DNA from: Spirogloea muscicola | Lineage: Eukaryota; Streptophyta; Zygnematophyceae; Spirogloeales; Spirogloeaceae | Assembly: GCA_009602725.1 (NCBI GenBank) | Contig: WELB01000039.1 | Span: forward strand, 386,351 to 450,350 | DNA length: 64,000 nt | Direction of reading: 5' to 3' | Shown here: positions 1-64,000 of the stretch, one piece after another | How positions within the stretch are numbered: the first letter of the stretch is position 1 | Layout of the letters: each line of letters starts with the position of its first letter | The notes under the pieces: model-generated | Seen by the model: the letters and a program-made list of their open reading frames with translations, nothing else | Database searches by the model: none | Told to the model about the DNA's origin: nothing | Translations under genes and position numbers: made by a program

Positions 1-346
1 GCCCCGGCCCTCTCTCTCTTCTTCCTCCCCCCTCCTTCCCCATCTGTTCTTTCATTCCTCCGCCCTGCCTCTCCCCCTCCTTGTTCTTTCCCTCCATCCC
101 TTCCCCCCTAAAAGTTTGAGATCAAGGTACCTGGGTTTCGTGGTCAGCTCATTGCTCATGCTGTGAGGTATTAGGCTGTGGTCTTGTTGGGAATTAGCTG
201 GCTCTTGGTCTTGGCAAGCGGCTATCGAGCTGAACATTCGGATTTTGTGTTGTTGAGGTGGGCTGGCAAGCTGCTGCCTGGCTCGCATTGTGGTATTGCA
301 CTGACGGGTTCTGCTCACGTTGCTATGGGCCCTCCTTGCTTGGCAG

Positions 347-3300
347 GTTTATGTGGGCGCCAAGTGTGTGGCATTCGACTTCTCTTGGGAGGCCGCGCAG
401 GGTGTGCTCATGGGCTCCGCAGTGCTCTGGATCAACCTAGAGAGTGTGCTGGTGAGCCGCGTTGTGGACGACGCTGGTATTCTGGGCCGCGCATGCGCCC
501 TGGCTGCAAAGAAGGCTGAAGAGTCCTCACGAACCAGGCCTAGCGATGGTGCCCCGCTTGACGTTGTAGTGGGAGCCAACGGCCCTGTGCGAGCCAGGTA
601 AGAATGTTCGAAGGCCTGACAATGTATACCTTGGACTGAGGATGTCATTGCTGGAATCTTGATTAGTTGCTTCCCTTGATGCTGATGTACTGAAATGTTA
701 GCTCGTATCTCAAATTCTGGGAGTGCACAAGCCGGCTTAGCATCTTCTCAATTTGCAAATAAGCACAAGGGGCTGACGACCAAACTCACTTGAATTGCTC
801 GCCCGCTGGTCGCCTGTCTGCATGGGACGCCAACAGCAACACGGACCCTGTCTCTGCGGCAGCACTGCTGAAGGAGGGCCGGCTGCGGGGTGACAAGGGC
901 GTCCGTGTGGAGCGCGATGTGAACCAGCGAAGCTACCTGATGCGCGCCGTCGCGCTCGCGCGCCAGGAGCTTTTTGTCATCTCCATTGGCTTCATGTGTC
1001 TCGGTGTGACCTCCACATCTGGCCTCATCCTCCCCCACTACCAGGTGCTCCTCCCTGCGAAGTTATGTATGTGTTTTTAAACTGTTGCATTTATATATGT
1101 ATTCTCTTCGAGTCTGTCAACTCACCTCCCCTTGCCTAAGTGCTACAAATTTTTATCATGTCTGCGCACCAAGGCCTTTCTAAGGCTGGTTCTCTAATGT
1201 GCACCTAATACATGTTGATATTTTGTCCAGTATTCAAATTTTACTGCTGTGACATCAAGAAAGATCCTGCTGCACTGTGCTACTTGTTTCAACTCTCTGT
1301 TGTGTCCCTTCTATGTTGTCATGTGGATGTACTCTGAAGCCAGAGCTGCACATGCATTGTTGCAGGGCAGGATCCTAGACCAGGTGATCAAGCACAACCC
1401 ACGCGAATTCGACGCGATGTCCTACTCATGGTGGTCTTCAGCCTGGTGACCGGCATATTCGGGGGCATCCGCGGCCTTTGCTTCAGCGTTGTTGGCAAGC
1501 GTGTGCTCAAGACACTGCAGGACCGCCTCTTCCAGGGGGTCATCATCCAGGATGTTGCTTACTTTGACGCCACAACATCGGGCGAGGTCAGCAATCTGCG
1601 CTGCCCAAGCTCCTATTTGATGATGTTCTTTTTTCTTCTTTGATTGTTGCTTACTCGCTCTTGGAGTCTCACACGCTGACTTTTTGTATGGTCCTGGTCC
1701 ACTATTATGACTGACTACCTTGTCGTCTTGGCGGCCATGTTGGCAGCTGACCAGTCGGCTGACCAATGACGTGTCGTCCATGGCGGAGCCGCTCAACTGG
1801 ATGCTGTCCACCCTGCTGCGCAACGTGCTGGGCCTGACAGGCGGCTTCGTCATGTGCTTTTGGACGAGCTGGAAGCTCAGCATGCTTGCTTTCACCACGA
1901 TGGCGCCCATCATGCACATCACCGCCGTCTACTCCCGCTGGTCGCGCGAGCTCAACCGCAAGCGTTATGCAGTAAGTGAGGCGGTTGCAGCTGGCAGCGG
2001 AATATGTTCTTTTACTGTGTCGTGTTATGTTATATTTTTTTGAGTTTTTGTATTATGTAGCTCTAGTTTGCTATTCTTCTTCCTACTCTGAGTCTTGTTG
2101 ACTCTGTGACTAGTCCCCTGTTGCTTTCCACACAGTAGTAAGGTCTCGAGGGGACTGTTTGTTGCTCTCACTCCAGGTTCTTGCGGAGGCCAACTCAGCA
2201 GCTTCTGAGGCGCTGGGCAATATACGCACAGTGAGGGCTTTCTCCACTGAGGACACTGAGGTCGAGCGTTTTCAGAGCAAGACATATGGGGCCATGCAGA
2301 AGGGCGTCCGGGATGCCTTTGCCTACTCAGGGGCAGTGGCCATCAACAACTGGCTAGACCTCGGCGCATCTGTGCTCATCCTCTGGTATGTCTGGTCGGA
2401 GCATCTCCTTCCCCCCTCTTTGTGAAGTCTGTTGATGCAGAAGAGCAGCAATAGACCCTTTCCTCCTGGTTGAGGCATGCACATGGGCCTTAGACTCCCT
2501 GAGCTTCTGTTGGCCAGAGATAATCTATGGCTTGATATTGGAGATATTATTTTAGTATGAGAACGCATTGAAGGTTTTGGCTGCCTGAAGTCTACAACAT
2601 TGTTGCTCGTGCAGGTATGGCGGCGTGTTGGTGATGGATGGGAAGCTATCGGTCGGGAAGCTGATCACCTTCCAGCTCTACTGGAACCTCATCCAGTCGG
2701 GCTACCAGAGCATCATGTCAGTCCTCATGTCGCTCACGCGTGCGGCGGGGGCGGCCCAGCGCGTGCTCTCGCTGATTGACGCTCTGCCTGATATCGACCC
2801 CAACTCGGGCACAAAGGTCAGGCGCCAGCATTGAGCGGCAGCCTCTGCTTTCTGCCTGCACCCGCTGTTATTGCATGCATGCATGGCAGTATGCTCTGTA
2901 AAGGAAGCAGCTCAGGCTTGTGACTTTGAGCCTGCGTGAGTGGCAGCTCTCTAGCGTGGAAGGCGAGCTCAAGTTGGAGGACCTGCACTTCCACTACCAG
3001 ATGCGGCCGCAGCATCCGGTGCTGCAGGGCGTCAGCCTGACCATTCCTAAGGGCAGCGTGTGCGCCCTCGTCGGGCGGTCAGGCGGCGGCAAGTCCACAC
3101 TTGTGCACCTTCTCATGCGCTTCTACGACCCCGTCAAGGGCTCCATCTTGCTGGATGGCTGGGACTTGCGGAGCCTCAACCTGAAGACAGTCCATCAGCA
3201 CATGGGGCTGGTGGCGCAGGACACGCAGATGTGGGCCTCCTCCATTGAGGAGAATATCACATATGGCCTTCCTTCGTACACTCAAGAGGAGCTCGAGAAT

Positions 3301-4419
3301 GCCGCCAGGTCCATCAGTTGCCAGGAGTCACATAGTCTTCTATTGCTGCAAGCGCTATCAATAATCACTATCAGAGCTACCACTGATCACAGTCAACAGT
3401 TTTGGTTTGCAACAATTGTGTGTGACAAATCTGCATGCCTTGACCTTGAACACCGTTCATCTTACAGTGGCTGATGTATCGAGTGTATCTTGCTTTGTCA
3501 TGTCATTAGGAGTGCAAATGCACATGACTTCATCATGAGATTTCCTGAGGGCTATGCAACCCGAGTTGGCGAGCGGGGCGTTCGCCTATCTGGCGGTCAG
3601 CGACAGGTCAATATCTTTGCACCTCATGACCTGATCACTCTTTCACCTGATCATGTGCCCCTCCTGCATGTACCCATTATAAATGCCACCTACTTCACCT
3701 CGTCGCTGTGATTTTTTTGTGGATATGCTGTGGCAAACATTGGCAATCAAAATGTTATCCTCGTTAAATCAGGTTCTGCTGTGAACATGGTGGCATATGT
3801 TGGTTGCAGCGTGTGGCTATCGCAAGAATGTTGCTCCGCAAGCCCAAGATATTGTTGCTTGACGAGGCAACGTCCGCCCTGGACACTGAGAGTGAGGCGC
3901 TGGTCCAGGCAGCCTTGGACCGGCTCATCTCAGAGGGCAACCGCACCGTGGTGCTGGTGGCCCATCGGCTGTCCACAGTCAGAAATGCGGACATGATTGC
4001 GGTCATCGACAAGGGTGCAGTAGTGGAGCAGGGCACACATGACGAGCTTCTCCAGAAAAGTATGTACACACACCCTCATCTCTCCTGATTGTAGAACAGT
4101 AGATGCAGGGTGTAGCTCAATCCTGGCATACTCAGTGCCCTGAAAGTATCAGTTAAACAGATGTCTTATATCTTGGTAATGACCGCTGCTCAAATTCCTG
4201 TCGTGTCTCTCCTTTGCTTAGTGAAGAGTTTTCTGGTGTAGTCTGTCTGTCCAAGTCACTAGTGTTTATTGCCTCTGCACATTGTATATTGCAGAGGATG
4301 GAGTGTACGAGAAGCTAGTCAGGCGACAGTTGCAAAGGACGGCCAACACATTAGACGAGACAGGAGTGGACACTTCAGACGTTATAAGTTCCCTCTTAGA
4401 TGAGCCTCGAAAGAGATGA
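347..4419 (+). CDS. ABCB-type ABC half transporter, multi-exon
   Basis: Predicted membrane exporter with one transmembrane domain and one ATPase domain. Exons I can place approximately: 347-597, about 790-1043, 1366-1588, 1747-1972, 2176-2383, 2615-2815, about 2929-3307, 3513-3606, 3810-4059 and 4294-4419. The ATPase half is complete: Walker [10 protein letters not shown] (near 3075), Q-loop VAQDTQMW (near 3215), signature VRLSGGQRQ (near 3585), Walker [13 protein letters not shown] (near 3855) and H-loop AHRLS (near 3960). The C-terminus ends LLDEPRKR at a TGA at 4417-4419. The membrane half lies in the 5' exons (for example [20 protein letters not shown] at 1438). The reading frame shifts by one base near 1423-1427 inside an otherwise continuous exon, and the splice phase into the 790 exon does not fit cleanly; both suggest single-base sequence errors or a damaged allele. 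The start codon is not identified. Family resemblance is to TAP/ABCB half transporters; substrate and membrane are unknown. Confidence 0.85.
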
Positions 4420-5645
4420 GAAAATGTACATCACTCCTTAATGGTTCCAGGTACAGTCAAGCAGTAGCACAAATGTGCAACAAGCCACAGGATGGCTGCC
4501 AGATTGGGCAGCTCAGTGGCTGCTAGATTGGGCAGCTCAGTGGCTCTGTTTGCATGGCCATATTGGCCAGCTGGGATGTGCTCCTTGAGCTCTGTCACAT
4601 GCACTGGCCGGCCACCTGAATCACATCACTTGGTAATTTGACGCACTTAGTTGCTCAAGGTGCTAGTTGCCCTACTGGACAATAGCATCATAATGTCAGG
4701 CTTGTGTACTCTATGTGCTGAGGACGGTAGATAAAGGTTTTGACATTTCAGATCACACCATGAAACACCACGCTTTAGGTGCCCAGCAAAGACTGGTTGG
4801 GCAGCAGAGACGTAGTCACTAATGATGCACCTAAGATGACAGTGGCTTGATTGGCCTCTTGATTGCAACTGGAACCTTGCATTTTTGGACAATACCAGAC
4901 GCCTGCTAGCAGTCACCTCACTGTCTGTCTCTTCCATTGCATTTTGGGCAAGCAAGCTTGCCAGTCAGTGTCCCTGCCATATTTAGAAGTATGAGTCACA
5001 CGTTATGAGGCTGGCTTGATTGGGCAGTGATATCTATGACTGTGTGGAACATTCAGCCTTTGTCCAGCATGGTTTAATTCTTTGAGTTGTCAAGTGGCCT
5101 TAATGCAGGCAGTCTCTTTCAGCGGTACCTAGTGATTACAGACGCTTGCTCAGCATGCGGGATTGTCTGGGTCACCAATCATCAGATTGCAAGCTCAATA
5201 TGTTGTGCTTGATGAGCAAAATTATCAGTAACATGGAGGGCCAGAAGCGGCAAGCAGCAGCTGAGGCAGCAAGGGATGGCTGCTGCGAAGTCACAGCCGA
5301 TGGACACAGGCTGGAGACAATATTAGCCCTTGCATGCACCTGTGCTTGTGTGCACGGGCTTTGCCTGCTCTAAGATTATAATGATTGGAGTCAATATTAC
5401 ATGCTGCCCTCTTGCTAGCCCTCACTGCTACTTTGCCCTGTTCCGAGCAATTGCAAGTTTGCAAGAAATTGACCTTGACTTAGGCTGTCAGGCTGGCATT
5501 GAACTACTAACTTCTTTTCAGCTCGTAATCATTAGCAAATCACTCACATACTTGTACACCCACTCATAGAGTAGAAAGTCCTGTACAGAACTCTGGTCAG
5601 CTCAGGCGTTCACATTGTGTGCTGCAACGTGTTCCACGGGCTGCC
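4420..5645. other. Intergenic region with a short tandem duplication
   Basis: No convincing gene. It separates the ABC transporter end from the convergent WDR83 end, so it holds two 3' UTRs. At about 4493-4541 a 24 bp unit containing AGATTGGGCAGCTCAGTGGC is repeated twice in tandem with one change. Small ORFs here show no recognisable motif. Confidence 0.5.
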
Positions 5646-8198
5646 TCAGCGTTTCCAAACAGCCACGGAACCATCCACCGATGATGAGAGCAGGCAGCAC
5701 TCCTTGGGGTGATAGGACACACCTGTCACCTGCAACCAGTGACTCCTGATGTTTGAGAAGCTTCCTGCTGCAACTATGGCATCACAGACTTGCACAACCT
5801 CAGCCCTCCTACCCGCTGTGCATGCACAACATTGCTCTACTGAACTCCCAGGTGTGAGACACAAGACGAGCACGACTTTTGCATTATCCTGCAATCGTGC
5901 AAGATCCAGCAGCATCTCAGGCTTGAATCCTGGCATACCGCTGCTGTATGGCCTTTGATTGAAGTCATCCTGGCGTCCACAAGGTCCCAGAAGCAGATCC
6001 GTCCATCCTCAGATCCACTGATGACATGCGCGTCCGTGTTGCTCAGGCAGCTGTCGAGCTTGTATGACTGCACAGAGCAAGCCTCCCTGCTCAATAGATG
6101 GTCAGGCTACTCATCAGCTACAGAGCACAAGAATCACAGGAACCCAAGAGCACCTGAAGCCCAGGTAATCTACAATGAGGCTTAACAAGGATCAGCAATT
6201 GTATTGTGTCGTCAGTGCAGCAGAGCATGGCCTGCACACTCTGATGACAATAAAGTGAATGCCATCACTTCCTTGCGCAACGACCTGTCCACAAGTGGCT
6301 CGCACATGCCTCGGCAGCCCTTTATTACAGCTGAGCTAGCCATCACCCACCTCATTCACATGTCCTTTGTACTCGTTCAAGAGTTCGCCTGATGCCCTGC
6401 CATGAGGTCAGACACCTGTCAATTGCAAGGCTATACACCACATGTTGTAACCAGCTCTTGGGAGCAGGCTGTAGATACAGCCCAATCACGGTGCTGCAGG
6501 ATATTCGCAGCTGCCCTTGGTCCAGACGCCGCATGCTGTCCCCAGGGGGCCTCACTTGTCGAGTAGCCGCACAGTGCTGTCCAGGTAGCCGGCAAGGACG
6601 CAGTTGCCGTCGTTGGAGAGGCTCACGCTGGTCACTGGCCGGCCCAGATGGTCGGAGACCACCCTACACAGAGCCAGATGGTGAAGCAGGGCAACAGGCT
6701 GAGCCAAACGACGCATCAAGCTGCATCTCCATTCCTACTGTCTCTACTATTACCTAAGATTAAGATGTGGTTGAAGTCCTCAGCTCCAACCAGATAAAGG
6801 ATGTGCTGCGAGGAAAAAGCTGTTGCAAACGTTCTGGGTTGCCTTTGCAAGCTATCCAGCTACTTGTAAGAGAGAAATGCATCTAAGAGGCCCATGCTTC
6901 ACCATTACCGGCCCATGCGGATGTCAAGTGACCGGACGGAGCCGTCAATGCTGCCGGCAACAATCTCCGACTTGGTCAGCGCCACCGACGATACACTGTC
7001 GCTGAACGGGTCGATCACCTGCTCTGCTCGTACAGAGCTCGCATGTCAGGTGCACGCGAACAGACTCTCCCACGTGTCAATCACAGCACTTTGCCAGCTG
7101 CTTGCAAGACATTCATTGTCGGTTTTTCAGCATTGCAGGCTGGCAAAATTTGCACAGAGACGAAGCGCTGAGGACTTATTGACATGGGCTTCAGTGCACT
7201 TATGTAGTCAGCAGTCAACATTACTACATGCATGTCCGTTCTGAAACTGCATCTCACAGGGGCGGCGCAGGAAGCAGCTGTGGCAGCAGGGGAGTGCGGA
7301 CCTGGATGGGGTCGATGCTGCGCGAGCGGCAGTCCCAAGCCCTGACGCTGCGGTCGTAGCCGCCGGTGACGACCACCGCGGACGTGTCGCTGAACTTGAC
7401 GGCATTGACCTGCGGCAGGCCAGTGCCAGCTGCAATAGATCAGCCTCGCCGTTGGAGCGCTACAGGCTGAACTTGAACTCGGGCGGCCCGACAACGGCCC
7501 CTGAGCCTGAATTACCGGACCCCCTCATTTCGAAAGCCTGGGCCGGGACCCATATGTAGGCAAGCCTGACGAAATGGCCGCGCTGTGGTGCTAATGGTCA
7601 CGCCTTGGTGCCAGGGCGCTCTAAATCTAACGCTATTTCTGAACCCCAGCTCGGACTAAGTGGGAACGTGGCAGGCAGCGGCCCCCCAACACCTTCCCAC
7701 AGCAGGGCGCTTGCGAGCTCCCAGTGCTTCCAGATGAATAACCCCACACACTCTAGCGAGCAGCGAGAGCGACGTGGGGATCCTGACCTCGCCGTCGTGG
7801 CCGCGGAACTTGCGCACCACGCGCGTGGTCGCGACGTCCCACAGGAACACCTGCCGGTCGCCGCCGCACGACGCCAGGCTGCCGTTGTCCCTGCAGCCGC
7901 AGTCGATGGATTCAAGGGTTTGGGGTTTAGGCCTGTGCTGCATTCAGCGCCCCAGAAGCTCCGCCACGGAATGCTTCGCCGCGGCGGGCAGGGGGGCGGC
8001 GGCGGCAGAAGCGCATACCCGGCGGCGGCGACGTCGCGGACGTCGCGGCCGTGGCCGAGGAAGGCGGCGACGGCGGCGCCGCGGTGCGGGTTCCACAGGC
8101 GCACGGCGCGGTCGCGGCCGCCGGTGAGGCAGTTNGAGATAGCCGCAATGGGCGGAGGCTGCAAAGTTGATTGGCACCTGGCCCTTGGCGACCGCCAT
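5646..8198 (-). CDS. WDR83: WD40-repeat scaffold protein, WDR83/MORG1 family
   Basis: Seven-bladed WD40 propeller protein. In animals the family scaffolds MAPK signalling and associates with the spliceosome. Eight exons with GT-AG ends fit: 8198-8019, 7890-7788, 7409-7302, 7018-6909, 6663-6556, 6396-6351, 6067-5939 and 5729-5646, giving about 289 residues against roughly 315 for the human protein. Blades seen in order: NCLTGGRDRAVRLWNP, SLASCGGDRQVFLWDV, VVVTGGYDRSVRAWDC, IVAGSIDGSVRSLDIR, CVLAGYLDSTVRLLDK, HVISGSEDGRICFWDL and LLSSSVDGSVAVWK. The insertion GELLNEYKGH and the blade order match MORG1 rather than a generic WD40 protein. An ambiguous base at 8135 coincides with a one-base frame change between HCGYL and NCLTGG, so a base is probably missing from the assembly. 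The start at 8198 (MAVAKGQV) is the first in-frame ATG and is tentative. Intron 1 holds a short TTTAGG-like tract at 7916-7931. It is divergent from the patatin-like gene. Confidence 0.9.
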
Positions 8199-8340
8199 GG
8201 ACCACCCGCAAAGTGCCGCCGCCGGCGCCGGCGCCGGGCTGAGGGGTCTCCCACGTGCCCTGACCTCTTCAGCAGCGCCGGACAGCCAACACAGGTTCAC
8301 CTAAGTGTAGGCAAATTTCGAAGCGGCGACGAAACGTGCA

Positions 8341-10074
8341 ATGGCACTCGAGGCGCCGCCGCCTCCGCCGCCGCCGCCACCGCCGCCGCCTCCGCCGCCG
8401 CGCGGCCGCTGCTGAGCTTCCCAGGCGGGTGGGCGCCAGAGCTTCCCGCGCAGCCGCGCCAGCCATGGCCCCACGACGGCGGGCGAGCCTTGGCGCTCAC
8501 CACGCGGCGCGAGCTGCGGGGCGCTGCAGGGGCATGTTCTTCTACTGGCAGCTGGGCGCGGCGGCGGGCCTGGCGCAGCGCTACGACCTGGGCGCTGTGG
8601 ACATGGCCGGCGCCAGCGCCGGCGCGCTCGCCGCCACGCTCGCCGCCTGCCGCGTCGACGGCGCCGCCGCCGCCGAGGCCGCGTTCCAGCTCTCGCTCGA
8701 CCACAAGGTCTGGGACAACCCCGCCGGTACGCAGCGCCCAAGGCCGCGTGCGCCGGCTCCCAGAGGACCTGCCACTGCCGCCGCCGCCTTCCGCCGCTGC
8801 CCATGGCTGCCGCTACTACTCGCTGGTCACAGCAGCTCGCTCTGGCCGCCATGCACGCAGGCCTTGGAGGCGTCTGGGGCGGCCTGATACGCCTCTGGCT
8901 GCAAGGCCTGCTGCCCGCCGACGCCGCCGAGCGCTGCTGGGGCCGCCTGCACCTCTATGTTGTCCACCTCCCCAGCATCCAGCACCGGCATGCACGCCTG
9001 CCCGGCCGCACTGCCCTTGCCCCGCTGATATAAGTTACCGCCAGCTTTGCGCGCCCAGCTGATAAGCGATGCACCTCGAATGCTCAATACCACAACTTCC
9101 ATGTCGTCGTCAGGTGTTGGGTTCTGAGGTGCATCCGGGGACACGGTTCTTGAGCCAGACGTTTGATAGCTGTCCACCTCGGCCTGGCCTGTTGCACGCG
9201 CACGCAGGAGCGCTGGCTTTGCAAGGCAGTCATTCACCGACTTCGCCAGCCGCGACGACCTCATTGACTGTTGCCTGGCATCCGTGCACATACCCTGGTT
9301 CATGGACGGCCACCCGTGGGCGCACTTCCGCGGTCGGCGCTCTCTTGATGGCTCACTTTTCGCATCAAGGTTGCTTAATGTCTTCTGGACTCCACCCTCA
9401 ATGTATCCGGATCCTCGCGCCATGCTTCAGTCAGTTGTTAGACAGCTCGCAGTGGCTTGTGCTGAAACAAGTCATTATTCGTGTGACACGAAGCACCACA
9501 GGCTGAGTACAAGTAGTCAGTCACCTAGCTATGTGGTACACTAGCGTGACAGCCAATCAAGCTGCCCCTGTGTTGGTCTTGGCATCACTGACTTCACGAA
9601 TTTTGGGTTGCACTGTTGCTGCTTCCACAGGCAGGATCTAGCTTTGGGTGGCAGCCGGCCAACGGTCTGGCTTGATTACACTGACGATCCGGTATGGCCC
9701 CTTGCTGGTCATCTATCTTGTCCTTCAGTGGCTGGAGTTGCCTCCTGTCTGTTGCTTGTGAGATGAAAGATGCCGCAGAGAATGTCTCCTTATCCTGCGG
9801 TGATCGAGTACAGTGCTATGATATCATGTCTTTGCGTCGTTGCCTGAGAAAGCAGACCAATGCATGCAGGCCATGAAGAAGGACCGCCTCCAGTTCCTCA
9901 GCCTTGGTGCCAAGGGTGAGGGCCCCAGCCGCACGTGGCAGTGGATCGAGGACATGATGGCCGCTGGCGAGCTTTTTGTCTCAAGGGCCCACCAAGATGG
10001 CTCGCTTGCTCCGCTCCATTCTGCAGCCCTTAATGGCAGACATCATGGAGCAGAGCAACGAATCTGACTTATGA
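8341..10074 (+). CDS. Patatin-like phospholipase (PNPLA family)
   Basis: Predicted lipid acyl hydrolase. The nucleophile elbow is seen as GASAGAL (near 8610), fitting GXSXG with the active Ser. The oxyanion segment is assembled by splicing 8428 to 8530, where LLSFPGG joins GMFFYWQLGAA. Further exons: 8530-8726 (ends HKVWDNPAG), about 8860-8965 (GLIRLWLQGLLPADAAERCW), about 9230-9369 (DFASRDDLIDCCLASVHIPW, then RGRRSLDGS, a DG that can serve as the catalytic Asp) and about 9865-10074 (KKDRLQFLSLGAKGEG). A further small exon is likely near 9632-9690 (VWLDYTDDP). The start is doubtful: the ATG at 8341 runs into a CCG repeat in a different frame from LLSFPGG, so the repeat length may be wrong in the assembly. 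The last codons could end at 10067 or 10074 depending on frame. It shares a roughly 140 bp divergent upstream region with WDR83. Confidence 0.75.
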
Positions 10075-10433
10075 CAATGACCCGGATTTGAGATTGATTT
10101 TCCAATCAAGCCGCGTTTGACAGTACTCACATTGTTTTACCGTGTGGCCGCGGTTGACAAAGTCATAGTCATGCGACGCTGTACACTGGTGGCATTTGTG
10201 GGCTCTTTACTGCTCCCTTGTGTCAATCCACACCGGCCACTCCACATCGGTCAATCCTCAAGGCTGCAAATGCAGTAAAGGCCAAGTCAGCATTAGTAGG
10301 AGCACTGCTTTACTGATTCATGACCTGCCAACTAATAAATGAGGAGCACTGCCATGGCATGGGATGAGGATTGGCAGGCCAGATCACGGCTCTCACGCTG
10401 CAGCATGCCAAGAAGGAGAATGACTTGCACCTG
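10075..10433. other. Convergent intergenic region, nothing recognised
   Basis: AT-richer spacer between the ends of the patatin-like gene and TERT, which converge here. I see no ORF, RNA gene or repeat in it. Confidence 0.5.
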
Positions 10434-13400
10434 TCAATACAGGATATCCTTGAAGAGGCTGGACCGGTCGTCGGACATGGCGTTTATGAGAATTGGGTCC
10501 GTGGCAATCGCTCTCAGCCGCGTGCTCGACAGCAGGTTGCTCATGAGCGTGAGCAGGCTTGCGTAGCGTGCCTGCTTCCGCTTCAGCACCCTGTAGAAGG
10601 CCCGGCAGCCCAGAACTTCCATATGTGTATCCGAGACAGCACCCTGCCCTGCAGCCACGGCTGCCAGCCGCAGCCTGTTCTGAACAAGGGCGTGCATGTA
10701 CCTGGCTCATGAGCAGACGTGCCATGTACTGGCTGTTACTTAGGCAATCTATGCGTTGGTCACTAAGCACAGGTCTTGAGGTGCTTATTGGACAAGATGA
10801 GGAGTGCCCAGCTTGCAGCTGAGTCGAAACATCTTGCTCTGCAGGCAAACGATTGAGCTTCGGAAGAGACCCGCAGCTGGATACTGGCTCATCAAGTCAA
10901 GGTCCAAGTCTCCTTCTCACCTTATTGCCTGCAATATAGCATTGAAGAAAAAGTTTGGGTTCTTGGCCACGCCGACGTTCATCGAGTGCATGTAGGCGTG
11001 GAACTTCATGGCGCACAGGAGGAAGGCCTGATAAATATTGAGCCGCACTGTGGCGGGCGAGTTGATGGCTGGGTCATAGAAGAGAGGGTGGCACTTGGGC
11101 CGCAGGTACAGCCGCAGCTTTGCAGCCATGGCCAGGCCCTGGAATCTGCCGCATGCCACGTTAATAGAGGAGCTGATGTGGTCGCCGCAGTACCTGTTCA
11201 CAAAATAGCTAGTGCTTGTCAAGTACAACCAGCAGAATCATAGCATGGAGCATCTGAAGTAGGAAGTCTTCATTTGCGAGGGCCTCGCATATTCGCCAAG
11301 CTCCATGAGGGCAGCAACACAGATGCATTTCCCCAATGTTGTCTCAGTTGTGCACCTTGTGTAGTCAGCCTGAACCTCCAGCGAAGCGCAGTTGATCAGC
11401 AGACCACTCCATGGAATGAAGCGCTCCCCTGTTCCATCAACGTACTCTTTGGTGGCAATTGGCTTGGCCCCCAGAGACAGCGGGAAACTGACACGGGTCT
11501 TGCCTTGATTAGCTCGACAGCCGTAGTCCTCAAACCCCCTGTGCATCAATTCCACATAGGAGGCAGCTTTGGCCGCTGAAGTCGACACAAAGAGCGAGTC
11601 ATCAATCAGCCGCAGGAGCAGAAATGCTGAGCTTCTGCTTGAAGCTGACGCCTGATCGCAGCTTGGCTGCTTGGCAGAGGGAGGAATTGTACATCCAGCG
11701 AGCAAGATCAGGGGGTCTTCATGACCGATGCCGGCAGCTTCTGGATAGCCCGCCTGCTCTTTCATGGTCGCTGAAGGCAATTCCTCCATCTCAGAACTTA
11801 AAGTACCAGCAGTGCCTCCCTCATGCACGAGCTGCGGGAGCAGCATGTGCCGCTCAAGGTGGCCATAGAAGAGGGAACACAGGAAGGGCGACAGAATGGA
11901 GCCCTGCGGGATGCCGACCTGTTGGCGGAAGAAGCTCTTGCCAAGCATGACCACATTCTCCGTCACGTGCTGGTGGTGGAGCTGGAGGACATGGCGCCTC
12001 GTCAGCATCCGAGAGGACCCCTGTCGACCACACACAACAATTGTTGAGAGTCTGCTTGGTGTGCCCTCTTTCTCACAAGTAGGGTCAGAATCATTGGATA
12101 GGGGAGATGGTATTTGTGAAGCCAACCTGGTCTATGAGAATGCTGCACTTCTGCCTGAAGAGCTCCACGTTTGGCTGGTCCAGCTTGGTTGTCACGGCAC
12201 GCTTGTAGAAGGTCATGATAGACTTTTTCGTTGCTTGCAACTTTGTGTACCTCTGAACACAGTACTGGTCATTCTCTAAGAAGCTCTGCAAGATAGAGTC
12301 AAACCATGAAGACATCATCTTCTAGGCACAAGCTGTCCTCTTTCACATATATGAGTCACGTGAGCTCGTCTTACATGGAAGCATACTGAGGCAAGTGGTT
12401 GTGTCAATATTCCATCATGCCAGGTGCTGGACGAGCTTTGAGTGCACTTGAAAGTGGATGAACTCAACTCCAAGGTACTGCAAGCTTACCTCCACAACCT
12501 GGCAGAGCTTCTTTTGACTGACAGAGTCAAAGGCTTTTGCCACGTCACAAACAGCTAGGTAGAGCATAGGCAGTTCCCCTGCGGCCTTCTTGAGTGACAC
12601 GATGAAAGCCTTTAGCCGCTTGTGAATGTCATCGTATCCAAAGACTGAATAACCCAGACCCTCTTGTTGCTGCTTAGCCTCTTGCTGGAAGCATCCATGG
12701 ACATCCTTCAAGCACGAATTGATTGCCTTGAAAGCCACCACAACTGATTGTTCTCGTTTCCTAGTTTGGGCTGAGCTTGACTTCGACTTTCGCCCAGCAT
12801 GCTCCTTGAAATTGCTGGGAGATGGCAAGAGTGAGACATGTTGCTGTTCACTGAGAGAATCCAAACAAATGCCAGTACTGGCAAGAGGGAGGGCGCTTCC
12901 AATCTCGTCAACACTAGCTGTGATGGGTGAGCTTGCTCGGAAGGTTGATGTACTCTTCTGAGCTGCTACCTTTGTCTTTTGAGCACCCCTTTTGAATATG
13001 CTGGCAAGGGACCTTCTTCTGATGTGGAATGTAGCCTGAGTCTTTGCGCTGAGATTGGCAAGAGGTCGAACTCCATTGATTCTGGGTAACAGCCTCACTC
13101 TAGCAAAGCCAAGCCTCCGCTGCTGCAAGGATGAATATGCCATCAGCTTCCCCGATCAACATCAGCCTCTTGCGAGCCCATATACTTAGTCTAGCTGCAA
13201 GTCTGCCGTGGTCAGGACAGCATCATATGGGGTAAGAACAATGAAGGTGTAGAGCAATGTAACCAGCTCGTTCTTTTGCTAAAGATATCCTCAAGCTCTC
13301 TTAAGGTCATTGTCACAGGCCTCTGGTATCTGCTCCCTACGTTTGACCTCACGATTTCCCTTGCCGTAATCCAGTCAAACCTTCCTACAAAAACAGGCGA

Positions 13401-16400
13401 CTCTTTTGACGATACCTGCAAAATGCATCTTGCACGAGCTGGTGTCAGCCTCTCGTAAATGCTTGCGCCAAGGTCCTGGTGGGCGGTAGCACAGATCCTC
13501 GCCCAGACTGGCTTGCGGTAGTAGAAGACCAACTGCCTGTGAGTTTCGCTCTCTGTGACATAAAAGTGGCTCCTGATCAGAGGGATCACCAGCAAGTTGA
13601 ACACCCAGAAAATCCAGTCCTGTAAAAGCTTCTGCCGCTGAATGCTGACACCTGCTGGTACCTTCTGCGGCTGTTCTTTCTTGGCCATCCGCGTCTTCAG
13701 TTGACTCCCCTGCCAGCTCTGTCTTCCATCGAGAACGTCAGTACTGCCAGAGTTAGCTGCCATCAGCTCTGGGCAAGTACACCTGCAGTCCGAGTTGGTC
13801 CCAACCGGCGACGGAAGCACCAAACGAGGATCATGCTCTTCCCATCTCTTGATACGGATGGTGTTGTTTATCATAGCAAGGCCACGATTTGGTTGGTCAC
13901 GCTCTTTACAAAGCCAGGCATAACCAGTGATTCTCAGCTTGTACAGAACCTGCTGCAGAGTGAGCTCTTCTTTCCTCCTCAGCCTCACAAATCGATGCAC
14001 TGTCTTTCGGAGCTGTTGCTGATTGGCCTGATTTCCCAGTAAAGTGCAAGGGATGATGCTCCGAAGGACAGACCAGACAAAGCTGGCAACCTCTGTGTGG
14101 CTGGAGTAGAGAGATACAAGCTCCTGATAATTCACATTTGGCCACTTTGACGAGGCCTTGGACAGTCCCTCAGCAGGCCTCTGATCTGCTACTTGGACAC
14201 TATTTCCCAGCATATCTGAGGCCTCCAGGGTGCTGCCTTGCTCTTGCTCTTTGCCCATGCTACTGTCATCCTCTTGAGTAGCATAACCAGCTTCCATGTC
14301 CTGCACAGAAACTGAGATAGCAAGCTTCAGGACATATTTTCCTGCACAAAGGAAGTGGCAGACTGCGAAAAGGGGACACCATGGCAGAGATTCTGACTGT
14401 TTGGCATGCAGGTGGTGAAAATAACAACAATTCCAGCAAGAGGCTTGCTCTGTTGAGAAGGGCTCACTGCTGCTGAAGGGACGGGCATCTGTGCTGCAGG
14501 TGTCAGGTGCGCAGTTGAGCTGTCGCGAGGTAGGGGGCAGTGCCTGTTGAGGAGACGGGCAAAGTTGCAAGACTTGGCCCTCTTCAATAACAAGCCAAGC
14601 TGACAGATTAACTCAGCAGCCTTCGTCATCCTCCTTCTGAGGACGTGCATGTGGGCACAGTAGCAGGTGAGTAAACTGCCACTTAACGTGCAATATCTTA
14701 TCTAATCATACAGTTGCAGCAAGAAGCAATCAACCCATGCAAACATTTGGGCATTTTCTGCGAGAGTGGCATGGTCTGCAATAGCCACATGTGAGCTGAT
14801 AGAGGCCGAGAAGCGAAGCAAACTCCCTACTTGCAACCTGGATGATCTTGCAACATGTGTCGCAAAGATTGACTCAAACAGCTGCTTAGCTCCCTTGTCA
14901 TTGGGACCACAGGTGTTGAGCACGTCTGTGATGGATTGTCAAGAATCTGCTGCCTCATGATGAGAGGATAGAAAGGCGACGGCCACAAGAAGCACTTCTA
15001 GTCTCACATGCTTCAGACAAGCTAGCTAGTGGGAGAGGACACATTGCAGCAAATGTCCAGCCTTCCTCTATCAGACAGCAGTTTACACGCATGGGACTGA
15101 AGGAGGACCAAGAAGGATGTGATCAGTTTACACTGGAGCTAAGTGTGTATGATAGCAGCAGGAGGGCGTCTAGTCAGGCGGCTAAGAACTTCGGACAAAA
15201 AGAGAGCGCATATTGGATACGGTCTGTAGGGAAACCGGCGTGCTTGGTGAAATTGCTGCAATAGAAAATTCGAGATCGTAAGATCATCCTTGCTGTCGGA
15301 CTAAGAGGATGTCTTAGACTTCTCTTGTCATCGGTCTGCTTAATGTCATCACACAGAGCTGCCATTGGCTGCCCAAAGGAGTTGCTGATGGGCTGCTGCA
15401 TGTCTGCCACGACGCAGTTCCTTGTGGTAGCTCTGAACGTGTCAGTCATCTCCCTCTTCACCTTGATAGCCCTGCTCCTTTGCCAGCTTGGAAGCCTTGA
15501 CCGTCTCCTGACCTTGGTCTTCTCAGTCTGTCGCCGAGTACCACTGCATTGATGCTCTACATCACTGGCTTCCACCTTAATAGGGTCACAAGCCTGTGAA
15601 AAGGCAGGCACCTGTCCAGGGTCCGTCTGGACTGCATCATCTGTAACAGTGGCCAGCTCCTGTCCACCTTGTAAAAGGCTGCCAGGTTCACAAAGTCTAG
15701 CATGCCCACATGCATTAGATGACTGTTGACACACCTGCACTTTCAGCTCTCTGATCATGTGCACCTCAATCAGATCACACTCAGCTTTCCTTTTGACGCC
15801 ATCCTGTGAGGAGTTTTGTGTCAAAGGCAGCCCATCATCTTCAGAAGAATCTGATACGCTAGTCATGCCACAATCTTGTGTGGGGCTTGTACGGCTGTGA
15901 TCAAGCAGCTCCGGCTGACTAAGAGGAGAATCGGGACTGGTCAATGACTTGGTCGGCTTGGAGGACCTGCCGATGGACCCTGAGTCATCAACATCTGTGC
16001 AGTCCTCCATATCCACTTTGGAGATGGAAATCAGCTCTGCATCCAAGCTGACCAACAAGGGTGGAGAACAGCCAGTTGGCAGATTCCTAGCTTGTTCTCT
16101 GTCCACCGCAAGGCCAAGTACCGCAGACCCCTTCTCCTCTACTGCAGAGGTGTCAATGGAGCTCCTGCTTGCCGATTGCTTGTTTTTATCTGTTTGATGC
16201 CGCCGAACCCTCCTCCGCCGCCTCCAGGCGCTGCTTGTAAGCAACTTAGTGGCTTCTCTGTTACCTCCTTGTTCTGCAGAATGGGTAGCTGGGGCAGACA
16301 ATTGTGTCCCTGGAGTTGACTGCTTGCTAAAAGCTCGGGCGAGTGCGTCAATCTGCTGCCCTGAGACTTGGAGAAAGCTTTCATCTTGTAGAGGAACAAA

Positions 16401-17546
16401 TATTGAGGCATGGTTCAGTAAGTAAAGCATCATCTTGTCCCCCACCTGCAGGCAAAAGGCAAGAGTAAGCACATACACTGACATGAATGTTTTGTAGGAT
16501 CCTTAAGCAGAGGTAGAGACAATTCCAGCTTGCCAGTGAGGGCAGGCTGTGGAAGTAGTACCCCATTGTCCCATGAGCAACAGAAACAACGCCAAGTTCA
16601 CAAGCAGTGCTGATCCTACTTCATGCATAGAGTGTCTGGCAGGTGGAAATTGTGAACTTAAAATGAAGAGGCACCTGAGTGTGCAGCAATCGCCATGGTG
16701 GTGACAGAAGCTTGTCCATTGCAAGATTCCTTGGCGTGCTCAGCACGTCCTCAGAATGTGACCTTTTTGTCAAGTCTCTGCTGGCCATGAAAGGAGGCTG
16801 CACCATGTGACGGCTGGCACTGTCACTTAAAGGCAACAAGGATGCCAGTTCAGATGGAAAGCCGGCAGTGAGTAGCCAAAGGCAGGTCACAGTGGTCAGG
16901 GAGGAGCCACAGATCAGCTACGCAAAGCTCACATCAACTTTGTCCAATGCTGGCACTCTCATCGCCTGACAAGCGGCGCGCTGGGCGCACCTGCTGGACC
17001 CCACTGCAGAGCACGTGGCGCGAGCCGCCGGGCGGGCCCGCCAGGAGCTGCTGGACCTGCATTTCCACGACTCGCCCAACAATCTGCAGGGCTGAAATAT
17101 GGTCAGTTACAGGGGCTCTCACTGTAAGCTAGTCCTTAGCGCGACGCTCTGAGACAGACAACCTCATCATAGTCGCTTGGATTGATCATTGACTCGGTTT
17201 GCATCTGGAGGCTCCAGCAATGCAGGTTGCGTCGCGCCTGGCGATGATCAGGAGACAGACGCGACAGACTCTGGCGCAGCATCGCGCGCGGTGCCGTCTG
17301 CACCTCGGCCAGCGTCCAGTCGGGCGCCGCGATGGGGCCGCCGGGCGCCGGCGGGGCGCCCGGCGCCAGCGCGGCGTAGCTGCTGCGCAGCATGTCCATG
17401 CAGCTGGCGCCGTCGCTGCCGGCGCCGATGGCAGGAGGCAGCTCCGCGGGGAGCAGCGAGAGCAGCAGGTCGTGCAGCGTGAGAAGGTTGGGGTAGAGGC
17501 GGGCCAGCGCCGCGGGCGGCCGCCGCGCGGCGCCGCCGCCGCCGCC
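10434..17546 (-). CDS. TERT: Telomerase reverse transcriptase, multi-exon, 5' end missing
   Basis: Catalytic protein subunit of telomerase. Read on the minus strand, TERT landmarks appear in order. N-terminal start of the TEN domain: LYPNLLTLHDLLLSLLP (near 17500); then QIVGRVVEMQVQQLL (17090), SWNCLYLCLR (16520) and GDKMMLYLLNHASIFVPL (16440). A long unconserved linker follows (16350-15300), then FYCSNFTKHAGFP (15260) and FARLLNRHCPLP (14560). Telomerase RNA-binding domain: KTVHRFVRLRRKEELTLQQV (13980) and motif T FYVTESETHRQLVFYYRK (13560). Reverse transcriptase motifs: 1/2 RLLPRINGVRPLANLS (13105); A with catalytic Asp VCDVAKAFDSV (12545); B' QQVGIPQGSILSPFLCSLFY (11930); C LLRLIDDSLFVS (11615); E FIPWSGLLINCASLEVQ (11425). 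C-terminal extension: LRPKCHPLFYDPAINS (11100) and NPNFFFNAI (10960), ending FKDILY at a stop at 10434. All three catalytic Asp residues are present. The 5' end stops at the N run 17547-17553, probably only a few residues short of the Met. It is transcribed away from CMC4. Confidence 0.95.
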
Positions 17547-17553
17547 NNNNNNN
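17547..17553. other. Assembly gap (7 N)
   Basis: Run of N inside a GCC repeat. On its left is TERT exon 1 (minus strand); on its right is retroelement coding sequence on the plus strand. The true TERT start codon is likely hidden here or misjoined. Confidence 0.95.
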
Positions 17554-17643
17554 TCGCTGGCGCAAGTGTATCGCATGCGCTTGGCCGTCTCGCTGCAGAG
17601 GTCCATGACCCGTGCGCTGCACCTTCGTGCCGGGAGAGCCCTT
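17554..17643 (+). mobile_element. LINE-like retroelement fragment, end of ORF
   Basis: On the plus strand this encodes MRLAVSLQRSMTRALHLRAG and then RAL. It matches, in spacing and residues, the C-terminal block seen in the other copies in this window (RRRVSACLQRAQANALHQKA, then GRAL). The copy stops abruptly after RAL. A 46-50 bp stretch is nearly identical to the opposite-strand copy at about 18146-18197. It lies against the TERT gap. Confidence 0.5.
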
Positions 17644-17849
17644 AGGAGCAGACTTTGTTCATTTGTTCCCTCTGGGCTGGCGAAATTGCAGCCATCGCCC
17701 TTCCCTGAACCGTGAACTGGCAGATTCTTTCTCTTCGCAGAGCGGCTGCAAATGAAAAGGAGAACTCTTCCAGTAGAGGGCGACCGCATATGATTGGCCA
17801 GCCCAGACTGAACAAAGAGGCTACCAGCCGAGGGCAGGGGGCCTCTAGT

Positions 17850-18200
17850 TCTTCTTTGTTCATTCTTTTTCGGGCTGGCTTGTCCAGCCCCTCTACTCTA
17901 CCTCAATGGGCGAGCCCTTCTCTGCATGGACTGTAGTGTAGTTCTTTTCCGGCTCCTCTTTCTTTGGCTTGGGATTATTGAACGAGAAGGGGGCCAGAGG
18001 AAGCCAGAGGAAGCGCTAAGAAACCAAAGCACACAAAGAAAGAAAGCAGCTGCAAATTACTCAGTAACCCCTGCTAAGCAGCCGCAAATCAGAGAGGCTA
18101 GGGTCCTGGAAGTGGGTCCCCTGGACAGAGCCAGAGGCAGCAGCGAGGGCTCTCCCGGCACGAAGGTGCAGCGCACGGGCCATGGACCTCTGCGGACCCC
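17850..18200 (-). mobile_element. LINE-like 3' end, ORF tail plus 3' region
   Basis: Minus strand, from 18200 downward: ORF tail RALHLRAGRALAAASG, then SLSDLRLLSRGY and a stop (near 18062). It continues through a 3' region (18060-17980) rich in CTTTCTTT to a GGGCTGG hairpin repeat at 17860-17930. Nearly the same 3' region recurs on the minus strand at 44640-44850 and on the plus strand at 26455-26660, so the three are one subfamily. Only the 3' end is present in each. Confidence 0.5.
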
Positions 18201-19051
18201 AGCCGTTTGAGCAGCGCTTCAAAACAGCCATTGGCTTCACTCTGTGGAGCCCCGTTCGCTGTTCATCTACACTGTTCAATCACTAGCCTCTACTGGAAGA
18301 GTCTTCCCTTCTTTCTCTCTCTGTCTGACTGTTTCCGAGAGAAAGCGCGGCCAGATTGACTGGTGGCTGTGAGAGGCCAGCCCAAAGGAATGGACAAGGT
18401 CTTCTGAAAGGGTGGCCGGTTCAAGCCACAAGCCTACACGTCGTAAACGAGGCAAAAGCTAGTGCACAAATGGGAGGGGCATGAGGAGAGGTGAGGTGAC
18501 GCGGTAGTCGCCGCCACTTGGCTCACTTGGCCTGTGCCGCCGCCGCAGTCGCTCCGCCGAGCACAGCTCCGGAGGAGCAGCTGCGCCAGCAGCCTTCGTG
18601 CCTCCGCCTGCTGGCGCGCGCCAAAGCCAGCTCCCTCCTCGCCGCCGCCGCCGCTGCTACTGCCGCTGCCGCCGTCACCGCGTCGCCGGGGAGCGCGCTC
18701 CGCTCCAGTCCCAGCGGCACCCGCTGTCCTCCAGCGAGCCGGATCCCAGCTGCCAGCCCCCTGGTCGCCAGCCCGCACAGGACAATCTGCGACACAAGCC
18801 GAGCCCGGCGCGAGCCCCGGCTCCCGCTTTGTGAGCCCCCGCACTGTTGATAAGCCCTATCATGGCCTTTCCGCTTTCGGCCGTGCTTGCTTCTCCTCGT
18901 TGGGCTGTGTCCCTGGCTGGCTGGAAAGGGCAGGAGCTTCGTTGCGTTGTTGGGCTCTACAGAGCTCGTCGTCACATCGCCGCTTTTGGGTGCCATCCTC
19001 CAGTTCGACTGCTGCGGCCCGCGCTCGCTGCGGCGCCCTCAACTACTGCGG
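18201..19051. other. GC-rich stretch upstream of CMC4, no gene called
   Basis: Contains a further GGCTGTGAGAGGCCAGCCC repeat (about 18365-18400) and, at 18510-18850, Ala/Pro/Ser-rich open frames on both strands. The composition alone can explain these frames; no family is recognisable. It could hold the CMC4 promoter and 5' UTR. Confidence 0.45.
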
Positions 19052-19430
19052 ATGTTGTGGGGCAAGAAACCACCGCCCGAAGAGCCGTGCCATCCGGAGG
19101 CCTGCGCAATCCAGCGCTGCATAGCCAAGGAGGACTTCCAGGTCTCCAAGTATGTAGCCGCGCCTCGCCCTCACATGCGCAATTGCCATCTGACATAGGC
19201 TGCATCAGAGCACTGCTTGGTCCAGCGAGGTCTTGCAGGCTATGATCAGCAGACGCCTTTACTGTAACTGCCCAGCGATGCTTAGCTGCGGCCGTCAAAG
19301 CCTGCTGCACCATGTTGATGTTGCCAGGTGCTTGGCATACGTCAAGAAGCTGCAGGCATGCTGCGACAGCTGCAAGGGCGAGTCCAAGCACTGCTCCCAA
19401 CTCTCCAACCTCCTCAGCATGGTCAAGTGA
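19052..19430 (+). CDS. CMC4: CMC4-like twin-cysteine mitochondrial protein
   Basis: Small intermembrane-space protein of the CHCH/twin-CX9C class, imported by the Mia40 disulfide relay in known systems. Two exons, 19052-19149 and 19328-19430, join in frame (…VSK-CLAYVKK…) to give 66 residues; human CMC4 has 68. Cys pattern: EPCHPEACAIQRCIAKEDF, then SKCLAYVKKLQACCDSCKGE, then KHCSQLSNLL. This follows the CMC4 arrangement (C-x4-C-x4-C ... KC ... CC ... C) rather than the simpler COX17 pattern. The intron has a GTATGT donor and TTGCCAG acceptor. The start is the ATG 11 codons before the first Cys, with no stop-free alternative needed. Confidence 0.85.
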
Positions 19431-19859
19431 CAGCTCTCAATTGCACACAATGTGGTGCCAAGCATGTGTCGGATTACTGCGGGGTAGCATAATATACAAA
19501 GAGACATTGCGCCAAATTTTCCTGGAGCACATAGGGGTACACAAAATTGATTGCACTAGGTGCAGGAAAAATTGCGAAACATTTCACTGCTGCATGCTGT
19601 GAGGCCTCAGAGTCAAGCAGCAAAATACAGAGCGGCAGAGCCAAAAGTGGCCTAAAACGGTGCACGATCTGTGCCAGGCCTGTAGATTGCTTGCGGTTGA
19701 GATATGTACATAGGAGCACATGTCAAATCTTCCTCTACCACAGGACTCTGCCTTCTGCCAGCATTGGCAACTGCTACAGGCAACTCTTACGTGCTTGCAG
19801 ATTACAATGCACAGGCAGACTTTGTCACTTCATTTGCGTGTCTCATTTAACATCTCGTC

Positions 19860-22161
19860 TTAGGTTGACACAGTGGTGCCAAGAGCATCCATGATGAGGG
19901 CCAGAAATTCTGGGTGAGCTGGCCATGCTGCACCAGTAATCAGATTACCATCCTTGAAGCACTTGGTAATGGGTTCTGGCTCAAGCCACTCTGCTCCAGC
20001 TAGGACAATCGCGGGCTTGACTGCAGGGTAGGCAGTCAACCGTTTCCCCTGCAATGTTTGCCATTGTGGTGCCCTCAGATTAGCAGTTCATGTCTCGAGC
20101 AGCGCAGACTTTTGCGGTGATTACACCTCTGCATTTCATTTGTAAAGGGAGCCCATCTTCAGTCATGGTGCTCTGCTGCTTACAATAGAATGCTCACCTG
20201 AAGGACTCCAGCTGCTGACAAAATAAGTGGTCCATGGCAGATGGATGCTATTACTTTCTTCTCTTTGTCAAAATGCCGAACAAGGTCTAGAACCTTGTCA
20301 TTGATAGATAGGTACTCTGGAGCTCGGCCACCTGGAATTAGCAGCACATCATAGTCTTCAACCTTCACGTCATCAAAATTGAAGTTGAGTTGAAATCTGT
20401 GCCCAGGCTTCTCTGAGTAAGTTTGGGCTCCCTCAAAGTCATGGATGGCAGTCATGCAAAAGTCGTCTTTGCTTTTTCCAGGACAGACGGTATCCACGCG
20501 GTAGTCCAAGCTTTGCATTGCCTGATAAGGCACCATCACCTCGTAGTCTTCTACATAGTCCTGTCAATGCAGAGATACAGTGATCAAGCACAGCATATAC
20601 ACTTCGACAGCACTTGATCAGGCAGAACAGGGCAAGTGGATATAATAAGACATGAACTATGAGCTCAAAGTAGTACATAGGGAGGAACTTGATTGTGCAT
20701 AGTCACTCTGGCAAGATATTCACCCCAGCTAATAGGAGCACCCTCTTGTCGCTTCCTTGCACTCTTGCCCCCATAGCCATCAAGAGCAACCCAATAAATT
20801 CAGGATGCCCCAGCCAGCCCGCGCCTGTGACAAGGCATTCGTCCATGAAGCAGGCAGATATAGGGTCGGGCTCTTCCCAAACTGCTCCTGCAGCAACCAG
20901 AGCTGGCTTGCAAGCAGGATATGCTGTACACTTCTTGCCCTGCACAATCACCACACCATCAATATCAGCTGCATAATAGGGTACGAACAAGTGGTAATCA
21001 AGTCTCTGTCCTGTGAAGTCAAGTCAAGTCAAGTCATGATCAAGTCACTCAAAGCACTGAGTAATGTAAGAATTACAAGTATACTGTAAGCAGGTCGTCA
21101 AATTGAGTAGGCAGTCACATTGCTAGCCACCTTCTGTCAGTTGCAGCAGCCCTCGTCAACAAAAGGTACCACTAACCTTGAGCACACCAGCTGCAGCAAG
21201 TATGAGCGGCCCATGACAGATCGCAGCTATTGGCTTCAGAGCTGCACTGAAGCCCTGGACCAACTTGATCACAGACTCATCAACCGAGAGATACTCTGGA
21301 GCACGGCCTCCAGGAATCACAAGTGCATCGTATTCGTCCCATGAAACCTCGCTGAAAGTTGCATTGAGCACAAAATTGTGGCCTGGCTTCTCGCTGTAAG
21401 TCTGCTTGTGGAAGGCATCAAACCAGGGGCAGAGGACAGACTTCAGCAGATACACCTAGCTAAGCACAGCAACTGTGCAGCTTGCTCCAGCTTGTTGTCA
21501 TACATGCATCACAGGGTTGTCAAGTTGCTGGCAGTCCATTCAAACAATGGGAAAACGACCACCACATGCTAGCTTCCTTGCATGACTATTTTTGTCATTC
21601 TTAACAAAATATAACAAAATTCAAAGCAGGAATGAAATCCCAGAGATTATGTGTTTCTGACAAAAGCAATTTGCATCATACTGACAGAAGAACGTAGAAG
21701 TCAATTAGCAGGCTTGTTTTTGCAGGTTTTCATGAAGAGGACCAACAAGCCCACATACTTGATCACCTTCGAAATCGTGGACGGCTGTGCGGCAGATGTC
21801 GCCCTCCTTCTTACCCGGGCACACCGCGTCCGTGCTGAAGCCAAGAGCCTGGAGCGTCTGAAACGGTACCATTACCTGCGAGCCGTGCGAGCAATGCCAT
21901 TGTGGTGAGCTGCCTCAGAGTTGCAGAGCTGCAGACATGGCAGGCCATGGCGACAGCGTGTGTGGCGGGCACATGAGCGTCGCCTGCCAATTAGCGGTGC
22001 GACGAAGCACGCAGCACAGGGGGCCTTGACCCTGGAGCTCTCCTTGCGCTGGCGCCTGCCGTTGGCCACTCCCACAGCATGGCGGTGAAGACCCGGAGAT
22101 GCTCACCTCGTAGTCCTCGGCGTAGTCGCCAACCAGGAACAGGATGCGCCTGCCTGGCACC
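19860..22161 (-). CDS. Tandem-domain DJ-1/PfpI protein (plant DJ1D type)
   Basis: Two DJ-1/PfpI domains in one polypeptide of roughly 385 residues, as in plant DJ1D proteins, which have glyoxalase III-type or protein-repair activity. Domain 1: [19 protein letters not shown] (22161-22105), [20 protein letters not shown] (about 21875), [18 protein letters not shown] (21400), [11 protein letters not shown] (21315), [13 protein letters not shown] with the nucleophile Cys (21220), then [17 protein letters not shown] (20935). Domain 2 follows without a new Met: DKRVLLLAG (20745), [13 protein letters not shown] (20560), [11 protein letters not shown] (20335), [13 protein letters not shown] (20225), [13 protein letters not shown] (20045), and ends LGTTVST at a TAA at 19860-19862. 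The two halves are about equally complete and both keep the Glu of EDYE and the Cys of ICHGP. One intron holds a short AAGTC microsatellite (21016-21037). Convergent with CMC4. Confidence 0.92.
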
Positions 22162-22312
22162 ATGGCGGCGGCGGCTGTGGCGGCGGCGGCGGCGTGGGTG
22201 GCGTGCCAGCGCGTGGCGCATGCAGAGAGGGTGCGGAGTGAGCAGAAGTTAGTACCAACATGAAGACATGGGGCTACATGAAACGAAGCCCTATGCTAAG
22301 GTCAGGCCCCTT

Positions 22313-22410
22313 CGTAGCTCCTAAGCGCGCTTTTGGCCCCTTCGAACCTTCATTCTTTTTCGGGCTGGCTTTTCACAGCCCTTGCCCCCATTGGGAGTGC
22401 CACTTCTTCT
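22313..22410 (+). repeat. Dispersed GGGCTGG hairpin repeat
   Basis: Reads GGCCCCTTCGAACCTTCATT, then GGGCTGGCTTTTCACAGCCC, then CCCCCATTGGGAGTG. The core can fold as GGGCTG/CAGCCC. About two dozen related copies occur in the window in both orientations. Confidence 0.7.
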
Positions 22411-22544
22411 TATGCTAAGGTGGCTAAGGCCACAGTTGATCATCAGTAACCACGAGTGAGCACATACAAGTTCGACAAGCTAATTTGGAAGAAGTGGCAC
22501 TCCCAATGAAGAAAATGCGTGTATGTTAAGAGATGGGGAGGCCA

Positions 22545-22877
22545 TGTGTGGCCAAGTACAAAGGCAAGCACATTGGACAAATGTACGTCACCTGCTGCTA
22601 AGCTGACCCGCTCAGTAACCACGAGTCAGCACATAGAGGTCGCTAGCTGACGCTCGAATACCGGACGGCAATTGACTAGCTCTTGTGCCAGCAGCTAAGG
22701 CTCGACCAGCTTTCTGATGCAGAGCATACGCCTGAGCTCGTTGCAGACAGGTTGACACTCGACGTCGCAGAAATGACAGATAGGCTGCCGGCATACCCAT
22801 CTGGGCTGGGAGCATATCCTCGCGTCGTGCATATCCCAGACTCGCTATGTTCTCGAGTAGGGTATGGAAGCGAGGAC
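22545..22877 (-). mobile_element. LINE-like 3' end copy A
   Basis: Minus strand: FHTLLENIASLGYARR, GMPAAYLSFLRRRV, LQRAQAYALHQKAGRALAAG, ASDLYVLTRGY and a stop inside the hairpin CTGACTCG...CGGGTCAG (22603-22629), then a 3' tail shared with the 30.5 and 31.7 kb copies. Truncated upstream, where a GGGCTGG repeat follows. I infer a non-LTR element because an RLE-like C-terminal block of this form (aromatic Y, FG.LG, Leu-rich, R-rich helix) is common at the end of such ORFs. Confidence 0.5.
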
Positions 22878-23420
22878 AGCCCTTGCCCCCAATGGGGGCA
22901 AGGGTTGTGAAAAGCCAGCCCAAAAAGAATTGACAAAGGTTCGAAGGGGCCTCTTGGGAAAAAAAAGGGACGTGTATTTGAAAGAAACGAAGGCCAAATG
23001 GCCGGAGCTCCGGCAAGGAAGCAGGTGGCCTGACTTAGAGCGCGCCCAGCACGCTGATGAATAGCTAGAGCCCAGCTTCGCCTAGCCCCCTTCTTGTACT
23101 TCGTTCATTCTGTTTTTTGGGCTGGCTGTTCCAGCCCATATCCTCAATGGGCGAGCCCTTTCTCTCCAGAGAGAAAGAGGCACGTCGTGCGCATGAAATG
23201 TGAGGGAGGCCAAGCGGAGCCATCACACTGCACAGGCGAAAGAATCTGGAAAGTTGGGGCTACACGGAGCGAAGCCCTTGACTGAGAGGAAACAGCGCTT
23301 CCAAATTGACTGATGGCTGTGAGAGGCCAGCCCAAAACGATGGACAAGGTTAAAGAGGGGGCTACACAGGAGCGAACGCACAACTGAATGGAATTGGCTC
23401 TTCAAAAATGATGCGGCTGC
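22860..23420. repeat. Cluster of GGGCTGG hairpin repeats
   Basis: Three copies: 22864-22955 (minus), 23100-23175 (plus) and 23290-23345 (minus). Between them is a fragment of the LINE tail (about 22965-23003, ending GAAGGCCAAATGGCC) and a GCGCATGAAATGTGAGGGAG block related to the 43.1 kb palindrome. Confidence 0.6.
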
Positions 23421-24723
23421 TCACAGTATAGCAGCGGCTCCCACTGGGCCGCCTTGCTAGTGAGACATACAAGAGGTCTGCGGTGCAAGCGGGTAATGGC
23501 TCCGCCCAATTGCCAGAGATCATGGTCACGTATCACTATGATGTCCGCTGCCCGACTCTAGCTGTGTTTTGTTGCTGGTCCTACATTGTACTTTTATGTG
23601 AGGTGAAGAGATGGATGATGGAAGAAAGAATGGCGACTCAATAAGAAATGGCATTCCACCATCTTGCTAGCGGAAGAAAGTCATTACCATACGCCGGCTG
23701 ACAGGTGGCAGCACGACTATATCCTCACGCCAAACAATCACAATCACGTCACCTGTACTGACAGTGACCTTCAATTTGCAGTCAGATTATTCACGTACAA
23801 CGTCAAAGAGCTCCTCTGCTGGCACTGTTATGCCACAACATGCGGAGAGGTACATTGTGGGCAGGCCACTGCCCTCGTTGGAGATCATTGCCCCTTACTT
23901 CTTCCTGCTGGAGGACCTTACCTTCACATGTTCATGATTGACACGGTAATGATTGTTCATGATTGACCACAAGAATGTTGAATGTAGCAGTATGATGAAG
24001 CAGCGAGTTTCGCTGTGGAACCATCCAGTCAAACGTGTTAGTGTGGTAATCCAGCAAATGGGCTGCGAACCACCAGACTCAGCCTAGTGGGCCGCTGGAG
24101 CGCCCAGTAAGAAGGGGTGCCCGGCACTTTGGGCTGATTCTGAATTCGAGGTGACTGCACTGCTGCTCCTGGGGTAGGAGACGAAGCAGATCTCAATGTC
24201 CAATCTCAAAGGATGATTAGCAAGCTTGATGCAGAAAAAAACGTTCCGCTTCTTGGCAACACACTAGGAGCTGCGAGCTGGCAACCCAGAAGCACAACGG
24301 AGTTCTGGCAGCAGAATTTGAACCAGTCTTTGCACAAGAGGCTGTGAATGTGTGGTGGTATCATTAGTTGTCTCTGGCCAAGATTTATCATCAAGTGCTG
24401 CAGCTACACTTCTGCTTCAAGCAGCAATGCATAATCACAACAATCAAGCCACCAGCCTCCAAGCCCCCCCACCCTCCCTCCCCCCCTTTCCCTCTCTCAG
24501 ATTGAACTAGAAGTCATGATCGACAAGTTGCAAGATGCAGCACAGTTACTGAGAGCGTGATGGCTTCACTGAAATCCTGGAAAAAGGTTCAGTGGAGCCC
24601 TCCCGCACTCTGACCAGTCTTGACGATGGCCAACAGATGCTTGTGCAATAAAATTAGCTTCAAATTGAAAGGCTGTCCAATAACACGAATAATTGGCAGG
24701 CCTCACAAGGCGAACGCCACCAT
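23421..24723. other. Intergenic region downstream of rbcS, no gene called
   Basis: No ORF with a recognisable motif. A pyrimidine-rich tract lies at about 24463-24498. The part nearest 24723 should be the rbcS 3' UTR. Confidence 0.4.
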
Positions 24724-25713
24724 CTACTGGGGCTTGGCGACGATGAAACCGCAGCACTGGACCTGCCTGCTCCTGTCGAAGCCAATGACGCGGATGAAGG
24801 CCTTCGGGTACTCCTTCTTGCAGTTGGCGACCTCCTGGAGAACCTGGGTGGAGTCGTTGCAGCCGAACATGGGGAGCTTCCACATGGTCCAGTAGCGGCC
24901 ATCATAGTAGCCAGGGCTCCGGTTGTTGTAGCGAGAGATGGTGCCAACCTGCCAGGCATCAGCACCACAAGCTAGCTTCAGGACGAGCCGAAGCTAGATC
25001 TGATCTTACAGCTCCTTCTGCCAACTAAACTGAAGCAGATCAGAGCAGATCATCGACGGTAAGCAAGGTGCCTGCACTTGTCAGATGCTAGCAACGCACC
25101 TCGTCGAACTCGATGCAGGGGATCCAGCCCTTCAACAGCAGGTAGTCAATCTCCTTGGCAATGGCCTCATCGGACAGGGGGGGGAGGTAGGACAGGGTCT
25201 CGAACTTGGGGTTGTTGTAAGGGGGCCACACCTGGCGACACATCAAAGACAGTACGAGTGATGAGCACGCCGTGCCAGGAGCATCAAGGATCGGCTCTGA
25301 GCAACGTGATGAAAGGCAGGGCAGAGATGAAGCAATGGCATTTGAGGACTGCAGCTTCAGCTCAGGCGGATGTGAGAAGGTGAGTGGCAATGTGACAAAG
25401 CTCAGGCGCATGTGAGAAGGTGAGTGGCAATGTGACAATGCAGGCCGCGGGAAGGTCAGATCTGAGCTCAGAGGCAACGATTAGCCGAGGAGAGGCGGAG
25501 GGGGGGCGCCAGAGGGAGGGCTCTCACGAGGAAGGCGTTGGTCTTGGAGCCGTTGGAGGTGGTCTTCAGGGCCCACTCGTTGGCGGCGCCGGCGTTGCGG
25601 CGGAGGCCGGAGAAGGCGGGGACGACGGAGGTGGAGCGGGAGGCGGGCGCGGCGGCGAGGGCGGGCGCGGCGGCGGCGACGGCCAAGGCGGAGGTGGCGG
25701 CGAGGGCGGCCAT
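24724..25713 (-). CDS. rbcS: Ribulose bisphosphate carboxylase small subunit precursor
   Basis: Small subunit of form I Rubisco, nuclear-encoded and plastid-targeted. Three exons fit perfectly: 25713-25528, 25231-25100 and 24948-24724 (186, 132 and 225 bases, all in phase 0), giving 180 residues. Exon 1 encodes an Ala/Ser/Arg-rich transit peptide ([20 protein letters not shown]...) with a [18 protein letters not shown] end. Exon 2 begins the mature part: [20 protein letters not shown] ... [10 protein letters not shown]. Exon 3: [45 protein letters not shown], ending VAKPQ. The segment between IEFDE and YYDGRYW is short, so the long betaA-betaB loop of Chlamydomonas is absent. Intron 1 holds a 39 bp tandem duplication (25363-25440). 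The start is the first ATG in a GCC-rich context. Confidence 0.97.
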
Positions 25714-26209
25714 GGCGGCGGCTGGATAGGGTGTGGCGGGGAGGGGGCCGCTGACAAATGAGTCAGGGAGGGGGAGGGGGGTTTTGTGGAGGTACCCGTT
25801 GGCGGGGGGCCCAGAATGGCCGTCCGATCGGGATCGGACGGCGCAGCGCGCCGCCCCGGCGCCGCCGATATGCGGCCGCCGGGGATGGGGATGAGATTCA
25901 TCCTCCACCACTGGTCGGCCCGGCCGTCGGATCCGATGCATCTCGGCGGCCGCGTGCGGACGCGCGTGAAGCGCGGGACGGGACGGCCCTCAACGGACCC
26001 GAGGAGCCCCGCGTCGCATTAAACGAGCGTTGCCGGGACTGAAATATCGGCCTCGGCCCTGCTCCAGGCAAGTGGGAAGCGGCAGTTGTGGGGCGGCATC
26101 ATCGTCGGCGTGGCTGCAAGCTGCCTGGTTGGTTGGCTGGTTCGGTCGGTCGATCGTTATTTTGTTCTCGAACTAGCTTCTGGAAGTGTCTATCCTCCTC
26201 CTTACAAGC
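25714..26209. other. rbcS upstream region
   Basis: GC-rich 5' flank of rbcS. Both strands have long open frames from composition only. No TATA-like or other motif I would defend. Confidence 0.4.
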
Positions 26210-26840
26210 TGGCCATTCACAGCCCCCGCCCCCTTCGGAAGAGCTTCACTTCTTCACGCAGTGTACTGGCTTGCGTTGGCCCTCCCTCATTTCTCCCTTT
26301 TGGCTGGTTGGCCGTTCTTTGGCTGATTGAAGAAAGGGCTCGCCCATTGAGGAGAGGGGCTGGACAAGCCAGCCCAAAAAAGAATGAACAAAGTACGAGA
26401 ACGCTGATTGGCCGCCACTTCCGCCTGGCTCCGTCCGCTACTCCGGCACACCCTTCTGGACCCTAGCCTCTCTGATTTGCGGCTGCTTAGCAGGGGTTAC
26501 TGAGTAATTTGTAGCTGCTTTCTTTCTTTGTGTGCTTTGGTTTCTTAGCGCTTCCTCTGGCTTCCTCTGGCCCCCTTCTCGTACTTTGTTCATTCTTTTT
26601 TGGGCTGGCTTGTCCAGCCCCTATCCTCAATGGGCGAGCCCTTTCTTCTGTAGCTACTCTCGTCTCCTCACAGCCACTACCGCCCTTGCTATCGGTCAAG
26701 CTCGTCAAAAGCGATGCTTGTGAATAAAAGCTTCTCTTAGTAGGGGGCCATGGATGAGAAAAGAGAAAGACGCTTTCAGTAGGGCGATGACTGTGATTGG
26801 CCAACCCAGTGAAAAGAATGAACAAAGCTCGAAGGGGCCA
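26210..26840. repeat. Repeat island: hairpin repeats and a LINE-like 3' end
   Basis: Holds GGGCTGG-type repeats at about 26325-26400 (minus), 26585-26650 (plus) and 26785-26835 (minus). The stretch 26455-26585 is the plus-strand counterpart of the LINE-like 3' region at 17980-18110 (ACCCTAGCCTCTCTGATTTG, then GGCTGCTTAGCAGGGGTTAC at the ORF end). Confidence 0.6.
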
Positions 26841-26909
26841 GAAAAGCGCTAAATCCGCTCACTCCGCTGCCTCGGGCTGACCACTCGGGCCCCCCTGCCC
26901 ACGACGTCA

Positions 26910-27210
26910 ATGTCTCCGGCTGACATGGGCTTGCCTGCTGCATATCTGTCGTTCTTGCGACAACGAGTTTCAGCCTGTTTGCAGCGTGCTCAGGCTAATG
27001 CATTGCACCAGAAGGCTGGGCGAGTTCTAGTTGGTGGCAGAAGGGCTTCGAATCTGCCATCAGGCATCGATTAGCGACCTTCATGTATTGACCCGTGGTT
27101 ACTGAGCGGGTCAATCTGCCGTGGGTGATGAACATCATCAGTTGTGCTTGCCCTTGGCCATTTTGGCCTGCGTTTGTTTGAAAGACACGAAAAGTTTTCT
27201 TGCCATACAT
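26910..27210 (+). mobile_element. LINE-like 3' end copy B
   Basis: Plus strand: GLPAAYLSFLRQRVSACLQR, AQANALHQKAGRVLVGGRRA, then the hairpin TTGACCCG...CGGGTCAA at 27088-27114 and the shared 3' tail ending with GTTTGAAAGACACGAAAAG. 5'-truncated. Confidence 0.5.
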
Positions 27211-27531
27211 TGGAAGTGCTGTGTCTTCATTGCCCTCATAGGAGGAAGTCTTGATGCCCGGGGCACTATCAGGCAGGCCATGGGCCTGCGCTGTGGGGCT
27301 TGTTTCCCTGCAACAATGCTAGCATGCCTGACCTCCGGCTGCTCCTCCGTAGCTGTCAAGCTTGCGTGGGTTCACAGTCGCCCTTCGCATTTCAGGTGCT
27401 GTCGCTCTCTACCCCAACACTTGACTTGAGTGCTCTTAGCTCGCTTACCTTCCACCCGCTCGACTGCTGTTAGTAAGTGTGCTGAGCACGAAGCTAAGTA
27501 GGTCAAGCAAAAAGCACATCTCTTGGATGTA

Positions 27532-27991
27532 CAGTCATACCTCGTTATAGGCACGTCGGCCGGTGTGGCGAAAATGTGTGACTATATCGAGGTGTGCTTG
27601 TTCGTTGTAGAGGCACTATTGCCCCCGAATGTGCTTATACCGTGACAATCAGCAATATATCGAATTATATTGAAAAATGGCTTTTGGGGTTTAGGTTTAG
27701 GGTTAGGGTTTAAAAACTAGACCCTAACCCTAGACCTAAACCCAAAGCCCCACACCCTAAACCCTAAAGCTCAACCCTGTAGAGAATATGAGAGATATGT
27801 TCATTTGTTTTCTTATAGGCACTTCTAGTGGGGAATCTGCCCCGAAAAACTGTGCCTGTACATAACGGCACGTTCCCTTATCGAGTCACTTTTGCCAGGG
27901 GAAAAAAGTGCTTCCCGCAAAAAGGTGCCACTATCGAGGGGTTGCCCGAAATGTGCCCTTATCCGTGGGTGCCTATAACGAGGTATGACTG
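27532..27991. mobile_element. pogo/Tigger-like MITE, 460 bp
   Basis: Non-autonomous DNA transposon. Terminal inverted repeats of 23 bp match exactly: left CAGTCATACCTCGTTATAGG (from 27532) and its reverse complement ending at 27991. The element is flanked by TA on both sides (27530-27531 and 27992-27993), the target duplication used by Tc1/mariner/pogo elements, and the TIR resembles the CAGNCATACCTCG ends of Tigger elements. No transposase frame is present, so it would need a transposase in trans. The exact TIRs suggest a fairly recent insertion. The interior holds telomere-like repeats (separate entry). Confidence 0.9.
27684..27768. repeat. Telomere-like repeats as an inverted pair
   Basis: TTTGGGGTTTAGGTTTAGGG on the left faces ACCCTAACCCTAGACCTAAA on the right, followed by ACACCCTAAACCCTAAAGC. 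The two arms can form a hairpin around TTTAAAAACTAG. The units are degenerate TTTAGGG, the plant-type telomere repeat. The whole tract is inside the MITE. Confidence 0.85.
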
Positions 27992-28789
27992 TACATGGCA
28001 GGTACAAAGTCAAGATTGGACAACGAATACTTCATAAAACGGGACTTGCTCTTTGCCGTGTGTACAGCACTTTGAGTGACGTCAGCAACTGTAGAGGCCC
28101 TCTGGCAACAGAGGTACGTAATGCCATTTTTTTATCGCATTCAGAGCCCCTCCTTCAACCGCGTCCTCCACATCCACCCATTTGCCGCGGGCCCTTCCAG
28201 GTGGGGCATTATGCTCGTACTGTTTCCGCATCTAAATTTTACTTCCTTGCTTTCTGCATAGAAATGGCCGCAGCTCACCTGCCTTACTGCAAGCACACTG
28301 CCTCACCCCTGACGCCAATACCAACGCGCTATGGCTTTCCTTTATCTTATACTGGTCAACAATGAAGCTTTGCAAATTGGGCTGTCTGATTTTGGCTGTA
28401 TTTGGCCATCATCAGATCTTCTTCATCTGGCCAGTCATGAAGTGTCCCCACAACTTGTCGCCTGAGCAATGTGGCTCTCACTTCAATTGGTGTGCGCACA
28501 TTGGGGCCACCTCCCATATGCCGCCGGCTGTGTGCTACAAATTGGTAGCGAAGTATCTGCCTTGTGATGCTCATGCAAGAATTGAGGTATCCTATGCGCA
28601 CATGTAAAGAGGCGCCTGCAGGTGTGCCATATGAGCCGCCTTTCTGCTCCTCACCCCAGCATTGCCCCGGACTGTGACAGGGTTAATCTCAAGTACCTAG
28701 ACGATAGGTCAGCATGAAGAAGGAAGCGGATCTACTTTTTCTTTGGTGGTAATGATGAGCAGATGTAGCACAATTGTGGCTTCCTGCCA
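27992..28789. other. Region between MITE and PTD-like gene, nothing recognised
   Basis: Short frames on both strands without motifs. Likely includes the 3' UTR of the PTD-like gene near its right edge. Confidence 0.4.
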
Positions 28790-30314
28790 TCAGTTCAGCT
28801 GCGGGGTGCGGTTGTACTGGTCATCACGGAAGAAGGCTGCAACTTTTTCAGCCTCAGAGGGCCGCATGCCCGTCCTACTCACAATCATCTCAGGGCCCGC
28901 TGATGCGATGGCTTCAATTGACCCAAAGGCTTGTAGCAGCTGCACAATGGCCACATAGAACAATGACACTGGCAGATCGAGCATGTGCAATGCAGTACGA
29001 TTTCCTTGCTCGACATTGTTGCTAAAGGAGAGGCCTGACTTATACCACATAAACACTGGGCCCGTCCAGGCTAGGGACAGCGAGCAATGCAGTAGCTATG
29101 GCTTCTGGCGACTTCACCAGCTCCTGCCGCTGCCAGACCTTGCACAGAAAGAGTGAAGCCAGTAGCAATCGTGTTGGCACCAGCCACCCTTCTGAAGTCG
29201 AGCAAGTCATTGCATACGATGCATGCTGGAAAAGCTGCTTTGTGTGTCTGCTCAGAAATACTTGCCTCGGCACCGAGCACTTCCATGGTGCCTTGTCTCT
29301 TGCACTCTGCAAAGGCAGGCCTCAAAGATCTCATCATGAAATGCACTAGCAACGACTGTGAGGAATTTGACAAGTTGGCATTGGCAAGCAACTGAAATCA
29401 AGCCACCTGCTCACCAGCTTGCACATGAACGAGCCGCAAGACCTTGGCTATTGCTGACAGCCCGTCTGCTACGAGGACAAATGGCGTCTTGCCAAAGCAG
29501 GACTTGCAGTGCCTGGTGCATTGCAGCTTTTGATTCTATATTGGCGATGTGCTTGTAACAGGCAATGGAGGTGCCGATGCATTTACGTGACATATTTACA
29601 GCCTTGATCTTCGGATACTTGCACCTATCTCTGCAAAGTTGCCTGCTGATAACGCACCGAATTGGCAGCTCAGACATGTGTTGTGAAATGTGAGCACACC
29701 GAAAGTAGGCCTTGTTGAATTCTGAATTTCTTTGGGGGCCTGGCGCAGCGACGACAACGTAGGACCGCTGAAAGCTTTGGCTCATCTTTGCTACTCTGCC
29801 ACACACAGGTCTTCTTCAAGAATCAGAAGTCTGCCGACCCGCTCTAGCCAAGAAGTGATCCGTGGCCATGCAAGCGACCTGCGACCAGCAAGACTACTCA
29901 GTAGGCAGCTGTTAGAGTAGCAAGACTACCACGAAATGCATATAATCAGAATACCAGCATCTATAAATTTCACCTCTCCCAGACTTCGGGGTTGGCGTCA
30001 GGAGACCAGTCGGCGAGGATGATGAAGGCCATTGACACGCCGGTGGTGTTGAAGATCACATCCTTCAGCAGGACAAGCGGCCTACCCCGGTCAGACCATG
30101 CGAGGTCGTCTTATCGAGGACGCAACCAGCGCGGCAGCCCGGGCCTCGTGAAGCAGATGTAGCAGCCATCAACCGGCAGGATTGCGGAGGTCTTGAGTCT
30201 GTAGCCGCCGGCTGCGCCTGCCTCCAGCGCCGCAGCCAGCGACCGGTGGGAGCGCTGCCACGCATCGCTCAATATACACGCCCCGGCTCCGCCGCAGCCG
30301 CGTGGCGCTGCCAT
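28790..30314 (-). CDS. PTD: ERCC1/XPF-family helix-hairpin-helix protein, PTD-like
   Basis: Likely homologue of PARTING DANCERS, an ERCC1-like protein that works with SHOC1 in class I meiotic crossover formation in plants. Exons I can place: 30314-30127 (start MAAPRGCGGAGACILSDAWQ, ends GLPRW), 30081-29974 (VLLKDVIFNTTGVSMAFIIL, ADWSPDANPEVWE), about 29795-29705 (SQSFQRSYVVVAAPGPQRNS, EFNKAYFR), one or more exons around 29690-29490 (MSELPIRCVIS; ACYKHIANIESKAAMHQALQ), about 29149-29055 (VWQRQELVKSPEAIATALLA, VPSLDG) and a last exon ending at a TGA at 28790-28792. The last exon carries the helix-hairpin-helix: LLQAFGSIEAIASAGPEM, then GMRPSEAEKVAAFFRDDQYN. The order central XPF-like fold then HhH, the short length and the FFRD...P.LN end fit PTD better than ERCC1 or FAAP24, but I judge this from memory. 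No nuclease ERKXXXD motif is seen, as expected for PTD. Confidence 0.65.
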
Positions 30315-30420
30315 GGCCGCCTGAACGGCGCGGAGGAGAGCACAGCGGCAGTGGGGACGAGCGACGATCTGGTGCCTGTGACTGTGACACGGGGGACGAG
30401 GAGATGGCCCTGGGCCAGGA

Positions 30421-30960
30421 AAAAAGATCGTGTATTAGAAAGAAATGTAGGCCAAATGGCCAGGTACAAAGGCAAGCACATCTAAAAATCTACATAACCT
30501 ACAGCAGATTGACCCGCTCAATAACCACGGGTCAAAACATAAAGGTCACTACTCGATGCATGAATACTAGATGCCAGGAACGGAGCCCTTCTGCCACCTA
30601 CTAGAGCTCGCCCAGCTTTCTGGTGCAAGGCACTAGCCTGAGCACGCTGCAAACAGGCCGAAACTCGACGTCGCAAGAGCGACAGATATGCAGCTGGCAA
30701 GCCCATCTCAGCCGGAAACACCTGCGCGTCGAGTGTAGCCTAGATTGGCAATGTTTTGAAGCAGAGTGTGGAAACGAGGACCCAGACAGCCAAAGATGTC
30801 GATTGCAGCTGGCAGGAGTTGATCGCATTGGGGGTAATCGGAGTAATGCCGCAGTTTTCTTTGCTCTGCTCCGCCCACTGCGTGCCCAGCAATGTGTGTT
30901 GATGCTGGGCCTTTATATGCCTCCGTAACAACAACGCCGACCAGGGAGGGATGCACCAAT
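30421..30960 (-). mobile_element. LINE-like 3' end copy C
   Basis: Minus strand from 30960: VVVTEAYKGPASTHIAGHAV, KLRHYSDYPQCDQLLPAAID, FGCLGPRFHTLLQNIANLGY, then GLPAAYLSLLRRRVSACLQR, ALHQKAGRALVGGRR, SSDLYVLTRGY and a stop in the hairpin 30509-30535, then a 3' tail to about 30421. The V.V..AY.G...AE..K...Y block followed by FG.LG resembles the C-terminal endonuclease-like part of some non-LTR ORFs. Carries at least one disruption. Confidence 0.55.
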
Positions 30961-31209
30961 GCAACCCTCCACCAGCCGTCGTCTGCAGCCTGTTTGCAGC
31001 TTCTTCCTCCAGCGATCCTTGGCCCACGCCTTGCACCTGCGTGTGGCCGTGCTCTAGCTGCCGCTTCTGGCTCTCCGTCAAGGCGACTAATGTCCGGCGG
31101 CTAGACTTTGTGACTAGTGGCTGCTGGTTAACATTACAAAGTGAATATCCTTCGTGGTACTTGCTTAGTTGTATTTTTCGGCCCCTTCGAACCTGGTCCC
31201 TTCTTTTCG

Positions 31210-31740
31210 GGCTGCCTTTTCGTTGTGGTAACGGAGGCGTACAAGGGACCAGCATCCACACACATCGCTGGTCATGCAGTGGGCGTTGCAGAACAAAGAA
31301 AGCTGCAGCATTACTCCGACTACCCTCAATGCGATCAGCTCCTGCCAGCAGCAATCGACGTCTTTGGTTGTCTGGGTCCTCGTTTCCACACCCTCCTCCA
31401 AAACATTGCCAATCTAGGCTACACACGTCGTGCAGATAGTGTTTCCGGTTGAGTTGGGCTTGCCAGCTGCATATCTGTCTTTCTTGCGACGACGTGTTTC
31501 GGCCTGTTTGCAGCGTGCTCAGGCTAATGACTTGCACCAGAAAGCTGGCCGAGCTCTAGTTGGTGGCAGAAGGGCTTCGTATCTGACATCTAGTATTCAG
31601 GCATCAATTAGCGACCTTTATGTTTTGACCCGTGGTTACTGAGCGGGTCACTTTGCTGTAGATCATGTAGGTCTTTAGATGTGCTTGCCTTTGTACTTGG
31701 CCTTTGGCCTTCGTTTGTTTCAAAAACACGAAATTTTCCT
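31210..31740 (+). mobile_element. LINE-like 3' end copy D, inverted relative to copy C
   Basis: Plus-strand copy of the same segment as copy C: VVVTEAYKGPASTHIAGHAV, FGCLGPRFHTLLQNIANLGY, ELGLPAAYLSFLRRRVSACL, SISDLYVLTRGY, stop in the hairpin at 31626-31650, 3' tail ending near CAAAAACACGAAA at 31735. Together C and D form an inverted repeat with arms of about 500 bp and a spacer of about 250 bp. Confidence 0.55.
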
Positions 31741-32578
31741 TTTCTCGGCCCTCGCCCCTTTCGAATGAGCTTACTAGGGTTTATTTGAGCTTATTTCTTG
31801 CAGCGGCTCAGGCTTTCCACCAGAGAGCTGGGCGAGCTCTAGCTAGGGTCTCCTTTGTCTTCGGGCAGCATTTTACAGCCCTCACCCTCTTTTCGATGAG
31901 CTTACTTCACTTGCTGGTGGCTGAAATGAAATTGCTCGCCCAGAGAAGAGGGGCTGGCAAAGCCAGCCAAAACGAATGGACAAAATCCAGAGAGCCAAAA
32001 AGGGTGCCGAAACGAAAAGCTACACAGCTAGACTCGAGACGCTGAAGGGCTTGGTAATTGCCGTCCAGTATTTGGATATCGACTAGCGATCCCCTTGCTG
32101 ACTCATTATTGAGCGAGTCTGCTAAGCAGCTTGTGATATAGATAGATGTACTTGGCGCTGTGCTTGCCACTCAGGCCCTCCATTACTCAATACTCGTCTT
32201 GCACCAGTAAGCAGGCTTTACGTGCCCATTGACAAGAGCCCCGTTCGGAAGAATCTTTCCATTTGGCAGAGCTTGCTTGTCCACTTGCTAAAATTTGGCT
32301 TTTGAGCGGGTCGGCAAAGCAGCAGGCGGCGTTGTTCGTCTACGTGCTTGCCTTGGTACTTGGCTGCTCTGGCCCTAGTCACTCACCACTCAACAGGTCG
32401 GCTTGACCTCTTGCACGGGATGCGCAGTGTTTCGACGCACCACAAGGAGCAGGCAGAGTCCATCCGCAGTGGGCTCCAGGCCCTGGTGTACCGAATGCTG
32501 CTCTCATTTCCCCACAACTTACACTAACACATGCGTTGTTCAGCATCTTCGTTCTGATCATGCCCTGGCTGCCGCCTC
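31741..32578. repeat. Degraded LINE-like ends and hairpin repeats
   Basis: A GGGCTGG-type repeat lies at about 31945-31990 (minus). A diverged stop-codon hairpin reads GACTC...GAGTC at about 32099-32119. Another related segment runs near 32280-32380. No intact frame. Confidence 0.5.
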
Positions 32579-32996
32579 AAGCTATTGTCAGGGCGACTCC
32601 CTTCTTGGCTGCTACTTTTTCCCCTTGCGGCCGCTGAGTAGGGGTTACTGGAGTGGCTTCCTTAAATGGTTTCTACAATTCCGGACTCCTTCGAGAACTT
32701 GTTCTTTCGTTTGTGGGCTGGCTTTTCACAGCCCTCGCCCATTCTCCCTTGCCCCATTTGGAGGAGCTGCCTTTTCTCTGTAGATGTAAGCTATTGTCAG
32801 GGCGACTCCCTTCTTGGCTGCTACTTTTTCCCCTTGCGGCCGCTGAGTAGGAATTACTGGACTGGCTTCCTTAATGGTTTCTACAATTCCGGACTCCTTC
32901 GAGAACTGTTCTTTCGTTTGTGGGCTGGCTTTTCACAGCCCTCGCCCATTCTCCCTCGCCCCATTTGGAGGAGCTACCTTTTCTTTGTAGATGTGC
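32579..32996 (+). repeat. 209 bp tandem duplication
   Basis: AAGCTATTGTCAGGGCGACT starts at 32579 and again at 32788; the two units agree almost throughout, with a few base changes and a one-base length difference compensated elsewhere. Each unit contains one GGGCTGGCTTTTCACAGCCC hairpin repeat (about 32716 and 32922), so the repeat was copied along with its flank. Confidence 0.85.
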
Positions 32997-33059
32997 TTTG
33001 CCCTTGCTACCAACCCCCTCCTCTCTCTTCTCCCTCTTCTCTTCTCCTCTCTCGGCTCC

Positions 33060-33345
33060 CCAAGTCAGCCTCTCCGATCTGTATGTGCTCACCCGTGGAT
33101 CTAGACTTTCCCTTCAGTCGCCCTCTTTTCCTTCCTCTTCTCAGCACATCTGACTTCCTATTGCTCTTACTACCTGGGGGTAGTAAGAGCGCCCCGTCTG
33201 CCTAGCCTGTGGCTCCGGTACATAGTCATGAAAACCCTCTGTATGCATTTCACTGGCTTTTGAACGAGGCGGGCGTGGAGCGCCCCCATCCTGTTTGTAT
33301 GATCTTGTGGGGCTGGCTCTTCACAGCCCTCGCCCCCTTGGCAGG
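33060..33345 (+). mobile_element. LINE-like 3' end copies, diverged
   Basis: At 33060-33107 the plus strand reads PQVSLSDLYVLTRGS, then at about 33140-33180 SDFLLLLL and a 3' region GTCTGCCTAGCCTGTGGCTC (33197-33216). A GGGCTGG-type repeat follows at 33308-33345. Confidence 0.45.
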
Positions 33346-33630
33346 GCTGGTTCTGCCCTGCTCCTAGCCCTCGTCTTGGACAGCTGCTTCTTTCTAGCGG
33401 GCCCTTGGACATGAGGAGTCTGAGGGAGCATTCGACATGGCGGCAAACACACGAGAGGCCACCGAGGATAAGCTGACATGCCAACGGTGACGACGGAAGG
33501 GGTGGCCTGGCCCCGCAATGTTCACAAAGCCTGTGTTGAGCACTCAGCTGGCTTCACAGCCGGCCCTTGACTCATTTTGCCTCGTTCTCCCTTTGCCTCG
33601 AAAGAGAGTAGAATGTGGCTGCTGTCATTA
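33346..33630. other. Nothing recognised
   Basis: Spacer between two inverted LINE-like ends. No motif seen. Confidence 0.3.
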
Positions 33631-33634
33631 ACAC

Positions 33635-33860
33635 AGCATCTGTAAAAGCCAGCCATTTGCATGCAGAGGGTGTTCATGATTATGCTAGCGGAGCCACAGG
33701 CTAGGCAGACAAAGGGCTCTTAGGAACCCCGTGAAAGCAATAGGAAATCAGATGAGCTGTAGGGAGGAAGAGCAACCCCGCTCCGCAAGCCAGAGGCTGC
33801 TGCGAGGGCGCGACCGGCTTGGCGGTACAAAGCAAGCGCACGGGACCACTGGGGGGACAT
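33635..33860 (-). mobile_element. LINE-like 3' end, inverted partner of the 33.1 kb copy
   Basis: Minus strand from about 33860: RALALYRQAGRALAAASGLR, then SSDFLLLSRGS and a stop, then GTCTGCCTAGCCTGTGGCTC (33691-33712), the same 3' region as at 33197-33216 but inverted. Diverged from copies A-D. Confidence 0.45.
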
Positions 33861-35097
33861 GATATACTCATGCGGTAGCAGGATATAAAACCCAAAGGCA
33901 CCGAGCCTCCAGGAAGTGCTGTTACCTGTTCGCAGTCCGATGGTCGGCTTAGGCCAGCAGCGAAAGTAATGAGGACAACTGACCCCCGTAGTATCCCGTG
34001 GATGTCCATAGACAGTTTAGGGGTCCGGGCCGCTGAAAGTCATCTATCATTAGACTGAGGCTGGTCGAAAATCCTTCACCGTAGCAAAGCTGCACACGCC
34101 GAGCAATCCGCAAACCAGTGGGCCACCTTTGCTGCAATCAGCTGCCGGGCCTCGTTATGGGCAGACCGCCAGAAGCACCACAAGCAGGCCACATGGAGGG
34201 CTCTTTGAATATGGTCCAGATCCAGATTGAAGAATAAGCATTGTCTCACACATGGCTTGAGAAGGCTCATATCAATACTCAAAGGTCATTGTGAGCATCA
34301 CTGGACGGCAAGCCTCACCCTGCGGCCTTTGCACCCTTCCAGCTGCATGGTACTTGCGCCACAACCCTGCTCTTATTATAATGATCGAAGATTCTTCAAG
34401 ACAGGACTTCTTATCCTAGCCCTCCCCCTAAATTTAGAGAACGATTGGCAATGTAGCCCATCCTATGCTTGCTGGGCTGGTGGTCCACAAGGAAGCGAAG
34501 CGAAGGGCGCCGCCGCTGTAAGTGTGAGGCAGGATCCACCGGATGTCATCCCTTAGTCCGCTATTGTAACTATCTCATGCCATCTGTACTACATCGTCAG
34601 AGTATGCATAGAGGCACGGCTTATCATCACACAAGAGACATTCAGCACCGCATTCCAGTGCTTTGCTGTGCAGCGGCGAGTCAACCTCAGAATTTCTCGC
34701 CACGCGAGACCAGGAAGTTTGGGGCAGGAGGGAAAAGATCGTGTATTAGAAAGGGGGGGCGCGGCAGTGAAACTGCTGGTAGCGGCAGCGTTAGAGAGAG
34801 GCAGGGGTCAACACTGCCCTTACCTTACTTATTTGTTTGGAGCTGGCCTCTCACAGCCATCCCCTTACTCTGGAGAAGCTGTTTCATCCCATAGGCGTGC
34901 AGGTATTGCAGGAAATTGCATGATTTGATCGTCGGAGGGCTTGAGCGGCCAAGCACTGAAAGAAGGCGCGCGCGGTGCGTGACTTGAGAGGGAGGCCAAG
35001 GCAAGCCAGTATACTGTATTCAAGATAGATAAGAATCAAACAGTGGCTAACATATCCAACTGAAAACAAAATTCCTCGGGATTGTGTGAACAGTTGC
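33861..35097. other. Intergenic, no gene called
   Basis: One GGGCTGG-like repeat variant at about 34838-34880 and a LINE tail remnant at 34733-34756 (AAAAGATCGTGTATTAGAAA). Otherwise nothing recognisable on either strand. Confidence 0.4.
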
Positions 35098-35138
35098 TAA
35101 ACCCTATACCCTAAACCCTACACCCCTAAACCCTTTAA
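35098..35138 (+). repeat. Interstitial telomere-like tract
   Basis: Degenerate CCCTAAA units (TAAACCCTATACCCTAAACC, then CTACACCCCTAAACCCTTTA). About five to six units, too degenerate to be a chromosome end. Confidence 0.85.
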
Positions 35139-36961
35139 GTATAAATCTGGGGGCGCCGGCACCACCGTAAGGTAAGCACCAAGAAGAGTGCGGCCGAAGC
35201 ACCAAGAAGGGGCGGCAATCGGGTCGCCGATTTGCCGCCGCTTTCCCCCCACGTCCGCCAGCCAAGGACCCGCGAATTGGGGCATGGGGGGGCGGGGGCC
35301 CGGCCCCCCGCCCCACCAGGTGCTACAAGACAGCGTTGCTCAGGTGCCAGAAATAGCACCAGGTGCTAGCCGCAGAGGCGGCGCTTGCGACTGGGTCCCA
35401 GTGGGGCCCCGCTGCGCCGCGGTCACAACCGGAGGAGGGGTGGCCCAGTTCGGGCCTGCCCCACGAATTTGGAGCTCGTTTCGAGCTGTCCCGCGGGGGG
35501 CGACGAATTAAATCGGGGCTCTTTACCTCTCAAATCCGGTCCCACGCCCCAGACCTCATCCATTCCCGTTAGATGGCCTCTCCCAGCCTTAGCCTCACCT
35601 CGCAAGAGCCGTTTGATTGCAGCCCGTTAGCAATCGGCTCGCCACCTTGACCGCTGCTCGCCGGGAAGACTAGCAGCTCGGCAAGTGTCCGGACGTCGAC
35701 GCCCACTCTCAGGTGCCTGCTCCCATAGTGCTCCCAGGCCGTGCCAGTGAGAGCTGGTCAGTGTCGGCCGCCGCATCAAGCTGTTGGGGCTGCGGCGTGA
35801 GAAGAACTCAGCTCATCGAGTGGTTCCTGACTTGTGACTGATAAGCTGCGATACCGCCACCTGCCATTGCAAGTTCCTCTTCCTGGACTGGACGTCTTAA
35901 ACCTCCGCAATCCTTAGCCACATGCAATACACCCTTATCGTTATCCCCTCTCTTTTCATGCGTTCACGCTCGCTGCCCACTCCCATCACACCGTCCTGCG
36001 TGCCGCCTCCGCACTCTCTGTGAGCACAGCTTACGACACAAGCAGGTTGGTACATCCGCCTGTGCCAACTATGACCTTTCCTCGGTCAACTAGCTGGCTT
36101 CTCCTCTGCCTCCACTAGTCTTTGTAGGCCTAGTGCTACACTTCATTTTCAGCTTGAGGCCACACCCCAAACCCCACCTGCTTGCATCTGCCCACTGCTC
36201 GTCCCTGTGCTTCTCGGCGTCAAATGCACGACCCGATCAAGACTGTGGCACCCGCATCAGGGGCATCAGCCAGAAACATGCATGTACATGGTGGTCGCCA
36301 TTCCCCAGCCCAACCGAACGTGCCCGTGACAAGTTTCAATTCAATTCTGAATCTAGCAGCAAAGAAATTGTATAACAGAGCTGGTGAAAAAAGATGGGCT
36401 CATCTTTTTTGAAAAAAGATGAGCCCTAATGCTGGCAGAGCCAAGCATAAAAAGATGAATACTAGGATAAAGCTGAAGTACTGCTAAAATGAGTGCCGAT
36501 CTGGGCGTCAACTAAGCTCTTGCAAGGAGCTGCTGCGAACGTGTACGTAGAGCCAGGGGCAAATCCCCAGAAAAGGCCTGCCCAAAGCGCAGCCAAGCAG
36601 GTGGCGGAGCAGCATGATCCTGCTGACTGTGATCAGACCTCGTCTACAGCGAGCAGGATCAGTGCTCCAGTCGCCTTGGTTGCGTTTGTGCATACTGGAA
36701 GGCCCCTGGCAAAAGGCGGGCACAAGCGGCAAGCCGCGAAGCGGCAATGCCAGCTAAAAAACTCAAGACAAGCTTGAGTGGATATCTCAGGCTATCTTTA
36801 ACCAGGAGAAAATTGCATGGATGGTGGAGGCTAATGGAGGAAAGGTTGGTGCTGTTGCTGGTGCCATCGTCCAGCAGCTATATGTACAAGTTCCGAGCAT
36901 CAAGCACCAGAGTAGCTCTTTCCAGCCAGTATAGTAGTCGTATATGCCACTGCTTCTGAGA
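35139..36961. other. GC-rich then neutral intergenic region, no gene called
   Basis: 35140-35650 is very GC-rich with overlapping open frames explained by composition. From 35650 to 36961 short frames occur without motifs. A short palindrome AAAAAAGAT..ATCTTTTTT lies at about 36389-36422. Confidence 0.35.
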
Positions 36962-39900
36962 TTACACGCGCACAGTCCTCTCCACAGAGGTCGTCGCGAC
37001 GCCCCAGCCCTCATGCGGGTCATTGGCCACCCAACCACAGCTTGCGATGGAGCGGTTCAGGCTTTGCTCCACGGCATGAGCGAAGTGTGTCACAATGTTG
37101 CCCTGCATCAAGCGGCTCGCCTTGTCAGAAGAATGCGTAGCACACAGGCTCAGATCTACGAAGGCCACTTGCACTGCCATGCATTGCTAGGAAGGCTTAC
37201 TCACGTCATCAGAAGATCCTCTTGATATTTTGGCCTGTAGCTCGTTCAGCTTGTTGTCGAGCTCCGGCATCTTGTTACGCACTTCGAGGTCACTGATCAT
37301 CAGTCTGGAGTCCTTCCTGCCAACCTGCTTCGGCACCATCGAGGGCATCTGCTCCTCGATGACGTAGTCAGCAGACAACAGCTCCTCAATCTTCACCGCT
37401 AACAGCCCATCCCAGAAGGCCTTGCCAGTGGCCTCTCCTGGAGGACTTGCGAGGCTCTCAGGAGACACGCGGCAGAAGTTGGTGGAGGACGACATCCTCT
37501 CCGCCTGGATACCGCTCCCCATGAGATGGTCGGATGTAGAATCCTTGAGTTCGGGCAGGGCTGCTGCGGGTGACGTGGCGGCTTCGCAGGGCTGAGCCGC
37601 CGCCTGCGGCATCCACGACTTGGTGTTGGCATCATCCTTCATGCTCGAGGGGGCTGGCAGGGTGGACTGCGGGGGCTGGTCTGCTGTAGATATGAATGAG
37701 CGCGAGCCTGGCAACGTGCTGAAGGCGAGGAAGGCCAGGCGCATGGCGTGCCCCGGATCTGGTAGGGAGGGACGCCCCAGCTGCAGCTTCACAGTCTCCA
37801 TGTCCGGCTCGGCTGAGCTAGACTGAGCAACAGCAACTGCGTCCCCCGTCTTGACAGAAGTAGCCCGGGCGCCGTCGGCCTTGGCCAGCTGCTCAAATTG
37901 GCGCGCCGCCAGCTGCCTCTCCTCCTCGCTGGTCGGGAAGAATTGCACAGGCGCCGCTGGCCGCGCGTCTACCAGTCCAGTGGACTCCTGGGAGTTTGCT
38001 CGCCTCAGTTTGGGCTTCCTCTGTGCATTGTCGGAGGAGTCGTCAGCTGTGCTGACCGCCTCACTGGACACCGCCGACGACTGCGAGCGTTTCAAGCCCG
38101 TGATGGCAGGCTGGGAGGTGCTGCCACGATCTGGTTTAGTACCTTCAGACACTGCCCTGGCCAGCAGCGGGGTGTCCTGGATGGACCAGAACAGGGGCTG
38201 GGCCGGCGCTGACATGGTCCTGAGTGGCACAGGCAGCACCTTGTCATCATCGTCCGACTGTGCAGTCTGGCTCAACTCCTGGACAAATGCTGGCAGACAG
38301 ACGCCAGCGGTCTTGTACAGGTTCTGAAAGTCCTCCCGGAGAGCTGTAACAAGGGCCGGGTCTTCCGGCTTCTGCAAATTCAAGCCCAGCAGCTCGGAGA
38401 CATGTCAGACTTGTGCATTAACCATGTGCTGATGTCGAGACGAGGGTGTCGGAAGGAGAGTCAAGCCAAATTTGACGAGGCCAAATCAATGAGCGACTGT
38501 CTAAATGTAATGATTCGTCAGGGCCAGTGCTGCATACTCCTCGTTGTCAAGGCAGCCATGCATGGGACTAAGCATCCACATAGACGCTCACATCTGCAAA
38601 GGAGCCCAGCTGCAAAGCTCCACCAAGGACGGGTACGATGGCAACGGTCTGCAAGAGCAGCCAGCAAACCAGCAACCTCAGCTGACTGCGTTGGAATACC
38701 AAAGAAATTCAGGCTGCAAGCCTTAGTCACTGGGATGCAAGCAGAACCTGAGTGCAGGTGCATTAGGGGGCTGGCTCACCTTGATGCCCGCCTCGAACTG
38801 CGCCGTCCAGATGGCAGGGGGTTGCTGTCCAGTACAGAAAGACCGATGTTGGTGAGTAAGGCCCAAGTGCGCTTGAGGAGGGAATGTGCATGTGCCAAGA
38901 CCACCGCGCCAGAGAACTTAGGGTCACCTAGCCAGCAGGATAAGCGGGAGCGCAGTGGAAGCTCACCTTGCTCTCGAGTTGGACTGCGTTGACAGCCTCA
39001 ACGACCTTCTGCTCGCCGTTACGATGCACCCACTCGTGCTGCTGAGTGGACGACGCCGTGCCGATGAGCCTGCAGGGCCAACGCCAAGCGACGGCGACAC
39101 AACACTCGTTAACCGGATACCCAAGCCACCCTTCCAGAACAGGCAACGAGGAGAAACAAGGTGGACTACGTGCACCGTCCCTTGCCACGGAGGCACACAT
39201 GGAAAAGGGGGCTTGAGAAGCGTGTCGAGCACAGTGCAAGCGGCACCAGTCGCTCACCCCTCGCCATGGTTGTAAATCTGGTAACTGAGCTGCTCGTAGG
39301 CCTCCCTCAGCTGCGCCATTATCCCAGGGCTGGGCACATCAATGGGGGCAGCCGCTGCCCCAGACACTCCCGTAGGGCCGCGGTCCGGCGGGGGCATGTA
39401 ACCATCCTCCCACATGAGAACCCTGCAGCCTCAACCTCGTGCTGTCAGCTTCTCAAGCATTCATGCGTGTGAGAGAAAAGCCAAATCTGAGCTTCCGATT
39501 CACGTGTAGGGATTACGACACGTAATTCCACGTTCAATTGTGAGCATGTGACTGTCAGCGAGAGAGCACAACAAGTATCGTTCACTTCGCACTATCAACA
39601 CATGATGCCTATCCTCTGAGCGTGTAAGCGTGCCCAACAGCACCCAGCATACGCTCGACGGGCTCCTGGACAAAGTTCGCGGGCCTCGCCGCACTAAACG
39701 GAGCGACTGTAGTGGAAGGTGGCCTGAACGACGCTGTAATCATGCACGATTGCTCGGCAGGAACAGGGCGCTGCACGGAGAGAGACACTAACCAGTCGTG
39801 CTCGTCGTTCTGGCGGAGATCCATGTGGCCGCCCCTCGTCGGCCTGCAGCGCACATCCCAGGCGAGCACCGTCAGAGGCCTAGCTAGCCGCAGTCCATGC

Positions 39901-40130
39901 AGCGTCCCAGCAGAGGGGCCTGGCGAAGAGGCGGGAGCCCGAGGCGGCAGAGCGAAGGAGGCGAGCCAGCGGCGTGGGAAGCGGCGGTGCAGCAGTGGCA
40001 GGGGCGCTCACAGGCTGCGGGCGCGGGGCATGGCGCGGCGGCGGAGGCGCCAGAAGACGGCGTAGGCCCAGCCGCCGCCGCAGCGGCGGCGGGCGGCGCG
40101 CTGCAGCGCGCGGCGCAGGGCGTCGTCCAT
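36962..40130 (-). CDS. MYC_N-domain protein, RSS3-like (no bHLH seen)
   Basis: Resembles plant RICE SALT SENSITIVE3 and WNK-related proteins, which carry the bHLH-MYC N-terminal domain without a bHLH and act as transcriptional co-factors. Exons in order: 40130-40012 (MDDALRRALQRAARRRCG, GWAYAVFWRLRRR), 39879-39793 (TVLAWDVRCRPTRGGHMDLR), 39422-39258 (VLMWEDGYMPPP, EAYEQLSYQIYNHGEG), 39069-38967 (LIGTASSTQQHEWVH), about 38845-38785 (PPAIWTAQFEAGIK), about 38630-38575 (TVAIVPVLGGALQLGSFAD), a long exon about 38410-37209 (from LLGLNLQKPEDPALV) and about 37110-36962 (GNIVTHFAHAVEQSLNRSIA, ending VERTVRV). The blocks W.YAVFW, MWEDGY, Y.IYN.GEGLIG, W...F..GI.T.A and LQLGS are the MYC_N signature. 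The long exon is Ser/Gln/Pro-rich with a LDNKLNELQAKI coiled segment. Splice phases agree where checked. Confidence 0.8.
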
Positions 40131-40660
40131 GGCGGCGGCGGCGGCGGCGGGGTGAGGCCGGGGTTGTGAGGACGGGGGATCGAGGCCCGCCGGGGTGGGG
40201 GGGGGAGCCCTCCTGGTCGGACCTGGTCAGCGGGCCGCGTGGGCTTTGCCCCCCTCCCCCGCAATCAATGCGCCGCGCGCATGGGGCGGGCAACCCGCGG
40301 GCCCGNCAGGTGCCGGCGGCTGACGGGGCGGGCGGGGCGGATCGGGGGCGCCCGCCACGTGGGCGCGGCGGACGCCCACGTGGCGCGGCGGCCCGTCCAT
40401 GAAACAGAGGTTCAGGTGCCAGGGGGCTGCTCTGTTGCCGGCGGGGCGGCTGCCGGCCCGGGGGGCCGGGGCGTGTTGATATGAGAGCTTCTTATTCCAG
40501 CGGAGGCGGCCCGCCCGCCCGGCTGGCTCCCACCCTGCTGGCGCGGGCCCACCACGTGTCGTGCCCCATTGTGGGGCGGGGCCCGCCCCCTCCCCACGTC
40601 CGCTCCGGGCCGCACGTCTCCTTTTCCCTTTCCCTTTGAACCAACCCCCGCCGCCGCTCG
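40131..40660. other. GC-rich 5' flank
   Basis: Upstream region of the RSS3-like gene with one ambiguous base at 40306. Long open frames on both strands are compositional. Confidence 0.4.
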
Positions 40661-42350
40661 TTTATGTCAGCAGCCGTATCTCTTTCTCAAAGGCTGGAAG
40701 GCAGCCCTCCGCCAGTTCATTCTACTTTGGGCTGGCTTTTCCAGCCCCTATCCTCAATGGGCGAGCCCCTTCCTCCGCCGCCTTCCAGGCCCCCTCCGCC
40801 GGCTGCGACACGTCCGCCTCACTTGCTGGGGCGAAGCTTCACCCCGGGTGCCCCTCCCCCTTGACCCTTTTGACCGCTTCTCTTGGGCTGGCCATTGACA
40901 GAATGGCCCCTTCCGCCCCCCCCCCTTCGGGAGAACTTTCTCACAACCATCGCTTCGGAAAAGCTGCTCGAATCAGCTGCTTCTCCGCGGTGTGCGCGTC
41001 GAGAAGCAAACGCGCTTCCTGTTGCGCGCCGGAAGCTGTGCCGGTGCCCACGTCAGCTCTTAGGTGATGACTAGAGGTGAGTGGCCCTCCGCAGTAGCCA
41101 CCTGTCCAGCCGAGCAGTCGGCTTGTCGGGGCTTCCCTCTTGCTCTCGTCCGTTGCTGTTGGGCTGCTATTCACAACTAGCTCCTAAATTGGGCTAGTCT
41201 TCACAGCCTTCGCCCCCTTCAGACAGACGCTTCTCTTTTCCTCCTCTTCATGGAGGAATGTCTTCTTTCAGCCCCTGCGCTATGGATGTCTTCGGTGGCT
41301 TCGGCTTTGGCTACTCATCAGCGTGATGTGCGCGCAATAAGCGCCAATTGTGGCGGTGCTCCGGCTCTCAGAGAGGCTGTCAAAATGTATGCGCTCACTC
41401 GTGGTACCAAAATCCCCCCTCAGCTGTGCTTGCCCCTGTTCTTTTGGCGCCTCTTCACCTCGGACTCCGCGTCGTGTAGCCCCATCGCATGCACTCAAAC
41501 TTCTTAAACTGTGTACTTGCTCGGTCGCCTCCCTCTCACTTCGTGCGCATCTTCGAGAAGAAGCAGCTCTTCCGAAGGGACCAAGGGCTGTAAGGGGCTA
41601 GCCGCAACAAGAGATTGCAAGACCCATAATATTAGCCAGAGCGGTCTGAGAGTGCGCTTTCTCTCGCTCTCTTTTGGGGCTGGCCCCTTTCCCTGCGGCG
41701 CTCCCTGGCACATGCCTCACATCTTCGTGCTGGTCGTGCCCTCCTGGCTGCCGCCTCAGGCTCTAGGCGGGTCAATGTCCTTTCTGCTGCAAGTTTCTCC
41801 GACTTGCGGCCGCTGACCAGGCGTGCTGGAGCTGCCCCTACAGACAGTGGTATCTACATCACTCGGCTCCTTCCGACCTTGTCCGTTCACTTACGGGCTG
41901 GTTTCAGAGCCTTCGCCCCCCTCTAGAGTAGCTGCTTCTCATACACCCAGCCATTACCACCTTCGATGGAGGACTTTGACCTTGTTTTTCCCGCAAGCCA
42001 TCCTTGCCTGCTATAGAATGCGGCTATCATTGAGTCTACAGCGCTCCCAGGCACTCGCGATACACCAGCATGCTGGGCGTGCATTAGGCCACGCTAATGG
42101 CTTCCGTGGTGGTGGTCTGGCTCCTCAGCTTAGCTTGTCAGATATGTATGTGCTCACTCGAAGATATTAGTGCCCCCCTTACCCAACTCATTACCCCGTA
42201 ACCGGGACATTTGTCAAGGCTAGAATTGGCCTCCCTTTCAATTCCATGCGCACCGCACTCCTCTCGTTTTTCCTTCTTAGCTTGTTGCCCTGCCGCAAAC
42301 ACTTTGCCTTGCAGTAAAAGAGCTTCTTTAGAATAAGAAGAAGGTGCAAA
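40661..42350. repeat. Repeat island: hairpin repeats and LINE-like ORF ends
   Basis: GGGCTGG-type copies at about 40725-40775, 40885-40950, 41160-41230, 41678-41705 and 41893-41945. Diverged ORF ends on the plus strand: VKMYALTRGTK (about 41385), RALLAAASGSRRV then SFSDLRPLTRR (41735-41820), and RSQALAIHQHAGRALGHANG then SLSDMYVLTRRY with a stop (42040-42170). A GAATTGGCCTCCCTTTCAAT block at 42223 matches the palindrome at 43.1 kb. Confidence 0.5.
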
Positions 42351-42880
42351 GGGCCGAAAGGCGCCAAGACCTCACAGCTACGTGACAGGCTACAGCAAGG
42401 GAAGCTTCATAATCCCGAGTCAGCAGCGCAAGTCGGAGCCACTTGCAGCTTTTTTCCCCCTCAGGACCTCGTCGCCGCCGGGGCCAGCAACTGGCGCCGC
42501 CGGCAGAGGGGCCCCAGCTGGCCACGCCCGCCACGTCGGCCCTGGCCCAATCCCCTGAGGCGGCAAAACAGAGTGCCAGGTGCTCGGCCCCACGGCGGGC
42601 AACAGCGCGCCAGGGGCCGCGGCCAGCGAGGATTTGGGGATTTTTTTTGGACGGAAGCTCCGGCTCCGCCGGAGCTGGGGGGGCCCCCGCACGAGCCCGC
42701 CCAGAATCCGCACAGTGGGCCCCACCACGTCGCGCACGACCCCGCCGCAAGCTGCCACGTCGGCCGCACGTCGGCTCCACCACAATCCCGGGCGCAACTG
42801 TTCAGTTTGAGTTCCCCCCGGCTGGCCTGCGCCGTGCTGGGCCCCCCCCTAGCAGCCCCGCCTCACCTACAAACAAGCAG
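42351..42880. other. GC-rich stretch, no gene called
   Basis: Overlapping open frames on both strands with Pro/Ala/Arg-rich translations. I see no family. Confidence 0.35.
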
Positions 42881-42884
42881 AAGT

Positions 42885-43012
42885 AGCTCCTCTTGCGCTC
42901 TTCATCAACGTGCAGGGCGTGCTCTAAGTCAGGCCTCCGGCTTTCGTGGCGGCGCTCCAGCTCCCCAAGTTAGCTTGTCAGATTTGTTTGTGCTCACCCG
43001 TGGGTACTAATG
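42885..43012 (+). mobile_element. LINE-like ORF end
   Basis: Plus strand ALHQRAGRALSQASGFRGGA, PQVSLSDLFVLTRGY, stop at about 43008-43010. Same tail family as 33.1 and 42.1 kb; the 3' region differs from copies A-D, so this is a separate subfamily. Confidence 0.5.
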
Positions 43013-43075
43013 TCATCTTAGGTACCTTAGATTAGGTCTCCGTGTTATGTAGCATTGTTTAGTCTGCACTCGACT

Positions 43076-43215
43076 GCCTGAACAATGTATTGGCTTGAAT
43101 TGGCCTCCCTTTCAATTCATGCGCCCCGCGCGCTTTCTCTCTCTTGCGAAGAGACAAGGCGCGCGGGGCGCATGAAATGAAAGGGAGGCCAATTCAAGCC
43201 AGTACATTGTTCAGG
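43076..43215. repeat. Near-perfect palindrome with 57 bp arms
   Basis: GCCTGAACAATGTATTGGCT ... GCGCCCCGCGCGC (43076-43132) faces its inverse (43159-43215) across a 26 bp spacer, with only a couple of mismatches. Single-arm relatives lie at 42223-42262, 44435-44500 and 23185-23230. Confidence 0.85.
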
Positions 43216-43600
43216 CGAGAGAAGCGAACAGCCCCTTCCCAAAGAGAAAGTGCTCGCCCATGAAGAGGAGGGGCTGGCAAATCCAGTCCAAAAGAACTGG
43301 ACGATGGCCATTCCCAAAGGCATTCCCTGTAGGATCATTTGTAACCTCTAGTCAGGAGCGGCAAGTCAGAACAACTCTTTGAGTCGCTGCTGTAGCGATT
43401 TTCTGGCCCCTTCGAACTGCTTTCACTATTTCTCTGGGCTGGCCAATCACAGCCATCGCCCTTTATTGCAGGAGTCTGCTTACTCTGAAAGTAAGGCGAT
43501 GGCTGTGAACGATAGACTCTTCCAGTAGAGGGCAATGGCTGTAATTGGCCAGCCCAGAGAAAATTTTATAGACTTTGAAGGGGCCAGCTCATGAGTGGGA
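43216..43600. repeat. GGGCTGG hairpin repeats
   Basis: Copies at about 43255-43325 (minus), 43405-43465 (plus) and 43520-43585 (minus). The last two face each other, so this part is itself an inverted repeat around 43490. Confidence 0.6.
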
Positions 43601-43845
43601 AACTGCTCTTGTTATGTAAGGCAATGGCTGTGAGGGGTGTCATGAGATATCCCGTCGGTGGCTTATTCGTGTCGGTCTGACAAGGCAAGTAAGGTGGCTG
43701 CACCCGTGGACATTAAAGGCACGTCACCTATCCATGAATGTGGACCAGGAGTCGCGCTCTCGGCACCTCCAGCTCGACCCCGGTCAGGTAAGTGAGCAGA
43801 TGCCGCCGCGCCGTCGATCGTCATCGGCGATTGGACTTCATCCTA

Positions 43846-43986
43846 CCATCCCAACCGCTCAACCACAGCGCCAACCTGCCGCTGAGCCGTCGATATGGCA
43901 TCAGCGAGCCAACCCCAACTACCATCCCAACCGCTCAACCACAACGCGGACCTGCTGCTGAGCCGTCGATATGGCATCAGTGAGCA
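43846..43986 (+). repeat. Tandem duplication, unit about 75 bp
   Basis: ACCATCCCAACCGCTCAACC followed by GAGCCGTCGATATGGCATCA occurs twice in direct order (43852 and 43923), with small differences in the Pro-rich middle. Confidence 0.75.
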
Positions 43987-44289
43987 GTCCCCATCCTTTG
44001 CCGCTCGTACCGCTCAAAAGGCCTCAAAGCGAAGCCGAAAAGCCCTTAGGCCCGCTCTGATGGGGATGACCCACACTGATGGGCGAAGGCGGGTACCGGC
44101 CAGGCTAGCGGCGGGTAAAGGTGAAAGGGCGAGGGAATAGCAATCCCAGGCTACACTGGCCTTGGGGATTAAGGGTGGAGGGGCAGAGCAGCAATAGCGG
44201 TCTCAGGGCTACACTGGCCTTGGGATACTTACTAATATTGACCCCACAGTAGATACTACTCAGCAGTGGGTCTCCGCACACTTATCATG

Positions 44290-44590
44290 TGAAATTTGTC
44301 ATCGAGAAGACCAATCAGCAACAATGCTGTTGTGTTCCACTTGTAACAAAGGATGGCATCTACATTGTCTTACATTGTCTTTTCATGTAGCCACATTCTT
44401 TGCGCTGCATTCTTTGCACTTTCTGCATTTTCTGCCTGAACAATGTAATGGCTTGAATTGGCCTCGCTTTAATTTCATGCGCACCGCGCGCCTTCTCTCT
44501 TACGCCACCACTCACAAGCATACCTTCCGATGATTGGTTCTGCGATGCCTGTATGGCTGCTGACCCAACTCTTCGGCCTGGTCAGGACTC
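44290..44590 (+). other. PHD-finger-coding pieces around a repeat
   Basis: Plus strand about 44290-44352 encodes CEICHREDQSATMLLCSTC then NKGWHLHCL, a Cys4-His-Cys half of a PHD finger. About 44500-44585 encodes LPPLTSIPSDDWFCDACM, the usual second half. Between them lies a piece of the GAATTGGCCTC repeat (44435-44500). No surrounding gene is recognised; it may come from a mobile element, since PHD fingers occur in some retroelement ORFs. Treated here as a broken remnant. Confidence 0.6.
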
Positions 44591-44629
44591 ATAGTTGGGG
44601 GGGGGGTAATTAGCCACCCATCCATCACA

Positions 44630-44855
44630 AGAAGAAAGTGCTCGCCCATTGAGAATAGGGGCTGGAATAACCAGCCCGAAAAAGAATGAACAGAGTACGA
44701 GAAGGGGGCCAGGGGAAGCGCTAAGTAACAGAAACAAAGCTGCTACGAGACACTCAGTAACCCCTGCTAAGCAGCCGCAGATCAGAGATGCTGGGCTCCT
44801 GGAAGTGGGTCCCCTGGCCAGAGCCAGAGGCAGCAGCGAGGGCAAGCTCACAGTT
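44630..44855 (-). mobile_element. LINE-like 3' end, same subfamily as 17.9 kb
   Basis: Minus strand from about 44850: RALAAASG, then ISDLRLLSRGY and a stop near 44760, then the GCCCCCTTCTCGTACTCTGT 3' region and a GGGCTGG hairpin repeat at 44640-44700. Element similarity to the 17.9 kb copy ends at CAGCAGCGAGGGC. Confidence 0.5.
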
Positions 44856-46419
44856 TTCAAGATTATTCTATCGCTCTGACATCCATTTAGCCAGATACTT
44901 TCATTTCTCGTTTTTTCCGTTGCTTTTTTGTTTTCTCTCCTAATGCGGACGTTGCCAACCACGTGGACTTGGAAATGTCACCTGATTTCTTTACAACCCT
45001 GCCGTATCGACATTCCCTGGCAATCGACACTATATGGCACGACAGGGGCCAGCCCATTAGAGATGAACAAGGTCTGAAGGAGCAACAGGAGTATGTTGGC
45101 GGTTCGCATGGGCTGGCCCTTGGCAGCCTTCGCCCCCTTGGGAAGAGCTTCTTCTCCAATTCTCTCCTCCTTTCTTCCTTCTCTTTGAAAAAGAGTGACA
45201 TCGAAGAACTTCTACTCGAAGGGGCGATGGCTGTGAAAGGCCAGCCCAGAAATTTTCGACAAGGTGTCCAAAGGGACCGGAAAGCGGCAGTGGCTACTAC
45301 GACTGGGCAGGAGTGCCAAGCCGCGGCAGTACATCGTTCATGCTGAAGACAAAGCAAAGTGCGTCGCTGTACCACAAGGAGGCGATGGCTTTGTATGGCC
45401 AGACTTCAGAAGGAATGGCAAGTTCCAAGGAGGGAGGCCTCAACACGAAGATAAGAAGAGCAACTTCACCACACCTTTATTGCTCCCCGCCTCCTACGCC
45501 AACGACGCCGCTAGCGATAAGGCCTGCAGGCCTTTGGCGTGGCCCGTCACCAAGTGCCCTCCGCGGCTCCTCGTCGCAGGCCAATCATACGTCGCCTCAT
45601 TTTGGAAGACCTTCGCCTTCTCCCCCACAGGCGCTCCACCTTCTCCAGGCAGTCGCTCATAGCAAGCAGAGCCTGTGGGCTGATCGCACACAGCATCACC
45701 ATCTCTGGGCTCGGGCCCCTGCATCCGACCCCCATTCACTGTGAAAAAGCTATTCCAGTGCTTTGATCAAAGAACGACTATCAAGAAAATGTTGCCCTGC
45801 TTCCAATCATAGCTTGAGCATCCAGTTTCAGGTTGAGCCCCTATGCATGCAGCAAGCTCACTGCCGGCGCGCCAGGCTCTCGCTCAATCAGTGCCGACCA
45901 GAAGGCCACCGACCGAGGGCCACTGCTTAGCAGGCTGTCAGAGGCACACCTGCAGCCAGGAATCAAGCGATAGTAACTGTGGCATGTAGACGTGCCGAAA
46001 GGCCAAAAATGCCTGCTACCTGGGAGCCCAACCTGGGACGCATGCCACCTTAGATCTCTGCTGCTTAGAGTAGCAAACCCCAGCCAGCTGACGAGAAGTA
46101 TGAAGAGAAGTAGGCATGCATGGAATACTTGGACTGGAAACGTCCATTGTGGCTTGAGCCTACCCACTCCACTCTACTCTGCGCACTTATCTATTAGATA
46201 CACCCCGGCCATCCCCCTGCAAATTCACAAAGCGAGCTCCCCAAGTAATGTAGAGTGAATAATGTGCCATTTTAGAAGCTTCACATGCTTGAAGCAGGGA
46301 AGCTTCCAAGGGCAGTAGGAGGAGGGAAAAGGGGGAAGCGTCATGAGCACAGTTGGCGAGTGCAGAGGGAGGCGAGTCCCCTATCCAAATCCCTCTGCTG
46401 GGCGGCCCAGCGAGATAAT
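44856..46419. other. Repeat remnants, then no gene called
   Basis: GGGCTGG-like pieces at about 45100-45150 and 45220-45260 (opposite orientations). From 45270 to 46419 open frames show no motif; the right edge should hold the 3' UTR of the ZC3H3-like gene. Confidence 0.4.
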
Positions 46420-49190
46420 CTACAAGTCCTCATCTAGAAGCAGAGGTATGCCTCCATCTCCTAAGTCTGGCGGGGGCCTCGGCTTCTTGGCAAGCCGCTC
46501 TTCTGCAGGCTCAGGCAGCCCTTGTGCATCACTGAAGAGCAGCCGCTTACCAGAGCCCGCGGTGCTGCCCCGACTCTTGTTTGCCTTGATATGATGACCT
46601 CGACATGTGGCGCCAGTAACATTGTCTTCTTTGCCGTCGCACTTGTGGCACACATAACTGTGCTTCTTGTCACACTGCCATCAGAAGTGAGCCACACCGG
46701 TGGTGCGAGACACGAAAGCAAAACGATATGTTGTCGGCGTCGCCAAGAGGTCATCGTAGATTGCAACTGCCACTACTATGTAGCCTTACAGGGTCATCCA
46801 TGGTGTCCTCCCAACGACATATAGCTCTCTCAAGCTGAGACATTTGACTGCTGTCAATTGAAGCAGATGAACAGATGGCCTGCTACTAGGAGCCAGTTGC
46901 AATCTTGTGAAAATTTACGGCAATGGCCGCACAGCAATTTATCACGGAGCTACTAAACAGTAATGAGGAAAGGTTACGTAACATACCTCATCACCCTTAC
47001 TGCAGTAGCCCTTGAGGAAGTCCTGACAGACAGGGGCGTCTGGATGCACACGAACATGCCGGTACGGGCAACTCCCATTTGCACACATCCCTGCAAAGTG
47101 CATCACCCCCCAAAGAACAATCTTCTATATAGCTCTATGGAGTCAAGCCTAGGAACATTCAGAGGAATGCAAAGCCACCGAAAGTGTACTTCAAAGGTTC
47201 TCGCCACAGAGGGAGCGAGACGAAAATGGAGGACCGCCTTGGCCAATGACTGGTCTTGCAAGAAGCACCTACCTTGCAAGTAATAGGAGCAGTCAGGCAT
47301 GCGTTCTGGAATGACCTGCAACAGTGGAGGAATGTAGCACCACACGGGGCGAGTCTATCAGACCAGTAATAGCTTTCTTCTACAGCACTGCCTGTCTCAA
47401 AATCACAGCGAGCATTGGCTGCTCAAGGGTGAGAGCTTGACTGCCTGGCTGAGGACAACGACGAGAACTTACAAGCTATTACCCTTGAATACTAGTCTGG
47501 CGGCGACAGAGGGTGCGACAAACCTTGTGCATCAGAGGGCAATTGTCATCAACACAATTGCCCCTCAAAAACTTCACGCATACTGCCACCTTCTTCTTGT
47601 CATGTATGTAAGGACAGTCCCCGTCTGACTTATTGCACTTGCCAAATCTTGTAAAGAACTGGCAATGCTGCTGCTTCTTGAGCCTTCGGCGACGTGCATT
47701 ATGAAGGCTGTAGCGTAGTCGTGCGCTGCGCAGATTTTTGCAGGACGTACGTCACATTGCTTGGCAGAATATGTGAAGGTAAGGCTTGCAAACAAGCAAA
47801 GCAAGTGTCTCATGATGAGATGTTACAGTGATTTACCACTGCCAAACAAATTGGCCCAAGAGTCAACTTTGCTGAAAGACGTGACTTCTGGCAGTGCTTA
47901 CGGAGAGTTGACCTTAATGAGGCAACTTACCTTGCCAGTACACGTGATGTCGTCTTGGGGTCTCTTATGAGCTTGTTACCGTTGCCTAGCCTCACATAGC
48001 TTGCAAATTAGACAAACGGAATGGTGAGCTGCATTTTAAAGGGTTGACGACGCTCATAGAAGTTGGGCACAGGGAGACTCCCACCTTCCACATGCAGTAA
48101 AGCAAAACACATGTCTTGTGATGCAGACCACGTATGTGCATGGGGCTTTGCATTGCTTCCACTGCTTTACTCACTTAACCCTCCCAAGCGACGCACGCCG
48201 CGGTGTCGAAGGAGAGTTGGGGCTATTCAATCCAGCAACCGGGTCTGCAGAAGGACCAGAATGCATCCATTATTATTCAACAGGAATGACAAGGCAAGGG
48301 ACATGCACAACTTGCCATGTCTGCCAACTATGCACAGAAGCCATACTATGGAAGCAAGAGTATATCATGATGTAGTTTGAGCTTGAGGCACCTGGCAATC
48401 GCTGCAATGTGTGACCCTCTGCATCCATCTTGTACTTCAAAAGGCCGATAGTGACTATCCTCTCACCTAAGACACAGCGAGCGATGAACGGCATGTCAGC
48501 AATATTTAATTGCGCTCGGCATAAGCATGACTTTGGACCTCCAGGCGGGCTTGAGAGTAGCACAGAGAAGAGAACAGCTCCCAAGCAGATCGTCTCGTCG
48601 TACCTTGATGCAGACTTCGTGCAAGAGTGTGTAGCGGAGGACCCTTTCTGGCTGCCTCAATCCTAGTGACAGCAGCCTTGGCACCAGCCTGCACAGCCTT
48701 CTCCTTGCCCTCCCTCCTCTGCTTCTCAACCTTTACGAGCGCCAGTGTGGCAGCCTGATTGCATGTTTCAGACAAACTAGGAATAAGCTCGCTGCACACT
48801 GCCTGTGGCCCATTTGCTCGAAATTTTCTGTTTGGCAGAAATAGGTGAGGCCCAGCCAATGGAGGCAAGCTCAGCAAGCCTCGCAGTCTGATCTTCCTGA
48901 GCCTGGTTCATGTGCACAGCCATGTCAGGGGGAAGACCCAGAAGCTTCAGCCGAGCATTCTGGACTGAGTGGGATTGCGGACCTGGTCGGCCGACCGCCG
49001 CCGCTTCTCGATGGACTCGGTCCAGGTCAGGCTGGCCCTGCTTGTGCTCCGAAGCCCCATGCGTTGCAGCACATAGCCATGCCCTGCGCGCCGGTATAGC
49101 GTCTCCACCGGCCGCTGTTTTGACGGTGATCTCCTGTAAATGGAAGAGAAGTTGTTGCGAGAGCCAGCCCCTTGCCATCATGTCAGTCAC
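46420..49190 (-). CDS. CCCH zinc-finger protein, ZC3H3-like
   Basis: Nuclear RNA-processing type zinc-finger protein; the animal homologue ZC3H3 works in mRNA polyadenylation and export. CCCH fingers in order on the minus strand: CQFFTRFGKCNKSDGDCPYI then H (47645-47585), CVKFLRGNCVDDNCPLMH (47575-47525), CSYYLQ spliced to GMCANGSCPYRH (47320-47280 and 47092-47060) and CQDFLKGYCSKGDE spliced to QCDKKHSYVC (about 47030-46985 and 46690-46650). The spacing C-x7-C-x4-C-x3-H and the phrase CxDFLKGYC are typical of ZC3H3. Upstream, VTIGLLKYKMDAEGHTLQRL (48470-48400) matches the block preceding the fingers in that family, and 48877-48650 holds a Lys/Ala-rich coiled segment. The protein ends PPPDLGDGGIPLLLDEDL at a TAG at 46420-46422. 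The N-terminus is not resolved; 49190 is the first ATG of the last frame I could follow and may be wrong. Confidence 0.75.
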
Positions 49191-49989
49191 CTTACGTGCA
49201 AAGACCCATGTTCAGTCATCACACTTAGCGCACGCCTTAGGAACCAGCAAAGGTGCATAATGGTGGCCATTCTTGCAAAGGTCAGCGAGGCCGGGACTGA
49301 GCTCGCTTGGGCACACCTCAGCAGTGCGAGGAGGGAGCCTCGCGGCGGCGGAGACACGAGGGTGGCGAGCCGCCGCTGCTGCAGCAGCAGCGCCCCTCGG
49401 GGCGACGACCGGTTCCAGCTGAACTGCAGCCGTTGTCGCCTCACTGGCGAACCGGCGGCCGATGCGGCGCCGCGCCACGGCGCTGGGGCACCAGGGGCCT
49501 CGCCGACGACGGCTGCCGCGGCCTTGGCGCGGCTCCATGTCCTCAGCCTGGCGTTGGGCCCTGCCAGCTGTGGCACCCTCTGCTGGGTGCTGGGCCCTGT
49601 TGCTGCGACACAGAAAACCACATGCAGTGGGAAGCAAGCCCGTCGATTTGAACCTGTGAACTACAGATCGAGAAAATGTTGCGCTGCTTTCCATCTGAGC
49701 TAAGAAGGCAATCCGCGGCACCGCCAAGCTCGTCGCCAGCTTGCGGGCCAGCGGCGGCAGAGCGAGCAGCGCGGCGGGGCGGCCGGTCGCCGAGAGGAGC
49801 AGCGGCGCAGACCTCTCGCGGCGTCCGGCAGCGCCAGGCTCAGCTGCGCAGCGCCACGGGCGCCGAAGCTCTGCGGAGGTCCCTCTCCGCCAGGCCTCGC
49901 GAGCGGACCCGCCGCCTTCGGCCCGAGGACCAGCTGGTGCCGCCGCGTCTTCAGGTAGGGCGCACCGCCGCCGGTGGCTGAGCCCGGCA

Positions 49990-50025
<36 letters not shown>

Positions 50026-50375
50026 TCGACGGCGGCAGATTTTCCCGATATTCCAGAGCCCTTTGCGGCCTTTCCGAGCACAGCGGCTGCAGCGCGGCCG
50101 CCGTCTTGAGCGGGCCCGCGCTTGGCGGAGGCCCGCTGCTGCCCCGCCTCCACGCGGCCCTTCATGGCGGTCCGAAGAAGGCCGCCGAGATCAGTGGCAG
50201 CTGCCCTCGGCGCCGCGCCCGCCGCAGCTCCACAGGGGCGGCGTACCAGCGGCAAGCCTCCATGGCCGGCTCGCTGGCCCGGCAATCGAGCGCCTGCCAG
50301 GCGACGCAGCGGAGGGCGCGCGGGCGGCGGCAGCGACGGACCCGCTCGCAGCCGCGCGCCGGCATGGCTGCCTCC
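49191..50375. other. GC-rich divergent upstream region
   Basis: Lies between the ZC3H3-like gene (-) and the exchanger (+). Long open frames on both strands are compositional; a GGC repeat runs at about 49990-50030. May contain 5' exons of the ZC3H3-like gene. Confidence 0.35.
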
Positions 50376-50442
50376 NNNNNNNNNNNNNNNNNNNNNNNNN
50401 NNNNNNNNNNNNNNNNNNNNNNNNNNNNNNNNNNNNNNNNNN
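50376..50442. other. Assembly gap (67 N)
   Basis: Run of N directly followed by a GCC repeat, 33 bases before the exchanger start codon. Confidence 0.97.
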
Positions 50443-50475
50443 GCCGCCGCCGCCGCCGCCGAAGCTGCCGTGGCC

Positions 50476-53139
50476 ATGGCGGGCCAGCAGCAGAGCGCGC
50501 CGGCGGCGGCGCTCGTTTGCTCCTTCCTCATGGTCGTCGCGCTGGTCGTGGCGTACGTCACCAAGAAGTGCGCCTTCGTCTACCTCCCCGAGTCAGGTGC
50601 GCCGGCGGCGGCAGTGGCGCCGGCGGCGCCGGCGGCGCCGGCTCTGCCATCGGCTGAGCCGCATCCTCGCCGCTGCGCCATGGCGGGGCCCTGCACGCTA
50701 GCGCTTAGGGTTCAGGGTTCAGGACTTTGGGCTCTCTCTGACCGGCGCCACGGCCCGCCTCGGCGCGACGGCAGCGAGCGCCATGCTGCTGGGCATGGCG
50801 GTGGGCGGCATGACGACGGCGCTGGGTGCCGACGTGGACCTCAGCTTCGACTCCGCCCTCTTCTTCTACGCCCTCCTCCCCATCATCATCTTCAACGCCG
50901 GCTACGCCCTCAAGAAGAAGGTGCGCCGATCATCCAATCCAACGCCCAATTCTGCAATGTGTGTAATTATCGTCTTCAATGCTGGCTATGCCCTCAAGAA
51001 GAAGGTGTGCGTCCGCCACCGCCGCCACAGCCCTTGCTGCGGCCTGCCTCGGCCGGTGTTCGGCTGACGCTGCGCTTCGGCGGCTCTGCCGCAGGACTTC
51101 TTCCGCAACTTCACGACCATCGTCCTCTTTGCGGTCGTGGGCACCATCATCTCGACGCTCTGCTACGGCCTCGCCACGTACCTGCTCTTCGAGGCCGGCC
51201 TCGTCACGCACCTCTCGCCGCGCTCGCCGCTGCTCGAGAGCCTCATGTTCGGGTCCCTCGTCTCGGCCATCGACCCCGTCGGCACCCTCTCCATCTTCCA
51301 AGGTGACACTGAGGACCTTGAACTTTTCTCAAGAGTGAAGGTGGCAACTTGCATTGTGCTCGACACACTGGAATTGTCACTGTCATCCACCATGTCCGCA
51401 GCTTAGGATGCTGATGGCGGCACTCATGCTGAATATTGCCACCCTCGCTCACTTTCGCCTTTCTCACAGATGTCCAAGCGCCGCCGCTCCTCTACAACCT
51501 GGTGTTTGGCGAGAGCCTGGTCAACGATGCCGTCTCCATTGTCCTCTTCCACACATTTGTGAGGCTTCGTGCTCTCATACCGGTGTAAGCGTCATGGTCT
51601 AGGATCCAAGTGCAAGGACTTGCTACTTTGCGGTGGCTCCCAAGAAGAGACTCCAAGTTGTTGCAGACTAGACCGAGACCACTCTGTGCTCGTGGCATGC
51701 ACCTCCCACTGCGAGTCCACACGGGTCTGGCTGACATGAAATCATGGCATGTTGGGGTGGTTTGTGCACCTACAGGAGTCATTTGTCGGTAAGGAGTTCT
51801 CCATGGGTACCATCGTCCTTGCCATAGGTCAGTGCTGCGTTTCTGGACATGAAGGCTAGAAATGTGGGGCTTTACTTTCAGTGACATACCCTTCTTGCAA
51901 TCCAAGCAGGCCTGCATCAGGTGTGGCATGCACTGTATGGCTTGATGGATAGACCTCATGTTGTCATTGTAGTTTGCTTAGTATGAGTCGTCTCACGCAA
52001 TGTAGCACTTACTGCAACATGGATGAGTTACCAGGATAATATTCACTAAAGCAGCAACACTGGTGTCTTATGCTCCACTTGTCTTCATCTCGCCTTCAGG
52101 ATGGTTCTGCGTCATCACAGTCGGGTCCATTCTCCTGGGCATACTGGTGTCTCTCGCCTTTGCCTTCCTCCTGAAGCAGGTGGACAGCGACACCGAGTTT
52201 GCGCGCTTCGAGCTCGCCTTCATCCTCCTCTCGGCCTACATCTCATACTCTGTTGCAGAGGTGCTGGGCCTCTCGGGCATCATGGCGCTCTTCTTCTGTG
52301 GCATCTGCGGAGCACACTACAGCTACCACAATATCTCCGAGGCGAGCCGTGTCAGCTCCAAGCATGCCTTTGAGGCGCTCGCATACATGGCGGAGATCTT
52401 CGTCTACGCTTACCTCGGGATGCAGGTCGTCATCATGGAGCATGAGGCAGACTTTGGCCTCCTTATCTCGGCACTCCCGCTTTGTCTCCTCTCGAGAGCC
52501 CTCAACATCTACCCTCTCGCCTGGTTGGCAAACAAAGGCAGGTGGGTGTGGAGTCCTGTGACACCGCCGGTGTCAGGTCACAACGCGAAGTGTGCCGTTG
52601 TGCCACTGTCGGCAGAGGTGCTGACCACGTTGGAGATCTTTTCGTGACTCCTAAGTCTTGTGGACTCTGCTCTGCCGTGTTACTCGACTGAGAAGTGGAA
52701 GTCGCCGTGCAGGTCAAGAAAGATAAGCAACAGCATGAAGCTTGTGATGTGGGTCTCGGGCCTTCGCGGAGCGATCGCGTATGCGCTGGCAATCAACATG
52801 CCGTCGGAGAATCTGGCATTGGAGACGACGACACTGTACATTGTGGTGACAACGACGTTGATCTTTGGTGGGGCCACTGGCCCGCTCGTGCGCAGCCTCG
52901 GGCTGGTTCAGGGCCTGGCGACAAGCAGGTCGGCACAGAGCCAGCGGTTGTTGGAGCTGGCAAATGAAAAGAGCGAACCAGATAACTCTGACCGGTCTTC
53001 CGAGCATAGGCCATCCTCTGATGGCTTTCACAGCACATTTAGATGGGTGGACCACAACTATCTGAGGCCTATGTTTGGAGGAGAACTTGAGCGGCCACTA
53101 CTGGATGATATTCTGTCCGACGGAGATCCTTCGCGATGA
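50476..53139 (+). CDS. Na+/H+ exchanger, CPA1 family (NHE8 / NHX5-6-like)
   Basis: Multi-pass cation/proton antiporter; relatives act in Golgi and endosomes to set luminal pH and ion content. Exons: 50476-50596, about 50709 or 50723-50922, 51095-51301, 51471-51557, about 51776-51828, about 52100-52541 and about 52712-53139. First exon MAGQQQSAPAAALVCSFLMV is a hydrophobic segment. Family blocks: LFFYALLPIIIFNAGYALKK (amiloride-site region), FFRNFTTIVLFAVVGTIIS, FGSLVSAIDPVGTLSIFQ, LLYNLVFGESLVNDAVSIVL with the FGES-ND ion-binding motif (51500), SVAEVLGLSGIMALFFCGI, HAFEALAYMAEIFVYAYLGM and VMWVSGLRGAIAYALA (52745). The cytosolic tail is short and acidic, ending DDILSDGDPSR at a TGA at 53137-53139. 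The acceptor before exon 2 sits in a TTCAGGGTTCAG telomere-like tract. Convergent with the SET gene. Confidence 0.93.
50882..51005 (+). repeat. Duplicated exon end with a second donor site
   Basis: ATCTTCAACGCCGGCTACGC then CTCAAGAAGAAGGTGCG ends exon 2 at 50922. A second version, encoding IIVFNAGYALKKK and ending AAGAAGAAGGTGTG, lies in the intron at about 50966-51005. Both end in a usable GT donor. The copies differ at mostly synonymous positions. Confidence 0.8.
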
Positions 53140-53776
53140 GGTGCGTGTCTCTGCACCACAAGCTGTGCGCGCTGTCTTTCTGCTTTCTCTGTTGGCTGGC
53201 AACACATGACAAGCTTGTTGGCTGCATCTGATGTCTTATTAATTTGTAGCTACTTAGAGGTGACTAAATTCTGGGAATTGGTAAAAAGCTCACACCCACA
53301 AAAACCTTGCTTATACTGTGCAGGCAGTGCTTTGCTTCGAGCTTGCTATCTCTGTCACCACCCTAAACGCAAGTGGCTTGCCAGCCTTAGTCTCAACATG
53401 CCAGTTGGTACATATCAAATGCAGGTCTGCCATCTCTTCTTGTGCTAAGTGGGTGTTCAAAGGTAGTGTATTGCAGCTATGCCCTTGTCTCCAAATTCTA
53501 GGAGGTGCACTCCTGTGCGCAATGGCTTGTACATGGATGCTTGCTAATGCTTGAAGCTAGGACTTACATATCATGTCACCTTTCCTGCAGGTCAGAGGTG
53601 ATCTGCCATCTGACTTTGTTGTGCTAATATTAGCACAGCTGGGTGTCCAGCATGGACATTAGTAGGTAAGTAGGCTTAGTAGGCCCTGTTACCACCTTTC
53701 ATGATACTAATATTCGCAAGGAAAAAGACTGAAGCGAATGGAGTACAGTCCAAATCGAGTATTGATTGCAGCATAC
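53140..53776. other. Convergent 3' region
   Basis: Spacer between the exchanger and SET gene ends. No ORF or repeat recognised. Confidence 0.5.
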
Positions 53777-56700
53777 TTATTTGGCCAAAGTTCTCCATGT
53801 TCTCTGAAGGGCCAGCTGGGCCTTGCGGACTGTGGCCATCTCCTGAGCAACTGCTTGCAGTGCGTGCTGCTGTGCTGATGCATACTCCTGTTGGTGCAAA
53901 AACCACCGAGAGTCAACTAAACCAGTAGCAGATCTGCAAGTCGTTCTTGCTTGAAAAATCTGAAAGCAGGTGAGACATTATCCGTAATACAAGGCCCTGT
54001 AGCATAAAGCTCTAGAAGAAAGCAAGCCTTTACTTTATGTTAAGCCAAGCAGTACCGTGCTAGCCAGGGTCGCTTTGCCATCGGGGCTCTGTTTCACAGG
54101 GTAACTTGCAAGCTTGCTTTCAAATGTCACCAGTAGGTGCTCTAGTACCTGCACAGCAGAGATGCATTACTAAAGTCTACTGGGTCTTCAAGGAGAGTGT
54201 GTCCTACTTTCAAGCATGAAATCGAATGCAAGAGTGCAAGTACTGGGGATTAGTTGCTTTACTTTGAACTTGGCTACTGCAGCAAGTAAGCATTACAGTA
54301 GGAAAACGAAAATGGCAAAGAGAGGATGCAAGTGCCAAAGCTTTGGCCGCAAGGCTCAGATTGCCGTACTTGGACCTCGTTTTGTGAGCTGATGCGCCTG
54401 GAGCAGCGAGCAAGACAGGAAGTGGCAGAGTGGCCACGACCCCACCCAAGTTGCTTTAACTCCGCCCCTGAGGCCAGGAGAGCGCGAGTCCAGGCCATCA
54501 CCTCCAAGCTAACTCCAGAAGGCAGCAGCGTGAAGACGGCACTTTCTGAAGTGGCCAACATTACGCCCAATAAATCAGAAAGAACAAGAACTCTCCTACA
54601 GAAGAAGCAGTGACAAGCATACCTGCATTACATATCAAGCAATTCAAGCATGAACATCCTTAGCTTGATACTGCAGTAGCCACACTACTCATGCTAAAGC
54701 TTGGGAAAGGTACCAATGGGAAAGCCGGCAGCTGCTAGGAGTGAGGAGTTTGACTTAGCGGCGGGAGGGCCAAGGTCAACTGCCTGCCCCACTAGACAAC
54801 AAATTAGCGAAGTGAAGGCAGGCACAACCCCTTCTGAAAAGGTGATGCAAAAGAGACGTTAGATTACTGCCTGACTGGATGCTGGCTCATGCTGGCAATG
54901 CTGCCAGGGGAATGAAGTCCAAGTAATGTACTGCAAAAACGTCAAGAGTAATCACCATGAAGTCTACTGCAGTGTTTGGATGGTTGGACAAAGCGAATCC
55001 ATAGTCGAGGAATAGCTGGCCAGCACTCAGGTGTGGCCCGTACGAGTCAAACACCTGCTCCCCAGCTCTGTAGCTTCTGTGTGCCCGTAGTGTAGCAGAC
55101 CTTGACGTATAATCATATGTAAGACAAGACTCTCGACCTGCCACACTGCTGTGGTTCAACATGTCTGCGTATGGCACCAAGGTCAGCGTCTCCTCATCCT
55201 GCATAACAGACATATACGTTGACACAAAATCAACAGCAGGACAGGTAAAGGAGAATGATGGACAGTGTTTGCAACTCTACACATTCTATGCCAAGGTCTC
55301 CACAAATGTCAAAGTGAGCATAACTTTCAATTGTAAGCTTATCACTTCTGCGCAAGAGCAATAGGAAGGGTTCTGTAGAATGTGACTAAGCTAGCTCTGT
55401 AACATCTCGATGGCTGGCATTCACTAAAAGTACATGCTACATTGAGGTCACTTGGGAATATGAGTAGGACCTCACAGTTACCAAGATATACGGAAAAGGA
55501 GCGACTCAAGAGGATAGCGGCCGCCCAACAAACACCCTCTTTTGTCAAGAATTTGCTGGAATATGTAAGATCCAAGTTGGCACAACCTGCAGCAATGCTG
55601 ATTGCATCCCAGTCACCTCTGCACTAATCCAGTCACGGTCAGAAGATGCGAAACTTCTCAACACCTTCACCATTGAGGAAAGAGGGATCTGTCATGGCGT
55701 ATGTATAAGTGGCAGCAATCAGACTGAGCCAGAAATCTCAGGCTTCTTACTTGCACTGCATCAGGCGCCGGTGTAGAGCCAAGCAACTGCGTTCCTTGCA
55801 GCAGAGTTTCTTGCAAGTCCTGGTGCACATGCCATGCAATGAATGGCTTTTATAATCACGACTGAGCAACTCTGTAATATGCAATGCATGCGGATGGCTA
55901 GCAAGTCGGCATTGCAGTATAATGAGAGGTTACCCTCCTTCCTGCACTTGATCAAATTACCATTGGCCACATCAGAGGGTGGTTGTGCTGCAGCTCCTCC
56001 TCACAAGGTAGAGAATCAATGTAGGGGTGCCAGAAGCTACTATTCCCAAGAGACCTCTCATAGAGGAGATGGAAGCAGAGGGCTTGCCAAGAGGACAGAT
56101 TCGCCTGCCTTATGGCAGGCCCGATGCTTGGGCAGGCATTGGCTGTCTGCCACCAGTGGAAGGGAAAGCAGCATCAGGGGCCACACTGGTACAGCCCAAA
56201 CCTGAACGTAAAGCGAGATTCCCTTCCGCATGACGTTGTCATTGGCGTGGCAAGCAAATTGGGTGTATGGCACACAGAATTTCAGGAAGTGGGACAGGAA
56301 GTGGAGCTGAGGTCTACTTTCAGGGCTTCGTGATCAACCTCAATGGACATGAATGCCGCCCTTGGAACATCAACAACGACGTCCAACTTTTGTACACCGC
56401 CCGGTCCAGCAATGCAACCGTAGCCTGCGAAGCCGAGAGGGCCGTCTTTCTTGCTGGTAGAGTAGACCAAGCTCAGGTTGCAAGCATCATGCCCCAGCCC
56501 GGCCAACCAGCTTTGCAAGGATGCAGCCTTCTTCTCAGGCGATTCAGACCCTGTTCCGTGCAAACAAAGGCAATGCTATTCAACACTCTTTGCTTCAGCC
56601 TGTTGTTCCACTGCATCGAGCAAGCAAATGCTCCTGAGGAAGTAGCAGCAGGTGGCGTTTGCTGCGGGACAACAAGAAGAAGGCTCGACCCTCACTCTTC

Positions 56701-57491
56701 AGTCTCAAGGCCCTGTGGGGTGGTGATGGGACCTCGGCAGCCGCCCAAGTCACCAGCCCCGGCAGCACGGCTGCGTGCATGAGTGGCAGCGTGTGCGGGA
56801 GCGTGCCGCAGGCTACTTTACCTCCTCCACTCTGACTCTGCTGCAGACGGCAAGCTGTGTCACATCAGCTGAGATGCAAGCTTCTTAGCTGCACTGACAA
56901 AATGACCTTCAGTCTCATACGCCAAGCATTGCTTGACCTTGATCAGATGAGCATGCACTCTGAGCAAACGCAGCAGGCCTTGGTAGTGGGCCAGCTACCC
57001 AAGTCCGCTTCGCTGGTCCGTTGTGGGCTAGGCCGCCTCCGGCCCGTCCTTGGCGGCGCGAAGCTGCGCCAGACGCTGTTGCCGGCGCCGCACCTCGGCA
57101 AGCTCCTGCTCCGTCGGCGAGAAGAGGGTGTCGTACAAAAACTTCTGGAGCTGCAGTGACAGCGGTAACAGGGGTCACTCGCTGCAGCTCAGCAGCTGGC
57201 GGCCATCTCCGCAGCTCCGCGGAGATGGCCCAACAACCCAACAAATGCGCACACTGCTGGCGGCCACCATGGCTGCTTCCAGCGCGCCAGGGCCTTGCGG
57301 ACAGCGAGCAGCAGAGAAAAGGAGTGTGTGTTGAGTGATGGAGGGTTCGAGTGATGAGCAGCGGGCGAGGTTTTAGCTCGCACCGGCGCGAGGGCGTGCT
57401 GGCGGCCGCCGAAGTCGGAGGCGAGCAGCGCGGCGGCGGCGGCGGCCGTGAGCAGCGCCGTCGCCACCCGCATCCGCCGGTCGAAGTCCAT
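53777..57491 (-). CDS. SET-domain lysine methyltransferase, Rubisco LSMT / SETD3 class
   Basis: SAM-dependent protein lysine methyltransferase with the split SET plus Rubisco-LSMT substrate-binding architecture. Segments in order on the minus strand: MDFDRRMRVATALLTAAAAA (57491, a hydrophobic or targeting N-terminus), LQKFLYDTLFSPTEQELAEV (57155), LQSWLAGLGHDACNLSLVYS and VVVDVPRAAFMSIE (56520-56300), FWHPYIDSLPCEEELQ then HPLMWP (56030-55965), ETLLQGTQLLGSTPAPDAV (55810-55755), RDWISAEVTGMQSALLQ (55630), LTLVPYADMLNHSS (55190) with the SET NH motif, RAGEQVFDSYGPHLSAGQLF and LDYGFALSNHPNTAVDF (55065-54965), then the C-terminal helical domain EVMAWTRALLASGAELKQLG (54510) and AVAQEMATVRKAQLALQRTW, ending RTLAK at a TAA at 53777-53779. 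Whether it is plastid-targeted is not clear. Family members methylate the Rubisco large subunit or fructose-bisphosphate aldolase; the substrate cannot be read from sequence. Confidence 0.82.
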
Positions 57492-57495
57492 GCCC

Positions 57496-57526
<31 letters not shown>

Positions 57527-58319
57527 CGCTGCCGCTGCGAGGCGCAGTGTGGATGAGGTGACTGCGAAGCCCTGAATCCTGTACTAGTGCACTCGCAGGC
57601 CAACCGAGTGCAACACCAAGTGGAAATATAAACATTTAATCCAGGAGAACGCGGCTGCTGATATGCAGGGGTGGCTGTGAAGCCAGTGCATAGTAATGCA
57701 AACAGCTTCGTCCAGTGTAAGGCTATGGCTGTGAGAGGCCAGCCAGAAAATTGGAATGCACAAAGCATGGAGAGGGAAATTGGAGTGAACCTAACTCANG
57801 CCATGCAATGGCGGTGGCGGCGGCAGCCGCCGGGCCGCGACGCCACCGCCGCCGCCGCCGCCGCCGAGGGCAACGAGCCGATGGCCGCTTCCGTTGCTGG
57901 CCGGTGAGGCCCCACCCGGCCCATGCCGCTCGCCGAGCAGTCTCGCGGAGCTCGGCTAAGTCGCTCGGCTTCGCAACGCCGGGCCTGTGGACACAACCGG
58001 CGCCACAATGGCAGAGCTACACCATCTCATGCATGGCTGTGCGGTCTTGGCTCCTTCCGGCCCTTTGGACCTTGTTCATTCCTTCTGGGCTGGCCATTCA
58101 CGATCCCCGCCCCCTTTGGAAGAGCTCACGCCGTCCTGACGCTAACGGCGAGTAGCGAACGGCGGGGTGTCGTCTTGGCTATCGGTTGCTGTGGCGCTAC
58201 TGGCTGTGGCGGCGTCCATGGCCTGACGCTGTGCTCAGCGCCCTGCAGGCCCCCGCAGTCGACGCTGGCGGCGTCGAGGAGTCCCCCTGCAGTTGCGGCC
58301 CGCGCGAGCCAGAGCCCCA
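57492..58319. other. Divergent upstream region with two hairpin repeats
   Basis: GGC repeat at 57497-57530, GGGCTGG-type repeats at about 57718-57760 (minus) and 58046-58125 (plus), one ambiguous base at 57800. The first exon of the methyltransferase at 58.3 kb may start here (an ATG at about 57807 precedes a GCC repeat and a GTGAGG donor at about 57905), but I cannot prove it. Confidence 0.45.
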
Positions 58320-60530
58320 CCACGCCAGCCACTGACGTACTGCAGGAGCTGCTGCAAAGCAATGGCGGTTTCGGCGTCGTGGACGGCGCACTGGGCACCG
58401 AGCTTGAGGCCAGGGGCGCCGTCCTCGTCGACCCTCTCTGGAGCGCCAAGTGCCTGCTCAACGACGACCTCTGCGACCTCGTCCGGCAGGTGCTCTGGTC
58501 AGCTGCAACTTGGGAAGCTGGCAAACTACTGACAGTTGTGATTATCTTATCATCACTTGCATGGGCGTCCTTCAGCTCCAATGCAGAAGCTGATATACAG
58601 AGGCCCAGCTCGTCCCGCCCTTAGCAGCGCACCTGGACCATATTAAGAGAGGGGATTGTAATCTGTGCCTTTCAGGTCCATTTGGATTACCTACGCGCAG
58701 GCGCCGACATCATCATCTCAGCGTCATACCAGGTGAACGTCGCAATCAGCTGCTGGTGCAGCGATTGCAAATAATATATCTCGTTGGCTGCCAAACTCAC
58801 TGTGTGGAGTGTAGTAGAGAGAAGAGTTACGCTGTGAGCATGAAGGGAGGCCAAGCCGAGCCAATACACCATCATAGAAAGGCAGAGGAAGTGCAGAGAA
58901 CGGGCCCCACAAAATGAGATTATAGGCTGACAGGGCTTAGTATACAGGGCATTGGCACAGCTGGAGGAGGGGCTTTGTTGCCACGAGCAAGTGAGTGTGT
59001 AGAGATGACAGAAGGAAGAGACTGTAGAGACAGAAGTAGAAACGACACACGCTTGAAGATTGTTGTTGTCTTTCAGGCAACAATTCAAGGGTTTATGCAG
59101 CAGGGGTTCAGCCAGAGAGAGTCAGAAGAGCTACTGGTGAAGAGCGTCCAGCTAGCTATGGAGGCCAGGGACCTCTTCTGCAGCGAGCAGGCGAGCACGC
59201 CTCAACGGCATGGGTCTGCTCGGCCTAGGCCGCTTGTGGCTGCATCTGTGGGTAGTTATGGAGCGTACCTTGCTGATGGTTCAGAATACAGGTACCCCGG
59301 CAAATCATGCTGAGGATTACAGACTTTGAGTCTGCTAAAAAACTGTCAAGGACCATAGCCATTATGTTACAATGGCTGTTGATGGATTGTCATCTGAAAT
59401 TGCTCTCCTTTCTTGGACACTGCATGTCTAGTTTACCTTGTCTGCCTTCACAGAAGCTCGGGGAGCATACCTTGACCATACATAAAATAACATTCTCAGA
59501 AGAGCAAGCATCCATTATAACTGCAGTTATCTGCTTGGTGCAGTGGTGATTATGGGCCGGATGTGACTGTGGAGGTCCTCATGAACTTCCACAGGCGACG
59601 AATGGAGGTCCTCGCAGACTCTGGGGCTGATCTGCTTGCTATTGAGACAATCCCGTCCCTCCAAGAAGGTGAGGTGAGTCAATAGATGTTGAATGTGTCC
59701 TTGCACTTACCTCTTCATCACTAGCTGTGGTCACAAGGGTTAGGGAGCCAACACTGTGTCTTTTGTCAGAACTTAGTGACATACAAGGCCTAGGGTATGG
59801 ATTAGGCATTTGGTGTATCTTGCTCTTGACTACAGAGGTGAGCCTTTTCTGCAGGCCTTTGTGAGGTTGTTAGAGGAGGGAGAGAGCTGGAAGGTACCAG
59901 CGTGGCTCTCCTTCAACTCGCTGAATGGCAGCACTGTGGTGAGGGGTGATGCTTTTGAGGACTGCATTGCTCTCGGCGAGCGATGTAAGCAGGTGGTGGC
60001 AGTTGGCATCAACTGCACACCCCCTCAGTACGTCTCTGACCTGCTTCGTCTCAGCACCAAGGTTAGCCAGCTCATCTTCAACGAGCATTGTCTGCACGGT
60101 CTGAGAATTGCAGCTTCAGGGACACCTACAAGCTGGACAGTCGTCTTGTTTACCTGATGAATATGTACGTTTCGTGCATGTCAGCCGTAAGCCATTGGAC
60201 CAATTCCTGTGGTTATTGCTTGTGGTACAGGTCACAAGCAAACCTCTGGTTGTATATCCAAACAAAGGAGAGACATATAATGGAGAGACGAAACACTGGA
60301 CGGTAAAGCCTTCACCAACTTCCCACTCCGATGACATTTGACTGTATACGAAGTGCACCTGACATTTAAGCGCTAGATTATCCACTGTGCAGGCGCCCAC
60401 AGGCGAGTTGGACAATGGATTTGTATCATTCTTGCCAGAGTGGCGAGAGGCTGGTGCTTCACTCATCGGAGGCTGCTGCCAAACCACGCCAAACAGCATC
60501 AAGGCAATCGCTGCAGCCCTCAGAGCATGA
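58320..60530 (+). CDS. Homocysteine S-methyltransferase (HMT family)
   Basis: Zn-dependent transfer of a methyl group from S-methylmethionine or AdoMet to homocysteine, making methionine. Exons: about 58320-58490 (VLQELLQSNGGFGVVDGALG, TELEARGA), 58676-58731 (VHLDYLRAGADIIISASYQ), 59077-59291 (ATIQGFMQQGFSQRESEELL, RPLVAASVGSYGAYLADGSE), about 59547-59673 (GPDVTVEVLMNFHRRRMEVL, ADLLAIETIPSLQE), about 59853-60062 (AFVRLLEEGESWKVPAWLSF, VVAVGINCTPPQYV), 60232-60303 (VTSKPLVVYPNKGETY) and 60393-60530 (APTGELDNGFVSFLPEW, LIGGCCQTTPNSIKAIAAAL, end at TGA 60528-60530). Zinc ligands are present: Cys in GINC and both Cys of GGCC. DGALGTEL is the family start motif, so little is missing at the N-terminus; the true start codon was not found. 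Confidence 0.93.
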
Positions 60531-61440
60531 CTTTACTTACTTCAGATTGAGTGTAATCTGCTGGACAATTTTGTAACAAATGTACACTAGAGGTCATTGC
60601 AGAATGAGGCATGTTAGGATTATCACTCCAGCACAGGATTTGCATCCTGTATAACTGTGCAAGTCACCGCATGCTACTGGCAGGCTGTTGCCTTCTATGA
60701 ATCACATGACATTAGTGACTCCCCACCAGGCTGGACTTTAACAACTTGCAATCCGCCTGTATTGGGCATGCAGTTAACATCCATATAAGGTTCTAAAGGA
60801 TGTGGTAGTATGTGCATGGGCACTATGCATACAAGCTCCGAGGGAAATATGTGCAGTCAATTTAATGCTCACTCACTTGTCAAAATTTATACAACACGGT
60901 GCCCCTGCCAACTGCACCTTTGCAAGCAGCAAAGATTTTCAGACCATCAGCACTCGTAAGAGCAAATGGGTTGTACATCATAAGCGGGGGGGGGCTGGCC
61001 ACCTAGCCATGTCAAATGCTGCAGGTCTGCTACACTGATGGTAGGAAATGCGGCGGCTTTAGAACTATGAAGAGTACACAATCAGCTAATGTGCTGAATG
61101 TGTATGCGACGCTCAAAAATGACCAACCAATGACCAAAATGACCCGACAGTCCACTTAGGGTTGCCTGGGTCTGGAACTTGTTTGCATAAAGCTAATGTC
61201 TAGTGGGTACGTTTTAACTGGACCTGGCAGCAACTGAGCAATCTACACATCAGTGATACACCAGAAGATTGGTCTCTATGCTTGGTTGAAGACTCGGTTG
61301 TAGCACACTACGCTTTGTACTTGATGACCTCAAGAGTGACCGATATCACAAGGCGGAGAGGTCATCTGCAATGCAGTGGCGCTTGAACCATGGCTCGTTG
61401 ACAGAATGGCAAAAGTTGGAGGCTGCTGCTTCTTGAGGAT
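60531..61440. other. Convergent intergenic region, nothing recognised
   Basis: AT-richer spacer between the methyltransferase and the small membrane protein. No gene, repeat or RNA seen. Confidence 0.45.
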
Positions 61441-62280
61441 CTAACAGGGAATTGTGGAGGTGAACCAGATCATGATGTCCACCGGGGCTCGGATGAGAGC
61501 AATGGCCAGCTCAATGAGCAGCGTGACACAAACGCAGCAGGGGCATATGCAGCTGATGAACGTCCTAGAGGAAGCAGCAGCAGGTACGTTGTGTCAGTGT
61601 AGGCTTCATTGGCTGTCAGGTTATGACCAAGTCGCCAAGAGGAGTTGCGATACCATACATTGGGGAGTGCTGCTGGTGTTAAACTGCTGCTGGTGTTGAG
61701 GGCAGCGGTGCTCACCCCACCACCCAAATGACTATGCCGATGATGGACAGCAGCACGCCAACGAGCATGAATGGAAGGCCAATGAGGAAGCCCAGCGGCC
61801 TGGACACAGTTTGCACACTTGCAAGAATGAGCGAAAGGAGGAAAGCACGCGAGGAGGGATCACGGGGAGGGAGAGAGGAAGCACTTGAGGGCAGGATGGA
61901 GGAAGAACGGCAAGCAAGTGGGTTGGGTAGGGGGGGAAGGAGAGAAGGAGGTAGAGAGGGAGGCCGCAAGAGAGAGGGAAAGAGGGCTCGAGGGTGTGGA
62001 AGCCCAGTCGTTGCACAGGCGTCAGTGCCAGCCAAGCACAGCAGTGCAGCTGACAGCAGCCAATCTTGCCCAGACCATCATGAGAGGGAACCTTGCAAAA
62101 CTTAGACAAGTTGCTGTCTCTTAATCTGCTGCGTGTGTCTTCATGCACGCGCCTTAGTCGCGAGTTGTGTCGGGTCGACGCGCGCACGGGTCGCTAGGAC
62201 CGCTCAGACAATCAAGGAGATCCAGGGGACTTGAAGGAAGTCACGAGTTTCACCCACCGGCAGCCATCGTCGTCAGCCAT
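61441..62280 (-). CDS. Small conserved plant-type membrane protein, function unknown
   Basis: Two well-supported exons on the minus strand: about 61826-61716 (VQTVSRPLGFLIGLPFMLVG, VLLSIIGIVIWVVG) and 61564-61441 (TFISCICPCCVCVTLLIELA, IALIRAPVDIMIWFTSTIPC, TAG at 61441-61443), joined in phase as VVG-TFISCICPCC. It has one long hydrophobic hairpin, a CxCPCCxC patch at the membrane edge and an amphipathic tail. I recall short land-plant proteins with the same PLGFLIGLP and CICPCCLCVT pattern, none with a known role. A possible first exon, MADDDGCRWVKLVTSFKSPG, begins at about 62280, with an unassigned stretch between. Predicted size is about 90-110 residues. The Cys patch could be palmitoylated or bind metal; this is inference. 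Confidence 0.65.
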
Positions 62281-63180
62281 CTGCGCCGCCTTAATGCCGC
62301 AGGGCCTGCTGTTTCACTTCAAATTTGCGCTTCAAGTGGGAGGGCGAGCAAGCAGGCCCACGCGCCGGGCCCGCGACATCAGCGGCTGTCGCGTCGGCTC
62401 CTTGGCACGGCCCTCGTGGGCAGCCAGCCGCCTTGCCGTTAAGTTTGCGAGCGGCCCCACGGGGTGCGGCCGCGACGGCCGTGATGGGCGGCCGCGCCAC
62501 TGGGCGGCCCTACGACGCGGAGGAGGCGCAGGCCCAGAGAAGGCGATGGGGGCGGAAAGAGAGAGAGAGGCGGAGGAGGCGAGGCGGTGAGGGGGGGGCG
62601 GGGGCGGGCGCCTGTCACCGCGGGCGGCGGGGGGCTGCCATGTTCTCTCAGAGCTTCCCCGACTCCCCGACCTCCAGCCAGGTCTCTGTTCTATTCCTCT
62701 GGTGCTTCTCCGTGCCACTCCTCCCTGGGGTGCAGGGGGTCCCCCTCGCGGCCCCACACACGCAACGGCGCGCGGGGGTGTGGTGGTGCCGCCTCCCGAG
62801 ACGGCGGGGGACTGCGCCGTCCCGCCGTCTCGGCCTCCCTTTCACCCCAATGGCGACGCGCGCCCTCTAACGACTCGCTTTCCACGGCCCCCGCCCCCTT
62901 TTGGGGCCGTCTCGGCACCCCACTCATCTAACGACGCCCGTGGCCGTGAAGGCGCCTGCTCCACGGCGCCGCTTCTCGACATCCATGGCCGCGCAGCCCT
63001 CCGCCGCCGCCGCCGCGCCGCGCGCCCGAGCACCCGCGGAGGCCAAGGCAGGCGGCCCCCGCGCCGCGCTGCTGCCCTGCCGCCTCCCTGCCGCCGTCCC
63101 CTTCCCAATCTGTAGCTCCATATATCGTTCGATATGGCTGACGGCGAGCGGCGCTGCTGCGGGCGTGCCGCTGCCAGGCG
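62281..63180. other. GC-rich region, no firm gene
   Basis: Very GC-rich with open frames in all directions. MAAQPSAAAAAPRARAPAEA at about 62983 could be the start of the gene ending at 63687, but this is not supported by splice signals I trust. Confidence 0.35.
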
Positions 63181-63687
63181 CGGGAGCTGGAGGTGGCGTG
63201 CGCCGAGCTGCGCGCCCTGCCGGCGCACCGGGTGAGAGCCCCCTCGAAACCCTGACCCTGAACCCCTAAAACCCTGAACCCTCCCTTTGCCCGCCAGTCA
63301 GGCCCTCCGCCTTATCCACGGCCGTAGACGCCCGCCTGGGACCACGCCTCCGCGCTGTCGTGCTTCCTGATGTCGGCTGCGTGGCTGTCGTCGTCAAAAG
63401 CCCGCCGGGCCGCCGAGATGGCGCCGTCGCGGCCGCAGTGGATGAACCCAACTCGTGGTTGTCGCACCAGTGTAGACTGATGGATCTCGTTGTGTGCCGA
63501 GCTCCGGGCGCCCAGCTCAGCTCTCTGTGCCGGTGCTTCTCGAGCACCACGCAGCCGCCAGTCTCAGCGCGCCGAGCCGTTGGGCGTGCAGGAGGTCTAC
63601 CTGCAGAGCTCGGGCATCTTCTTCCTCTCAGACAAGCGCGCCTCCCTGAGCCGGCAGCAGAGTGAGGCCCACAGTCCTGGCCCATAG
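63181..63687 (+). CDS. Small coiled-coil, prefoldin-like protein (3' part)
   Basis: Two exons: about 63177-63231 (ARELEVACAELRALPAHR, with a GTGAGA donor) and 63594-63687 (EVYLQSSGIFFLSDKRASLS, RQQ, then SEAHSPGP and TAG). The pattern helix - LPxxRxVY - short strand with FFL - helix resembles small beta-type prefoldin-like subunits such as ASDURF, with which it may be orthologous. Length and 5' end unknown. The intron holds a telomere-like tract (63247-63284). Confidence is limited by the short match. Confidence 0.4.
63247..63284 (+). repeat. Interstitial telomere-like tract
   Basis: Degenerate units AACCCTGACCCTGAACCCCT and AAAACCCTGAACCCT, that is CCCTAAA with A-to-G variation, inside a predicted intron. 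Confidence 0.7.
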
Positions 63688-64000
63688 TTTGATGGGCTAG
63701 GAAGAAATGTTTCACGCCCTGCTCTGAGCACTCTGGAGCCTTGACCATTGACCCTCACTGTCGTCAATACCCATATATCTTACTTTCGACACTTGACAAG
63801 ACCCCTTAATTGTGAATGCCTGACAGCCTTAAAGTCTTCAAAACAAATCTCTCAAAGCCTTTGGCCCCAGAATGTAGGCTCGGTCTGTGAAGTCCGTACT
63901 TCCAACCTCAGGCCGTCTCGTTATCGTGCGATGCCGGTGCTGCATGCATAAGGTGCTGAGCACTTTGGCACTCCCGCACGCAGCCAATGGGACCTTCTGC
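63688..64000. other. Window end, nothing recognised
   Basis: Likely 3' UTR and intergenic sequence. No motif seen. Confidence 0.4.

Follow-up and report, generated by a model that had tools for sequence, protein, structure and literature searches.

Does the locus described here encode the catalytic protein of telomerase (TERT), and how does it stand in the genome that carries it? The window, by which we mean the whole 64,000-nucleotide stretch of DNA that was analysed, lies in contig 39 of an assembly of 153.1 Mb in 471 contigs. An earlier note on the window had proposed a complete catalytic TERT in an alga with plant-type telomeres. We consider it very probable that the locus is the catalytic telomerase protein gene of a green alga whose telomeres are TTTAGGG, and that it is one of three such genes in a genome represented about three times in the assembly.

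Gene model and identity of the locus

The gene runs along the minus strand at 17546–10434, and the spliced model has 12 exons separated by GT–AG introns. In its revised form the resolved protein is 1,607 residues long, encoded by 4,824 bases including the stop codon. The features are listed below in window positions, from the 5' end of the gene; Pfam values given for an ORF come from individual stop-to-stop ORFs, independently of any splice model.

17547..17553, no strand: seven-N assembly gap, with the start codon inside or past it; the other two copies are also gapped at exon 1
17304..17546, minus: exon 1 (TEN domain, 5' part), truncated at its 5' end by the N gap; GT donor kept in 3/3 copies
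16991..17083, minus: exon 2 (TEN); gene model and splice sites
16675..16797, minus: exon 3 (TEN), revised acceptor CACATGGTGCAG/CC, kept in 3/3 copies
15221..16445, minus: exon 4, end of TEN (QVSG), long linker, RIFYCSNFTKHAGFP; TEN_TERT 29.7 bits on the N-terminal 200 residues
14838..14925, minus: exon 5 (HVLN..GAKQLFESIF); splice sites in 3/3 copies
14468..14636, minus: exon 6 (LLLKRAKSCNFARLLNRHCPL, CP-like); splice sites in 3/3 copies
13416..14300, minus: exon 7, QFP and T motif, RNA-binding domain; Telomerase_RBD (PF12009) 4.5e-35 on its ORF (13212–14609), cut-off passed
12490..13122, minus: exon 8, motifs 1 and 2, ~90-aa insert, SVFGYDDI, motif A DVAKAFDS; PDB alignment and motif reading
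12127..12285, minus: exon 9, which we take to be the insertion in fingers domain; aligned to human TERT
11356..12020, minus: exon 10, B' GIPQGS, ~70-aa insert, C LIDDSLFVS, D, E; RVT_1 1.7e-07 on its ORF (11238–12128)
10921..11193, minus: exon 11, C-terminal extension; TERT_C 4e-16 on its ORF (10917–11237)
10434..10701, minus: exon 12, end of the C-terminal extension, SLFKDILY and stop; gene model and motif reading

Exon 3 was first given an acceptor at 16918 (GTAG), which was rejected because it creates a stop in the copy on contig 42. The start of the exon was revised to 16797 because the acceptor there is conserved in all three copies and the stop in the contig 42 copy is gone. At the other end of the gene the stop codon is present. 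The 5' coding frame enters the seven Ns at 17547–17553, and past them it enters MDLCSETAKRMRYTCAS, which is also found elsewhere near the other TERT copies and resembles a dispersed repeat. Exon 1 of the contig 42 copy has a single N inside it, and in that of the contig 8 copy 459 Ns precede a run of ~120 A. Because exon 1 is broken in all three, the start codon could be placed in no copy. Of the proposal of a complete catalytic TERT, the catalytic part therefore stands and the word complete does not.

All of the motifs expected of a TERT were located in order with their catalytic Asp residues, as had been claimed from the sequence alone. With motif names as used in the TERT literature, QFP lies at 14096–13911, T at 13622–13494, motifs 1 and 2 at 13098–13042, A at 12564–12520, B' at 11918–11853, C at 11621–11583, D at 11546–11484 and E at 11417–11361, and the C-terminal extension ends at 10463–10437. 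Motif A does read DVAKAFDS (catalytic D codon 12546-12544), in place of DVTGAYDT in human TERT, and motif C reads LIDDSLFVS (catalytic D codons 11603-11601 and 11600-11598). DVAKAFDS, IDDSLFVS, GIPQGS and WSGLLIN, including the three catalytic Asp, were read in all three copies. The stretch that links A to B' can be aligned with human TERT, indicating that the insertion in fingers domain is present. Two inserts interrupt the reverse transcriptase domain: ~90 aa separate motif A from motif 2, and ~70 aa separate C from B'. TEN and the RNA-binding domain are joined by a ~350-aa linker; all these boundaries were set in this analysis.

The claim that a TEN domain is present was upheld for a portion of the profile. 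On its single ORF (15174–16499) TEN_TERT reached 4.6e-04 and 20.9 bits, below the cut-off of 25; it scored 26.9 bits on the first spliced model and, with the revised exon 3, 29.7 bits (PF11474), with only the C-terminal profile positions 91-142 of 156 recognised. The N-terminal 200 residues alone gave no TERT match in the PDB (phmmer). When the model with the first exon 3 was used as the PDB query, 17/17 distinct sequences at E<=0.01 were TERT, the best being 7qxa (1.1e-68). Human TERT (7qxa and others) is the best solved relative and aligned over the RNA-binding domain, reverse transcriptase domain and C-terminal extension. In the 7qxa alignment the reverse transcriptase domain scored 67 bits, the C-terminal extension 104, the T region 44 and the TEN stretch 5.2; exons 5–6 aligned weakly with human TERT (3.1 bits).

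Penelope-like elements are described reverse transcriptase relatives of TERT, and a retroelement origin is the reading that the earlier note had named as its refutation. RVT_1 does match the first spliced model at 38.6 bits, but it is outscored, as the note had predicted, by Telomerase_RBD (116.8 bits on that model, 117–121 bits on the spliced model) and TERT_C (PF21399; 79.6 bits, profile positions 3-127 of 130); the TEN domain exceeds its cut-off, 11 introns occupy matching positions in three copies, the RNA-binding domain occurs at only three loci in 153 Mb (by a genome-wide search with Telomerase_RBD) and every PDB match at E<=0.01 is a TERT, so that a retroelement reverse transcriptase such as a Penelope-like one is refuted by the RNA-binding domain, the C-terminal extension and the intron structure to the point of being next to impossible.

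By the established mechanism of the family, the RNA-binding domain would hold the telomerase RNA, the reverse transcriptase domain, with its Asp residues in motifs A and C, would copy the RNA template onto the 3' end of the chromosome, and the TEN domain and C-terminal extension would anchor the DNA. Among 170 pattern matches in viral contigs and 345 in genome contigs, no TERT relatives were confirmed.

Three homologous loci and their constraint

Searching the assembly with Telomerase_RBD gave six matches, both domain halves at each of three loci: the window locus on contig 39, one on contig 42 (560.5–561.2 kb) and one on contig 8 (566.2–566.9 kb). All three first-look candidates (3/3) were scored. 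The existence of three homologous TERT loci goes beyond what the window sequence alone could have shown.

The TERT regions of the three copies align end to end except at the exon 1 gap. In every copy 11/11 introns are GT–AG (intron 2 with the revised acceptor), and with the revised model there is no internal stop or frameshift in any of them. The proteins are 86–88% identical (1360/1552 residues between contigs 39 and 42, 1382/1601 between 39 and 8, and 1325/1548 between 42 and 8), and dS for the same pairs is 0.133, 0.131 and 0.165. The dN/dS comparisons exclude any codon that contains a gap or an N, as well as the truncated first codon of the contig 42 copy. For motifs A–B' and C–E taken together with the C-terminal extension, dN/dS is 0.166, 0.201 and 0.180 in the three pairs, with bootstrap 95% intervals within 0.10–0.33 (upper limits 0.27-0.33). 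Purifying selection acts on the catalytic part in each of the three copy pairs, which argues that each copy probably makes a working TERT. Telomerase activity and expression of the copies are predicted.

Constraint outside the catalytic part is weak. The linker has dN/dS of 0.68, 0.72 and 0.55 in the three pairs, the RNA-binding region 0.50–0.74 and the TEN domain 0.45–0.60. For the ~90-aa insert the range is 0.44–1.44, and for the ~70-aa insert 0.60–0.94. Motifs 1–2, covering 36 codons, gave 0.34, 1.06 and 0.33, and the whole protein 0.45–0.52 with upper limits <=0.63. The three copies thus separate constrained parts (the catalytic core and the C-terminal extension) from drifting parts (the linker and the two inserts), and what is gained is a well-supported green-algal TERT with natural replicates in the form of three diverged copies.

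Origin of the three copies

We compared 30 kb of each contig with the window, dropping matches shorter than 150 bp or above E 1e-20. Blocks shared by the contig 42 copy and the window extend from position 125 to 25.7 kb and are 82–91% identical. Those shared with the contig 8 copy extend from position 109 to 26.3 kb and are 80–93% identical, with one additional block at 70% and, at 20168–20619, one inverted block of 0.45 kb. Contig 8 also matches the window at 35.5–42.0 kb (78–87% identity) among the best 38 of 7,357 candidates, a set in which contig 42 may be missed. As the sole gene family sampled outside the TERT region, we took the MCM helicases, for which the helicase domain gave 65 matches in the assembly; we grouped these into 16 loci in six families with copy numbers of 3, 3, 3, 2, 3 and 2, so that only two copies were found for two of the six families. 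DNA identity within families is 0.846–0.917, calculated on 16 of 30 loci of 3 kb, one for each copy, with the other 14 dropped as second loci of the same copy. Because the neighbours of TERT and the MCM families are multiplied alike, the triplication is not specific to TERT, and it would be genome-wide; the assembly holds three TERT copies because the genome appears to be represented about three times.

The simplest and most likely reading is a triploid or hybrid alga, in which case arithmetic from the assembly size puts the haploid size near 51 Mb. The three copies would then share one nucleus. We give slightly less than an even chance to the full statement that three TERT genes with ~10% DNA divergence come from three merged lineages, lie in one nucleus and have all been kept functional.

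The main competing reading, which we regard as possible but clearly the less probable, is that three related algae were mixed in the culture or sample, each with a single ordinary TERT. The copies are roughly equidistant at ~10% divergence and the MCM genes occur in two to three copies with a similar spread, both of which fit a mixture, and a mixture would yield the same data as a triploid or hybrid. The organelle sequence that would decide the matter, rbcL, was not found in the assembly. The evidence against a mixture is indirect: the closest pair of copies changes locally, which suggests exchange between lineages but could be ancestral variation. The variation along the region is significant (chi2 167, 64 df, p 3.6e-11, from 33 alignment segments of 500 three-way columns each, with gapped columns dropped and the tract at 8172–8640 included), and the changing closest pair may reflect exchange or old polymorphism.

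That tract, a 469-bp stretch at window positions 8172–8640, is identical in the three copies. Gene conversion was set aside as its cause, and it is a probable gap-filling artefact of the assembly, since every copy has an N at or close to the end of the tract.

A duplication of TERT alone, with neofunctionalised paralogues, would also produce three loci, but the flanks are largely collinear over ~25 kb, the MCM genes are multiplied alike and constraint is similar in the three pairs, which makes it highly improbable.

Under the triploid or hybrid reading, three versions of TERT in one nucleus would have to function with a single telomerase RNA or several in each cell, and the alga would offer a system for studying the interplay of telomerase proteins and RNAs of different parentage. 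The question of compatibility between telomerase protein and RNA from different parents has been raised for allopolyploid crops in a report (PMC12133305).

Telomeres, known systems and telomerase RNA

The proposal of plant-type telomeres agrees with the assembly. The 21-base pattern (TTTAGGG)3 occurs 752 times with overlaps counted (439 forward, 313 reverse), and the reversed pattern used as a control occurs 0 times. Among the matches listed, arrays in chromosome-end orientation stand at the first bases of contig 10 and at bases 22–77 of contig 22, and arrays are also present at two scaffold joins. The placement in the green lineage, likewise claimed earlier, is borne out by a nuclear gene for the small subunit of Rubisco in the window:

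24724..25713, minus: rbcS, nuclear gene for the Rubisco small subunit, on the upstream side of TERT at a distance of 7 kb; leader, introns, start and stop from sequence

A nuclear rbcS marks the green lineage, and we place the genome there; a trebouxiophyte would be no more than a guess. A pattern for the start of 18S rRNA had 0 matches in the assembly. Its last exon matches RuBisCO_small at 2.3e-24, and in the PDB its best match is a chloroplastic small subunit 1A (2.2e-34). Judged by the entry names, the top PDB entries are presumably from land plants, with Chlamydomonas (1gk8 and others) lower at ~3e-24. TTTAGGG telomeres are reported to prevail in Chlorophyta (PMC7046594).

The window TERT resembles plant and green-algal TERTs in having TEN, an RNA-binding domain with QFP and T, reverse transcriptase motifs 1–E and a C-terminal extension, and the genomes share TTTAGGG telomeres. 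Its ~90- and ~70-aa inserts and ~350-aa linker may set it apart from them. An algal TERT is not new, and neither are TERT copies that track ploidy in plants. Green-algal TERT loci are already treated in a report which also describes copy number following ploidy, with three copies in Nicotiana tabacum, two in Brassica napus and three in Camelina sativa, one of the last being a putative pseudogene (PMC7916837). In contrast to these polyploid land plants, the present case is a green-algal assembly in which all three copies are open, at dS 0.13-0.165. A microalga with divergent subgenomes together is described in Fistulifera solaris, an allopolyploid diatom (PMC5935921), and the present genome would be similar in that respect; by that description, however, the diatom has two subgenomes, whereas here a green alga has about three genome copies. 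Among the listed titles and abstract openings of open-licence papers, we found no report of several intact TERT genes in one green alga. The three-copy context is the only feature of wider interest.

The telomerase RNA was not found with promoter and template patterns, which a different template frame, spacing or promoter would escape; its absence from our results is a failure of the search and not evidence that it is missing. The published strategy that we followed joins an snRNA promoter element to the template, as outlined in the report (PMC12133305). The TTAATCCCA element, which we derived from the U6 genes of this genome, was found with a TATA box at 13 places, compared with 11 for a reversed-pattern control, and none of the 13 (0/13) had an 8-base telomere-complement template within 600 nt. 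A pattern of TCCCA, TATA and CTAAACCC occurred at five places, compared with two in its control, and at none of them was the promoter element present. The strict promoter pattern occurred at two places in the assembly, both of them U6 genes, and the 13 places with element and TATA include five U6 and two U4 genes. Among seven U6 matches in all, a TTAATCCCA-type element lies 66-69 nt upstream in 6/7, and an exact TATA is present in 5/7.

Sequence shared by the homologous copies and probable artefacts of assembly

The three homologous copies of the TERT region are largely collinear and differ by about 10% at the DNA level, yet one tract of 469 bp (window 8172-8640) matches at 100% across all three, with an N at or near the end of the tract in each copy. 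Most probably, one set of reads was used to fill gaps in all three copies; the alternative explanation for the identity is gene conversion. Assembly is also the most likely source of a run of approximately 120 A residues on contig 8 (837-957 of locus L017, which carries that contig's TERT copy), which is immediately preceded by 459 Ns and followed by TERT exon 1. A block of 0.45 kb at window 20168-20619 matches contig 8 at 93% and is reversed relative to its collinear surroundings; the two copies thus differ by a small inversion.

Joined telomere arrays and interstitial tracts

At locus L080 (contig 27, 905700-906600), a forward TTTAGGG array is followed by a single N and then by a long CCCTAAA array. 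Here the scaffolder probably joined two chromosome ends head to head, and a true fusion is the less probable reading. The join at locus L004, near 875.7 kb on contig 4, is of the same type, with an array of the telomere repeat leading through an N into non-telomere DNA. Short degenerate interstitial TTTAGGG tracts occur in the window at 27683-27768, where both orientations are present, and at 35097-35137; elsewhere in the genome, several single interstitial tracts are found among the matches listed.

Other genes and repeats of the window

The following features were annotated in the window.

2114-4085, plus strand: ABC transporter exons
8264-8884, plus strand: patatin-like frame, scoring under the family cut-off
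19863-21455, minus strand: DJ-1/PfpI homologue, for which DJ-1 homolog D is the top hit in the PDB
30410-30946 and 31221-31746: mutually inverted repeat arms of about 530 bp each

The first arm has at least 37 places matching at 98 to 99%, and the second matches mostly at 87 to 88% at the same places. The inverted-arm repeat resembles a young family of transposable elements.

The snRNA promoter

A TTAATCCCA-like element lies 66 to 69 nt upstream of six of the seven U6 matches (loci L053 to L059), and in five of these six a perfect TATA is also present at -26 to -31. The TTAATCCCA-like element recurs at two U4 genes. These features make up the snRNA promoter of S. muscicola.
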